DNA of 64,000 nucleotides from Hemileia vastatrix (Eukaryota; Basidiomycota; Pucciniomycetes; Pucciniales; Zaghouaniaceae): NCBI GenBank assembly GCA_030280995.1, contig JASXTE010000015.1, positions 5,939,001-6,003,000 of the forward strand, given 5' to 3'. The stretch's first letter is position 1; each line of letters opens with the position of its first letter. The position numbers were made by a program, and so were the translations under genes. Shown here in pieces: positions 1 to 64,000 of this stretch. The notes beneath the pieces are model-generated. The model worked only from the letters and a program-made list of their open reading frames with translations, did no database searches and had not been told where the DNA came from.

Positions 1-1200
1 ATCCAGAGTTAAACTTGATAATGAATGATTTTTGGGTTTTTTTTTTAAGTTTATCCTCATTGCGGAGTAAACTTCTGTCCTTGTAGTACCTCTAGGATAG
101 AACCTCTTAACTTGATCAGCAGCTACCCTCTTTTTTAGTACCACACCATCCAACTCTTCTAAAAAATATGAACCACCAGATACTTGTTCCTTGACTTTAT
201 ATGGTCCACTCCATCTATCTGCAAACATCTTGCCCCATTGGCTCTCCAAACTCTTATTATACACCAAAACCATATCTCCAGTTTATAAAGATTTTCTAAT
301 TTGATGTGCCAACTGCTCATCCCAATATCTTACTGACTGATTTCAGATCTTCATCTTCGGCGAATATACCTTCTCTAATTACTCTTCATTCTTTTCTACC
401 TGCATCATTCTTGCACATAATAACTCTCTAGTAGTCTTGACCATGTCCCAATCAGCTTCAAAATCAACCGGTTAAACTGCTTTCTTTCCAAAAACAAGTT
501 CATAGGGTGAAAATCTTGTTGTCCTTTTGACAGTAATTTGAACAGCAAATAAAACTAAAGGTAAATAATGCCTCCACTTTTCTGCACTCGACCCACACAT
601 TTTGACTAAAGCATCCTTAATAACTTGTTGCCCTCTTTCAACCATACCTTCAGCTTCAGGATAATAAGGGTTTTCTACCCTAGCCTTTGAACCAAATTTT
701 GATATAGCTTCTCTAAACTCTGTCCCAAACTCATGACCTCCATCTACCATTACCGATTTACTAACTCCATATCAATACACCCAATTTTTCAAAATAAATT
801 CTGCCACATTTTTGGCAGTCAAATTAATAAGAGGCGCTGCCTCTACCAAACAGGTAGATCATCTCTGGCTACAATTGAATATTTATACCATCCATCCTTA
901 ATATGAACAGCATCCAAGCTAACCCTTCCAAAGAGAGTTTTTTTGCCGGTAGCATGTCCAGCTTCTTTTGGCCTTAAATAACTTCTTCTATGACATTCTT
1001 TGCATGACTGAACCCACTGTTTAACAGCCATCTTTATGCCTGGCCACCATAGTTAATCAGTGATTCTTCTGAATATTTCATCAATGCCTCTATGCCCAAT
1101 ATTTTCATGCAGTGACTTTAAAAATAATTCTTGCCCTTTCTTTGAGTTAAAACTACTTAAAGATTTTGATACCTCCTTTTCATTATTTGTCGACCAGACA
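1..1200 (-). pseudogene. Ty3/gypsy integrase remnant of element C
   Basis: Reading the minus strand from about 1200 to 1 gives a broken integrase. It has the tail of the zinc-binding domain with the CKECH pattern (843-1031), a catalytic-core fragment with VDGGHEF and GMVERGQ holding the second Asp and the Glu of the DDE triad (472-750), and a C-terminal part with a GPYKVKEQV motif reaching toward position 1. Stops and small frameshifts separate the blocks, so no protein is possible. It is nearly the same sequence as the intact integrase at 6231-6995, which places it in the same family as element B. The 3' end of the element lies outside the window. I read it as the distal half of element C, whose gag is at 14190-15442. 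Confidence 0.85.
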
Positions 1201-1319
1201 AGTAAAACATAGATGACTTACTTTTTATAGCCACCCATTCATCATCTTCACAATCTTCTGGCCTTTCTAAAGTTAATAAATATTTGAACAACAACAAGTA
1301 AAAACCAGTCTGACCCCAG

Positions 1320-2160
1320 ATTTTATCTTGAAAATAAATTTATATAATATCAATGGGCACTTCTCTATCACTAATATCACCTGCACATGAATGAGCCAAT
1401 AAAATTTGGCCACAAATTTGTTTCTTAATCAAGCTATGTTGATCTTCTTCATCTGAACCTTTCAACCTCTTAGAAACCAAATTTGAAAATAACTCTTTCT
1501 TTTCTTCACCCTTTTTAACCAAATTTTCTAATTCTCCAACATATACACCCTTCCTTAACCTACTACTATACCAAACTACCAATTCATCTTTATCTATATA
1601 CACAACATCTTCTTCTACCACTTTTTTACCGAATTTATTCACACCAATTTTATCAATTTTATCAACATAAAAATAATTTTCCAGTTTATTCTCTTGGTGA
1701 AGGACCGGAATCAAATTATCACAAAAATTATTTTTTTGTGTTTTAATTATACTAAGATTTTTTATTGAATTTTGATAAAAAAACTGCAGTTTACCTCTTT
1801 CTGGAGGTCAATAAATAAACCATTCAAATTTTTATTCAACATAATATTTCTCATCTTTCCTCTTGATCCATTCTTGAACATGATCAAAAATCTTGACAGA
1901 GAAGTAAGACAAACCAAAATTTTGAAGACATAATAACAATTTAACGTATTATTAACAGAAAATAATTGAGAAAAAACTTGAATTATCTCCAAGTGAGCTG
2001 ACCTATTGTAATCCGGGATCTCATGCTGGAGAGAGATTTCAACATTAGCATGATCAGCCCATGCTACCCCAAAAAAGTAGGGTTTACAAAATTCCCCTCT
2101 AAAAATAATTCACCAGAAGCCTTCCATTTAATACACCTCTTCTTGATGCAAGTTCAACAA
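1320..2160 (-). pseudogene. pol linker remnant of element C, RT and RNase H deleted
   Basis: The minus strand from 1714 to 1340 stays open and encodes the charged linker that lies between RNase H and integrase in this family; it matches the segment at 7199-7402. Upstream on the minus strand, 1715-2160 matches 9520-9990 of element B, a region that in B lies before the RT. About 2 kb with RT and RNase H is therefore missing here. The junction near 1700 falls at a short shared sequence (CTTGGTGAAGG against GTTGGAGGACC), which suggests deletion between short similar sites. The copy cannot make reverse transcriptase. Confidence 0.75.
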
Positions 2161-2411
2161 TGACACAGAGTAGTGATCCCTGGCCCTGTCTCACAACCTT
2201 CATCTCCAGGAGGTGTCAACCACATATGTAACCTCCTCATATTTTCACCAGTAATCTCCAAACTAATACCCATGCCAGACTGATAGCCAATCCGAGTCTC
2301 AAAATCCATCAAAAAAGGACCACCAAAAACAGTTTTAACTGCCCCTCTGTCCACGTAAAAGTGAACCTTTCCAATTGATCCACCAATAACTAATTTGAAT
2401 TGCTCAGCCGT
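2161..2411 (-). pseudogene. C-terminal half of the element C protease
   Basis: The minus strand encodes a continuous stretch through IGGSIGKVHFYVDRGAVK and FGGPFLMDFETRIGY. It lines up after the protease N-terminal half at 13399-13620, and the same order is seen in the related protease at 31089-31343 (IGG..., then LHLYV). The two halves are separated by element B, whose 3' LTR starts at 2412. The alignment was made by eye; I could not confirm a clean target duplication at the two junctions. Confidence 0.65.
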
Positions 2412-3607
2412 TGTAGGTAGACTCTTACAGTTGCCTTGCTGTAAGAAGAATCTGAAGGAGTTGGATAAACCATAGAAAACCCTGTCCTTCTAAGTAAAAT
2501 AAGGGCTTCTCAAATAACTAAGCTTACTAGTCTACTTGAATTGATTTAAAATAAAGATTAAACTCTGATTTTATGAATGCTTATTGAGATTTAGAAGTAA
2601 CAGCTGTTGGAAAAGAAATATTGATTACAACAATTAAGGTGTACCAGTGAAAGATCTGAAAAGATAGACTTATATATTTTTATAAAGATTTTATTTTAAT
2701 GAGTTAAAAATAAAACAAGTCCCTGAGATGGTGACCTTTCCAATGATACCCTATATGTGATGAAAATATAGTTGTTGTATTGTATTTCAACAGTGTTATG
2801 AAAAATATAAATTTATTAAGGGTATTATAATTTTATTTAATTTAGTTGAGTAATGAAAAATATGAAGGTGGTTGTTAATTTTCCCCAAAAAGACTCTCAA
2901 TATCAAAACTAAAAGACAAAAAACATTTAGCCAGCTAAGATTCTCTCCTCTATCTGATTCTTCTACTCCTGACCTTTACAACAATACCCTATATGCATAG
3001 GATCTACAATAAAATATTGATCTTACAATCATAATAAATTCTAACCAAATTTTGCCACAATAGCCAAACTTTGGGCTGATGATCAGACTTTTCTACAGTG
3101 AACAAACTTTTTACTGGTGATCAGACTTTCCCATTTTGAGCAAATTTTGCACAATGAGCTCTTTTTTCCATAATGAGCTAATTTTGCCATAATGAGCTAA
3201 TTTGGCCAGAGTGAGCTAAATTTGCCACAGTGAGTTAATCGTGTCACCATGACCAAACTTTGCCACAATGACAGAATTTTTCCAGTACACTTTTCTTTTG
3301 CACCAGAAAATCACTGGAGCAAACCAGAGCGCACCGGAGCGCACCGGATCACTGGAGCTCAGTGGCCATTCCATCAGCACACCATATCCACCAAAAATAC
3401 TATAAGTCACTAAATCAAGTAAAACACTAAGAAAATAGTAAAATATGATAAAAAATCATCATGACATAAAAGATAGAGAAAAATCTGGGCTATCCTATGA
3501 TAATAATCATTTTCAAAAATTCCAAATATCCAGCCTTATAATCCAGAAAATTGCTACTAATCTTCAAAAATAAACCTAAGTGGCATACCCAGATGTGGAA
3601 TGCCACA
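2412..3607 (-). repeat. 3' LTR of element B
   Basis: On the minus strand it begins TGTGGCATTCC and ends CTACCTACA, the usual TG...CA form. It is colinear with 12134-13398 and 15620-16848. Next to its start is a 7-bp inverted repeat (GTGGCAT...ATGCCAC). It contains a degenerate 19-bp tandem array around 3040-3290. Confidence 0.88.
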
Positions 3608-3617
3608 TCCTCCCTCC
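3608..3617 (-). other. polypurine tract of element B
   Basis: Minus strand GGAGGGAGGA lies directly before the LTR start, as expected for the plus-strand DNA primer of a retrotransposon. It shows that 2412-3607 is the 3' LTR of the element on its right. Confidence 0.7.
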
Positions 3618-5640
3618 AATATGGAATGTCCTCATTTTTATTCAATTTTTAATCAATATAAAATCATTTTCACCTATTTGTTGATAGTCTTTGATAATGA
3701 AGTGGAAAGAGATCCAAGAAACATTTTTTCTGAAATTTTACTATTGGTATTTTCAATCATTGTCCATTTGCTGGTCTTCTATAAATTTAATTTTTTTGTC
3801 TTCTTCTCTGGCTCTTGATATAAATCATAATAAAAAATAAAAATAATAAAAATAATTTTGTGATGATTCCACTACTGAGAAAAAGGTTTGAATCCCTTCA
3901 GACTCCCATATACCAGTCTTCCATCTATGTCACAGCATGAGAGAGTGGATCTCCCTAATGAGCCGAATACTCTTGATTCCATTCTCATAGGTCCCCCCAC
4001 TTAGCCAAATTCTATGATTCCAATCTCACCATAAGGTCCTCCAAGTTTCACACCAAATAACCTAACACTGAGGCTCTTAAAAAAATCAATAATAATCCAA
4101 CTACCACCCTGACTTCTAAAGCCTTCATCACAATTCCATCCATTACTATTCAGCAACCTTTACAAAATACTTTAGCCAGGCTTCCAGTTTTCAATTTTAA
4201 ACTTTTAGACCATGTTAAAGCGCCACAAATTTCACCAAATAGATTGACATTCCAGTTTAAAGTCTTGGTGGACCAAACATTTAATCGATTGCTAGTTCCA
4301 ACTACTATCCTATACCTTTCTCCAAAAATATCCATAAAAATTTGAACATCCTTGAAAATTAGCCAATTTAAAGTCTTGGAGGACTAACAGCATATCTTGA
4401 AATAAAATCATAAACAGCCAGTTTAAAGTCTTAGAGGACTAAGATCAATGAAGAACCAAATTCTTGAAATAAAATTTTAAAAAATATTGAGTTTAAAGTC
4501 TTAGTGGACTAACAGATATTGAATACAAATAAGACCCTAAAGAAAGTCTTGAAAAGAAGCCGGTTTAAAGTCTTGGAGGACTAACAGATCCCAAGATAAC
4601 AAATATAACCCTTTAAAGAAAGTCTTGAATAATAGCCAGTTTAAAGTCTTGGTGGACTAACAGATCTTGAATTAGGATCCAAATTTGCTTGAGCTCCACT
4701 TGACCCTTTTTCCTACATAAAATATACTATAAAAGAAATAAACCCAAAAGAAAAATTGAAAATTAAATTTAACAAAATTTCAAAAAAAATAATTGTATGT
4801 TTATATATTTATTTGATTTTTATTTTATTTATTTTTTATTTTTAATTTTTAATTTTTTATTAGTTTTTTTTAATGATGAAAATAATAAAAAGTTCTAAAA
4901 GAGTGTTATGTAATAAAATTTAATTTTTAATTTTAAAAAATAATGATAAAAAAATTTGAAATATAAAATTTATGAAATGTAAAATAAAATTTAAAAGATG
5001 CCCTCCGCCAATTGATGAGCCATACCCTTGACATCATACCCACATCCAAGTGCAACTTGATGTGGTTACACAATTCTGAGAAATTGAAAATAAAAAATTA
5101 ATAAATGAAATTTTTAGGGAAAAAAAATTTATGATAATGACCACTAGATGGGCTCCCTCCAATTTTAAAAATGATTAGAGACCACCAGTGAGCATCACCC
5201 TTAACAATATTTATAGTATTAGAAAAATTAAAATGAAAGAAAAACATATTTCATTATACAAAAATCTAACATAAAAGAAATAACAAAATTTAAAAATAAA
5301 AAAGAATCTTGAATCCAGCAGTGGGAGCATTGTCTTTTCTACGTTCTGGTTTATAGTCTTAGCAGAATTCCTATAGATCAAAAACAAAGCCAGGATTCAA
5401 CTAGAAACAGGGAAAAATTGGTAACGAACATTGTGGGGTAATTGTGTATAGAGCAGCCAGCCCATCAATTACCCCCAAACTTTCCAATATTTAATTCAGA
5501 AGGCTCCCTTGTGAACACTTCTACCAAAAAAAATTTATCAATCCAACATATATCTTTCCCATAATTTTTGTCCCTTTTAAGAGTTTTAAGAATTTTCAAA
5601 TGAATGTCTTCATAAATACATATTAATATATTTTATTCAT
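3618..5640 (-). other. non-coding 3' region of element B
   Basis: No open frame longer than about 60 codons matches a known domain. It holds the repeat array at 4253-4663 and very AT-rich sequence from 4740 to 5100. I recognise no gene. Confidence 0.6.
4253..4663. repeat. six-copy repeat with a small inverted repeat in each unit
   Basis: Copies lie at 4253, 4364, 4419, 4490, 4561 and 4637, mostly 55-76 bp apart (the first step is about 110 bp). Each carries GTTTAAAGTC, then TTGG or TTAG with AG or TG, then GACTAACAG, so AGTC can pair with GACT around a six-base loop. The flanks (AAAGTCTTGAA...AGCC) also repeat. Related motifs in which the stem bases change together are at 1787, 7441, 7497 and 9594. 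Confidence 0.7.
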
Positions 5641-5644
5641 ATAC

Positions 5645-5767
5645 ATATATGCACCTTTTTTTGCATATTCAATATGCATATTTTTATGCATATTCAATAT
5701 GCATATTTTTTATGCATAACCACTATGCATATTTTTTATGCATATTTTTATGCATATTTTTTATGCA
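5645..5767. repeat. ATGCAT-rich palindromic array
   Basis: TATGCATA or ATATGCATA recurs about ten times, separated by runs of T. The units are self-complementary. It lies just beyond the integrase C-terminal end of element B. Confidence 0.75.
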
Positions 5768-5882
5768 AATTTATTCTTCACAGTCATTTGGATTTTTCAA
5801 TAGTTTTGTCTCCCATACCATAGTAAAACGACAGTAATATTTTGAATAAGAAAGTAGTTTATCGTCATTCCAGAGTTAAACT

Positions 5883-6995
5883 TTGACCAAATTTTATTTA
5901 ATCCATTATGTAGTTTATCCTTGTTTTGGAATCCCTAGATACTTGTTCCTTGACTTTATACTGTCCATTCCACCTATCTGCAAACATCTTTCACCATTGG
6001 CTCTCCAAACTCCTATTATACACCAAAACCATATCTCCGGTTTTCAAAAGTTTTCTAAGTCCATGTGCCAACCACTCATCCCAAAATCTTACAGACTGAT
6101 TTCGGATCTTTATTGTCCGCAAATATGCCTTTTCTAATTACTCTTCTTTCTTTTCTACCTGCATCATTCTTGCACATAATAACTCTCTAGTAGTCTTGAC
6201 CATGTCCCAATCAGCTTCAAAATCAACCGGTTAAACTGCTTTCTGTCCAAAAACAAGTTCATAGGGTGAAAATCTTGTTGTCCTTTTGACAGTAATTTGA
6301 ACAGCAAATAAAACTAAAGGTAAATAATGCCTCCACTTTTCTGCACTCGACCCACACATTTTGACTAAAGCATCCTTAATAACTTGTTGCCCTCTTTCAA
6401 CCATACCTTCAGCTTCAGGATAATAAGGGTTTTCTACCCTAACCTTTGACCCAAATTTTGATATAGCTTCTCTAAACTCTGTCCCAAACTCATGACCTCC
6501 ATCTACCATTACCGATTTACTAACTCCATATCGATACACCCAATTTTTCAAAATAAATTCTGCCACATTTTTGGCAGTCAAATTAATAAGAGGCGCTGCC
6601 TCTACCCAAACAGGTAAATCATCTCTGGCTACAATTGAATATTTATACCATCCATCCTTAATATGAACAGCATCCAAGCTAACCCTTCCAAAGAGAGTTT
6701 TTTTGCCGGTAGCATGTCCAGGTTCTTTTGGCCTTAAATAACTTCTTCTATGACATTCTTTGCATGACTGAACCCACTGTTTAACAGCCATCTTCATGCC
6801 TGGCCACCAAAATTGATAAGAAATTCTTCTGAAAGTTTCTCCAACACCTCTATGTCCAAGATCTTCATGCAGTGACTTTAAGAATAATTCTTGCCCCTTC
6901 TTTTGAGTTAAAACTACTTGAGGATTTAGATACCTCCTTTTCATTAATTGTCGACTAGATAAGTAAAACATTGATGACTTCCTTTTTATAGCCAA
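5883..6995 (-). pseudogene. integrase of element B
   Basis: An uninterrupted 254-codon frame (6995 to 6231) holds the H2C2 zinc domain (LHEDLGH, then CKECH) and the catalytic core. The acidic triad is visible as VSLDAVHI, VMVDGGHEF and GMVERGQ. After a stop at 6231 the frame resumes in pieces to about 5883, with MVLVYN and KMFADRW. The protein would join new element DNA to the genome. No chromodomain is visible, so this family is not a chromovirus. It is the best preserved part of B; an active protein would need the rest of pol, which is broken. Confidence 0.85.
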
Positions 6996-7198
6996 TCATT
7001 CATCATCTTCACAATCTTCTGGCCTTTCTGAAGTAAATAAATATTTAACCAACCACAAAAAAAACCAGTCTGACCCTAGAATTCATCTTGAAAATTGATT
7101 AATAAAATATCAATGGGCACTTCTCTATCACCAATATCACCTGCACATGAATGAGCCAATAGACCTTGACCACAAATTTTATTCTTGATTGAGCTAAG

Positions 7199-7440
7199 TC
7201 AATTTTCTTCATCTGAACCTTTTGACTTTTTAGAAACTGAATTCAAAAATACCTCTTTCTCTTCTTCACCCTTTTTAACAAAATTTTCTAATTCTACAAC
7301 ATATACACCCTTCCTTAACCTACTACTATCCCAAACTACCACTCTCTCTTCAACTATATACACAACATCTTCTTCTACCTCTTTTTTACCAAATTTATTC
7401 ACACCAATTTCATCAATTTTATCAACATGAAAAATTTTCT
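7199..7440 (-). pseudogene. charged linker between RNase H and integrase
   Basis: The minus strand encodes a Glu/Lys-rich segment with VDKIDEIGVNKFGKKEVEED, matching 1340-1714. No catalytic motif is visible. Its role in Pol is unknown to me. Confidence 0.6.
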
Positions 7441-7554
7441 AGTTTAACCTCTTGGTGAAGGTCATCATCACAATGATCTAAACACAATAGTCCCACCAGT
7501 TTAACCTCACGGGGAGGTATGGAAAGTCTTAAGCTCCTTTAGTGCTGGCTTTAA

Positions 7555-7920
7555 TCATAGGTTTATCTTCATCAAACTCTTCTGAGTATGAATCATCTTC
7601 GGTGGGTGGTCTTCTTGACAAACCATCTGCATAGTAAAAGTTTTTCCAGGCTTATAAGCTAAGTCGAAAGAAAAATGGTGTATGAATGCTACCCATCTAG
7701 TCATAGGTGCATTTGGTAAACTTGGGGAATTAATCATTTGTATTAAAGATTTTGCATCAACTTGAAATTTGAAGTGTTGGCCCCACAAAACATTTTGAAG
7801 TTTCTTTAAACTTTTTGCCACTCCACACAGTTCCAATTTTGGCTGAGAATATCTTGATTTGACTTCAGTGAATACCACATATTCATACCTAACTGGCCTA
7901 ATTTAACCAGCTTTATCCAT
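7555..7920 (-). pseudogene. RNase H of element B
   Basis: Encodes ESRYSQPKLELCGV and the WGQHFKFQVDAKSL block typical of the gypsy RNase H that follows the RT, then SLPNAPMTRWVAFI. The enzyme removes RNA from the RNA/DNA hybrid. It is colinear with 33911-34415 of element H. A frame break near 7880-7900 separates it from the RT. Confidence 0.8.
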
Positions 7921-9188
7921 CTGAGACAAAAATGCCCCAGCAGTAACCTGACTTGAGTCAACTGCTAAATAAATCCTACCAAACTCTTTTCCATAATCTA
8001 ACTTGTGCAGGACTAAATCCTTCCCAACAATCTTTTTCAATCTCTCAAACGCCCTTTCACACTCTTCATCACACTCCCAGTCTGCATCCTTTCTTTTCAA
8101 CCTTCTCAACAGAGCTGCCAATGAAGAAAAGTCCTTGATAAACATTTGAACATAAACACATAGGCCTAAAAACCCCCTAACTTTGGTCGTATTCTGGGTC
8201 TTGGCCAGGACTGAATTTAATTCACTTTCTTCTTGGACATAATCCTATCCTCTCTACATACCACATGACCTAAAATCTCTAAAACTGGCACAAAACATGA
8301 AAATTTTGAACCCGAAATAGTTAAAACAGCTTCTTCAACTCTAAAAAAGATCCTCTCTAAAGTGATTTCATACTCCCAGATGAATTTTCTTATCCCTGGG
8401 TTCTCCTCCAACACTTCATTATTGTAATCTGTTGAAGGTCCTTTAATTCCTCAATTGGAAATAAAGATTCCAGAATATTGAGGAATTTCATCTTGAAGAA
8501 TCCAAGCCATCTGAGCTTGATAAACAGAAACTGAATTTGTTGCTCCTTGAGGTAATCTTGTCAATTGTAATTGTCCTAGTGGTGTATCAAAAGTAGTGAG
8601 AGGCCTAGAGTCTTGATGCAACTCTCTCTTATCATATCCCCCCATAATATCTCGTAAACCATAATATACTCTCCCAGAAAATGCTTCCACAAACTCCTCA
8701 GAACTAGGTGGTATACCAGCATCCTTTACTGTAACCCTATTTAACTCCCTGAGATCATGAACTACTCTAAGTTTTCCATTTGGTTTCTTTATACAAAATA
8801 CTGGACTAGAATAACTTGATGATGATTGCTCATAAAGTCCAGTGCAAATCTATTCTCTGACAACTTTGATATAAGCTTCTTTTAATGCAGCCTTAATTGG
8901 GATTGGTTTTTGCTGCCATGGTTCATGACATACTACAGGAATCTTGTAAGGCTCCCCATAGGAATGCTTCAACACACCCCTCTCCTCTTCTACAAAAGCA
9001 ATGCCCTTCTCTCGCTTGACCATCACAACCAACAACAACTTCTTCTCTTCTCCAGAAAACCAACCATCACATCCAAAATTAACAACACCTAATCTATCAA
9101 AAGTGATTCTTGAAGTTTCAGAAAATTCAGGCAGCTTCTTCACCAAGGGATATTCATAAGGGTCTCTTGATAGCCTTGGTCTTCTCAA
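7903..9188 (-). pseudogene. reverse transcriptase of element B, catalytic site lost
   Basis: The N-terminal block (9188 to 8850) has the EERGVLKHSYGEPYKIP and HEPWQQKPIPIK motifs of a common basidiomycete gypsy family. Next come VVHDLREL, GGYDKREL, TRLPQGATNS and VYQAQM. Where the family has FIDDVGIKG, this copy reads FISN-stop-GIKG (near 8451), so both metal-binding Asp are gone. The thumb part continues through ILGHVV to about 7903 with several stops. The copy cannot polymerise DNA. Confidence 0.85.
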
Positions 9189-10177
9189 AGGTGGATTTAA
9201 TTCAGCAGGTAGTGGTTCATTAATTGTTCAGATTTTATTTGCTACCTTATATTTTTCTGCCTCCACATCTACATAAACTTGAGGTAAAATATTTATTTCT
9301 GTATCACAATTGGAAATTTTGTCAAAGGAATTCACTTCTTCGTCAGTATCAGAGTCAATATAAGCAGAAAAATATTATATTTCATTTTTAAATTTAACCC
9401 TTTTCTCTTTTCCCTCGTATAGTTTATCAACAAATTTTCCAACACCTTTAATTCCCTTATCCATCATAAAATCACCCGTAAAAAAGTTGGCCATTTATCC
9501 TTGTGTTGGAGGACCAGAATCGAATTATTAAAAAAATTTTTTTTGTGTTTTAATTATAATAAGATTTTTTATAAAAATTTGATTAAATAATTGCAGTTTA
9601 CCCTCTTGCTGGAGGCCAGAAAATAAACCATTCCAATTTTTATTCAACATAATATTTCACATCTTCCCTCTTGATCCATTCTTGAATGTGATCGAAAATC
9701 TTGACAGAGAAATGAGAATAACCAAAAATTTTAAAACATAATAACAATTTAACGTATTATTAACAGAAAAAAAATGAGAATCCACTTGAATTATCTTCAA
9801 GTGAGCTGACCTATCGCAATCCAAGATCTCATCCTGGGGAGAGATTGCAACATTAGAGTGATCAGCCCCTACTACCCCAAAAATGAGGGTCTCTGAAATT
9901 CCCCTCTAAACATAACTCACCAGAAGCCATCCGTTTAATATTCCGCTTCTTGATGCAAGTACAACACTGACACAGAGTAGTGATCCTCAGAATTTTCACA
10001 TATATATTCCACCTCTCCAGCGGAAACCAGTTGCCTTGTCAGATGCTTCTTTTTCTTCTATGCAAGTGCTGGACTAATCGTGAAAAGCTTGCCTAAAGAT
10101 AATGGAATCTGAAGTTGATTCACCCTATTTAAAATATTGTCCATTGTTTTCTCTTGACTGAATACTATTGGCCGTTT
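9189..10177 (-). other. degenerate pol sequence with the protease deleted
   Basis: The segment nearest the RT still shows pieces of the acidic pol linker (around 9230-9480). From 9520 to 9990 it matches 1715-2160. At about 9986 the sequence jumps directly to the part matching 13620 of element C, so about 480 bp with the protease active site is absent from B. Confidence 0.6.
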
Positions 10178-10560
10178 TTACTGGACTTTAGATTTAATTA
10201 CCTTGGCCCTTGGCACCTCTTGAGGACCCACATTGCCATCTTCACCCCCCATAATAAAATCTTCACTACTGATAACCCTAGCTCCATCACCAGCTTCTTT
10301 CACTAATCCTGATCCATCTCTAGTTCTTCTTACTCCCTCAATTGGGATGGGACCGCTAAAACTTGGTCTGGGTAGTGACGCCAAAGGCACATCCTCCTCA
10401 GAATCCAAATCATCTTCTGGCATAGGCTCACCATTTAAATCAAACTTTCCATAACTAGGAGGCCCCATATCAGCCATCCCCTTCTGCATTATATAAATTT
10501 TGTCCTTAGAGTAAGGTCTTGACTTTTTAATTTCCTTTCCAGGTTTAGCCTTTAGTTGGT
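10178..10560 (-). pseudogene. acidic gag-pol linker of element B
   Basis: Encodes MADMGPPSYGKFDLNGE and an Asp/Glu-rich stretch (DDLDSEEDVPL), nearly the same as 13850-14152 in element C. No enzyme motif is seen. It lies between the zinc knuckle and the protease. Confidence 0.65.
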
Positions 10561-10669
10561 TTTAAATGCTACTTTTAGCTTTAGAAGCATTGACATCATA
10601 TTTGCCAGCCATACAGTTACCCTGCACTCTAGCAACCATTAACAGCTCCAAACCACCAAAAGAATTTGT

Positions 10670-11963
10670 ATATTTGGCCTTACTTACCTCTTTCTCTTAC
10701 CTTTATCAGCTTTACCTCCACTTTTACCATCACCATTTTTGCCACTCTTGGCATTATCATCATCATCCTTCAATTCTTCAAACTGGGCTCTTCTTTCAGC
10801 GGCCATATTCCTTCTAACCAAATCAGAAGGTGCTTGTCCATCACTGGGCTTGATGAAAAATCCATCAGGAAATTTATAAACTTTACCATCAAATAAAACT
10901 CTTTCAGCATCCAAATCTTTATCTAGAGTAAAACATACTCCAGCTCTGCACCCCCTCCTATTACAATAGGAGCACACCTTTGACTCATCATAGCCACCTC
11001 TAAAACCATTTCCATCATTACCATTACCATTCCTACCACTGCATGAGAAGCGGTTTCCATTGCCATTGCCATTATAATTTCAACCTTCATATCCTCTAGA
11101 TTGATAAGATGTTGAAGTCGATAAAGAAGTGATTGGAGCCTTATTAGCCTTCTGAGTCTCTTGGACAAAAATCTTTAATTGTTTAGTTAAATCGGCCAAG
11201 TGATCAACCATCTTGTTGTCCACAGTACCCTCAACTTTTGTCACCTGTAGTCCCATTTGAGCGTTCTTGGCCTCTTGAGCTTTGACCATGATATCGTTAT
11301 TTTCAGCCAAAACTTCACCAACCTTGCTGACATACTGAGTGCATGACTCTTGATATTTGTCCAACGCCATTAATTTTAGATGGGCCTAAATATTCTCCTT
11401 AATAATCTCCAAAGCGGGCAATTTTTTTTTGCCATTGGGTAGTTCCTTCATTAAGTCTTTTCTTGAGAGATCGTTCAAGACTTCCATTCGAATATCCCTG
11501 CTGCAAGCTGACCAGAACAGATTCTTAGCTTGTTTTTCATGAGCCAATTCATTCACCAGAATCAGATATTCAACCACTTCATCAAATTGAATGCATAAAT
11601 TTATAAAATCAGCGATAGAAGAAACTCCACCCTTTGCCTGCCAATCACAACAATTTTATTAAGGTCCAACATAGTAAATCTAATACCCCATCTATCAACC
11701 ATAGCCTTTGACAACTTAACCCAATCCTTGTCCTTAAAAGCCTTCATAAAAATGACCTCTTTTCCCCCCTCCCTATCAGCAATAAAAAACCTAATCTGCT
11801 TCAATATGTTCTCATGAGAAGCACCATCAACAGCAGCAGCAGCTTTATACCTGCTAATATACCATTTAGCCTCCTCCCCATTAAACTTTGGGCCATCCCA
11901 AGAAACAATCCTGACAGAAGGAGTAAGAGGAAGAGAAGATCCAGAAGCAGAAGTAGAAGACAT
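10670..11963 (-). pseudogene. gag of element B
   Basis: The ATG is at 11963-11961, giving MSSTSASGSSLPL and then the capsid-like WDGPKFNGEEAKWYI block. A one-base loss near 11648, relative to element C, shifts the frame. The rest continues in pieces: the Gag C-terminal lobe, a Gln/Asn/Gly-rich NGNGNGNRF stretch, and a zinc knuckle at about 10930-10977. The knuckle reads CSYCNRRGCRAGVC, so the His of the CCHC motif, present in element C as RRGHRAGVC, is replaced by Cys. The protein would form the particle and bind RNA. This copy is inactive. Confidence 0.8.
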
Positions 11964-12113
11964 CCCAATAAAGTAAAAAAAGTGTTTAAACCATTAAAAT
12001 AAGAGAGCCTCTTGCAGGCTAATAAATCAATAAGAGTTCCAAATAATAAGCCTCTTGCAGGTTAAGAAAGTCCTAGATCCAAGTAAGTACTAGAAAAAGC
12101 TAGAGATTTAGAA

Positions 12114-12129
12114 CCCACGTTGGGCCCCA
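12114..12129 (-). other. primer-binding site of element B
   Basis: Minus strand TGGGGCCCAACGTGGG starts with the TGG that pairs with a tRNA 3' CCA end and sits a few bases inside the 5' LTR. The matching site in element C is TGGTGCCCAATGTCAGG. The tRNA was not identified. Confidence 0.55.
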
Positions 12130-12133
12130 AATA

Positions 12134-13398
12134 TAAAGGTAGACTCTTACAGTTGCCTTGCTGTAAGCAGAATCAGAAGGAATTGGATAAACTGTAGAAA
12201 CCCTGTCTATCTAAGTAAAATAAGGGTTGCTCAAATAACTAAGCTTACTAGTCAACTTGAATTGATTTAAAATATTGATGAAACTCTGATTTTATGAAAC
12301 ATTATTGAGATTTAGAAGTAGCAACTGTTGGAAAAGAAATACTGATGACAACAATTAAGGTGTACCAGTGAAAGATCTGAAAAGATAGACTTATATATTT
12401 TTATAAAGATTTTATTTTAATGAGTTAAAAATAAAACATGTCCCTGAGATAGTGAAATTTCCAATGATACCCTATATGTGATAAAAATATAATTGTTGTA
12501 TTTTATTTCATTAGTTTTATGAAAAATATAAATGTTATAAGGGTATTATAATTTTATTTAATTTTGTTGAGTAATGAAAAATATGAAGGTGATTGTTAAT
12601 TTTCCCCCAAAAGACTTTCAATATCAAAAATAAAAGACAAAAAACATGTATCCAACTAATATTCTCTCCTCTATCTGATTCTCCTACTTTAGAACTTTTC
12701 AACAATACCCTACATGCATATGATCTACAATAAACTATTGATCTAACAAGCATAATAAATTCTAAACAAATTTTACCACAAAAGCCAAAATTTGCACTGG
12801 TGATCAGACTTTTCTACAGTGACCAAGCTTTGCACGGTTGATCAGACTGTTCTACAGTGACCAAACTTTACCACAGTGCCCAGACTTTTCTGCAGTGACC
12901 AAACTTTGCACTGGTGATCAGACTTTTCTACAGTGACCAAACTTTGCACTGGTGATCCGACTTTCCCATTGTGAGCAAATTTTTCCACAATGAGCTCTTT
13001 TTGCCATAATAAGCTAATTTTGCCAGAGTGAGCTAAATTTGCCACAGTGAGTTAATCTTGTCACCATGAAAGAATTTTTCCAGTACACTTCGCTTTTGCA
13101 CCAGAAAATCACCGGAGCAAACCGGAGTGCACCGCAGAACTGGAGCTCAGTGGCCATTCCATCAGCACACCATATCCACCAAAAATACTATAAGTCACTA
13201 AATCAAGTAAAACACTAAGAAAATAGTAAAATATGATAAAAAATCATCAAGACATAAAAGATAGAAAAAAATCTAGGCTATCCAATAATAATAATCATTT
13301 TCATCAAAAATTCCATATATCCAGCCTTATAATGAAGAAAATCGCTACTAATCTTCAAAAATAAATCTAAGTGGCATACCCAGATGTGGAATGCCACA
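12134..13398 (-). repeat. 5' LTR of element B
   Basis: Colinear with 2412-3607. It ends on the plus strand in the same GTGGAATGCCACA. It holds a 19-bp tandem array (about 12765-13080) that is longer than in the 3' LTR. The divergence between the two LTRs seen by eye argues for an old insertion. Confidence 0.88.
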
Positions 13399-14152
13399 AC
13401 TTACCCATAAGCTCTGTTGCATGCCCTCCAATAACTCTGAGGTTTCCCCCAGTATTAGTTATAATTGGCAAGCCCATAATTGTTACTATCTCTAAAGAAA
13501 TCAAATTAATTTGAGACCCTGAATCAACAAAGGCCTTTACCTCTTTACCATTATAAGTTAACATCAGGTAACCCAGGGGAGCAGAAAAATGTGTTTCAAC
13601 ATCCTCCCCAAGCTTCTCAGCATTTTCAAAAATATATTCCACCTCTCTAGCGGAAACCCATCTCCTCACCAGATCCTTCTTTTGCTTCTCTTCAAGGGCT
13701 GGACTAATGGTGAATAGTTCTCCTAAAGATAAGGGAATCTGAAGTTTATTCACCCTATTTATAACATCGTGCATAGCATTCTCTTGACCAGATACTACTG
13801 ACTGCTCATACTGGAATATTGATTTAACAACCTTGGCACTGGGCATCTCTTGAGGACCCAAATTTCCATCTTCACCACCCATAATAACATCTTCACTACT
13901 GATAACCCTAGCTCCATAACCAGCTTCTTTCTCTAATCCTGATACATTGCTAGTCCTTCTTACCTCCTGTATTGGGATCGGACCGCTAAAACATGGTCTT
14001 GGTAGTGAAACCAAAGGTATGTCCTCCTCAGAATCTGAATCATCTTCTGGCATATGCTCACCATTTAAATCAAACTTGCCATAACTAGGAGGCCCCATAT
14101 CAGCCATCCCCTTCTGCATTCTATAAATTTTGCCTTTAGAGTAAGTTCTCAA
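13399..14152 (-). pseudogene. acidic linker and N-terminal half of the element C protease
   Basis: The frame from 14152 down encodes MADMGPPSYGKFDLNGE, an acidic linker, then PLGYLMLTYNGKEVKAFVDS and GSQINLIS. The DSG triad of an aspartic protease is intact. The frame runs into LTR sequence at 13398 just after the IGGHATELMGK motif, so the protease is cut by element B and resumes at 2411. Confidence 0.8.
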
Positions 14153-14189
14153 CTTTTTAATTGCCTTTCTTACTTACCTCTTTCTCTTT

Positions 14190-15442
14190 ACCTTATCAGC
14201 TTTACCAGTGATTTTACCATCACCATTTTTTCCACCCTTGGCATTATCATTATCATCCTTCAATTCTTCAAACTGGGCTCTTCTTTCAGCGGCCATATTC
14301 CTTCTAACCAAATCAGAAGGTGCTTGTCAATAGCTGGGCTTGATGAAAGATACATTAGGAAATTTATAAACTTTACCATCAAATAACACTCTCACAGAAT
14401 CCAAGTCTTTATCAAGAGTAAAACATACTCCAGCTCTGTGCCCCCTCCTAATACAATAGGAGCACACCTTTGGCTCATCATTGCCACCATTACCATTCCC
14501 ATTCCTGCCATTTCCAGAGAAGCGGTTACCATTCCCATTTCCATTAAGATTTTGACGTTCATATCTCCTTGATTGATAAGAAGTAGATGTTGACAAATAA
14601 GGGATTGGGGCCTTATTGGCCTTCTGAGTCTCTTGGACAATTATCATTAATTGCTTCATCAAATCGGCCAAGGGATCAACCATCTTATTTTCCACATTGC
14701 CTTCAACATTTGCATCCAGGTAGTCCTATTTGAGCCTTCTTGGCCTCTTGAGCTTTGACCATGATATTCTTTTTTTCAGCCAAAACTTCACTAACCTTGC
14801 TGACATACTGAGTGCAAGACTCCTGATACTTGTCCAACGCCAATAATTTAAGATGAGCCTGGATATTCTCCTTAATAATCTCTAAAGCCAGCAGTTTTTT
14901 TTGCCATTGGGTAGTTCCTTCATCAAATCCTTTCTTGAGAGATCCTTAAAGAAGCCCATTCAAATATCCCTACTACAAGCTGAACAGAACAGATCCTTAG
15001 CTTGATTTTCATGCACCAATTTGTCCACCTGAATAAGATATTGGACCACTTCATAAAATTGAACACATAGCTTCTTGAAATCAACCATGGAAGAAACACC
15101 ACCCTTTTCCTGCCAATCACCAACAAATTTATTAAGGTCCAGCATAGTAAAACTTACTCCCAATCTATCAACCATAGCTTTAGATAGCTTCACCCAATCC
15201 TTATCCTTGAAATCCTGCATGGCAATGACTACTTTCTCCACCTCCCTATCAGAAATAAAAAATCTAACCTGCTTCACCATATCCTCATGAGAAGCACCAT
15301 CAACAGCAGCTGCAGCTTCATACCTTCTAATAAACCATTTAGCCTACTCCCTATAAAACTTTGAGCCATCCCAAGAAACAATCCTGACTGAAGGAATAAG
15401 AGGAAGAGAAGAACCAGAAGCAGAAGCAGAAGCAGAAGACAT
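14190..15442 (-). pseudogene. gag of element C
   Basis: The ATG is at 15442-15440. Pieces cover the capsid-like region (FKDKDWVKLSKAMVDRLG), the C-terminal lobe, the NGNGNGNRFSGNGRN stretch and an intact CCHC knuckle CSYCIRRGHRAGVC. Frameshifts near 14950 and 14710 and a stop near 15350 break it. It is closely related to 10670-11963. Confidence 0.78.
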
Positions 15443-15597
15443 CCCAATAAAGTAAGAAAGCATTTAAAAGGTTAAAAATAAGCAAGCCTCTTGCAGGCTA
15501 ATAAAATAAAATTGTTTAGAATTACAAAGAATTAGCTTCATTCAGTCTAAGAAAGTCCTAGATCCAAATAAGTCCTAGAAATAGCTAGAGATTTAGA

Positions 15598-15615
15598 ACC
15601 TGACATTGGGCACCA
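15598..15615 (-). other. primer-binding site of element C
   Basis: Minus strand TGGTGCCCAATGTCAGGT lies four bases inside the LTR. Confidence 0.6.
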
Positions 15616-15619
15616 AAAA

Positions 15620-16848
15620 TGTAGGTAGACTTTTACAGTTGCCTTGCTGTAAGTAGAATCTGAAGGAGTTGGATAAACTGAAGAAAACCCTGTCCTTCTA
15701 AGTAAAATAAGGGTTGTTCAAATAACAAAGATCTCTAGTCTACTTATTTTGATTGTAATATATATATAAAACTCTGATTTATATAAACACTTATTGAGAT
15801 TCAGAAAAAAACAGCTGTTGAGAAAGAAATACTGATTACAACAATTAAGGTGTACCAGTGAAAGATCTTTAAAGAATGACTTTTATGTTTTTATAAGATT
15901 TTACTTTTAATGAGATAAAAATAAAAACTAGTCCCTGAGATGGAGACCTTTCCAATGACACCCTATATGTGATGAAAATATAATTGTTGTGTTGTATTTC
16001 AAAAGCTTTATGAAAAATATAAATGTTATAAGGGTATTATAATTTTATTTAATTTTTTTGAGAAATGAAAAATATGAATGTGGCTGTTAATTATTAAAAA
16101 AGACCCTTATTATCAAAACCAAAGTGACAAAAGCATGTAGAAGACTAATATCCCCCCCTTTCTATCTGATTCTCTTACTCCAGACCTTTCCAACAATATC
16201 CTACATGCATAGGATCTACAATAAACTATTGATCTAATAAGCATAATAAATTATAACCAAATTTTGCCACAATAGCCAAATTTTTCCACAGTCACCAAAC
16301 TTTAATACAGTGTCCAAACTTTGGTACAGTGACCAAGCTTTGGCACAATGACCAAACTTTGGCACAGTGACAAAACTTTAACCCAGTGACCAGACTTTCC
16401 CATTGTGAGCAAATTTTGCCACAATGATCTAGTTTTGCCATAATGAGCTAATTTTGCCAGAGTGAGTTAAATTTGCCACAGAGAGATAACTTTGCCACCA
16501 TGACCAAACTTTGATACAATGACAGAATTTCTCCAGCACACTTCGCATTTTCACAGGAAAATCACCCGAGAAAAATGGAGCACACCAGAGCACTGGAGTT
16601 CAGTGGCCATTCCATCAGCCAACCATATCCACCAATAATACTATAAGTCACTAAATCAAGTAAAACACTAAGAAAACAGTAAAATATGATAAAAAACCAT
16701 CAAGACATAAAAGATAGATAAAAATCTGGGCTATCCAATGATAGTAATCATCTTCCAAAATTCCAAATATCCAGCCTTATAATCTAGAAAATTGCTACTT
16801 ATCTTAAAAAATTAGCCTAAGTGGCATACCCAGATGTGGAGTGCCACA
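15620..16848 (-). repeat. 5' LTR of element C
   Basis: Starts TGTAGGTAG and ends GAGTGCCACA on the plus strand. Contains the 19-bp array at about 16253-16535. Its outer edge cuts a copia RT at 16849, so C inserted into an older copia element. Confidence 0.85.
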
Positions 16849-18023
16849 ATGGCAGCTTATTTGAACTCAAAAATTGATGAAGATGTGTGGCTTGAAATAC
16901 CTGAGAGGTTATATGAAGAACAACAACAAAGAAACAAGGCTTTAAAATTGAAGAAAGCTCTATATGGTACAAAACAGACAGCGCGATGTTGTTGAAAACA
17001 CCTGTCATCAAAACTCTGTGCACTTGGGTATATTCCTAGTTTTTATGATTCTAGTTTATATATTATTAGTAGTAGTAATGATAGAAGTATTGTTTGGATT
17101 CATGTTGATGATGGTATAGTTACTGGTAGCTCTGAGACAGTCTTGAAAAATTTAGCACACAACCTTGAAGGCATTTTGAAAATTAAGTGGTCTGATTCAG
17201 TTACTTCTATTGTTAGGGTAGATATTAGGCATATAGAGAATGGTTTTGCTCTTAGTCAAAGTGCATTAGTTTCTATAATTCTGAAAGAACACAGCCCTTC
17301 TCACAACCTCTACTTGACTACTCTCCCAAGCCATCCAGAAAATGGCACTATTAAACTTACAAATCAGCTCAACCAATGAATCTACCTCAGAATCCTTGGT
17401 TCCATTAGCTATCTTGCTTTTGGGACCAGAACAGACATTGCATATAGTGTCAACTTCCTATTGTTTTTTGCTCAAAATCCCCAACCTGAACACTGGGTTG
17501 CTGTCCATCATCTTTTAGGATATCTGGAAGCTACAAAGGATCTCTGGCTCTTAATCAAACCTCATTACATGTCTATTCTGATGCTAACTGGACTGGTCCA
17601 AAAGATCGTGCAAATCATGGATATGTTATCCTATACCATGAGGTACCTATCAACTGGAGTGCAAAAAGACAAGCACTTGTTGTACTTTCCTCACAACATT
17701 CTGAGACAATGGCCCTCAGCAATGCGACACAGACTGGAATCTGGATTCAGTATCACTTAGAGGATGTAATACGTGCTAAAGTCAAACTTAAACTTTTTTG
17801 TTATAATAAATCCTCAGTCCATGTTGCAGAGGATTTGCCTTCTAACAAACATTCCATGCACATGAGGTGAGATTTCTATTATGTGAACAAAATACTGTAT
17901 GATGGACTGGCTTCTCTCACCTGGATTTCTACTCACAACAATATTGCTGACATTATGACTAAAACCATAGGGAGGAATAAGCTCTTGGAAACCTTTCCAT
18001 TATTACAGCTCAAATCTTTGTAG
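16849..18023 (+). pseudogene. Ty1/copia RT and RNase H remnant
   Basis: Begins inside the RT with DEDVWLEIPE, then LKKALYGTKQTAR and a diverged IHVDDGIVTGSS carrying the catalytic Asp pair. It continues through RISYLAFGTRTDIAYSVNFL-like sequence into the copia RNase H, which is in another frame (DANWTGPKDRANHGYVI), with NKHSMHMR and NIADIMTKTIG near the end. Integrase and gag are missing because element C interrupts it at 16848. Several stops and at least one frameshift make it inactive. Confidence 0.85.
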
Positions 18024-18051
18024 ACTGGGTATTTTGTGTGGTTGAGGGCGG

Positions 18052-18268
18052 TGTTGTTATGGAGTGTTACAATGCTTAAGAAGCATTGAGAAACTAGGAG
18101 AATATTCTAGAACTATGTGTATATAGATATATAAGTGTTTGCTAAGAGTAATGAAAACTTGATAGTCTCCACTATATGCTCCAATTGTGCTTAATTAATA
18201 TGAGATTATAAATTCATGATGCCTTGCAAATGACACGATTTTTGTGTTCACGTTTTCTTTCATCAACA
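18052..18268 (+). repeat. 3' LTR of the first copia remnant
   Basis: Starts TGTTG after a purine-rich GGTTGAGGGCGG and ends CAACA, giving a 5-bp inverted end and a length of 217 bp, normal for copia. The 18269-18540 stretch after it shows no recognised feature. Confidence 0.65.
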
Positions 18269-18540
18269 AAATATTTTGTTATAGCTTAGCCATGAATATA
18301 ATAAAGAGCTTTTGTAGCCTTACTTTTTAACCTCTCTTTCTTCATAAGCCTCCTCATTTCATTAGTAGTTTGAGCTCTTCCCAATTTGTGCTGTACATAT
18401 ATAATTACAAGGTTGGTGAAGATAACTGGGTTTTTTAAGCTGAACTTTTGAGAGTTTTTTTTGCTCTCCAGATGGTCTCTCACCACCCTTTGGCTGGGTG
18501 TCTTGGATGAATTTTTAGACAATATAGCTCAACATGACCA

Positions 18541-19129
18541 GATATTAGTCAAGCTCTTAATGCTCTATATAAATACAATTCAAATTACTCACCCTATCAC
18601 TGGAAGCTTGCTCAGAAACTCTTACAGTATGTAATTACAAATCAAACAACCGGGATCAAGTATCTACGTAATACAAGTAATGTTGATTTTTGGCCTATAG
18701 TGACTCTGATTATGCTAATTTCAAGGCCACTAGATGTTCAGTAACTTGCTTTGTGATCATGCTCAATGGAAGTCTTATATCCTGGCAAAGGAGACTGCAA
18801 ATAGTGGTAACTCTTTTGGTCACTGAATCTTAATACATTGCAATGTGTGAATGCGCAATATCCCTGGTCTGGCTCTCAGAAATTTTTTTCTCTCTCAACA
18901 TTGATAGGGTCACTCCACAAATTCTTAGCCTAATAAAGGAACCAGATCTATTTTGTGATAATAATTGGGTCATCTTCTTTTCAAAGGAAACTCAAATCAA
19001 TGAGAGCTCAAAACATATTGATGTTCATTATCATTGGCTGCAACAGAAAGTTAAATGTAATGAAATAAGAATTGTGTATTGTTCCACTATTGACATGCTG
19101 GCCAATATGTTCACCAAACAACAACCATG
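18541..19129 (+). pseudogene. second Ty1/copia RNase H remnant
   Basis: Encodes YSDSDYANFKATRCSVTCFV, then a 95-codon open stretch (18843-19127) with ECAISLVWLSEIF, KHIDVHYHWL and DMLANMFTK, all landmarks of the copia RNase H end. Stops lie upstream. It is a separate element from the one ending at 18268, since the RNase H domain is repeated. Confidence 0.85.
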
Positions 19130-19188
19130 AATTTGTTTTGATAGTGATAAAAAGCGTTTGAATCTAATCATGTCTGATGCAGAGGGGG

Positions 19189-19427
19189 TGTTGAAGGAGA
19201 CTGGTTGTTAGGCACTAATGTTCTTGGGTATTCTGCACGTTCTTAACACAATGATTGATATATATACTGAGTATTGATTTAAGATGTGATCAGTTAGTTA
19301 GGGTGTATAATGATAATATGAGATTATATATAGTGAATGCTGTTATCTCAATTTCTCTATCCAATCTTATATTTTTCCATTAATGAAAACTGATTGATCA
19401 TTTTTTATATTATTCTTATCTTTAACA
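19189..19427 (+). repeat. 3' LTR of the second copia remnant
   Basis: Follows AGAGGGGG, begins TGTTGAAGG and ends CTTTAACA, giving matching ends of about 8 bp with mismatches. Confidence 0.55.
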
Positions 19428-19489
19428 TATTATATTGATATTTGTATTGAAACCCATTTAAACCTTTCAATCACTGGGGACAGGTGATT

Positions 19490-20178
19490 GAATACATTAC
19501 AGTCAACAGGGTTTTACTATAACTGACAAATCTCTTTATAATAACTTAAAGGTTATTTGAAGGGGTTCCAATACTATTTAGCAGCATGTGACTCTTGCCA
19601 GAGGAACAGGGTTATTCCAAAAACAATGCCTCTAAATCTGCTAAAAATTTCCAATTATCCATAGAAATAACTCTCTAATGACCTGATATTGGACTTACCC
19701 ATGTTACAAGAAAAGGATGCTATCCTCACAGACATTGACTGCTGAAATAAGATGGAAAACTTTTTCCCCACTACTAAAAATATTAAATCAGAGGGTATTG
19801 TGGATTCAATGGTGGCCCACAACTGAAAATTAAATTAATTTTTAGAAAGTATAGTATCAGATAGGTGAAGTACTTTTAATTCTAAGCTGTTATAATCAAT
19901 GTATGAGAAACTGAACATTAAGCTCATCATTTCAACAGCATGGAGTCCACAGACTGATGGTGAGTTACACATCTTTCAGTAGCATGTCAAATGTCTCAGT
20001 TAGCAAGAAGTGCAACAAAGTGGTTTCCAAGAAGTATGGTTATGGAAGCACAACAAAGGGTTCATCAAAAGCACAGAAAAGTCAGACTATCTGTGTACAT
20101 TTTTTTTAAAAAATATGGATATAAGAGCCACAACAAGTAAAAGATATAGAAAATTACATACTGGACTATAAGACAAAG
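19490..20178 (+). pseudogene. gypsy integrase remnant of element K
   Basis: Broken frames show a zinc-finger end (AACDSCQRNRVIPK-like), LLKISNYP, DLPMLQEKDAILTDID and STAWSPQTDGE of a Ty3/gypsy integrase core. From 19985 to 20178 the sequence matches 56180-56385. The remainder of K continues after the solo LTR at 21680 and after the Harbinger element at 28001. Confidence 0.75.
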
Positions 20179-21679
20179 TGTCAGCTTTAATATCCCCAGG
20201 ACTGAGTAAAAAGTGCTTATAAGTTATTTTAAACACATGAACTATACATGGGAACAATAAATGAAAGTACACAAACAGTATACATAAGTAAAATTATGAT
20301 AATACACAAAAAAATGCCATTATAACACCTTATATACATGCATATATCCACCTTTTATAGGTCTTATGTACTTAATATTAAGTTGGAATATGTTAAGGTA
20401 ATCTTAAGAACCTTAAGTATAAGGCTACATAACTTTTAAGTACACTTAAAGCTGTTATATTCATTGTTTTACGCAAAAAACAAGAAATGCGCTTTATTTC
20501 ACTTAAAAGTTGACTATATGCGCTATAAAATTGAGAAATTGAAAATGCTCTTTGACAGATCAATTGAGCTCATTTAGGACTATTGATTTGACTATTTAAA
20601 TGCATAAAAATAACACTTTTCAAATTTGGTGTTTTTTATGCCAGAAATTGCTTCTGTGTACTGGCCACATAATGCCTGCTTTTTTCCCATGTGAATAGCT
20701 TCATTTTTAGCAAAGTTAGCTTTTTCACACTATAATTACCCCACATTCTACGCCCACTGTGGGGAAACACACTAAAATAGGCGACAGGCGCTTATTTAGT
20801 GTCCTAGCTTAATTAATAGTGCATTGACCTTGTTTATATGCACTAATTTCATTATTAACCTCATTCTTGGCATCTTATTTCATCACCACACTTAAATTTG
20901 CCTAATTTTAGTCAGGGATTTACCCGTGCAAGCGCCTGCCAAGGACTGCATGTAGTTACCCCACATCTCACGCTCTGTTTTAAGTTTTTTGGTGGTTTCT
21001 CAGTCAATTTTAGTTATTTTTGGATGGGAATTTCACATAGTATAATGTCAGGATTAGCCCCTCAATTTCTACAGTAAATCCCCCTTATTATTAAGCTATT
21101 ATTAACCTTAAAAAGTCTCCTTTAGTCTTTTATATTATTTTTTTATACGCATATACTCTCTTTTTGTCTTTTTGTTTAATTTTGATGGATTTCCCTTATT
21201 ATTACACGATTTTGGTGGTTGTTACTTGTCTAATTATGTCATGGATCACTAGGGATGTTGATGGGCAGGTATATTAGTGGTTTTGAGGCATCTTTAACTG
21301 TGTATTGGATGGTATATCAAGGGATTTATTGGGGAACTCAGTGTGTATAAAAGGAGGAGGTTTTTGGGTTTTGTTTCTACATTCTTTATCATTTACAATT
21401 TAACCAATATAACCAAACAAATTACAATACATATCAATTAGTAATTTTATAAGACTTTTGAATAGTATCTGAATTATAAAATCTATTTTTATACCAACTA
21501 CAAAGATTGTAAGCCATATATAAAAATAGTGAGAATTATATTACTGAGACCTTTAATTTTAATTATATTTTACTACTCATTGGATTTATACTACAGTATT
21601 CATATAGGACCATTTAAATCTTCTAGACAACTGACCATTTAAGCTAGTTCAAGTCCTTGTACTTGACCTTAGCCTGACA
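20179..21679 (+). mobile_element. 1.5 kb solo LTR with target duplication CAAAG
   Basis: Starts TGTCAGC and ends CCTGACA. CAAAG flanks it on both sides (20174-20178 and 21680-21684). The paralogous locus near 56375-56390 runs straight through without it, which confirms both edges. A TATAAAA box lies at 21346-21352. It contains no coding sequence. Orientation is taken from the TATA box. Confidence 0.88.
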
Positions 21680-21822
21680 CAAAGGGTATGGTATGTACTT
21701 GTGAAATTCATGGATAGTGCTAAACACAGGCTATGCAGTTAGGAAGCAGAAACAAGTAATGGTACAAAATTCATGCTTAGGTAAGAGAAATATCTCTTGG
21801 ATAAAAGCTATGCTCTCCCATT

Positions 21823-21990
21823 AGGGGGTGTCAGTTCTGGCAAATCCGCACTTAAATTAAGTGCGGATTTCAAACCAAATCAGCACTTACAAATCAGCAC
21901 TTAAATTTTGCAAAAAAGTCACTTATTTCAAAAAAGGGTGTCAGTTATGACCTCAAATCAGCACTTTTTTCCCGTTTTTTTTCACAACCA
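21823..21990 (+). repeat. left TIR and subterminal repeats of the Harbinger element
   Basis: After the TIR comes a palindrome with 12-bp arms and a 5-bp centre. AAATCAGCACTT-type repeats follow at about 21880-21970. At 21937 a second copy of the terminal motif appears (GGGTGTCAGTTATGACCT). GTCACTTATTTCA here is mirrored at the right end. These are candidate transposase or ORF1 binding sites. Confidence 0.75.
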
Positions 21991-22193
21991 AATTTTGGCC
22001 ACAAAACATCCCTTCCTTTCTTACCCCATCCCTGTAACATGTGACACACTGACCTTCCTCGCTACCTACCCATCAATCCTTGGCACACACCCCTTCCTGA
22101 CATTTTCAATATTTTGACCAGGCATGTTTACATTCTTTTTTACCTATTTCTTCTACTTTTTAATCTTTTTTATTGTTATGTGCCAGTTTCATA

Positions 22194-23508
22194 ATGCCTC
22201 CCAGACATTCCAAATCTCAAAAGGTAACTCAAAAATATGCTTCGTCACAAAAGTCTCCTCGTAAAGCAAGCCCTACACCTGAAAAATCAAAGTCAGGTTC
22301 AGGTCAGCTTAAAAAGGATGATTATCTCATCATAATCAACTTCCTTATAAAAAAATCAAATTTTGAAGCATGTTTTGGATGTGAAAAGTCCACTCGTATT
22401 GGACGTCCACCTTCTTCAAAGGTTAATGGCTACTTGTTGATGGCCAATGAAGTAAGGAAGAAAACAAGGGGGAGAATCGATATCAATCCTAAACAAATGA
22501 AGGAGAGATTTAAGAGTTACCATTCAAAATATAAAAAGACTCATCATGCTGCAAATGAAACTGGCTTTGGTATTGACAATGATGATTTGGAGATTGGAAT
22601 TACTACTGTTTCCAAAAATCTCAATGTCATGTGTCCTTTCTATGAGGAAATGGATAATCTTTTTGGATCCCGAGTTGATGTAAACCCTTGGTTTCTACAC
22701 GATACTACTAAGCATATACCCTCTGGATCCAAACCTTCCTATAATCTACCCAAAACACCTTTACTTGAACGAGATCAATCCCCTCCACCTTCTAACCATA
22801 GTTCAGCTGAAGATGATCACAACTATCAAGCAGAACAATTATATCGCAGCAGATCTGAATCCTCAGAGGCCCAAAACTTAAATGTATGTTTACTTTTTGT
22901 TTTTTCTTCAATTCTTCTCTGAATTTCTCTTTCATTCTAGTCTCCTCCTACTCAAACTCAATCTCCATTAAATAATCTCAATTCCCAAAATGTGAATCCC
23001 ACTTTAGAAGCTGCTTTAGATGAACTTCCTGAAGCTTCTTGTTCAAACTCCAAACTAAAGCGTCGAGCCTCAACTTCAATGAACTTGAACCATCTATTAA
23101 AACGTGGTAATACTTCAACAAGCTCATTTGGCTCCCTTGAGGATTATTTTGAAAAAAAAGATATAAGTAGGTTTCATTTACTATATATCTTAATCATTAA
23201 CTCATTTATTTATTTATTTCAATTTAATTTTCTCAGCAAAATCAACTATTGCGAATAATGCCCTTGACTTTGAGAAGATGAAGTTTGATCATATGCTAAG
23301 GAAAGATCAGAAAGCCTTAGATTTGGAAGAAAAAAAATTTGAGGCAGAGCAGATGGAAAGAGTAAATGACCGTCAATATCAAAGAGAAATGGCTTCTTGT
23401 GAATTGGAAAAACAAGAGAGTTTTAAAAAAAAAGATTTCATTATGGAATGTGTTAAAAATGGCCAATCTTATGAGGACATTAAAAAATTACTTGACCTTT
23501 TCAATTGA
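22194..23508 (+). CDS. Harbinger ORF1, spliced DNA-binding-type protein
   Basis: Three exons are predicted: 22194-22883, 22941-23166 and 23237-23508. The introns are 57 and 70 bp with GTATGT..CTAG and GTAGGT..CTCAG ends, and the phases join to a 395-aa protein. The ATG at 22194 is used because the open frame upstream begins without one. Residues 1-50 are basic and Ser/Lys-rich. Residues 50-170 look like the SANT/trihelix-type domain found in rust-fungus Harbinger ORF1 proteins (KQMKERFKSYHSKYKKTH, then MCPFYEEMDNLFG). A Pro/Ser-rich middle follows, then a Lys/Glu-rich probable coiled coil. Harbinger ORF1 proteins generally help the transposase bind DNA and enter the nucleus. The family assignment is from memory, not a search. 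Confidence 0.75.
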
Positions 23509-24218
23509 TAAATTGTTTTTCTAGTCAATTTAATTTTGTTTGATTTCTTTTTGGTAATATTTTCTTATATTCTGACTTATAAAAGGTCTTGAATATAGTA
23601 CGTTATTTTTGAAATTTTTTTGAAAATATCATACATTTGTTCTATCTTTACATTCAAGTCAATAAGTTTGCTTATACTTAAAATTTGAAAATATAATAAA
23701 AAATTTCTATCTTTACTTTCATGTCAATAAGTTTGCTTATCTAAATACTTCTAAGTCAATAAAATTCAATATCTCTTTTTCAAATTTGGCAATACCCTCC
23801 CCTGCATTTTATTGAAACAAGGGGTGGGTACCACCAAATTTTTCTAAGTCATCAATTTCACATGTCAGATTTAAAAAATTGGCAATACCCTCCCCTGAAT
23901 TTTATTGAAGTAAAGGGTGAAAGTCATCAAAATTTAATATAATTACATAAATTAATTAATATATAAATAAGATATGTCAAATGTACTACTTTTAAAGTAA
24001 TGACAATTACTCTAGCCAAAATGCAGACCAAATCGAGAAACAAAAGTTTGGGACTTTCCACAGGTATAAGCTAGAGGAACCCCATGAAACAAATTAATGT
24101 TATCATGATTACCTTTTATACAACACAAGGTCGTTGGCCCATTACTTTAATTTCATAAATTGAAATATCATATTTATTTATTATAAATTTATGGAAGAAT
24201 ATTAAATATTTGGTGACT
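23509..24218. other. AT-rich spacer inside the Harbinger element
   Basis: Between the convergent ORF1 and dioxygenase genes. A 30-bp segment (GGCAATACCCTCCCCTG core) occurs twice, near 23787 and 23881, and another pair centred on TCAATAAGTTTGCTTAT near 23655 and 23725. No gene is seen. It probably holds the 3' ends of both genes. Confidence 0.5.
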
Positions 24219-25406
24219 CTACGAATCCCTATACTTTTTAGATCTACCTAAAGAATATTTAAATTTATCACCTTTTTCTTCTTTTTTTAACTTGTTTATT
24301 TGTTGGATTAACTTGTCACTGATCTGGAAAGAGAAACCAAAATGTGTGAAGTCTTGACAAGATTCCAAACCTGGAGGAGCCTTTGTGGTTTGGTGATTAT
24401 TGTAAGAAGAATTCCAAACTGTTTCAATGATTCCATTTTCTAATCCAAAATCGATTATACAACTATGATCCGGGAAATATAATCCATGTCCTTTAATTTT
24501 TGCAGGTGATGGAATAGGTTGTCCAGTGATAGGATTAATATATGTGAAAATTCCATAAGTGAGGTAATTGGTATCATTTGAGTCGGTGTGAATTCGGTTA
24601 TGAAATCCAGAATGAGTGATTATAACATTTGAAAACATTAGATCATCACTAATATCTTCCCATTCAGAGTCACACCAATTTGGTATTCCAAATCTCGTAG
24701 CAACTTCATGATTTTTTTGAAAAGCTTTATTGAAGAGTTTTTTAAGTTGAAGAGCAAGAAATGAATTAAATGAAGGTAACGTATTCCATTTTCGAAAATC
24801 ATTATCTAATTCAGCTTTAGATAAAGATCTGAGTAAAGAATATATGCCTATTTGAATTAAATTCAGTAAAATGATATTAAAAAATCCAGAAAAGTTTTTA
24901 AACATACCAAGAGAAAAACCTTTTTCAAATTCTGGTCTACATCCAATTCCAATCATGATTCCACCCAACAAATTCTTATTCCTTAAAGATAAGCAAACCA
25001 AAGCCATTTGATAGAGTGTTATGATGATATCACAGAGTTGATTAAATGATTCATCTTTTAAACCATTTAAAGAATGGGTTTTGTAAATAATTTGAGGTTT
25101 GAAACTATTATTAATAACAGCTTTAACTTCATCACCTCCAGTTTCATTTAAATAATGTATATTTTCAGGTAAAATTTTCAGATATTTTCTTTTTTTTTCA
25201 ACTTTAGTTTTATAGTACTTGATTTTTGAAATATGGCCAAATATTTGATCCAAGTGAATTTCTTTTTTTAAATTTCTTTTATTTCGATACTGTTCTTTTT
25301 TTGTCAATGTTTTAGATGATGATTGGAAAGAAGTTGAATTTGAAGATGATAATGAATTTAAAGAAGATGAGAGTGAGGTAAGTGGTGAATCTGAAGTTAA
25401 AGACAT
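24219..25406 (-). CDS. TET/JBP-like 2-oxoglutarate/Fe(II) dioxygenase (candidate DNA base oxidase)
   Basis: An intronless, uninterrupted 395-codon gene from the ATG at 25406 to the stop at 24219. Residues 1-50 are Ser-rich then basic. Residues 145-170 carry GIGCRPEFEKGFSLGMFKN, a landmark I associate with fungal TET/JBP relatives. The core has the metal motif HTD at 273-275 (RIHTDSND), TYGIFTYINPITGQP at 283-297, LYFPDHSCIIDFG at 309-321, and a distal His at 338. At 355 it reads FTHFGFSFQIS where related proteins, as I recall them, have Arg to hold 2-oxoglutarate. TET/JBP enzymes oxidise 5-methylcytosine or thymine in DNA. It lies inside the transposon, downstream of the transposase on the same strand. 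Other DSBH oxygenases are possible; activity is unproven. Confidence 0.78.
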   Translation of the reverse strand: MSLTSDSPLTSLSSSLNSLSSSNSTSFQSSSKTLTKKEQYRNKRNLKKEIHLDQIFGHISKIKYYKTKVEKKRKYLKILPENIHYLNETGGDEVKAVINNSFKPQIIYKTHSLNGLKDESFNQLCDIIITLYQMALVCLSLRNKNLLGGIMIGIGCRPEFEKGFSLGMFKNFSGFFNIILLNLIQIGIYSLLRSLSKAELDNDFRKWNTLPSFNSFLALQLKKLFNKAFQKNHEVATRFGIPNWCDSEWEDISDDLMFSNVIITHSGFHNRIHTDSNDTNYLTYGIFTYINPITGQPIPSPAKIKGHGLYFPDHSCIIDFGLENGIIETVWNSSYNNHQTTKAPPGLESCQDFTHFGFSFQISDKLIQQINKLKKEEKGDKFKYSLGRSKKYRDS

Positions 25407-25650
25407 GTATTTTTCTACTTAAAAATTTGTTACTTTTCAAAAACCCAAAATTATACATTTAAAAAAAACTCACCTAATTTAAATTAAAAAATAAAAAATC
25501 CTCAAAAGACAAATAAGAATTTTTTTTATTTCACTTGAACTTGATAAATATTTTTCTCTAAATTAAAAAAAAAATAAAAAAATAAAAAATAAAATCAATA
25601 AACTGTTAAATTTTTTTAACACTTCCCCATTCCCCTAAATTCCCCTCTCC
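25407..25650. other. AT-rich 5' flank of the dioxygenase gene
   Basis: No clear TATA box of standard form. Before the solo LTR inserted, this sequence lay about 250 bp from the transposase break point, so the two genes may have been co-transcribed. That is inference. Confidence 0.4.
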
Positions 25651-25655
25651 AAAGC

Positions 25656-26832
25656 TGTCAGCCTAAATATCCTTAGGACTGAGTATTTCTTATGCTTAAA
25701 ATAAGATAACCTTAACTAGATTAAGCTTATATCTTAAAAATAAGGTTAAAATAATAATATATATTATTTTATTATATATATATAATTATTATTCTATTAT
25801 ATAATTTATAATAGTTTAAATAGCTTATCCATGGCCTAATAATACTTATTAAGGTGTTAATGGAGTCATAATATACTTATCTTAAGTGATATGAAGTAAT
25901 TATTGACATACATAAGCTTATATGTATACATAAATCTCATATTCAGTGAAATATGCAGTATATTATGTATATTTAGGTATATAAGTGGGTTTTAGCCCCT
26001 TAATAGCCTATAACCTTTGTTTTTCTGCTTATTTTAGGTCATATGGACGAGAAATCAGTGGACTCACAACGCCTACAGAAGCATAGACACCTATATCAGG
26101 CGCATACACCCAGTTTGGACAACTAAAATTACTTCCTTGGATGGTTATTCACGGATTTATGGGTTGGAAAGATGTTTTTGGGTTAATGTGGATGCTTGGG
26201 GATGTTATTGGGGGCTTGGAAATTTTATTTGTTTCCTTTATATGCTTTTAGTTTCATTAAATCTCTTTTTGATCATTTATTTTACCTGTTTCTTTATGGT
26301 ATCCGCTTTTATCTGGGTTTTCTATTTATGGTATGACTCTGTGTTATTATTAATAGTGATGGAGGGTCCTTACTGGAGGTCTGGGTGTTGAAACTGCTTG
26401 AAGTGGACGCCATGGGGAGGTGATGGGCCCTCACAGTGCTGTAATTGCCGGGGATAGCAGTGACATCATCTGGATTGAAGGTCTGTGCACTCCAGTGGAT
26501 TTGGGTATAAGTAAGAAGGGATTTTGACGGTTTATTATCATCATTCAATTACTACACTTCAAACAAACACTTCAATACAATTATTAGTATTCAGAAATAT
26601 ATTATAAAGCCCTTATAAATTGATATTATCTTTATAATAGCTATAACTATATTTTATTCTTCTATTTTCCACCACTAGCACGCATTTAAATCCAAGTATT
26701 GTGAGTTTTATTTGAGTATAACTATTCTATTAGTCTTCCCCTGAGGTGTAATCACTAAATCATTTATTAATAAGTAGTAGGACCATAAAATAACACTATT
26801 ATATCATACTTATATACTAGACTATACTGACA
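25656..26832 (+). mobile_element. solo LTR with target duplication AAAGC
   Basis: Begins TGTCAGCC and ends ACTGACA, 1177 bp, flanked by AAAGC at 25651-25655 and 26833-26837. A diverged inverted copy is at 54146-55323. It holds no convincing gene. It splits the 3' part of the Harbinger transposase from the dioxygenase gene. Confidence 0.9.
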
Positions 26833-26837
26833 AAAGC

Positions 26838-27728
26838 CCTCTCCCACCTCCCAAAAACCCTTGTAAAAAGAAGATACTGATTTTCATCAAAGAATTTTTC
26901 AGGTTCATTTGAAATATGCATTCTTTGGAAGACGTAGGAGTCATGACATGAGCCAGGATAGCCAGCGAAGAATGATATAAATTTTTTGTTTACGTCACAT
27001 ATAAGCTGAACGTTAATTGAATATCTATAAAGAAGATATATTTGTTTGTGTTAGTTTCAAGGAGGATGAAAGGAGTTAAAAATAATCTACCTCTTTTTAC
27101 GGTCAAAGTAATTGTTTCCACCTTGAGCAGGTTTCTGGCTCAAAGGAATAGTAGTACCATCAACAAAACCAATACATCCTGGAAAGCCCTCTGCTTGCAT
27201 AACCTGAGATGATTCAAGTCGCTCTTCTTTTGTTGGCCAGGTGAGAAGTTGAGATTCCAAGGAGTTGATGGCAGTGATACATCGTTTGGTATAAGTGTTA
27301 ACTGAACCATACTCTAAATCAAAGACATTTTCTAAACGTTTCAAAGCGGCTCCATTACCATTTGAACCCAATCGACATAGTGTGATGGCCAATTGAATTG
27401 AAGGATGTTGTTGTTCTTTTTGAGAATTATTGTGAAATATGGGATGATCCTGAATAAGCTCAAGCAATTTAAGGAAACATTCCTGAGAAGTCCTGAACAG
27501 CTGTCTAAAACTGGGTGTAGATAGGTTAAGAAGTGTTTGGATGGTGTACTTGGGAGTATGAAGTACTTGAGGCTTTCTGGGAAGAAGGTAACGTTTCCTG
27601 GCCATTTTTGATAAAACGACAAAATCTTCTTCTAGATCAGAATTGGAATCAGAGTCCAAGAGCAGTTCAAGAGCCATGAAAGTCATTGCTTTATTTAATT
27701 TATCACGATTTGAAAGTGAGGAAGGCAT
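26838..27728 (-). pseudogene. Harbinger DDE transposase, C-terminally truncated
   Basis: Exon 1 is 27728-27091 and exon 2 runs from 27024; the 66-bp intron (27025-27090) has GT..AG ends and restores the reading frame. Residues 60-160 form the helical N-terminal region; GFPGCIGFVDGTTIPL holds the first catalytic Asp (190), and after the intron GYPGSCHDSYVF holds the second (241). The protein follows the family to EKFFDENQYLLF, then loses similarity about 15 residues before the solo LTR. The segment expected to carry the catalytic Glu is absent, and nothing like it appears on the far side of the LTR. The enzyme that cuts and pastes the element is therefore probably dead. Confidence 0.82.
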
Positions 27729-27829
27729 GACTCTTATATGATATGATATGAAGATGTAAGTGATGTTTGATGTTTTGAGTTATGAAGTGTTATGCTGCGG
27801 AGTGCTGCGTATGAATGGTATGATGATGA

Positions 27830-28000
27830 CAAATCAGTGAAATGGGACTTGATGGTGAAATCAGAACTTTTGGTTGAGAAAGTGCGGATTTGAGTGAAAT
27901 AAGTGACTTATTTCATTTTGAAATCCACCAGTATTGGGGCTAGTGTGTTTTGGAAATCCGCACTTATTTAAGTGCGGATTTGCCAGAACTGACACCCCCT
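27830..28000 (-). repeat. right TIR and subterminal repeats of the Harbinger element
   Basis: Mirror of the left end: the palindrome here has the same 12-bp arms with a 4-bp centre, then TGCCAGAACTGACACCCCCT. GTGACTTATTTCAT and a GTGCGGATTTGAG repeat match the left subterminal repeats. Confidence 0.8.
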
Positions 28001-28239
28001 ATTGTTAGCAGAACACTTTTTAGTGGAACAAGATAGAACTAGAAGACAAAGTGGGTTGATAAGCAGAGCTCAAAAAAAAAGAAGTAAGATGGAAGGGTAT
28101 TGAATTAGAACAAAGGGTTTTACAATTAGTGGATACTCATATGGCAAGTGTGGGTTATTAAATTAGGTATGGAAGGTGGTACAGTACCTATTATTTAGTC
28201 AGGTTTCTTAAAAGTTTTGCGTATTTACAAAAGGTAGAG
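28001..28239 (+). pseudogene. 3' internal part of gypsy element K
   Basis: Continues 21680-21822 once the Harbinger element is removed. It is colinear with 56525-56761, including the CTCATATGGCA stretch and the AAAAGGTAGAG before the LTR. No intact frame. Confidence 0.65.
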
Positions 28240-28903
28240 TGTTAGGCGCTAATAGCTGTACTTGCTCAAATTTTTCAGGCACTATTGGAACCAAGATTTA
28301 TTCTAAAAAATGCACAAAGATAATTGAGATACTTAGTTACCGTTTGATATTCTTGAAATAGTGTTGAACTTGTGTATGAAAGCCTGTAGGGAAAGGAAAC
28401 ATAGGGGAGAGGCACTGAACATACAATGTGTATAAATAAAAACTCACTTTTAAAAGTAGAAGCGACATGATTAATATAGAAAAATAAAAAGTAAAATACA
28501 ATTATTATTCATAGAAAAGAAATTAGATATATTTTATTTTTTTTTACATCTGGTATGTATACCAGAATAGTGCTTTAGATTTATTTTATTACTAAAGTAA
28601 GGATAGTATAAGATAGAGAACTTCAAGAGGAAGTGACTATGAGTACTAGCGCCTACTGAGAGTTTATCTTTCCAACAGATAGATTACTTATATTAAAATA
28701 TATTATTTCTTTCATTGAGTAAATTACACTATTATCCCATTCTCCTTTCTTCCCCAAAATATATAAACACACTTATAATATGTGCTTTCACTATCTTTAA
28801 ATATTAGAGTGGCATGTGCTTCTTTTTAAATATGTTTTAGAAAAGAGAACCAAAACATCTTGGATTGTGTCTATAGCTTGGCATTATAGAACTTTCTTTT
28901 TCA
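28240..28903 (+). repeat. LTR at the end of K and the start of H
   Basis: Starts TGTTAGGCGC and is 664 bp; the copy at 56762-57425 has the same length. The sequence before it matches the other copy, as for a 3' LTR. The sequence after it (TTGGTGTCCCAATGGTGG, 28906-28923) looks like a primer-binding site, as for a 5' LTR. One LTR may therefore be shared by two elements in tandem. Confidence 0.65.
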
Positions 28904-30330
28904 AATTGGTGTCCCAATGGTGGCTGGCAGATTGTAAGTTTGGTTATTATGTTGTTTTTTAGGGTTTTTTCAAATAGGATATAATCAAGCCTGAACTTCA
29001 AGGAAGATTCATAGGCTCTACAGCAAGTGGATCAAGCCATTATAAGATGATATCATAGGGCTTTATTAAAGAATATAGTTGTTATAATCTTTAAGTGCTT
29101 ATTTATTTTTTTATTTTAGTAGTTCAAAGCTAGAATTGAACCTACAGCTACTAATTCTAAAGTCACTCAGGAGAGGGTAAAATCTCCCAATTCTAAAGCA
29201 TAAATACCACTTAGGGTTTTGACAATAATTAGGTGCAAGGATGAAGGCTTGCGTTTCACTGGAATCAACACTCAAAAGTTTTTGAGGAGGTTTGAGAAAG
29301 TGGTGGAAGTATATGGTGCATCAGGTGTTATTTTTTGTTGAAAATGGACAGAATTATGATATGGAGGAGCTGGATGGTCACAAAAAAGGCAATTGGATGG
29401 CTCTGAAGTCACAAACATGAAAAGAATGGCCTAATATTACAGAGAAAACAAGGTATACAAATAAAGTCCTAGATGTCCTTTTAAAAAGGCAAAAGCTAAA
29501 GGGGGTATCAAAGACCCTAAATATTTAAAAAAAAATTGAAAAGATTTTTATCAGGTAGTAGATTATTTGGTCAATAACAAGGATTTTAGTGATAATAGTG
29601 TGTCATTATATTGTTTTTGTGAGGCATTAGCGCCTGAGTTAGAATTTTGGGTGAAGAAGTGCCATGAAAACAAAGGAAAATTGGTTAGGAAGAGAAATGG
29701 GGATCATAAGTACCCAGGAATGCAGGCTGTGGAAACAGTGGTGGAAGATGAAATGAATTTGTGTTTCATAGAGCACCAAGCAGCTAAAGTTTATTTGGAG
29801 GATTTAGAGGTGATAGAGGTTTTGTCTAATACTGGATCACCTTTTTCAATGCTGACCCCAGAAGTCAAGAGAGTATCAAAGGATTCAAGTTCAGTAATGG
29901 CTAGGATCAAGAAATTGGAGAAGAATTTGAGTGAAGCAGCTAAACACAAGCTATGATTTACTCCTTAGCTATTGCAGTTTTCTTCTATGGTATAATATTA
30001 TTGTAATAAAGAAGGCCATACAATAATGAGACATAATTATCTTTAGAAGGATAAGGAAGATAAATTTGTTTTGTAAGAAGGTACAGTGCTGATGTTAGAG
30101 GATGGCACAAAACTTGTTATGGATAAGTATCAAGGGATTAGAGCTAAATTCATCAATCATATTAACATGAAGGCCATTAAAATAAATACTAGTAAGGGAA
30201 AGGAGTCTGTGGATAAAAACACAAAGTCAGTTAATTTTTCAGTCACTTTTGCAGTATTGTATTTTAAGTTCATTGAGGGGGCTTTTGCAGTTCCACTCAC
30301 TACAGCGTGGTTGGAGATTTAAAAAAAAAC
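28904..30330 (+). pseudogene. gag remnant of gypsy element H
   Basis: Broken frames from about 29220 give a capsid-like region (TQKFLRRFEKVVEVYGASG). Then comes a 129-codon open piece (29567-29956) with FCEALAPELEFWVKK, KYPGMQAVETVVEDEM and a C-terminal Lys/Glu-rich helix. That order matches the Gag C-terminal lobe of basidiomycete gypsy elements. A further open piece (30086-30322) has no motif I know. No zinc knuckle was found. Many stops; inactive. Confidence 0.6.
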
Positions 30331-30829
30331 ATAAGAAAATAGTTTGGCCAAATTTTAGTAGGCTAAGAAGGGCTGGGGCCAAGTATGCAAATCCAGTAGA
30401 CATCAAGGATATAGGGTAAACTACAGGAGAGATTTTACCTGTATGACTTGAGGATGTGGAAATGGAGGATGAATATGGGAATAAAATGGATTATGACATG
30501 GAAAAGCATATCAAGGAAAAACATTTAGAATAGTCAGAAGTAGTTCAAAGGAGAGTGGTATTGGTAGAAGGAACTCCAGGTGCCAAATATAATACTGCAA
30601 AGAATCCGGCTTGTAGGGCACAAGCTGGTGAAAAGGAGACTCAACAGAAATGAAGAATGCAGTGCTAAGCTCATGCAGAATATGCTAGAGCAGCTGGAGA
30701 TTTGATTACAGAATGCTTAAATACAACAGTCTCAGTTCCATTGGGGGTGCTAACAGCAGTAGCTCCAGAGATATAAAATATAATAGTGGATAAGTGTAAG
30801 AAGCAAAGAATTGCAAATTGTGTTGAGTA

Positions 30830-31091
30830 TCACTACGTAATATATGGGGTGGACTTGCTAGAAATTTGTCAACCTGAACTCAAATGGAACTCAGATGGAA
30901 CTCAGACTGAACTCATACTGAACCCATACTGAAATCTACTTGAACACCCACCTAAAACTGTTCTGCTGAGTGGTGTTCATCCCTGATTGTGTAGTTCCTT
31001 TATCAATAGCTCAATGTCTGTTCAATCTGTGGAAAGTATGGGTCCAAGGTTGTGGACTTTCTAGCAAGTCCACACCCCATAATTTGCGGTG
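30830..31091. mobile_element. 261-bp MITE, copy 1
   Basis: Inverted ends CACTACGTAATATATGGGG and CACCGCAAATTATGGGG (read inward) with TA on both sides. Inside are diverged forms of the palindrome GGACTTGCTAGCAAGTCC and a run of 10-12 bp units of the form TGAACTCAGA. Removing it with one TA restores a GAG TAC GAT codon series in the protease of element H, which fixes the edges. The TA duplication suggests a Tc1/mariner-type helper. Confidence 0.85.
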
Positions 31092-31660
31092 TACGATTTG
31101 GAAAAACATTCATTTCAATTAGTCGTGGGATTACTGAGGGTACCACACTATGCAGGACCATTAGGGTATTTAATGGTTACAACTAATGGGATGCAGATTA
31201 GAGCACTAGTACAAACTGGCTCTCAGGTTAATGTAGTTTCAGCAGAATATGTTTTGAATCTAGGGTTGCCAGTTAAAGATGGAAAAGGAACTGTTGCAGG
31301 TATTGGAGGTGCTAGTTTACTGGTTTTAGGGGTAGCTGAATAGGTCAAAATGCGGGATGCAGGAGCATCAAGAGATCTACACTTGTATGTTCTATAGGTG
31401 TAGTAAAACCAGTCTGAGGATCACCATTTTAGATGGATTATTCAGAAACAATAGAATATTTTTTGAATAAAACTATAGGAATCAGTATTATGGGTGATGA
31501 TGGTATTACTGCAACAGCAGTCTTAGTAGCGCCTAAATATGGTGGCTTGGAAACCAAGTATGTTGGATCTGTGAGTTTAGAGAAGGAAAGAGAGTTTTAT
31601 GAGGAAGAGGTGAATGGACATCCACCAGGGTTGCTCCAGTATTTTCATTAGAGATTGGCA
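31092..31660 (+). pseudogene. protease remnant of element H
   Basis: Encodes GPLGYLMVTTNGMQIRALVQ followed by TGSQVNVVS. The catalytic DSG of the family is changed to QTG, so the aspartic protease is inactive. IGG and LHLYV motifs follow as in element C, then MGDDGITATAVLVAPKYGG. Stops lie at 31341 and near 31395. Confidence 0.78.
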
Positions 31661-32212
31661 TCTAAGGTATTACTATCTCTTAAGATGAGAGGAACTAGAT
31701 TGTGATCAGTCAGTCCATGCAGGGATACATAATGTGGGGTTTCACAGGTATCTTGGTAATAGTACTATAGAGTGTATTTTACCTAGATTTTCCGAATTCT
31801 TTAATTTGGTATTTTGATACACTTATATTAAAAAGAAAAGATAAAAATAAGATGAAGGTAAAACGCAGAGTAATATTAGAAAAGTTTTAATATTAAGTAA
31901 TGAAGGCAGCAACTGTCCCTTTCTAGCATCATAATATAAATCAGTAGAGATTAAAATTAAACAAGTAAACTTACTTATTACAGATTTGAACAATCCTTTT
32001 CAGAAGCCTTTACTATCAAGAAATCCTTATGACACACCTTTAATAATTTTTTCACCTAAATTTAGGCCTACTTGTAGGATAACTTTGGAAATAATTAAGA
32101 TGGTTAATATTGAACCAGGAGATTGGTTGTCTCAGTAAGAAAATAATTTAGTTATATATGTCATGGTACTTGAGGAAAAAGATATTGCGTTTTTAGAAGA
32201 GGAAGGAGGTTT

Positions 32213-33240
32213 ATGAAGCACTCTTATGATAAACCTTATATTTTTCCAGATATCCCTCATGCACCATGGAAAATGAAAGTGTTTCCTATATTGGCGGCAA
32301 TCAGAGAAGAATATACAGAACTAAATAGGGAAAGGTTAAGGTCTGGCTTGTATGAACAGTCAATGTCTAGTTACTCAAGTCCAGTATTTTGTTTTTCAAG
32401 CATATTTCAAAGTTAAGGGCTGTTCATGATTTGAGAGAAATGAACAAGGTTAAAGATAAAGATGAATGATTTCCTCCAACACCAGAAGAATTTGCGGAAT
32501 CATTTACAGGAAAGCATGTTACTGATTAGGAGATATAATTGAAGGATACTATGAGTGTGAGTTAAATTTATTGTCAAGAACCATGACTAGGTTTGAAACT
32601 CCATTTGAATGCTTCAGGTTAAAAAGTTTACCATAGGGTACTACAAATTCAGTCGCAGTGTATCAAGCACAGATTATGTGGATATTATATGATGAGATTC
32701 TGTAACATGTAGGAATTTTTATTAATGACGTCAGGTTAAAAAGGCCAGCAACTTATTATAATGGAGAGTTTCTAGACAAGAACCCAAAAATTAGGAGGTT
32801 TATTAGGGAATATGCTATTAATGTTGAAAGGGTACTTTTTAGGATAGAAGATGTTGGTTTGACAGTCTCAGGGTAAATATTTTCTTGTTGCATACCAGTA
32901 CTTGATATTATTGGTCATGCTGTATGTAGTAAGGGAAGAATCATTACAGAAAAACAGAAAAACAGAAAAGCAGAAAAACAAGATGCTTACATGGCCAAGA
33001 CCAAGAAAAACTACAAAATTTAGAGGGTTCATAGGTATTTTTAAATATGTGCAATTTTTTATTCAAGATTTTGACTTCTTATCTTCTTCATTAAGGCGCT
33101 TGGAAAGAAAAGATGTTTTATGAGATTGGATAGAGGAATGCAAGCAATCATTTGAGTTATTAAAAAGAATTTTATGGAAAAAAATTCTTTTAAAGAAACT
33201 GGAATATTGATTAGGCACTGGAGAGATTACCCTAGCTGTC
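32213..33240 (+). pseudogene. reverse transcriptase remnant of element H
   Basis: Begins MKHSYDKPYIFPDIPHAPW, the same N-terminal RT block as element B, then AVHDLREMNKV, FTGKHVTD and YQAQI-like pieces. The catalytic motif reads FINDVRLKRP where FIDDVGIKG is expected, so one Asp is lost. The thumb region is recognisable at 32998-33120 (FRGFIGIFKYVQFFIQDFDF). Many stops and frameshifts. The 31660-32212 stretch before it shows no motif apart from short pol pieces. Confidence 0.78.
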
Positions 33241-33910
33241 AGAGTGTTCTCTTGATCTAGAAGGTATTTTCAGTGGTCCAACAGCAATGAAGGGTAGAAA
33301 AAACTCAAGATTTCAATATTTGTGTACATAGAAAACTTTCTTTTGTTTTACTCAATTGAAAGGTAAGATTTGTAAATATTATTATTACTTAAAAACTTTA
33401 AATATTTACTTGTAAATATTCAGAGATGGGTAATAGTAGTACTAGGGTTGTGTATATAAAATTGTAATAAATGTAAAGAATAGAATGAATCAAAAACCAC
33501 AAAATTTAGAGGCGTTATATAGGCAAGAAGAGAGAGAAAAATATGGTAAACCCACCTAAATACAAGAGTATCACAGGTAAAATATCGCACAATAAAGGAT
33601 TTTAAATTAAAATGTTCTTTCTAGAGGGAATTTTCCATATAAAGTATTTTCTGTATACCTCAAGGCAATTATAAATATTTTATTTTTGTTTAATATTCAG
33701 TATTGTTATAATTTAGTCTAATTTTCAGCTTTTATAAGGATGCCTTCAAGGAGTAAGAAGTGGGAGAACTTTTATAATTATATATTTAATTTATTTTTAC
33801 TTATTAATTATTAAAAAGATTATAAGTAATTTTTAAAGTAAATATAACTAATAAAGTGAGGGGTAAAGACATAGTTCTGCTCAAGTATAAAATAATTATA
33901 ACTATTTACT
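33241..33910. other. AT-rich insertion between RT and RNase H of element H
   Basis: The pol reading is interrupted here: LAV at the left edge and LVVDPS at the right edge both match the same point in element B. About 670 bp of AT-rich sequence lies between, with no recognised gene or terminal repeat. Its nature is unknown. Confidence 0.45.
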
Positions 33911-34415
33911 GGGCAGGTCAAGAAGCCTGTATGACACTAGTGGTAGATCCAAGTGTGTCTGTAGTAGGTGCAGTTTTAATGCAAGAGGAAATGGAAAGAA
34001 AATATATGCCTATCTTTTATGATTCAGACAGATTTTCAAAGATAGAGTCTAGATATTCACATTCCAAGTTGGAGTTGTGCGGGGTCTCAAAGATTTAGAA
34101 GAAGGTGCAATTGATGCTTTGGGGGAAATAATTTGAGTTGCAGGTTGATGTGCTATCTTTGGTGCAAATGATCGGTAGTCCAAGTCTACCAGATGTGTCC
34201 ATGACTAGATGGGTGGTGAAGATTAATTAAATTTATCTTGATTTAGTTCAAAAACCAAGAAAATCTTTCATGATTCCAGATTCTTTATCTAGGAGGGCAT
34301 TATGTGAAGAGGATTCTGAGGCAGAAGAATTAAAAGAAGATAAGAAATATGTTATTGGAATAGATTATTTTTATCAAAGGTTTAGCTATAAGAAAAAGGT
34401 CGTCCACCAAGATGT
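33911..34415 (+). pseudogene. RNase H remnant of element H
   Basis: Encodes VVDPSVSVVGAVLMQEE, then IESRYSHSKLELCGVSKI, matching 7555-7920 of element B, then ELQVDVLSLVQMIGSPSLPD and IPDSLSRRAL. Stops near 34098 and in the later part. No integrase follows; an LTR-like sequence begins at 34416. Confidence 0.78.
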
Positions 34416-35490
34416 TGTGGTCTTCTAACATTGGCAGAGCCCTTTGTTGGTCTGTTTGGTGTTCTTTTGATATTTCTTAAATTGCATTTTTTAATAATTG
34501 GGTGTTTTTCTGGAATTATTCGACACATAGTGGGACTGCCGGGATGTGGGTATTAAAATTAGATAGCTCCGGTTTTTCTCTATATTTAATGTCTTGATGA
34601 CATTTTTCATATTCTAAGTATTTGAGTGATTATTTCTCATTTTCCATTTTAAAAGATAGCTGTTCAATTTTGTTTTTTGTGTTTTGCAGGCTAACCTTAA
34701 GTCTTAGGGTTAAGTGCTTAGCACCATTGGAATGGGCTAATTTTTCTCTACGTTTCTTTTCTCAAGCTTTTTGAAGCATAATTATGTGTTTTAAAGGTTT
34801 TGGTAGTTGTAGTTTATTTTTCTAAGTATTTTGGGTGTTTTTGGGTGTTTTCAGAGGTTTTCTGGCTTCAGGGCAGTCCTGCAACTTCAGGCGGGCCTTC
34901 AGATGTTGGGCGAACGACCCGCCTTGGTGCTAGAAGGCTGGGAAGCGTTTCTAGAGGGTTTTTATGCAATTTGGCACTTAGAAACATTAAATTTAATGGT
35001 GTGCATGGGCTCTTAAATAGTGGTCTCTGTGTATTAAGTGAATAAGACAGTTTGGGGCAACCTTAATTATCATACAACCATCCGGAGGTGATATCCTTGT
35101 TCCTTACTCAGTTTTCACTTTTTTTTGGCTACAATTGACTGTGTTTGTTGCAAGCTTAGTTCTTCATTTAACTTAACATTGGCAACTGTTTTCTCTGGTG
35201 TAGTCTTGCAAGCTATATCAAGTATTATTGCTGTCTCTGGTGTGGATTTGCAACCTACATCAAGTATCATTGCTTTCTTTGGTGTGGACATTAGTCTACA
35301 TTTCAGTTCATTTGCTTGGTAGTCTTTCTGGAGACTACTTTCTTGACTGATCAGGCAGTCAAGTGTATTGGAAAAGCTGTAGCAGGTAAATCTCACTTAT
35401 ATTTTTCTAAAGGAACAGGGGATTTTCTCTCTGGTTTTTCTCCAAATCCCTTGGTCAAGGCCTATAGCTAGTACTATAGGATTGTCTACA
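34416..35490 (+). repeat. LTR-like sequence before gag remnant G
   Basis: Begins TGTGG and ends GTCTACA, like the LTRs of elements B and C, and is followed by TTGCTCCCAATGTGGGGTTAGG, which resembles their primer-binding sites. It contains three 41-42 bp tandem units (35194-35318). The right edge is firmer than the left. Confidence 0.5.
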
Positions 35491-35583
35491 TTTCTTGCTC
35501 CCAATGTGGGGTTAGGACCTTCTAGTTATTTGGAATCTCTGTTGTCTTTGGGTGGTCTTTTCTGGTGATTTTGTTCTGGAAGA

Positions 35584-35684
35584 ATGGCTTCTGGTTCATC
35601 TATTCCTGTCATGACTGTCAGTGGGGGGGAAGGTCCTCCTGCTGTGATGGTTAGGGAGTGTGTGAGGATTAAAACTTGGGATGG
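35584..35684 (+). pseudogene. first 33 codons of gag G, cut by element D
   Basis: The ATG at 35584 opens a frame with MASGSSIP and VRIKTWDG, matching the gag start of elements B and C (SASGSSLPL, VRIVSWDG). It runs into the LTR of element D at 35685. The rest is not found after 52789, so the right flank of D has been changed. Confidence 0.7.
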
Positions 35685-36379
35685 TTTCACGTGCCACCTG
35701 ACACTCAAGGCAAAAGCAGCTCATTAAATCAATAATACAGATGTCTAAATACATACTTGAAGTGCAGAAAACAATTCTACATAGCAACTGCGACTTTCCT
35801 TTGTGTACTCACATTCAACCATGCTAATCTAAACTTTAAATCTAAATTATTCAATCTCTCAATAGGGTAGTGAGCATGGATGGGATGGTTAGTGGAGGAT
35901 TAAAGGTCTAACAGATGTTACTGAGGAGGGTCCAGGTGTAACAGGTGTATTTTCTGAGGTCTGTGGTGTACGGAATGATGGATGGGTATGAGGTCAACGC
36001 AAGGAGGGGTTGGATTTTGGTTTGATATTTCTTTAGAATTAAATTATAAAAGGCATATATAGTTAATATTGGTAAAGCTTCAGGTTAAATCATTATTATT
36101 GTATATTTCCCTATTTTTCACAGTAATCATTTCTAAAACTTAAATCTTTGATTATTGAGTTTACAACCCTTTGTGAGATCTTAAGAATATTAATATTACC
36201 TTTAAATTATATTAGAATTCTTATTGATCATATCTCGAAGCAGTAGCTCTTCCTTCAATTCATCTTTGAATCACTTTCTTGAGTATTTCCCCTGTACTTC
36301 AAAGAAGTCTCTAAACTCCTTCCTCCATCTCACTTTCCCAGGAACACCCTCAACCTTGTGCATAGGTCGTCAGGTGACA
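35685..36379 (+). repeat. 5' LTR of element D
   Basis: Starts TTTCACGTGCC (TGTCACGCGCC in the 3' copy) and ends GGTGACA. Relative to the 3' LTR it lacks about 20 bp that contain the TATAAAA box (present at 52414-52420), so its promoter is probably weak or dead. Confidence 0.8.
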
Positions 36380-36454
36380 GTATAATTTAATTCTCTGTAG
36401 TTCACATTCTTTGCACTACTACGTCCTTTTTAAAGTGTTTCTAAATTTTTAAAA

Positions 36455-37626
36455 ATGGCACCTGTTCAACGCACTCCTCCTACGGGCACTACTACTAGGG
36501 CTCGCGCAGAAGCAGGCCAACAGCCACACAGCCTCTTTCCTGCACTCACTCCCTAAAACCTCTCGACCTAAGGGAACGAGGATACTCAGTCCAATCTGTA
36601 GAAGACATCCCCCAGGATTTTGATGATTCTAGCGAGGAAGAAGAAAAAGAGGATATGATGCTTGAGGCATCATTTACACCTGCTACTCACCCTTATGTTC
36701 AATCTTCTGAACCTGGACCATCTAATTCTCTAGAAGACTTCATGAGACTTTTCAAGAAAACCCTTTAAAATCCAACATCTTTGGAGGGATCAAAATTCAA
36801 AACTCCTTCCATGAAATCTCCTGATAAATTTGATGGAGAAAATCCAGACAGATTGCGCCCCTTCTTGCAAACCTGCAAGCTCCTGTTCCATAATGACCAA
36901 TCAAAAGTTGTTTATGCTTCTTCATTCTTAGTCGGAAAAGCAGCAATGTGGTTCAAACATTATCTTAACATGCTCTCTTCGACAGAAACCCACTTACTCA
37001 TTAATAACTGGTAAAAGTTTGAAGACCAACTTTTTACATTGTTCAGTGACCCTAATGAAACTGACAATGTGGGAATTGAACTTGATTTCCTACGCATGAG
37101 TGATAATCGTAAAACCTCTGAATATATTTTGAACATCAGAGCACTTCAAACTCGAGTAGGTTGGAATGATGATTCCCTCAAGTATCATTTCAATAAGGGA
37201 CTTCCTTTGAGGATTCTGGATCAATAAAATCTTCATGGTCAGAAGATGACTTCTTCAACAGATTTAATGGATCGAACCCTCGAACTCAACGGTGTTTACC
37301 AAGGATGACTACAACATCATCAATACACCAACAAATCTCAAGGCCTAAATTTTAAATCAGGACCTTCTTCACACCCATGGACAACTCAATACTCCTCCAA
37401 TCAATTGAAACAAAAGAAGGGAAAGGACAAAACTTGACCAAAAAGCACGACCCCAGGAAATATCAGTAAGGTACTGGATCCAAAAGGGGAACTTAAAGAA
37501 GTTTAGAGGAAGAGATAAGCAGATAATGGGATATGTATGTATTGTGGGGGTAAGAACAAGCTAGAAGATTGTGTAAAGTTGAAGGAAAGAGAAGGTACTA
37601 GTTTGAAGTCAAAAAACTAGTAGATA
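36455..37626 (+). pseudogene. gag of element D, first part
   Basis: The ATG at 36455 opens 34 codons (MAPVQRTPP), and a frame change near 36520 leads into an acidic region (DDSSEEEEKEDMM). The retrotransposon capsid domain follows: KSPDKFDGENPDRLRPFLQT, VGKAAMWFKHYL, FEDQLFTLFSDPNE and LDFLRMSDNRKTSEYI. A knuckle remnant CMYCGGKNKLEDC lies near 37537. Five or more in-frame stops (TAA at 37012 and 37225, TGA at 37303 and 37432, others near 37500) fit C-to-T changes of CAA, CGA or CAG. Gag forms the particle; this copy is inactive. Element E enters at 37627-37631. Confidence 0.8.
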
Positions 37627-37631
37627 GTTTA

Positions 37632-38460
37632 TGTCAGCCAGGCTACTAGACTTACCCAGTGAAATAATTAATTATTTACTGGATGAAGCCGCACATTATC
37701 ATCTTTAATTATTATTTATTTAATTATCATTTAGTTACATTAAAATTAGTTATAAATTAACTAGTTACAGAATGTTAAAATTAAATTAATTAATTAAATA
37801 AATAAGTAAAATTAAAACTATAATTTTGTCCCTTATATTTTTCTCTAACACCGTGCTCAATTGACAGGTTGGGAAAAATAAAACTTTATATTTAAAAAAA
37901 TAAAAATACAAAGATAAAATAAGATTTAGATATTCAAATAATATTAAATATATACAAAAAAAATAAATTTCTTATTTGGAATTGACATTTACAGTAAATA
38001 TTAAAAATATTGATGTATTTCTGACATACTCTGTAAATACATCTTTTTGACACCTTCTTTTTGGAATAACTTTATTATTTGAAATACTCTTTCTGGAATG
38101 TTCTTTTTCTCTCTCTCTTCCTACTGTTTTTAGAATTTGATTCCCGTTCTTTGTCTCTCCTTTGCCTATAAAAGGCCTCTCTTTTTGTTGTCTTTTGATC
38201 ATTCTATTTTACCAACTCATTTTATTACAATAAACAATAACACTAACACTTATTTATTATAACTTATATCTTTAGTACTTACAACAAAACGTAATTCTAT
38301 TCTATAACTTATATAAAATATTTAAATTTACCTCTTACTTTAAGAAAAGAAATCATACTTGATTAAGAAATACGTACCTAGTTATTGAGAGTCAAATAAT
38401 ACCTTAAAATCTTCTTATAAAACCTTACCAAAGCTTCTAGACCAAAAGTGACCCTTGACA
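37632..38460 (+). repeat. 5' LTR of element E
   Basis: Starts TGTCAGCC and ends CCTTGACA. TATAAAA at 38167-38173 (CCTATAAAAGGCC) is the likely promoter. An open antisense stretch (37972-38202) is kept in both LTRs but has no motif, so it is not called. Confidence 0.93.
38167..38173 (+). promoter_or_regulatory. TATA box of the element E LTR
   Basis: TATAAAA within GCCTATAAAAGGCC; the same box is at 46116-46122 in the 3' LTR and at 62751-62757 in element F. Transcription would start a short distance downstream. Confidence 0.75.
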
Positions 38461-38640
38461 ATTGGGAACCTTTCCGAAATATCGACGGCGCAACGTTACT
38501 TGAGGCGTAATCGAGGGGACCATCGGCGTACAAGCACCTGTAAAGGACGAGTGGAGGCGAGAAAACGACGAACGTCATACGTCACGTGATAAAAAGTTTT
38601 GCTGCAAACGGGAATTGAACCGCGCTCCAAAACTTAAGTT
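38461..38640 (+). other. primer-binding site and CpG-rich leader segment of element E
   Basis: ATTGGGAACCTTTCCG starts one base after the LTR; TGGGAACC (from 38463) is the likely tRNA pairing site, and element F has TTGGGGGCCTTTCCG in the same place. The next 170 bp contain many CG pairs, unlike the body of E. A GGTTCAATTCC motif, like a tRNA B box, is on the minus strand near 38610-38625. Confidence 0.6.
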
Positions 38641-38920
38641 CATATACTGACTAAAGATCGTATATATTGTGGTAATTATTGTGATTACTATTTGTGGGTT
38701 ACTCTTCACTCTTCATTTGCTATGTATTTCCTTTTACTCAGCACTCTGTAAGTGGCATTAATTTGCTCATTTTGCAGGGGGAGGTGTCTGGTAATTGGAA
38801 TTTATTTTTATTATTCTATTTTTTTTTATTTTTCCTGGTTGACCATAATAGAGCAATAACTGTTCTTAGTCCCAGAGGTAATAAAATAATTATATATTAA
38901 TATTAATTATTATCATTTTT

Positions 38921-39308
38921 CAGTTGACAATTGTCCTGATTAATTTGAATTTTAATTGTTCCAGTTGACAAACTGTCCTGACAATAATATTTTTATTAAA
39001 TAAAATAATTATTATAATTTTTCAGTTGACATTTGTCCTGATTAATTAATTGTTCCAGTTGACAAATTGTCCTGACAATTATATTTTTTTTAATAAATAA
39101 TTAACATTTCATTACTTCAGTTGACTTTGAGTCCTGGTAATCCAATAAATCTTTTTAAGTAATAAAATTCATATTTAAATTACTTCAGTTGACATTAAGT
39201 CCTGGTAGTTAAGTAATCAGTTAAAATAATTTTTATTAATAAAGATTCATATTTGATTATTTCAGTTGACAATAAATCCTGGTAATAAATTAGTTGATTT
39301 AAATCCTG
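38921..39308 (+). repeat. array of eight small stem-loops in the element E leader
   Basis: Copies at 38921, 38962, 39023, 39056, 39118, 39186, 39263 and 39292. Seven begin with CAGTTGA and the last with TAGTTGA; all end in TCCTG. CAG pairs with CTG outside a two-base TT bulge, and the inner stem varies but mostly still pairs: GACAA/TTGTC, GACT/AGTC, GATTT/AAATC. It lies between the primer site and gag, where retroelements keep packaging and dimerisation signals. Each copy also follows a pyrimidine run and CAG, like a 3' splice site. Confidence 0.75.
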
Positions 39309-39521
39309 AAAATAAAAATTAATAGAAATTCTAATTTATTTCTACAGTTTATTGCATTATCCTGGTTTTAATTTTTTTTTTTTATTAATTTTATTTAAAG
39401 TTGATTTTATCCTAAAAAGATTTTTTATTATTATTTTTATTTTATTTCTGTCAAATAAAAATTAAAAATAAAGACTAATTAATTTTTTGTCTCTTTTCCT
39501 TCATTTCAGTAGAATCTTAAA

Positions 39522-41039
39522 ATGACTGATCAAAGTTGTTTTGCTGCACGTGAAGAAGAACTAGTCTTAATTGATTATGATGAGCCTACTTCTGTAATTT
39601 CTCCTTTAACAAGAAGAATTTCTCAAACTAATAAATCCTTGCCCCAAACAGGATGTGGAAATGGAAGAAGTAGAAATCCTAGTGGACAATACTCAGGATC
39701 AGAAACCCAGGACAAACCCACCAGAAGAGCTTCCAAGAGGCTTCAAGATAAAAAAGATGCCGTTGTCCCAGCAGATAAAGAATCTGTCAACCCACATAAA
39801 GGAGTTAAAGACAGACAGCTTAAAACTAAAGGTAAGGGTAGATGCCTTGGAAGAATGGGAGAAAAGAACAAATACTTCTCTCCAAGAGAAAAGGAAACCT
39901 CTTCCTCCCATGGATCAACAACAATTGGCTCCCCAATCCCAAGAGATGGTGGAAGTGTCCAAGTGGAAGTGGGACTGGCTCAACACACAGTGGGACTACT
40001 TAGCTCAAAATCAGCATCAATTACCTCAGGTAGGTCCATCAAGGCCCACCCAGGCAAACCCCACTCCTCCCCACCCTTATCAAGGAGGCAAAAGAAGAAG
40101 GAAGCCCAATATGGTGATACCCAGCAAACCCTGGTACGTCCCTCTATTGATTCTCAAGTGCCTTTTCTTGTAGCTGACTCTGTTCCTTCAGGTAAATCTG
40201 GAAGGCAGGATGAAACCTTGAGACCTATAGAAGCTGGGAATAGTAGACAGTTATCTCATGTATCTAATCCATTACTTTTAATTGCTACCTCAATGATTAA
40301 TCCTGATATGGCTGTGATTGATGAAACTCTTGACCCTGAGTTCTATGAGAGTCTGGAAATTTACTCAGTTTCCTTATTGAGAAACACTCCAGATGTAGCA
40401 AGAATTAATGATGAGCACTTGAGAGATATTATTGCCAAGCAAAATCATATAATGAACAATATGCAATTGACTCAGAGATATAATAGTTTGTTAACTGATC
40501 AGGGTTATCAAGCATTAAAAAGTGAAGCACAGAGAGTCTCTGATGAATTGTCTCATTACAAAGCAACCCATGAAAAGAAAATTGCTTTATGGCAAAATAT
40601 AAAAAATGATTTGTCTAAACTAAAAGATACTGTATCTGCCTGTTGCCAGGAGGTAGAAATAGATAAGATAAATCTGAAAAGATTGAGTGACCATTTATCA
40701 TCTTTTCAACATAAAAACCAATTATCTTTTGCAACTTTCAATGAAAGTTTATCTAGTCTTCCAAGAATGAAAACAAGACTAGCAACCATTGAAGAAACAT
40801 TGAACTCATTGTTAAATGACCAAAAATATTCTGACAATTCTGTGAAGGAACATATAGTGCAGGATGCTCAACCAGTACCTGTGGCTAGTTCATCTAAAAT
40901 AAAAATTGATCCAGAAATACCTGTTGATAACACTGAGTTTCCATCAAAAACTGATGATGCACCAGGATCTGCAACAGAAGTAAACAATGAGATTTCAGCA
41001 CAATTAGAGAAATTACAGCTGCTTCTTACTCAGAAATAA
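39522..41039 (+). pseudogene. gag, N-terminal part, of element E
   Basis: The ATG at 39522 opens 505 codons to a TAA at 41037-41039. Beyond that stop the same frame continues into the capsid domain, so the stop is internal. Residues 1-45 are acidic, similar to the start of the element F gag. Residues 46-220 are rich in Ser, Lys and Arg and coincide with a segment of different base composition that is also open in the +1 frame. Residues 255-505 are helical with heptad-like Leu and Ile. The N-terminal part of Gag in this group is usually an assembly region. If the stop is a mutation this element is inactive; readthrough is not excluded. Confidence 0.75.
39643..40173 (+). other. overlapping +1 frame in gag of element E
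   Basis: The +1 frame is open for about 175 codons with protein-like content: an acidic start (MEEVEILVDN), a probable coiled coil (IKNLSTHIKELKTDSLKLKV), then KWKWDWLNTQWDYLAQNQ and a Pro-rich tail. The composition is richer in G and C than its neighbours. It reads more like a Gag segment than the in-frame product, suggesting a segment taken up from another element out of frame, or true dual coding. Confidence 0.5.
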
Positions 41040-44000
41040 GCTAGTACTAAGGAGACTCCTTCAAATCAAAAGAATGGGCCAAAACTTGACCAGTACCCAA
41101 CATTTGATGGTGATTCTTCCTCTGATTGGCAACAATTTATTTGCAGAATTGATAATTTAAAAAATTCTTACAAACTCCCAGATGAGGAAATTGTGTCCAA
41201 GTTAATTTCTTTGTTCACTAATGTTGCCCTGATGTGGTATGAATCTGTTCTCCTGGATGGGAATGACTACTCATGGGAGGAATGGAAGAAATTAATTAAA
41301 GCACAATTTGGTGGCTCCAAGTTCAGAATGGCTCAACAAAGGCAGTATGAGGAAACTAGATATAGCTCTTCTACTGATAAACCTATTGAGTTTTTAATGA
41401 AACTTGTAAAAATCTTAAGGGCAATGGACCCAAATATGGAGTTTGATTTATGGAAGGACAGGATCCTCCATAAATTACCAATGTCTCTGAGAGACTTGAT
41501 TGTGGCTAGGACTGAGTTCTCCAAAGAACCCTCTTCTTTCATTAATACTTGCAATGAGATACTTCTAAACAATAAGTATGATGCAAGAAGATTCATTCCT
41601 AGGACCCCTTTGGAGAAACCCTCCACTTACGAACAAAAACCTCTGGAAAAGGTTGGTAAACCATCTGCCCCTGTTGCACCAAAGAAGTATGCAACAAACA
41701 CTTGCTTCAAGTGCAACAAGCCTTGGAATAAAGGCCATGTTTGTGACAGGAAGATTAATCTTGTGGAACAAACAGAGGAGCATGCTGATGACACAGTGGC
41801 ACTGGATGATACGTCAAGTGATTGTGCCAGCAATATTTCATATGAATCTCAACAAGAAATCTTGATGCTGGAAGAAGATATTCATTATTTAAATACTATT
41901 GACATTGATAATAATGATTTATCTACAGTTGAGGATGCTGAGATCATAATAAACATTGAGGATAACTCAATTGTTATTGCCCCTCTTAAGGCACCAGTCT
42001 TGATTAATGGAACCAGCATTGAAGTTGATCTGGATTCTGGAGCTGGAGGAAGTGTAGTATCTGAAAGAGCACTTGCCTCAGTAGATCAAGACTATAAATC
42101 TAAACTGTTGCCTATCATTTCTGAAAATTGGAGAGGGTATGGCTCTTTTTTGTCCCCCATTGGTAAATACAAAGCCACAGTGTTTTTTAAATATAACCAT
42201 GGTTTTGTAAGAGCTATTTGTGATTTTGTTGTCATGAAAAATGATAACTTGAGCAATTGGTTTATTGTAGGGAATGATATTATAACCAAGTATGGCATAA
42301 AATTGGATCCTTCAAACCAATGTTTCACAATGGGGATGAATGGGAAGAGAAAATTTAAAATTTCCTCCCCTAAAAAATTATTAAAACCAGAATTGAACAC
42401 ATGTAATTCTGTGGTTCAATATAAAGGAAGATCTAAAAAGGAAATGCATGCCCTTATGTCTGAAATTGACAATGCCTCTTTTGGAGAACAACTTTCTGGT
42501 GAGGATAAAGATTCCATCATTAACTTGATAAAATCTTTTCCTATGGCTTTTGCTCATGGGTCACATGAACTGGGATTAGTTAAAGAGGAAATGAAACTTT
42601 CATTGTCTTGCCCATTAACTGATATACCACCTAGTTTAAAGAAGAAGCCTTATCCTGCTTCTCCCACAAAGAGAAAAGATATTGAAGATAATATCTCTAC
42701 CCTTTTAAAAATGAATATTGTTGAAAAGTTAGTTGAAACACCTAAATATTGTGTTATCTCACCTGTCCTAATTTCTTATGAGAAAGATAAAGCCAGGTTA
42801 TGTGGTGATTATAGAGCACTAAATACTTATACTGTTGATGATATCTATCCTTTACCTAGAATCAGCTCTATACATGCTACTTTACAGGGTGCTAAATATA
42901 TCAGCTGTTTGGATGGTAATAAGGGATTTCACCAGGTACCTGTTGAGAAAAATTCTTAGAACTTTCTGATGATTGCCACTCATATGGGTATTTATAAGTA
43001 TATTAGGATGCCATTTGGCCCTAAAAATGCCCCTTCTGTTTTCCAAAAAGTAATGGATAACACATTCCATCAAGAGATAATTGAAGTTTGGCTGATGGTT
43101 TATATTGATGATATCATTATATTCTCAAAAACATTTGAGGACCATCTTAAACACCTGTGTAAAGTATTCCAGAAAATGGATGAAATAAATATGACACTTG
43201 CTTTGAAGAAATGTAAATTTGGTTTCCATTCTTTAAAAGTTCTTGGTCATGTTGTTTCAGGCTTACAGATATGTGTTGACCTGAACAAAGTGGCAGCCAT
43301 ACAACAGGTGAAAGCTCCTACAACAGTGAGAGAGCTCCAAAGTTTTTTGGGAATGTGTGGATACTATAGACAGTATATTAAAAATTACCAAGTCATAGAT
43401 TTACCCCTTACCCAATTAACTAGAAAGGATGTTGCTTTTGTCTGGAATAGTGAAAGACAAAGAGCCTTTGACACTATGAAACACTGTTTGATGTCAGCAC
43501 CAATTCTTGCTTTACCTGACTTTGATCAACCATTTGTTTTGTACACTGATGCCAGTTTTATTGGTCTTGGTGCTGCCCTCCATCTAAAACAAGTGATAAA
43601 TGATAAAGTTTCAGAAGTAGTAATTTGTTATATTTCAAGAACCTTGAGAAATAGTGAATTGAAATATGGTGCTACTCAATTAGAGTGTTTAGCTGTAGTA
43701 TGGGCTCTAGAAAAGCTTCATTATTACCTAGATGACCAGAAATTTGAACTTGTCACTGACTGCAGTGCATTTAAATCCCTTTTAAACTTGAAAACACCTA
43801 ATATAAATATGTTTAGATGGCAGCTGGCTGTTCAAGAATACAGAGGGAGAATGACAATTATTCACAGAGCTGGTATTGGTCATTCAAATGTGGATATGTT
43901 ATCAAGGTTACCCTTACCAAATGATGACTCAAATCCTGCTTATGATCCTGAGGATGAAATTATCCATATCCATGGGATATATGTGGTTGATATGGAGGAA

Positions 44001-45542
44001 GACCTATTACAGCTTATTCTGGAATCATATGATAAGGACACTGACTTGAAAAAGTTATGCACCATATTAAATGATCCAAAGAATGCTTCAATACAAGCAT
44101 TAATTAAAACCCTCCCACAAAAGTACCAAAAAGCTTTGGAAAAAGGAAAATTTTCAATTGATGAAGGATATCTATATTATAGAAGAAAGTTGAGTAATGT
44201 TATTGTTATTCCTCCTTCTATGAAAGAAATCATCTTGAAAATTTGTCATGATGACATATTAGCTGGACATTTTGATCTTGAAAAAACAATGATCAGAATT
44301 AAGAACACTGCTTGGTGGGCTAATATGTCTGAGGACACAAAATTATATGTTGAATCCTGTGATTCATGCCAAAAATCAAAAAGATTAACTGGTAAGAGAG
44401 CTGGATTAATGCAACATATTGAACCTACTGATGCTCCATGGCAAATAATAAACATGGATTTTGTAACAGGATTACCTATTGCTGGTAAAGACAGTTATAA
44501 CTCTTGTTGGGTTATTGTAGATAGATTCACAAAAATGTGTAAATTTACCCCTACCCACAAGGATGTTTCCACTAAAGAATCAGCTTTCTTATGGTGGTCT
44601 CATATGTTTAATACTGCTGGTTCTCCTAAAGCCATAATCTCTGACAGAGACCCTAAATTTACTTCTGAATTTTGGATGTCTCTGATGGATGTTTGTGGTT
44701 GTGATCTGAAACTTTCTACTGCCCATCACCCTCAGACTGATGGTTTAGCTGAAAGAATGATTCAGACTTTAGAGGACATGATAAGAAGATATTGTGCCTT
44801 TGGCCTTGAGTATAAAGATAATGACAGATTCACTCATGATTGGGTTACCTTACTTCCTGGGTTAGAATTTGCTTATAATAGCACTGTTCATTCTGTTACT
44901 CAAAGAAAGCCTTTTGAGCTCTGGCTTGGATATGTTCCTAATACTCCTGACCAAATTCTCAATAACAAAATACCTAAATTGGATATACATCCTGGTGTAA
45001 AATCTTTTCTTCAAATGCAACTACTATGTAGAAATCATGCTCAAAAATGTATTGAAAAATCATTTGAATATGAGAAGAAAAGATGGGACAAATCCCATAA
45101 AGAATACACTTTTAAAAAGGGTGATGAAGTGTTGATTTCTACAGTCCACTTCAACTTACAAGGTAATAACAAATTAAAAGATCCATTTGTTGGTCCTTTT
45201 GTTGTCAGAAGAATGATTGGAGATAATGCAGTTGAAGTTATTCTGTATTCCCCATTTGAAAGAAAACATCCTGTTTTTCCAATATCTCTTTTGAAACCTT
45301 ACACATCCAATAGTGATTTATTTCCAAAAAGGAGGGGTAGACCAAAGAAAACCCCAAATGAAATCATTGAGACAGCAGAAATTGAAAAAATATTAAATGA
45401 CAGAATAGTCACTGCTGAGAAAGGTACAGAATACTTATTGAGATTCAAGAATAAATCATCTGAATATGATTCTTGGATACCTGGGAAGGAGATATCTAAT
45501 CTTCCTACTCTACTAAAAAAGTATAAGAAGAAAAAATCATAG
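41040..45542 (+). pseudogene. gag C-terminal part and pol of element E
   Basis: In the same frame as 39522. Order: capsid (FTNVALMWYESVLL), knuckle CFKCNKPWNKGHVC, protease (EVDLDSGAGGSVVS), RT with LCGDYRALN, then a TAG at 42957-42959, then MPFGPKNAPSVFQ and the catalytic YIDDIIIFSK, RNase H with YTDASFIGLGAAL, and integrase (HDDILAGH, CDSCQ; IINMDF, ISDRDPKF, ERMIQTLED). The tail has GPF, HPVFPISLLKPY, an AT-hook-like RRGRPKK and a chromodomain-like segment with RFKNKSSEYDSWIP. Everything but the TAA and the TAG looks functional, and both stops can come from Gln codons by one C-to-T change. Confidence 0.87.
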
Positions 45543-45568
45543 CATTTTTTTATTTATTATTTTTTTTT

Positions 45569-45580
45569 AGAGTGAGGGAG
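45569..45580 (+). other. polypurine tract of element E
   Basis: AGAGTGAGGGAG directly before the 3' LTR. Confidence 0.8.
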
Positions 45581-46408
45581 TGTCAGACAGGCTACTAGAC
45601 TTACCCAGTGAAATAATTAATTATTTACTGGATGAAGCCACACCTTATCATCTTTAATTATTATTTATTTAATTATCATTTAGTTACAGTAAAATTAGTT
45701 ATAAATTAACTAGTTACAGAATGTTAAAATTAAATTAATTAATTAAATAAATAAGTAAAATTAAAACTATAATTTTGTCCCTTATATTTTTCTCTAACAC
45801 CGTGCTCAATTGACAGGTTGGGAAAAATAAAACTTTATATTTAAAAAAATAAAAATATAAAGATAAAATAAGATTTAGATATTCAAATAATATTAAATAT
45901 ATACAAAAAAATCAAATTTCTTATTTGGAATTGACATTTACAGTAAATATTAAAAATATTGATGTATTTCTGACATACTCTGTAAATACATCTTTTTGAC
46001 ACCTTCTTTTTGGAATAACTTTATTATTTGAAATACTCTTTCTGGAATGTTCTTTTTCTCTCTCTCTTCCTACTGTTTTTAGAATTTGATTCCCGTGCTT
46101 TGTCTCTCCTTTGCCTATAAAAGGCCTCTCTTTTTGTTGTCTTTTGATCATTCTATTTTACCAACTCATTTTATTACAATAAACAATAACACTAACACTT
46201 ATTTATTATAACTTATATCTTTAGTACTTACAACAAAACTTAATTCTATTCACTAACTTATATAAAATATTTAAATTTACCTCTTATTTTGAGAAAGAAA
46301 TCATACTTGATTAAGAAATACGTACCTAGTTATTGAGAGTCAAATAATACCTTAAAATCATCATATAAAACCGTACCAAAGCTTCTAGACCAAAAGTGAC
46401 CCTTGACA
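45581..46408 (+). repeat. 3' LTR of element E
   Basis: 828 bp, nearly identical to the 5' LTR; starts TGTCAGACAGG and ends CCTTGACA, then the GTTTA duplication. Confidence 0.93.
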
Positions 46409-46413
46409 GTTTA

Positions 46414-49400
46414 CTTGTGTGCAAAGCAAACTATCTTATCTCTCCCAGTGCACAGAACCTCCATGTCTTAAGGACTGGAGTTGCCTTAAACTGCTTGAGA
46501 TTCATTCTTTTTAAGGAGGATATCCCCTTCAGTTGTCTTATAGACTCTGGAGCTTCAATTTCTTTTGTTAGTTTATCTTTTGCCAAGAAGCTTCAACTAA
46601 CATTTACAGATATCGATCGAACTCAAATCTATTTGTTCGAATCAGAGGAACCCAAATATTGGGTAAGTAAGAAAGGTTTATGGGTTTTCAAATTTCTGAA
46701 CTTCCCCCCCTTCGAGTGGGAATTATCAGTCTTGGACGCCCCAAGGATGGACAATACCATTCTTGGCCATGACTTTTTAACGCATTGGAACCCCGAAATT
46801 GATTGGACTAAGGGATTGATCACCCCACGATCTAAGTGTATTTCTGATTCTTCAATGCAGGTCAATAGGGAGTTAAACAACCCGCCTGACAACGTCCTGC
46901 TAGAGGACAAGTCTCTTCCAGATGACTTGCAAGCACCTGATCCTTCTCTAAATGAGCAATTGGCTAACCCTTCTATCTTGATGACTTCACTCGAAGAGGA
47001 TTTAAATTGCCTCGAAGTAATTGAATTCTGCTCTCTCAATACAGGTATCCCCTCGACAGATTCTCTCGAAGATGAAGAGGACAACCAAATCAACGTTGAA
47101 GCCATTAAATCAACTCTACCAGAAATCTACCACAATTTCCTCGATGTTTTCTCAATCCGCAAGGCCGATAAGTTACCACCTCATCGACCCTACGACCATC
47201 AAATAGAGTTAATAGGCCCAGTACCTCTTGCAGGTCCTGTCTTTTCTTTATCGAAGGACAAATCTCAAGTTCTTCGACACTACATTGCAGAGAATGTAGC
47301 CAAAGGTTTCATCAGAGCCAGTAAATCTCCAACTGGCTCCCCTGTCCTCTTTGTAAAAAAGAAGGACGGTAGTCTTAGGTTGTGTGTTGACTATAGAAAG
47401 CTCAACACAGTCACGAAGAAGAATGCATATCCTGTTCCTCCTATGTCATTACTTCTTACCCTTTTTGATGGTGCTAATTTCTTTTCTAAAATTGATCTTA
47501 GAGGCGCTTACAATCTAATTCGCATTGCAGAAGGTCATGAACCACTGACTGCAATGCGCACTAGATTTGGTAGTTTTGAATATTTAGTTATGCCTTTTGT
47601 ATTATGTAACACACCTTCAACTTTTCAAACTTTTGTTAATGATATCTTTCAAGATGTTGTTGAACAATTTGTAGTCGTCTATTTAGATGATATTTTAATA
47701 TTCTCGAAAACACTAGATGAACATATTCATCATGTTTGACAGGTCCTAAATCGTCTTCGAGATCATGGTCTCTACGCCAAGCATAATAAATGCGAATTCC
47801 ACCTCAAATCAATTGATTTTTTGGGTTTTACGTTATCCACTGATGGTTTAGTCATGGATAACAACAAAGTCCAGAAAATCCTGGAATGGCCTGAGCCCAA
47901 AAACATTAAATTGCTCCAAGGATTTTTGGGTTTTGCAAACTTCTATAGGAGATTTATTAAAGTTTACTCTAAAACTATTTCCAATCTTACTTCTCTTCTT
48001 AGAAAAGACATCCCTTTTGTTTTTACTTCCACAGCACGAAAGGAATTCGAAGCACTAAAAACGGCTTTCACCACAGCCCCAGTTCTTCAACATTTTGATC
48101 CTTCTGCCTCAACAATAGTTGAGACGGATGCGAGCGATTATGCTATTGCAGGGGTCATCTCCCAATTAAATCCTGAAACAAATTTGTTTCATCCTGTTGC
48201 TTTTTAGTCAGGCAAACTCATAGCCGCAGAATTAAATTATGAAATTCACGACAAATAGCTTTTAGCTATTATCCATTGTCTTAAAAAATGGCGTTCTTTT
48301 CTTCTCAGCCTAGATAGTCCTTTTCAAATCTTAACAGATCATAATGCTTTGAAATACTTCATGTCTTCTAAATTTTTAACCAGGCGTCAAGCCAGGTGGG
48401 CTGAATTTTTGTCTGAATTTTCTTTCTCTATTTCCTATCGCCCAGGAAAAAACTGCATTGTCCCAGATATCTTGTCACGTCGGGACGACGTTTACCCACA
48501 GCGGGGGGACGCATTTGCTGACAAGAACCCGGTAAATTTGCAATCAATCTTCAACGAATCAATGTTAATGACTCATCAACTTAATTCGATGACAATTCAA
48601 TCTTTTCGTAATCCACTATCCAACATCCTCGAAGCTCAGTCGAAGGACGAATATTGTTTAGGGTTAAAAGACAAAATACTCTCGAAGCAAGGGGCCAAAA
48701 GATTTAGTATTGAATCAGGTCTATTAGTCTTCGAAGGTAGAGTAGTCATACCTGACAACAATGAGATAAAATTATGGATTCTCAACAGTCGACATGATTC
48801 TCCATTAGTTGGTCATTTTGGGGTTGATAAAACCTACCAGTTAATAGCGAGGGATTTATTCTGGCCAGGTATGACCAGGGAAATCAAGGCCTATATAAAA
48901 GCTTGTTACAAATGCAATAGGAATAAGGCTCCCCGTCACCGGAAGCATGGGCTGCTTCAACCACTTCCTATTCCCTCTAAACTTTGGGAATCTTTATCGA
49001 TGGATTTCATTTCTCAACTTCCTATTTCTAATGATTTTGATGCTATATTAGTAATAGTAGATAGATTTTCAAAAATGTCTATTTTTATTAAAACCACTAC
49101 TACTACTACAGCAGAAGATTTGTCAAAATTGTTTCTAGAATATGTATTTTCTAAACACGGCTTACCAAATGATATTATTTCAGATAGAGGCTCATTGTTT
49201 GTATCCACATTCTGGACCCAACTGTGTCGACAACTCAATATCAAGAGGAATCTCTCCATGGCCTATCACCCTGAAACCGATGGTCAAAAAGAAAGAGTTA
49301 ACCAAATCCTCGAACAATATCTTCAAATGTATGTCAGTTACCAACAAGACGATTGGACCACATGGTTACCATTGGCCGAATTTGCTTATAATAACTTGAC

Positions 49401-50049
49401 TCATTCTTTGACACGACAATCTCCCTTCGAAACCATTTATGGATGACATCCTCGATTCAACTCAATCCATGTAGGAACTAATCATCCTGCGGAACATTAT
49501 CTTCGAACTATATCACAACTCCAAGAAGAACTTAAAACAAATTTGGAATCAGCGATTCGAAGATACAAGGAACAGGCCGACAAACATCGACAATCTGCTC
49601 CTTCCTTTAAACCAGGAGACAAAGTATGGCTCGACGCACGAAACATTCGAAAAACACGACCATCAAAGAAACTGGCTGAAAAGCGCTTGGGACCATTCGA
49701 AATTGACTCTGAAGTCTCTAAAACTGCATTTCGACTCAAGTTACCTCCTAAATGGCAGGCGATTCACCCTGTTTTCCATGTATCTCTCCTGGAACTGGCT
49801 CGAGAAATATACCCGGGCAAGAACCAACCCCCTCCAGAACCGGTCGAAGTAGAAGATCATCTAGAGTGGGAAGTAAGTTGTATCCTTGATTCAAGAATAT
49901 GCAAGGGGAAACTTCAATACCTCGTCGAATGGGAAGGCTTCCTCAATGACTCAGACAAAACATCCTGGGAACCAGCCATCAATGTTTCTAACGCCCCTGA
50001 ACTCCTAAAATCTTTTCATTTGAAATATCCTTTAAAACCAAAACCTTAA
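46414..50049 (+). pseudogene. pol of chromovirus D
   Basis: One frame throughout. The protease has CLIDSGASISFVS. RT has LCVDYRKLN, SKIDLRGAYN and the intact VVYLDDILIFSK. RNase H has ETDASDYAIAGVIS and LTDHNALKYF. Integrase has the H2C2 zinc domain (HDSPLVGH, CYKCN) and the DDE core (LSMDFI, ISDRGSLF, GQKERVNQ). The tail has HPVFHVSLLE and a chromodomain (QYLVEWEGF, TSWEPAINV) at 49860-50010, which would guide insertion to marked chromatin. In-frame stops are at 47737 (TGA), 48205 (TAG), 48256 (TAG) and 49444 (TGA). There is no frameshift over 3.6 kb. Confidence 0.9.
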
Positions 50050-50974
50050 AATTTCTTTATTTAAAATTTTCTTTTCTTTTTCTTTCTTTCTTTAAAATCT
50101 AAAACACCTCTTAAATTTCTTAGCCTTGTTTCCTTTTTTCTCTCTTCTTTTTTCTTTCTTCTCCTTCTATAAAATTTTCTCCAAAACCAACTAAAAGTAA
50201 AATCATACTTAAAATTAAATAAAATAAAATAAAATAAATAGAATAAACATAAATAATAAAATAAAAATAAAATAAATAGAATAAAACATAAATAATAAAA
50301 TAAACTAAAAAAACTCTTAAATCTCTCTAAATATTTTCTTTTTTTTTCTTTTTCAATTCTCTAAATACATTCTTTTCTTAAATTTAAAATTCTTTTTAAA
50401 AATTTCTTTTCTAAAAATTTATTCTCTCTTTAAAAACTTTCTTTCCTTCGAATCATCAAATCTTGTACGACACGACCATTTCCTCGACTTCAACTTCAAC
50501 CTCTAAATCACCCTATAATAATTCTTTGAAACAAATAATTCTTCTTTTCAAATTCTCTTAAATTCTAAATTCTGTTTTTTTTTCTTTTCTTTCTTCTTCC
50601 TTTCTTTTCAAACTAAAATTTCCTAAAAAAAAAAAAAAAAAAAAAAAAAAAACATATATTTTTCTTTCATTAAATCCTCAATTTAACAAACTCATCTCAA
50701 TCACAAAACCGTTTCTTTTTCTCTCTCTTTTCTTATATAAAATTTTCCTTTTAAAACATTAAAACTTCCTTCAATTAAACAACCTTTTTCTTTCTTTAAA
50801 TTTCTTCTTTCAAATTCTGAAATTTTTTTAAAAACTTCTTCTTTCTTTTTCTCTCTCTCCCAAATCTTATAAAATATTCACCTACAATAAAAAAATAAAA
50901 TAAAATAAAATAAAAATAAAATAAAACTAAAATACAAATTTTTTTTTTCTACTTCTTTACATCTCCTTTTCATT
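50050..50974. other. low-complexity AT-rich spacer of element D
   Basis: Pyrimidine-rich stretches, AAATAAAATAAA-type runs (about 50216-50310 and 50888-50935) and an uninterrupted run of 28 A at 50625-50652. It lies between the ends of the converging pol and antisense gene. No gene seen. Confidence 0.6.
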
Positions 50975-51924
50975 TCAAATCTTTTCTTTTAATTTTTCTT
51001 GAACCAATCTTTTCATTTTCTCCAAAACTACCCTTATCTCCTTCCTGAATTTCTCAAATACCTCCTCCTCTCCTACCGGAACCACCTCTCCAATCTCCAA
51101 GAGCTCCTCTGCCACGTCGAAGAAAGCAGCGTCGATAATTGTGTCGACCTCCCCACATAATTCTTCCGTGAACCTTACTCGTCGACCTTGACAATGTTTC
51201 TCCGACCACACCTGGTCCAGGGTGTCTTCAGGTTCTTCAACTACTTCTGTGGCCAGAGGGTTTGCCTCAGTTGGTATAACCGGCGCAGGCTCCCCAATCG
51301 GCTCTTCAAGGGTATTCGATGTCTAAACAAAACTCATCAGTAACTTCATCCTTAAAAATAACAATTAAAACTTACCTCGAAGATGGGGTCAGGCTCTAAA
51401 AATAACCTTGGCGCCACTTCGACCTCTGCCTCTCTCTCCTCCTTGTCTTTTTCGATGACCACCCGTCGTTTCTTGGGTGCCCGCCCTGGAACAGGGACTT
51501 CATCTTCATCCTCCTCCACCAACTCGTCGACCTCTTCCTCGACACATCGCTTCGAACTCGTGGCCTGAGTTACCCAGGTTGAGATCTTGTTATTTAATTC
51601 CTAATCATTTTCCCCCACCGATTGTTCATCTTCAATCGAGACATCCCAAATGTCTTCGACCACCTCTTTGGTTTTAGAGATTACCCAAAACTTGGTCTTG
51701 GTGAATCGTTTTTCGATCTCTGCATTCTTTGTCAACGCATTGCACACCACTCGTCGCCAACGGCAAAACTCACATTTCTGGAGAGGGCCTCAAGTCGCCG
51801 TACTTTCGACACAGAAATACTCCATGCTTTCACAAGGCGTGCAAGTTTGTGAAAACTTTTGCGTGATCATTCCCCCATCCGCTTTAGGGTGTGGAGGCGT
51901 AGGTGTGGGAGTAGGACAGTTCAT
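50975..51924 (-). pseudogene. antisense spliced gene of element D: Cys-rich protein with a basic nuclear signal
   Basis: Exon 1 is 51924-51376 and exon 2 is 51322-50975. The 53-bp intron (51323-51375) begins GTAAGT and ends TTTAG, and the frame joins exactly to a 298-residue product. Residues 28-38 show C-X2-C-X6-C (CTPCESMEYFC) and, about 15 residues on, a second C-X2-C-X6-C (CEFCRWRRVVC), suggesting a zinc-binding module. Later come an acidic run (VEEDEDEV), a basic PKKRRVV like a nuclear signal, and an acidic then helical C-terminus. TGA at codon 45 and TAG at codon 108 interrupt it; both fit C-to-T changes (CGA, CAG). A TATA-like box lies 96 bp upstream. I do not recognise the family. Antisense genes in this position are known in some plant gypsy elements. 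Confidence 0.68.
51323..51375 (-). other. intron of the antisense gene
   Basis: 53 bp, GTAAGTTTTAATTG at the donor and GTTTAG at the acceptor, with CTGATG upstream of the acceptor as a possible branch site. Length typical of basidiomycete introns. Confidence 0.65.
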
Positions 51925-52019
51925 TATAAAAAAGAGAAATTAATAAGTGAGGAAAAAAAAATATAGAAGAAGGGAAACTAGTGTGGGAAGATGGCTCAAG
52001 CTCAACGGAGCTCGCAATT

Positions 52020-52025
52020 CTTATA
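52020..52025 (-). promoter_or_regulatory. TATA-like box of the antisense gene
   Basis: Minus strand CCCGGGTATAAGAA. It is about 96 bp before the antisense ATG and 10 bp inside the 3' LTR edge. Confidence 0.5.
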
Positions 52026-52035
52026 CCCGGGCATC

Positions 52036-52789
52036 TGTCACGCGCCACGTGACACTCGAGGCGAAAGCAGCTCATTAAATCAATAATATTGAGTCCTAAA
52101 TCTATACTTGAAGCGCAGAAAGCAATTCTCCATAGCAACTGCGATTTTCCTTTGTGAACTTACTATTTAAATGCGCTAGCCTAAACTCTAAATCTAAATT
52201 AGTCAATCTCCCAATAGGGTGCCTTATTCCTTTTCAATAAGCGACGCACAGCGCTAGGTTCAACAAAATAGTACAGTGGTAGTTTTCATTAAAGTTTTGT
52301 TAATTAATTAAAAAGGGGTAAATTGAGCATGGACGGATATTTAGCGAAGAGGGTCTAAGTGTATGTTAGTAATGGTCAATGGAAGGGAGGTCAATGCGAG
52401 GAGGAACAAAGGATATAAAAGGGGTTGGGTATTTGGTTCGATATTCCTTAGAATTAAATTATAAAATTGTATTTACATTAATAGTGGTAAACCTTTAAAG
52501 TTAGAATCATTGTTATTGAATCTTTCTTTTATTTTTCTCAATATTCATTTCTAAATCCTAAATCTTTGACTATTGAGTTTCCAACCCTTCGTGAGATTTT
52601 AAGAATTACTATTACCTTTGAAACTAGTCTATAATTCTTCTCGAACGAACCTTGAACCTGTAGCTCTTACTTTGAGTGACCTTCGAACCATTTCCTCAAA
52701 TCATTCCTCTGTGCTTCGAAGAAGTTTCTAAATCCCTCATCTCACTTTCAGGAACATCCTCGACCTTGTGCGTAGGTCGTCCAGTGACA
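52036..52789 (+). repeat. 3' LTR of element D
   Basis: Starts TGTCACGCGCCACGTGACA, which contains a TGTCAC/GTGACA inverted repeat, and ends CCAGTGACA. TATAAAA is at 52414-52420. It is clearly diverged from the 5' LTR, so D is older than E. No clean polypurine tract abuts it; the nearest purine-rich stretch (GAAGAAGGGAAA) is about 70 bp upstream. Confidence 0.82.
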
Positions 52790-53700
52790 AATATTCAATT
52801 ACAAGGAACAAATTGTTTCAATTGTGAGCTTAATTGTCTGATCTTCACACTCCATCATTGTATTCCATAATTCTGAAACAATTCTTTGTACATTTGGATT
52901 ATTATTAAAATATTCAACAACTTTCTTTTCAAATTCTTCACTATTTTTGAAGCTCTAAACTCACTAATAAATGGTGGAATCTGAGGGTTAACTGCATTAT
53001 TTTTGTAAATAGTACTATTGTTATGAGCAAAAGATAAATCAGGTTTATATACATCATAACCTAATTGATTTAAGTCCTACTCAATTTTCTGAACAGATTT
53101 TACATCAATTACATGACCTACATTGTAATCATCATTATTGTGTTCAATATAAGAAGTTAATCTACTTACCAAGGGATAGGAGAAATCCCTGATTTTTGGC
53201 ACTTTTCCTTTTTCTTGTAAGGGTTAGTTGAAGTGGTCTGATGAGGGGGTGGTTCCTTGTTGCACTTGTTACTTTCCCACTGTTGGTGAGAACAATCCCA
53301 TTCCATTTACCTACCAAGATCTTGTCCTGTGACTGGCCTGATCATCCATGGATAGGGGGTGGCTGGTTTAGCTGTACTATGTTCAGCTCTGCCAGAGTTT
53401 GGTTTAATTTCTGAAATGCTATTCTGCAATAGGTTTCCACCTTTTCCACTCCTTTTATGATAAAATATTTTTACTCCTCCAGCTTCAGAGCTTGTTCTTC
53501 AAAGTGGGAAAGTTTATCCTGACGAGGAAGTGATGCCTTCTCTATAGTTAACTTTTTTAAGAGGGCCTCCTTTTCCTCTATGCTCATTTTTTCAGGCTGT
53601 AAGTATGACTGAACTTCCATAGTGATGTCCTGGTACATTGTTTTTAGCGTTAAACCTGGTATTAAAAGAAAGTTTATCACTCATTCATTATATCTAAAAC
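52790..53700 (-). pseudogene. unrecognised degenerate coding sequence
   Basis: The minus strand shows long open pieces with protein-like content: a coiled-coil-like block at 53680-53471 (MSIEEKEALLKKLTIEKASL), then VSRLTSYIEHNNDDYNVGHV and, farther along, VVEYFNNNPNVQRIVSELWN. Stops and frame changes separate them. It could be the Gag of another retroelement, but I see no knuckle or other diagnostic motif. Confidence 0.4.
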
Positions 53701-54145
53701 GACTATTTTTTATGGCTAAAAATGAAAAAACCTGTATTGTTATCAGTGACAGATAATATTAGCAATATAAATACTAATAAAAGTGATGGAGCTTACCCTG
53801 AAATTATATTATTTTTATTAAAAAAAATCTGTTAAAAATTAAAAATTAAGTTTAACTAGCTCTTTATGAGTGTGGATAATTAGCTTACCAAGCTTTAATA
53901 ATAATAATTTAATTGTTTTTTTATTGGTGACCAATACCAAGAGTTACTACTTTAAATACCTAATTTTTATTTTAAAAAAATTAGAAAAATTATTATAAGG
54001 GCTCTTTTCATAAACTACTTTATAATGATAACCCACTAATGTGCTTTAAACGCAAATATTTGGTTTTTATGAGCTATACTAGAGTAAAAATTACATCCTA
54101 AGGTTTATACTAAATAATAAGTGATAATTAAGGAAAGACCCCCAA
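53701..54145. other. AT-rich sequence without a recognised feature
   Basis: No open frame, terminal repeat or RNA motif seen. Confidence 0.5.
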
Positions 54146-55323
54146 TGGTCAGTGTGTGCTAGTATCTAAGTATGATTTAATATTAAATATTAATGGTAAA
54201 ACAACTTATTGATAAACAATTTAGTAATGAAACCACATGGGAAGACTAATAAAATAGTTCTGCTCAGTGTTAACTCACAATATTTGGATTGGTGCATGCT
54301 AGTGTTTGAAAATAGGTTAAAAAAATATAGTTATATCTAGTGTAAAGATGATACCAATTTATAAATGCTTTATAATATATTTATATATTATTATATTTTT
54401 TTTATAATTTTTATTTGAATTTTAGTAAGTAAGTGATGTCCAATAACCCGTCAAATCCTCCCTTACTTATACCAAAATCCACTGGAGTGCAGAGACCTTC
54501 AATCCAGATGATGTCACTGCTATCCCCAGAAATTACAGCACTGTGAGTGCCCATCACCTCCCCATGGCTTCCACTTCAAGCAGATTCAACACCTAGAATT
54601 CCAGTAAGAACACTCCATCACAATTAATGATATCATAAACCCATACCATAAATAGAGAAAACAGATAAAAGTGGATACCATAAAGAAATACATAAAATAT
54701 CTCATCCAAAGAGTATATAATGAAACCCAAAGAATATAAAGGAACCAAATCAAATTTCCAAGCCCTCAATAACATCCCCAAGCATCCATATTAACCCAGT
54801 AATCGTATCCCAACCCATAAATCTGTGAAAATCCATCAAAGGAAGCAGATTAAGTTGTCCAAACTGGATATATGCGCCTGAAAAAGGTGTAGATGCTTGT
54901 GTGGGAATTATGAGTCCATTTATTATGTCTATATGACCTAAAATAAGTAGAAAAGTAAAGCTTATAGGCTATTTATAGATTAAAACCTACTTATAGACTT
55001 ATATATACATAATATAACTACATATTTCACTGAATATGAGATTTATGTATATATATAAGCTTATGTATGTCTATATTTACTTAATATCACCTAAGATAAG
55101 CTTATTGTGACTCCATTAACACCTTAATAAGTATTATAGGCCTATAGATAATCTATTTAGACTTTTATAAGTCATTTAATAGTGTAAAAAATAAGTATAT
55201 TATCATAATATCCATGTATATAAGTATTATAACCATACTTTTTACTTATAAGTTTAATTTAAACAAGTTTATATTTATTTAAACATTAGAAATACTCTGT
55301 TCTGGGGATACCTAGGCTGACCA
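54146..55323 (-). mobile_element. inverted, diverged copy of the 25656-26832 LTR
   Basis: Starts TGGTCAGTGTG and ends AGGCTGACCA on the plus strand, about 1.18 kb, colinear in reverse with the solo LTR in the Harbinger element (for example CACTGGAGTGCAGAGACCTT). No matching flanking duplication. Confidence 0.8.
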
Positions 55324-56149
55324 GTGGCTTATCAACTAGGCCAGGTGATGACATTATTCATGGTGGGAGAGAAGACTGCGCCAGGGATGGAAGCCCAGAA
55401 GGAGTCTTCCTCAAGGCCCAAAATAATAATTTTGACAAAAGGAGCTGAAAATTTTGCGGCACAAGGAGTGTTCAGGAAATCCTAAGTAGAATAAGATAAA
55501 AGAGGAAAGAGATTTTTTTGATAGAAAGAAAAAGTTTTTAAAAAGAAACAAAAAGAAGAGGGACTTACTGTGTGGATTGACTCTTCAGAGTAGATTGAAT
55601 GATGAATCATGTTTTATGCAGTGCTTGGTGTTGTAAGTTGGTTAGTCAGTTTAGCTCTCTTTGGAGCAAGTTTTTTTATGGCCAGATTACTCATGAGATT
55701 TGATGTCAATGTGTTAGGATCAACAGGGGTAGTAATGGTACGGGGAACATTGAGACTGCATTTCTTTTTGCAACTCTTAAAAAAATTGCATGACTAGTTA
55801 AAGGAAGGAGAGAAATTTATTAGTGTTGAAAATTTAAGAAGGAAGGAGAAGGAAAATATCTTACAGTGAAAAAGACATTAACAAGGCCAGCCTTTTAAAA
55901 GCAACATGGAGTGATCCATTATTGGTACAGCACTAGATAAGCTTGGCTCCAGTCAGAATAGATTTGACAGTGGGAGTAGAGGTGAAAAAGACTTTTTGGG
56001 TGTCAAAAAATTGAAAGATAGCATTAAAAATATTGCTGTTAGGGTTCATGTTAAGAAAAAGAGGAAATAAGATGAGAAGAGAAGAAGGAGGAAGGAGGAA
56101 TGAGGAAAAAGTGTGAGATATGCACCTGGCTTTATACTGTCTGGGGACA
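55324..56149. other. unassigned repeat sequence
   Basis: The minus strand from 56049 opens a 38-codon piece (MNPNSNIFNAIFQFFDTQKV) of protein-like content, then stops. No domain recognised. Possibly a gag start of an unknown retroelement. Confidence 0.35.
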
Positions 56150-56761
56150 GTGGTGAGTAGAGGGAGACTGTGTTACATATCATGAAGTAGCACAGAAAAT
56201 TTCTCATTAGCAGGAAGTGCAACAAAGGGGTTTACTGGAAGGATGGTTATGGAAGATCAAAAAAGGGGTCTTCAAAATTTTAGAAAAAGTAGACTCTCTG
56301 TGTAAAGTTTTTTTCTGTGTACTATGGATATACAAGCGGCAGCAAGTAAAAGAAAGAGGTAAGTGCATACTGGACTATAAGACAGAGGGTATTGTATGTA
56401 CTTTTAAAGTTCATGGATAGTTCTAAACTCATGCTTTGGATTTAGGATGTCTTGAAAATAAATGGTAAAAAATTCATGCTTAGATGATAGCAATGTCTCT
56501 TGGCTAAAAGCTACATTAGCCCATCATTGGAAGAACACTTGTTAGAGGAAGATGGTAGCACTAGAAGAACAAATGGGTCTATAAGCAGCACTCAAACAAA
56601 ACGAATTAAGAAGGAAGGGTGTTTACTTAGTAGGAAGAGTTTCAAAATTGGTGGACACTCATATGGCATGTGTGGGTCATTACAATAGGTAGGGAAGGTG
56701 CTACAGTCCCTATAATTTATTCAGGGATCTCAAAAGCATTGGGTATGTACAAAAGGTAGAG
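56150..56761 (+). pseudogene. second copy of the element K 3' region (empty site)
   Basis: Colinear with 19985-20178, 21680-21822 and 28001-28239 in turn. It runs through the points where the 1.5 kb solo LTR (near 56385) and the Harbinger element (near 56525) sit in the other copy. A 67-codon open piece (56217-56417) includes LEGWLWKIKKGVFKILEKVD. Its function is unknown to me. Confidence 0.7.
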
Positions 56762-57425
56762 TGTTAGGTGCTAATAGTTGTACTTTTACAAATGTTTCAG
56801 GAAGTATTATAACCAAGACTTATTCTAAAAAATGTAAATAGATTATTGAGATACTTAGTTACTATTTGATATTATTTAATCTGCATTGAACTTGTGTATG
56901 AAAAACTGTAGGGAAAGGAAACATATGGGAATGGAACTGAAAATACAACATATATAAATGAACACCCACTTTTAAAAGTAGAGAGCAGATTATTAATATA
57001 GAAAAATAGAGAATGAAATAGAATTATTATTCATAGAAATGAAATTGGATATATTTTTTTTGTTCACATGGGGTGGGCTTACCAGAAGTAGTGCTGTAGA
57101 GTTATTTTATTCCTAAAGTAAGGATAGTATTAGATAGAGCGCTTCAAGAGGGGGTGAATGAGAGTACTAGCACTTACTGAGAGTAGATCTTGCCAACAGA
57201 TAGATTACTTATATTGAAATATATTATTTCTATCATTGAGTAAAGTCCTCTATTAACCCATTCTACTTTCTTCCCCAAAAGATATAACCACACTTACAAT
57301 ATGTACTTTTACTGTCTTTAAATATTAAAGTGGCAGGTGCTTCTTTTTAAATTAGTTCTCTAAAGTAGTACCAACTCATCTGGGATTGTGTCTATAGCTT
57401 AGTATTATAGAACTTTCTTACTACA
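56762..57425 (+). repeat. second copy of the 28240-28903 LTR
   Basis: 664 bp, starts TGTTAGGTGC and ends TTACTACA. The right flank is integrase sequence of another element. Confidence 0.7.
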
Positions 57426-58250
57426 ATGGGAAATCTGGGATATTTAATAAGGCAATTGAAAAATATTTGCACCATTTCATTAACTATTAGCAAGATGATT
57501 GGTTTTAGCTGTTACCACTGGCTGAATTCTCATACAATAACCAGATACACTTTGCAACAAACATGCCACCTTTTTACACCAACTATGGATATCACCCAGC
57601 ATTCTCAATTGGTACCCTATCCATATTACAAGTGCAAAAAGGGAAGAGAAGATTCAAAGAATATTGAGTATACATCAATAACTGAATCAGCTATCAAATT
57701 ATCTCAGCAGTAAATTAAGTGTCATTATTACAAGGAAAGAGTCAGCATTTCAGGCTAATTTTAAGTGAAAAGGTTTGGCTAGTTTCATGTTTCCTTTCCT
57801 CATTATGCCCTAGCAATAAATTAGATCACAAGAAGGTGGGGACATTTAAAGCCAAAGTCAAGGTATCTGACTCAGCTTATGAACTGTAGCTACCAATCAA
57901 AATGAGGTAAGTACGTCCAGTTCTAAACATTTCATTTCTCATAACATAAAAAAGATACAATCCAAGTACATCTAGAAGATTAACCAGCACCAATCTAGGT
58001 AAGAAATGAAGTTGAGTTTGATTTGGAAAAGGTTTTTTCTAAAAGGGTGTAAAGGGGAAAGGTTCAGTACAAGGTGAATTGGAAAAGATATGGGGTTGGA
58101 GATAGGTTATGTGAACCAGTGGAAAATTTGTGAATGCAAAAGGAAAGTTTAAGGAGTTTGAGAAGGAACCAAGTGGGAAGGAGGGGTAATAGATTAGGTA
58201 ATGTTAGGATTTGGTTGAGAGGTGAGGGGGAGGAGAGCTATGATAACTAT
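57426..58250 (+). pseudogene. chromovirus integrase tail and chromodomain remnant
   Basis: Pieces include HFINYQQDDW, LLPLAEFSYNNQIHFATNMP, PFYTNYGYHPAFSIGTLS, KLDHKKVGTFKAKVKVSDSAYEL, and a chromodomain trace (VQYKVNWKRYGVGDR then CEPVENL) spread over frames to about 58130. This is the C-terminal half of a chromovirus Pol, different from element D. Many stops. Confidence 0.78.
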
Positions 58251-59078
58251 GAATTTTGAGAGGCAGAAGAGGGGATATTGCGTAAGGGTGTGATATGTTA
58301 AAGTCTCTGTGAAGGTCTCCTCATCAGACAATTTATCTAGTAAATTAATTACTCTCTATTCTCACTGCTTTATCAAGCTTATTCAGTCCCATATTTTTTC
58401 ACTGTTGATAATCTTAAAAAATTCAGTCTTAGTTAGTCTCACTGCTTTACTCCGCATAGTTAGTCCAGTCTCAGGCTAGAGTTAGCGCTAGTAGTATTAA
58501 AACTTCTTAGGTCTTAAAACCCATTCCTTTTAACCTCACCCTGTCTATTTTTACCTCCACTCCACCTAACTCCTTTTATAGTTAATTAAAATGCATTTCC
58601 TTTAAACCAAATTTTTTCCCTCTTCACCCCAAACATTCACCACCCTACCCACATCCAACCTTTAACTTTTCATCCCAACCTTATGGCTTTTAAAATAACC
58701 CCCTTTTTGGCCTATGGAGTAAAAGGAGTCAGAATTTGAGGAAAAGAGGTGATTCTGAGAAAGTTGGGGTGAACCATGGTGGAGAGGGGATTGAATAGTG
58801 TGGTAAGGGGAGTGAAAGAAGAGAGGAGGGGTGAAATGGGATGATTTGTTTAGGAGAAGGGGGAATTAGAATCTGTTATAAGAGAGTTCTAGGTATACTT
58901 AAATAAGATGTAAGAGGGGTGGAATTTATGATGGGAGAAGAATGAGATTCAAAATTGAAGAGAGGAAAGAACTTGTAAGGACAATTTTGAAACAATGTAA
59001 GTGCAAAAATTATATAATATATTATGAGACCTAGAAATCATAACGGCATAAAACACCCCAAAAAATACTTATATATAT
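58251..59078. other. no recognised gene
   Basis: Pyrimidine-rich then purine-rich sequence. Probably the 3' non-coding part or LTR of the preceding chromovirus remnant; no LTR pair was found. Confidence 0.4.
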
Positions 59079-59339
59079 CACTACGCAATATAGGGGGTGG
59101 ACTTGCTAGCAAGTCCTCAACCTGAACTCAGATGGAACTCAGATGGAACTCAGACTGAACTCATACTGAACCCATACTGAACTCTACTTGAACACCCACC
59201 TAAAACTGTTCTTCTGAGTGGTGTTCATTCCTGATTGTATGGCTCCTTTATCAATAGCTCAATGTGTGTTCAATCTATGGTGAGTTTGGGTCCAAGGTTG
59301 CGGACTTGCTAGCAAGTCTGCCCCCCATATTGTGTGGTG
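59079..59339. mobile_element. 261-bp MITE, copy 2
   Basis: Same length as copy 1 (30831-31091) and highly similar by eye. Ends CACTACGCAATATAGGGGG and CACCACACAATATGGGGGG (read inward), each followed by a GACTTGCTAGCAAGTC palindrome. Flanked by TAT. Carries the TGAACTCAGA-type repeats. Confidence 0.88.
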
Positions 59340-59599
59340 TATATTTAAATGATTATTAAACATGGAGTTTATTCTCATAAAAATGTGATTTTTCTTTCTT
59401 TTTATATAATGGAGATCGTGGTAAGTAAGTTTATTAATAGAATTAAACCCATATCCTATTTTCACTTATATAAATAAGAGATATATAACAATCTTAAAAA
59501 ATTTTCTATTGAATAATTTTACTGTTAATTAATTTTAAAGAATTTTTCAACTTCAATAAATTTTTTAAAAATGGATAATAATCAAATATTTTAGAATTC

Positions 59600-60060
59600 A
59601 ATGAAGCACCATCACAATCAAGGGAAAACACAACATCAACTGCTTCAGGTAGGGGATGAGGTTTTTTAATCTTACAACTTCTTTCTGCATTAAGCCCAAG
59701 CACCAAAATAGATCACAAGAATTTTAGCCCATTTTAGAACAAGTGATATATATCTGACTAAGAATATGAGCTTTAACTACCCACTTAAACAATACAAGTG
59801 CATCCATTCTTCAATATTTTTTAACTCAAAAAGTACCAAGAAGATTCAATACCAGGAAATCTAGAAGAAATACTGGAACTAGTCTATGTAGGAAAGTAAC
59901 AGAAGTTTAAAGTAGAAAAAACTATTTCTAAACAGATTTACAGGGTAAGTTTCATTACTAAGTGCATTGTAAAGGTTATTGAGTATGAGATATTTCTTGG
60001 TAACCATTTAGAGAGTTTATGTAACACTAAGAGAAAGGTGAAGGACTTTTAGAAGTAGAG
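59600..60060 (+). pseudogene. second chromovirus integrase C-terminus and chromodomain remnant
   Basis: Traces of KIDHKNF, the VHPFFNI block, NLEEILELVY and a chromodomain end (VIEYEIFLGNHLESL, then CNTKRKVKDF). Heavily broken. 59340-59600 and 60061-60713 show nothing I recognise. Confidence 0.6.
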
Positions 60061-60713
60061 TAGTGAGCAGGAAGGTTAAAAGGGTTGTTAATGTTAGTAT
60101 TTGGGTTTATTGGAGTGGAGAAGTAGAGATATAAGAACTATGCATTGTAAGAGGCAAAGAGGATGATATTGAATTTGGGGATTTTATGGGGATAGTGCAG
60201 TTGGATGCTCCTCATTGAACAAATTTTATAGTAATTGATTTGCTTCTTAGCCTTCCTAATCTTTATCCCTCACTTTTGGTAGCCCCAACATAGTCATTCT
60301 CAATTATTCTGACTGTTCTTCTTAGAAAAGTCAATTTCACTCTTGGTAGCACATGAATTAGTAGTAGTCCACCCTCCTAGTTATTAAAAGTAAATTACTT
60401 TTTGAATTATATTACCAGGTGGAGTGATTTCCCTGTTTTCTAAGCTGAGTATATTGACTTCCTTTTAGTCTAGAAGTTTGGGTAGAGTTGTCTCCCTGAA
60501 TTTTCATTAATTTTGATTACCTGCTCATTTGGATTGAGTGGTTTCCCCATCACTGATGTCACTAATCTGTGTTGATTATTCCTCATTATTTCATATTTCC
60601 TATCATTTTAATTGTTCCTTCTTCAAAATATCTCTTATTTAATTAATATTTTAACTCAAACTCTAACCATTCTAGAATTCTTAAAAAAAGGCAGCTGAAT
60701 TTTAGGCCAAAAA

Positions 60714-61160
60714 ATGACCACTAATAACCAGGAAGGTTTAATTATTAGACCTTTCTACATCCCCTATTCTAGATCAGAAAAAAGACAGAGTTTTAGGTAT
60801 TTTTTTAATGAAAACCAATTGAAACCCCTTCATAATAAATCTTGAAATGAATTAAAGGATCATATAGCCCTCTCTGAATAATTAAAGGTAAAAGAAGCAA
60901 TCGAAGAGATTTAAGGACAGCTAGGACTGTGGTACTACTGGGACTATACTGGAAAGAGGATTGAGACACTAAAGGAAAGATGGAAAATAAAAAATGGAAT
61001 TAAAAATAAAAGTTTAATGTTGAAATAAGTGAGTAAAGAAACTTAAGGATGAAAAGAACTGTGATACTACTGGGACTGTACTGGACTGAAGACTGAGGGA
61101 CTAAATAAGAGAGGGACAAAGAAAAAGAAAACAAATAGTGATGAAAAAATTAGTAAGAGT
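60714..61160 (+). pseudogene. gag-like start with an internal duplication
   Basis: The ATG at 60714 opens MTTNNQEGLIIRPFYIPYSR and, after stops, EAIEEI and GQLGLWYYWDYTGKRIETLK, similar in style to the Trp-rich Gag segment of element E. A unit centred on CTACTGGGACT occurs twice, about 120 bp apart (near 60935 and 61055). Confidence 0.4.
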
Positions 61161-61980
61161 GGAAAATTTAAAAGATGAAGAATAATGAAAAGGTAATTTC
61201 CACTCCTATAGTATTGGAGACAATGGGAAACATGGAGACTAGATAAAACTAATAGCAGAATTGAATGGAGTCTTAAGTAACTATAAACTGGAAATCAGAT
61301 AAGACAGTAAAATGTAACATTAGATAAGAAATAAATAAATGACTCATTAATGAGCCAAGTTGATGGAGTCTTTTACAGAAACTTGGATAATGATGAGATC
61401 CAAGTAAAACAGAGCCTAGAATAATTTAGTTTTATAAGAATTATAAATATATAATGTACTTGTATACTGTAATAAGTAGAACTTAATTTAACATATGAGA
61501 AATTAAGTTAGATTATAACAATATATATTAAATCAATTCTTAAAAACTTCCCATTATAGAATCTTCAAGGATGATAAACTCAGTTTTAGGGTACATTTGA
61601 GATGTGCAGGCTTAGGTAGTGTCTTGGTTAGGAAATTCACCCACATGAGAGAGGAGAGTATACACTGAATATTCATAGTTATAACTCTAATTAAATCTCT
61701 GAGACAGTTTAATTGATTATTAAAATGATGAGTAAAATGTTAATATAGATGGATTTTGGCTATTTTCAGGGTGCCTTAATTATTGCAAGATATAGTGTAT
61801 TTTTTGGGTCTGATCTTAAAATCTTTGAATAAGAATTCAAGGCATACTATCAATTGGCCAGTTTCATTCATAGCTTGGATCTCATTTTCTGTTATTAATA
61901 AGGATACCACAGGCTGTTTGTGAAAGCACTAGCCTATAGAATCAAGTAAAAAGACTAGACTCCCAGATGTTGAATGAAAG
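61161..61980. other. AT-rich sequence without a recognised feature
   Basis: Contains no long open frame and no terminal repeat that I could pair. Confidence 0.45.
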
Positions 61981-63137
61981 TGTCAGCCAGGCTATCTCAG
62001 GAGTCCAGTAATTTATACAATAAATTACTTTAATCATATAGAGGAATAACTTTGTGTAATTACAAAAAATTATTTAAATAAAATAAATACTATACTTAAT
62101 TTTATTTTTAAATATGTTCTATTACATAAACAAATATTATATTATATAATATCATGGCGCACTTTGTATGTATAAATAAATTATTTCAAATTATATCATA
62201 AGTGTAAATTTAACTTACACTGTAATTACAATTTCAATAATAACATTAATATGAACTAAATACAACTTATCATATAATAATATCCATAAATATTGGGCGC
62301 TTCCTAGACCCTTAATTGTGTCACTAATATTACTAAATTAATTTAATATTATTAAATTTAATTGCTCATGTTAAAAATATTCCTGTATTAATTTAATAAG
62401 TTGTCCAATTAATTTAATACTTAATTTACTTGAAATAGTTAACTTACCATTGCTTATACTGAGTGAAGATTATTTAAACACGTAAAAATAATTCCTTTTA
62501 TTTTAATTATACTTTTTTTAGCTATTTGTATTCCATCTTTAGAATTCTTTCTCATAGTTCTTATTTTCTATACTCACGTAGTTATTTGTTATATTAATTT
62601 TATTCTTTTTTAGAAATATCTGATGGAAACAAATATTTGCTTAATCACGGATTTATTTTAATTGTTTTTTAATTAAATTTGTTAACTATTTCTTTCACTT
62701 CATTTTACTTTTGTAATTATATTTGTAGCGCTCTAGATGGTCCTCTTGCCTATAAAAGGGCTTTAGAAGTCTCTCTTGTAGCTCATCACTTACTATACAC
62801 TCACTTATCATATTTTAAATATATTTCTTTTATTTACTATTTTAATTAGTTCTATATATCTAATTAAAATATTGTATAAATTACTATAGGTTGTTTTAAG
62901 TCTATTATTACTATCATTGACAGCTGCGCATTGAATAATAACTATTAATTATAATATACTGCAATATAAATAATTCTTTACAGTTTTGTCAACTCTTCAA
63001 AATTCCCTTGTCGTACTCTCTTCTCAATTACAAATATTTTATTTTCATTATTCATAATAATACTATATTATAATCTTCTTCTTCTCTTGTCCTTTTTCCT
63101 TTTCTTTTCCTTCATTCTTCTAGACATCCTGCTGATA
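61981..63137 (+). repeat. 5' LTR of element F
   Basis: Starts TGTCAGCCAGGC like the E LTR and ends CTGCTGATA where E has CCTTGACA. TATAAAA at 62751-62757. Same family as E but diverged, about 1157 bp. Confidence 0.75.
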
Positions 63138-63837
63138 ATTGGGGGCCTTTCCGAACAAGGACGACAACACCTTGCGACAAATGACAAAGCGCACAGACCA
63201 CCCAAGCCAAAAAGTAAACCTTTTGCCGTGACCGTTTTTCGAACTTGGGTTCAATAGTTTAGGTCTATATAACATTAAATTATATATTATTCTGAAGTGA
63301 TTTTACAATCACTATAGTAAGTTCACCTTTGCACCTCTCACTCAAAGTATTATATTTTTACTGCAAAAACAGTGTTTGTGGCTTAATTGCTGACTCACTG
63401 AGTGTAAGTTTTCATTATATTAATTTTTTTTCTAGTTGAACATAAAGAGTAAAACTCTTAGTCCTGGAAGACAATAAATATTTAATAAATTAGTCCTGGA
63501 AGACAATAAATATTTAATAAATTATTAAATTAACTTTATTATTATTTTTAGAATATTGGTTGATCATAATAGTACTCAGTACTTAGTCCCAATTATACCA
63601 TTGAATTAATTGTGGTATTAATTATTTTGGTTGAATTCTTAAACTTTATTGGTTGGTCCCATTTTAATTGTTATTAATTCTTAATAATTGTAATTTCATT
63701 TATTTGTATTACATTTTATTTTATAATTAATTGAATTTTAATAAAAAAATCATTTTTTAAAATCCAATTGATTATATTTTATTTTGAATTAACAATTATA
63801 TCTGAATTAATTTTGATTCTACTTTTCACAGTTTTAA
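63138..63837 (+). other. leader of element F
   Basis: ATTGGGGGCCTTTCCG at 63138 is the primer-site equivalent. Two tandem units containing TAGTCCTGGAAGACAATA lie near 63457 and 63490, and GGTTGA...GTCC motifs recur, as in the leader of element E. Confidence 0.6.
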
Positions 63838-64000
63838 ATGTCCAGTAGTTTGGCTAAAAGAATGGATAACTTACATTTGGATGAGACTGAAGTGGATGTT
63901 GACACTGAATCTGTAGGTTCCCCAAAAGTATCTTACAAAAATAATTCAGCTGACAAAAAACCTTCAGGACGTAGAAATGTCAGGAGAAGTGACAAACCCC
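63838..64000 (+). CDS. gag start of element F, truncated by the window
   Basis: The ATG at 63838 opens 54 codons that run off the window: MSSSLAKRMDNLHLDETEVD, acidic, then Ser/Lys/Arg-rich. It corresponds to the gag start of element E. No stop inside the window. Confidence 0.6.
   Translation, partial: MSSSLAKRMDNLHLDETEVDVDTESVGSPKVSYKNNSADKKPSGRRNVRRSDKP

What the first reader, a model, noticed from the sequence alone, without database searches (positions are those of the whole stretch)
21823..28000. A PIF/Harbinger-like transposon carrying a predicted TET/JBP DNA dioxygenase
The element has inverted ends, a flanking ATT on both sides and an empty paralogous site at about 56525. Besides ORF1 and a transposase it holds a complete 395-codon gene with the HxD...H metal site and other landmarks of fungal TET/JBP proteins. 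In fungi, TET/JBP expansions have been linked to the KDZ class of transposons (Iyer and co-workers, 2014). Linkage inside a Harbinger element, if confirmed, would be a separate case. A transposon that brings its own 5-methylcytosine oxidase could remove silencing marks from itself or its siblings. The gene has no stop, although it sits among heavily decayed DNA.
Basis: partly seen in the sequence, partly recalled or inferred. Interest (0 to 1): 0.93.

Follow-up and report, generated by a model that had tools for sequence, protein, structure and literature searches.

The report
Rust-fungus transposon carrying a TET dioxygenase
A jumping gene in what appears to be the coffee-rust genome carries, between its own ends, a gene of the TET family, whose animal members help remove DNA silencing marks; the combination is already published for other rusts, but this family leaves different insertion marks and seems to have carried the gene for a long time.

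Summary
Confirmed. Window 21823-28000 is a Harbinger-type transposon with inverted ends, an ATT duplication and an empty paralogous site. It holds ORF1, a TET-like dioxygenase gene (PF20515, E 1.5e-28) and a DDE transposase, broken here. Assembly figures match Hemileia vastatrix (coffee rust). About 9,900 end sequences exist. In an unselected sample of 31 end-pairs, TET sequence recurs between the ends in 11: 3 nearly full with ORF1 and transposase, 8 as a fragment. A relative at about 48-65% protein identity keeps the same gene order, so the TET looks like an old core gene. TET-bearing Harbingers in rusts were published in December 2025 (Kojima; 'PHISTA', TA duplications, no Myb/SANT protein; Hemileia not mentioned). 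This family differs: empty sites of 12 elements fit a 3-bp AAT/ATT duplication, and ORF1 weakly resembles Myb/SANT. Copies carry heavy C-to-T change at CpG, most at TCG, so a methylation-linked attack is plausible. TET-bearing copies show the same CpG bias as TET-less ones, and the commonest sampled form with both transposase exons lacks TET, so protection in cis is not supported; help in trans is the best remaining guess. Enzyme activity is untested.

The parts
21820..21822 (.). left target-site duplication ATT
   Evidence: 35 of 37 end-pairs show a 3-bp AAT or ATT duplication outside A-GGGGG...CCCCC-T; empty sites
21823..21870 (+). left terminal inverted repeat, containing an AAATCCGCACTT...AAGTGCGGATTT palindrome
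   Evidence: 30 of 30 bases identical to the right end; arms 21819-21884/27939-28004, 79% complementary
22194..23508 (+). ORF1, three inferred exons 22194-22883, 22941-23166, 23237-23508; spliced 395 aa; weak Myb/SANT-like stretch in the N half, charged C-terminal segment
   Evidence: splice by GT/AG; PF13837 listed for 5 of 5 copies, best E 0.0015, window copy 0.0087 with 16.9 bits against a cut-off of 27
23619..23928 (.). degenerate tandem repeats (65- and 93-bp units) between the convergent ORF1 and TET genes
24219..25406 (-). TET-like 2OG-Fe(II) dioxygenase gene; 395 codons unspliced, 375 aa after removal of the inferred intron
   Evidence: PF20515 E 1.5e-28; H253-x-D255 and H318 of the spliced protein
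24848..24907 (-). inferred 60-nt in-frame intron of the TET gene (GTATGT...TAG)
   Evidence: at the same place 11 divergent copies have GTATGT/GTAAGT...AG stretches of 54, 56, 79 or 81 nt; one further divergent copy, L001, lacks the AG
25656..26832 (.). solo LTR inserted into the element, AAAGC at 25651-25655 and 26833-26837
   Evidence: absent from sibling L043 at this place; second copy of the LTR at 54148-55321, 82%
26868..26869 (.). deletion junction: about 1.5 kb present in sibling L043 (its 1246-2757), including the last catalytic part of the transposase, is missing
26869..27728 (-). truncated transposase gene: exon 1 27091-27728, 66-nt inferred intron, start of exon 2; motifs FVDGTT and CHDS present, the part with the final E lost
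   Evidence: exon 2 of three siblings is PF13359 DDE_Tnp_4, E 4e-26 to 3e-24
27953..28000 (-). right terminal inverted repeat
28001..28003 (.). right target-site duplication ATT
56382..56922 (+). empty paralogous site
   Evidence: gap-free alignment to the joined flanks, 541 bp, 80%

Best explanation
The element is a non-autonomous, partly decayed copy of a large Harbinger-type family in a rust-fungus genome that matches Hemileia vastatrix. The full element encodes ORF1, a TET-like dioxygenase on the opposite strand, and a two-exon DDE transposase. Shown by sequence: ends, 3-bp duplication, gene content, recurrence between the same ends, and the same gene order in a divergent relative. Inferred: the TET is an old core gene of the lineage that oxidises 5-methylcytosine in element DNA and so loosens host silencing for any copy with these ends. 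That would be a trans-acting good, used also by siblings that have lost ORF1 and TET.
For: Identity. Recurrence: TET sequence between the ends in 11 of 31 end-pairs; both ends around the TET in 5 of 6 loci picked from the 20 stop-free rows (the window is one of the 20) among the 105 rows. Old unit: L070 has ORF1, TET and transposase in the same order and orientation at 48-50%, 49% and 57-65% identity; 17 of the 30 best PF20515 loci show an ORF1 3' end convergent with the TET, 13 show none within the 1.5 kb held, none is on the same strand. Long-term constraint: dN/dS 0.19-0.30 in 9 comparisons between TET subfamilies with dS 0.76-1.04. A methylation-like target exists: transitions in 44 of 247 TCG cells, 49 of 947 other CpG cells, 78 of 12,246 other C/G cells.
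Against: No enzyme activity, expression or methylation was measured. The ratio of CpG to other change is the same in full TET+ copies (7.1) and TET-less copies (7.2), so no cis protection. In the sample 11 of 31 end-pairs keep both transposase exons but neither ORF1 nor TET, against 3 with everything. The window copy has W156C, G159E and C338F at otherwise invariant sites. No invariant Arg follows H318 in the 5-sequence alignment, where 2OG enzymes usually have one (recalled). Structure models failed (pLDDT 35 and 34), and sequence searches of the PDB found nothing. Only one divergent element (L070) was read across all three genes, and its right end was not fetched.
Confidence: 0.6

Rival explanations
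1. The TET is a passenger: captured once, carried along, with no role in transposition; open copies persist only because they are young.
For: Close copies diverge almost neutrally (pooled dN/dS 0.80, 21 pairs of 7 copies). The commonest sampled form with both transposase exons lacks TET (11 of 31). All 3 unselected full copies have a frameshifted TET (L036, L038, L043). 85 of the 105 scored TET rows contain a stop.
Against: Between subfamilies dN/dS is 0.19-0.30; 118 of 280 gap-free columns are invariant in five TET proteins down to 50% identity, the HxD...H residues among them; gene order is kept in L070.
Confidence: 0.22
2. It is simply another PHISTA family as described by Kojima 2025, with TA duplications.
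For: 36 of 37 end-pairs do have TA on both sides of GGGGG...CCCCC; rust host; TET gene; third protein.
Against: In the ten elements whose empty sites were scored both ways, the 3-bp AAT/ATT model scores higher each time and the TA model leaves a gap of 3 nt or more near the junction. ORF1 is weakly Myb/SANT-like. The transposase was not placed on Kojima's tree.
Confidence: 0.3
3. The TET acts on another mark (6mA, or 5mC to a stable oxidised signal) or as a host-directed regulator, rather than as a demethylase for the element.
For: CcTET also oxidises 6mA, and oxidised methylcytosine may be a mark in itself (Kojima 2025). No cis protection seen.
Against: No data here on 6mA; the excess change is at CpG, which points at 5mC.
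Confidence: 0.2

Closest known systems
PHISTA, TET+ Harbinger families of Puccinia and Austropuccinia (Kojima 2025, PMC12730594; abstract, passages, sections 10, 23, 24 part 1 of 2 and 34 seen)
   Same: Harbinger-superfamily transposase, TET/JBP gene, a third protein, rust hosts
   Different: Described with TA duplications and no Myb/SANT protein; here a 3-bp AAT/ATT duplication and a weak Myb/SANT-like ORF1. Hemileia does not occur in its main text.
Nuwa and canonical PIF/Harbinger (as described in PMC12730594)
   Same: 3-bp duplication; transposase plus a DNA-binding protein with Myb/SANT
   Different: Target AWT instead of the usual TWA (recalled); carries a third, TET gene; Myb/SANT match here is below the curated cut-off
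TET+ Kyakuja, Zisupton and Dileera (KDZ) elements and CcTET of Coprinopsis cinerea (from PMC12730594)
   Same: TET/JBP gene inside or related to a DNA transposon
   Different: Different transposase class; not compared by sequence here
HarbingerS of Phytophthora (SET methyltransferase in a Harbinger; cited in PMC12730594)
   Same: Harbinger with an epigenetic enzyme
   Different: Histone methyltransferase, not a DNA dioxygenase

Membership tests
PIF/Harbinger superfamily | DDE_Tnp_4-type transposase | tested here: met
   PF13359 E 4e-26 to 3e-24 in siblings L064, L066, L043; in the window copy this part is deleted
PIF/Harbinger superfamily | 3-bp target-site duplication and terminal inverted repeats | tested here: met
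   35 of 37 pairs AAT/ATT; empty sites of 11 elements and of the window element
PIF/Harbinger superfamily | separate Myb/SANT-type ORF1 | tested here: inconclusive
   PF13837 listed for 5 of 5 copies, best E 0.0015; window copy 16.9 bits against a cut-off of 27; no PDB relative; fold failed
PHISTA (Kojima 2025) | TA target-site duplication | tested here: not met
   10 of 10 elements scored both ways fit the 3-bp model better; an 11th, L068, was listed under the 3-bp model only
PHISTA (Kojima 2025) | third protein without Myb/SANT domain | tested here: inconclusive
   weak Myb/SANT-like match
PHISTA (Kojima 2025) | transposase falls in the PHISTA clade | not tested
   PHISTA sequences were not held
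TET/JBP dioxygenases | profile match to the Tet-like family | tested here: met
   PF20515 E 1.5e-28, 100.7 bits against a cut-off of 27
TET/JBP dioxygenases | HxD...H metal triad | tested here: met
   H253 in 12 of 12 and H318 in 11 of 11 other copies compared; D255 in all but L009, which has HxN
TET/JBP dioxygenases | oxidation of 5mC | not testable with these tools
   no assay

The most novel reading that the evidence does not exclude
A Harbinger lineage distinct from PHISTA (3-bp AWT duplication, Myb/SANT-like ORF1) in Hemileia holds a TET gene as an ancient core component, co-diverging with its transposase. Its dioxygenase acts in trans for a population of up to about 5,000 elements (half of the ends counted), most of which are cheaters without a full TET.
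Probability: 0.4. Interest if true: 0.62.

Novelty: new variant of a known kind. Interest (0 to 1): 0.5.

Why it matters
It extends transposon-borne TET genes to a rust genus not named in the published survey and to a Harbinger type that does not meet the published definition. It suggests co-inheritance of TET with its transposase, whereas the published picture for rusts is frequent transfer between superfamilies. With TET+, TET-fragment and TET-less copies sharing one set of ends, plus a strong TCG mutation bias in the same copies, the guess that transposon TETs fight methylation becomes testable from sequence reads alone.

Tried and rejected
TA duplication: rejected by empty sites. Of the ten elements scored both ways, eight have no gap within 12 nt of the junction under the 3-bp model; L062 (both targets) and L052 (one of two targets) have a single 1-nt gap there. 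Weaker alignments, whose output was cut, were not counted. TET as a separate insertion: no own boundaries found; the sequence from the left end through ORF1 and TET is collinear between the window and L036, L038, L043, and the order is kept in L070. The TET halves of the 3.4-3.8-kb copies (8 of 31): five share a stop after PAKIK or its equivalent (L041, L045, L046, L050, L058), L037 and L061 show no piece of 90 codons in the TET frame, and L042 runs on but with HxN; I treat them as deletion derivatives. Structure prediction of TET and ORF1 without alignment was unusable, hence no fold search. Homologues in the protein collection: none for the TET. Genome contigs, which holds bacteria and archaea: none. 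PDB: none. A TET-protection signal in mutation ratios: looked for, not found.

Full report
Where it comes from. The window is C67:5939001-6003000 of a genome of 747,610,610 bases in 791 contigs. Contig C26 is 71,415,227 bases, exactly the largest scaffold of the Hemileia vastatrix Race I assembly in PMC10652848 (747.98 Mb, 794 scaffolds, GC 33.78%; section 0 part 1 of 2 read). Total length and scaffold number differ slightly.

The element. The 30-base end is perfect on both sides. The flanks, joined with one ATT, match an empty site at 56382-56922 without a gap, 80% over 541 bp. Gene content: ORF1 (+), TET (-), transposase (-). Pfam gives PF20515 for the TET at 1.5e-28. In three siblings the second transposase exon is PF13359 DDE_Tnp_4.

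What is broken here. Against sibling L043 (97% over the long shared parts) the window copy lacks about 1.5 kb with the last part of the transposase and has gained a 1,177-bp solo LTR flanked by AAAGC. The TET has no stop, but W156C, G159E and C338F fall at sites invariant in the 12, 12 and 11 other copies with a residue there. The open frame hides an inferred 60-nt intron: at the same place eleven divergent copies have GT...AG stretches of 54, 56, 79 or 81 nt. The 54-nt ones run into a stop if read through, and the 56- and 79-nt ones shift the frame. One divergent copy, L001, lacks the AG.

Target site. Among 37 convergent end-pairs (31 from contig C2, five picked TET+ loci and the window) 36 have TA on both sides of GGGGG...CCCCC, and 35 have AAT/AAT or ATT/ATT outside one further A and T. 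The exceptions are L039, which looks like a composite of two elements, and L067 with one extra base. Eleven of the 37 have an empty paralogous site in the DNA I held, at 78% identity or more. The ten scored both ways score higher under the 3-bp model, and the TA model leaves a gap of 3 nt or more near the junction. Two of the ten (L052, L062) show one stray 1-nt gap under the 3-bp model. The window's own site agrees with 3 bp. The duplication is therefore most likely 3-bp AWT.

Recurrence. The end sequence with up to 3 mismatches occurs 4,913 + 5,017 times; the reversed control occurs 0 times. From the 100 places listed I took every adjacent convergent pair under 10 kb, 31 pairs (recounted). 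TET sequence lies between the ends in 11 of 31: in 3 nearly full length with ORF1 and both transposase exons (L036, L038, L043; the TET is frameshifted in all three), in 8 as a C-terminal half in 3.4-3.8-kb derivatives. Of the other 20, 11 have both transposase exons without ORF1 or TET, one (L039) has ORF1 and the second transposase exon with part of the first, and 8 have less. In the protein search 105 TET rows were scored out of 18,713 candidates, the lowest at 81% identity; 20 have no stop, the window included (best-scoring rows, so not a random sample). Of six such stop-free loci fetched, five have both ends around ORF1, TET and transposase; L069 has no convergent right end and little transposase. 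At least nine TET rows lie 2-3 kb from a second-exon transposase row on the same strand (read by eye; one search scored 150 of 10,974 candidates).

Age and constraint. Locus L070 keeps the order ORF1-TET-transposase at about 48-50%, 49% and 57-65% identity, with a similar left end AATA-GGGGGTCTCA...AAATCCGC; its ORF1 has a stop and its right end was not fetched. Among the 30 best PF20515 loci, held with only 1.5 kb each side, 17 show an ORF1 tail convergent with the TET, 13 show none, and none is on the same strand. dN/dS is 0.80 pooled over 21 pairs of seven close copies, but 0.19-0.30 in nine comparisons of window, L066 and L067 with L019, L020 and L030 at dS 0.76-1.04 (the 20 intron codons were included, and L019, L020, L030 carry 8, 1 and 4 stops). 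So close copies drift, while the lineage was constrained.

Mutation pressure. In a 1.1-kb transposase-side segment of 37 copies, set against the column majority, transitions hit 44 of 247 TCG cells (17.8%), 49 of 947 other CpG cells (5.2%), 78 of 12,246 other C/G cells (0.6%) and 80 of 21,854 A/T cells (0.4%). Changes shared by related copies count more than once. Kojima 2025 cites TCG hypermutation in Pucciniomycotina repeats. So a methylation-linked attack on this family is likely. Between nearest pairs the CpG to non-CpG ratio is 7.1 in full TET+ copies (9, five of them picked for an open TET, and the window), 7.2 in TET-less copies (20) and 14.3 in TET-fragment copies (8); age and subfamily effects are not controlled. 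This does not support protection of a copy by its own TET.

Mechanism. Likeliest: a complete element expresses transposase, ORF1 and TET; the TET oxidises 5mC in element DNA so that expression and transposition resume; shorter siblings borrow what they lack. Shown: gene content, ends, recurrence, order, CpG bias. Inferred: expression, enzyme activity, target, trans action.

What is known. Kojima 2025 (PMC12730594; abstract, passages, and sections 10, 23, 24 part 1 of 2 and 34 seen) reports seven TET+ transposon lineages in rusts, among them fifteen Harbinger families, named PHISTA, with TA duplications and a third protein without Myb/SANT. Hemileia does not occur in its main text. Its figures and supplements were not seen, so I cannot tell whether its TA reading would survive the empty-site test. 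Iyer and co-workers 2014 is not held and is known to me only through Kojima and the finding. Searches of the open-access library for Hemileia with Harbinger or dioxygenase and transposon listed four and one papers, none on this association by title and abstract start; Porto 2019 (PMC6472787, one passage) counts 2,954 Harbinger elements. The kind is therefore known; the host and the two differing features make it a new variant.

Noticed in passing
window 37632-45880: An LTR retrotransposon: 300-bp stretches at 37632 and 45581 are 98% alike and long ORFs of 505, 588 and 857 aa lie between. Stretches in it served as empty sites for several Harbinger copies.
   Followed up: partly
window 54148-55321: A second copy, 82%, of the solo LTR that sits inside the TET element, on the other strand.
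   Followed up: partly
window 27998-31093 and 56520-59341: Two similar tracts, 80-90% alike in the listed pieces, about 28.5 kb apart; the TET element sits at the start of one.
   Followed up: no
window 3137-3271, 12785-12964, 16256-16513: Arrays of 19- or 38-bp units (ACCAAACTTTGCCACAGTG-like) in repeated tracts of the first 17 kb.
   Followed up: no
window 50001-51000: Extreme composition: GC 0.196 with GC skew -0.85, with A-rich tandem repeats at 50218-50310.
   Followed up: no
L033, L044, L047-L049, L051-L055: Short siblings with near-complete coverage of both transposase exons but almost no ORF1 and no TET; several repeat a segment from the ORF1 start (up to 4 copies of its first 24 codons).
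   Followed up: partly
L039: Looks composite: two ORF1 ends in opposite orientation around one transposase, with unlike flanking triplets.
   Followed up: no
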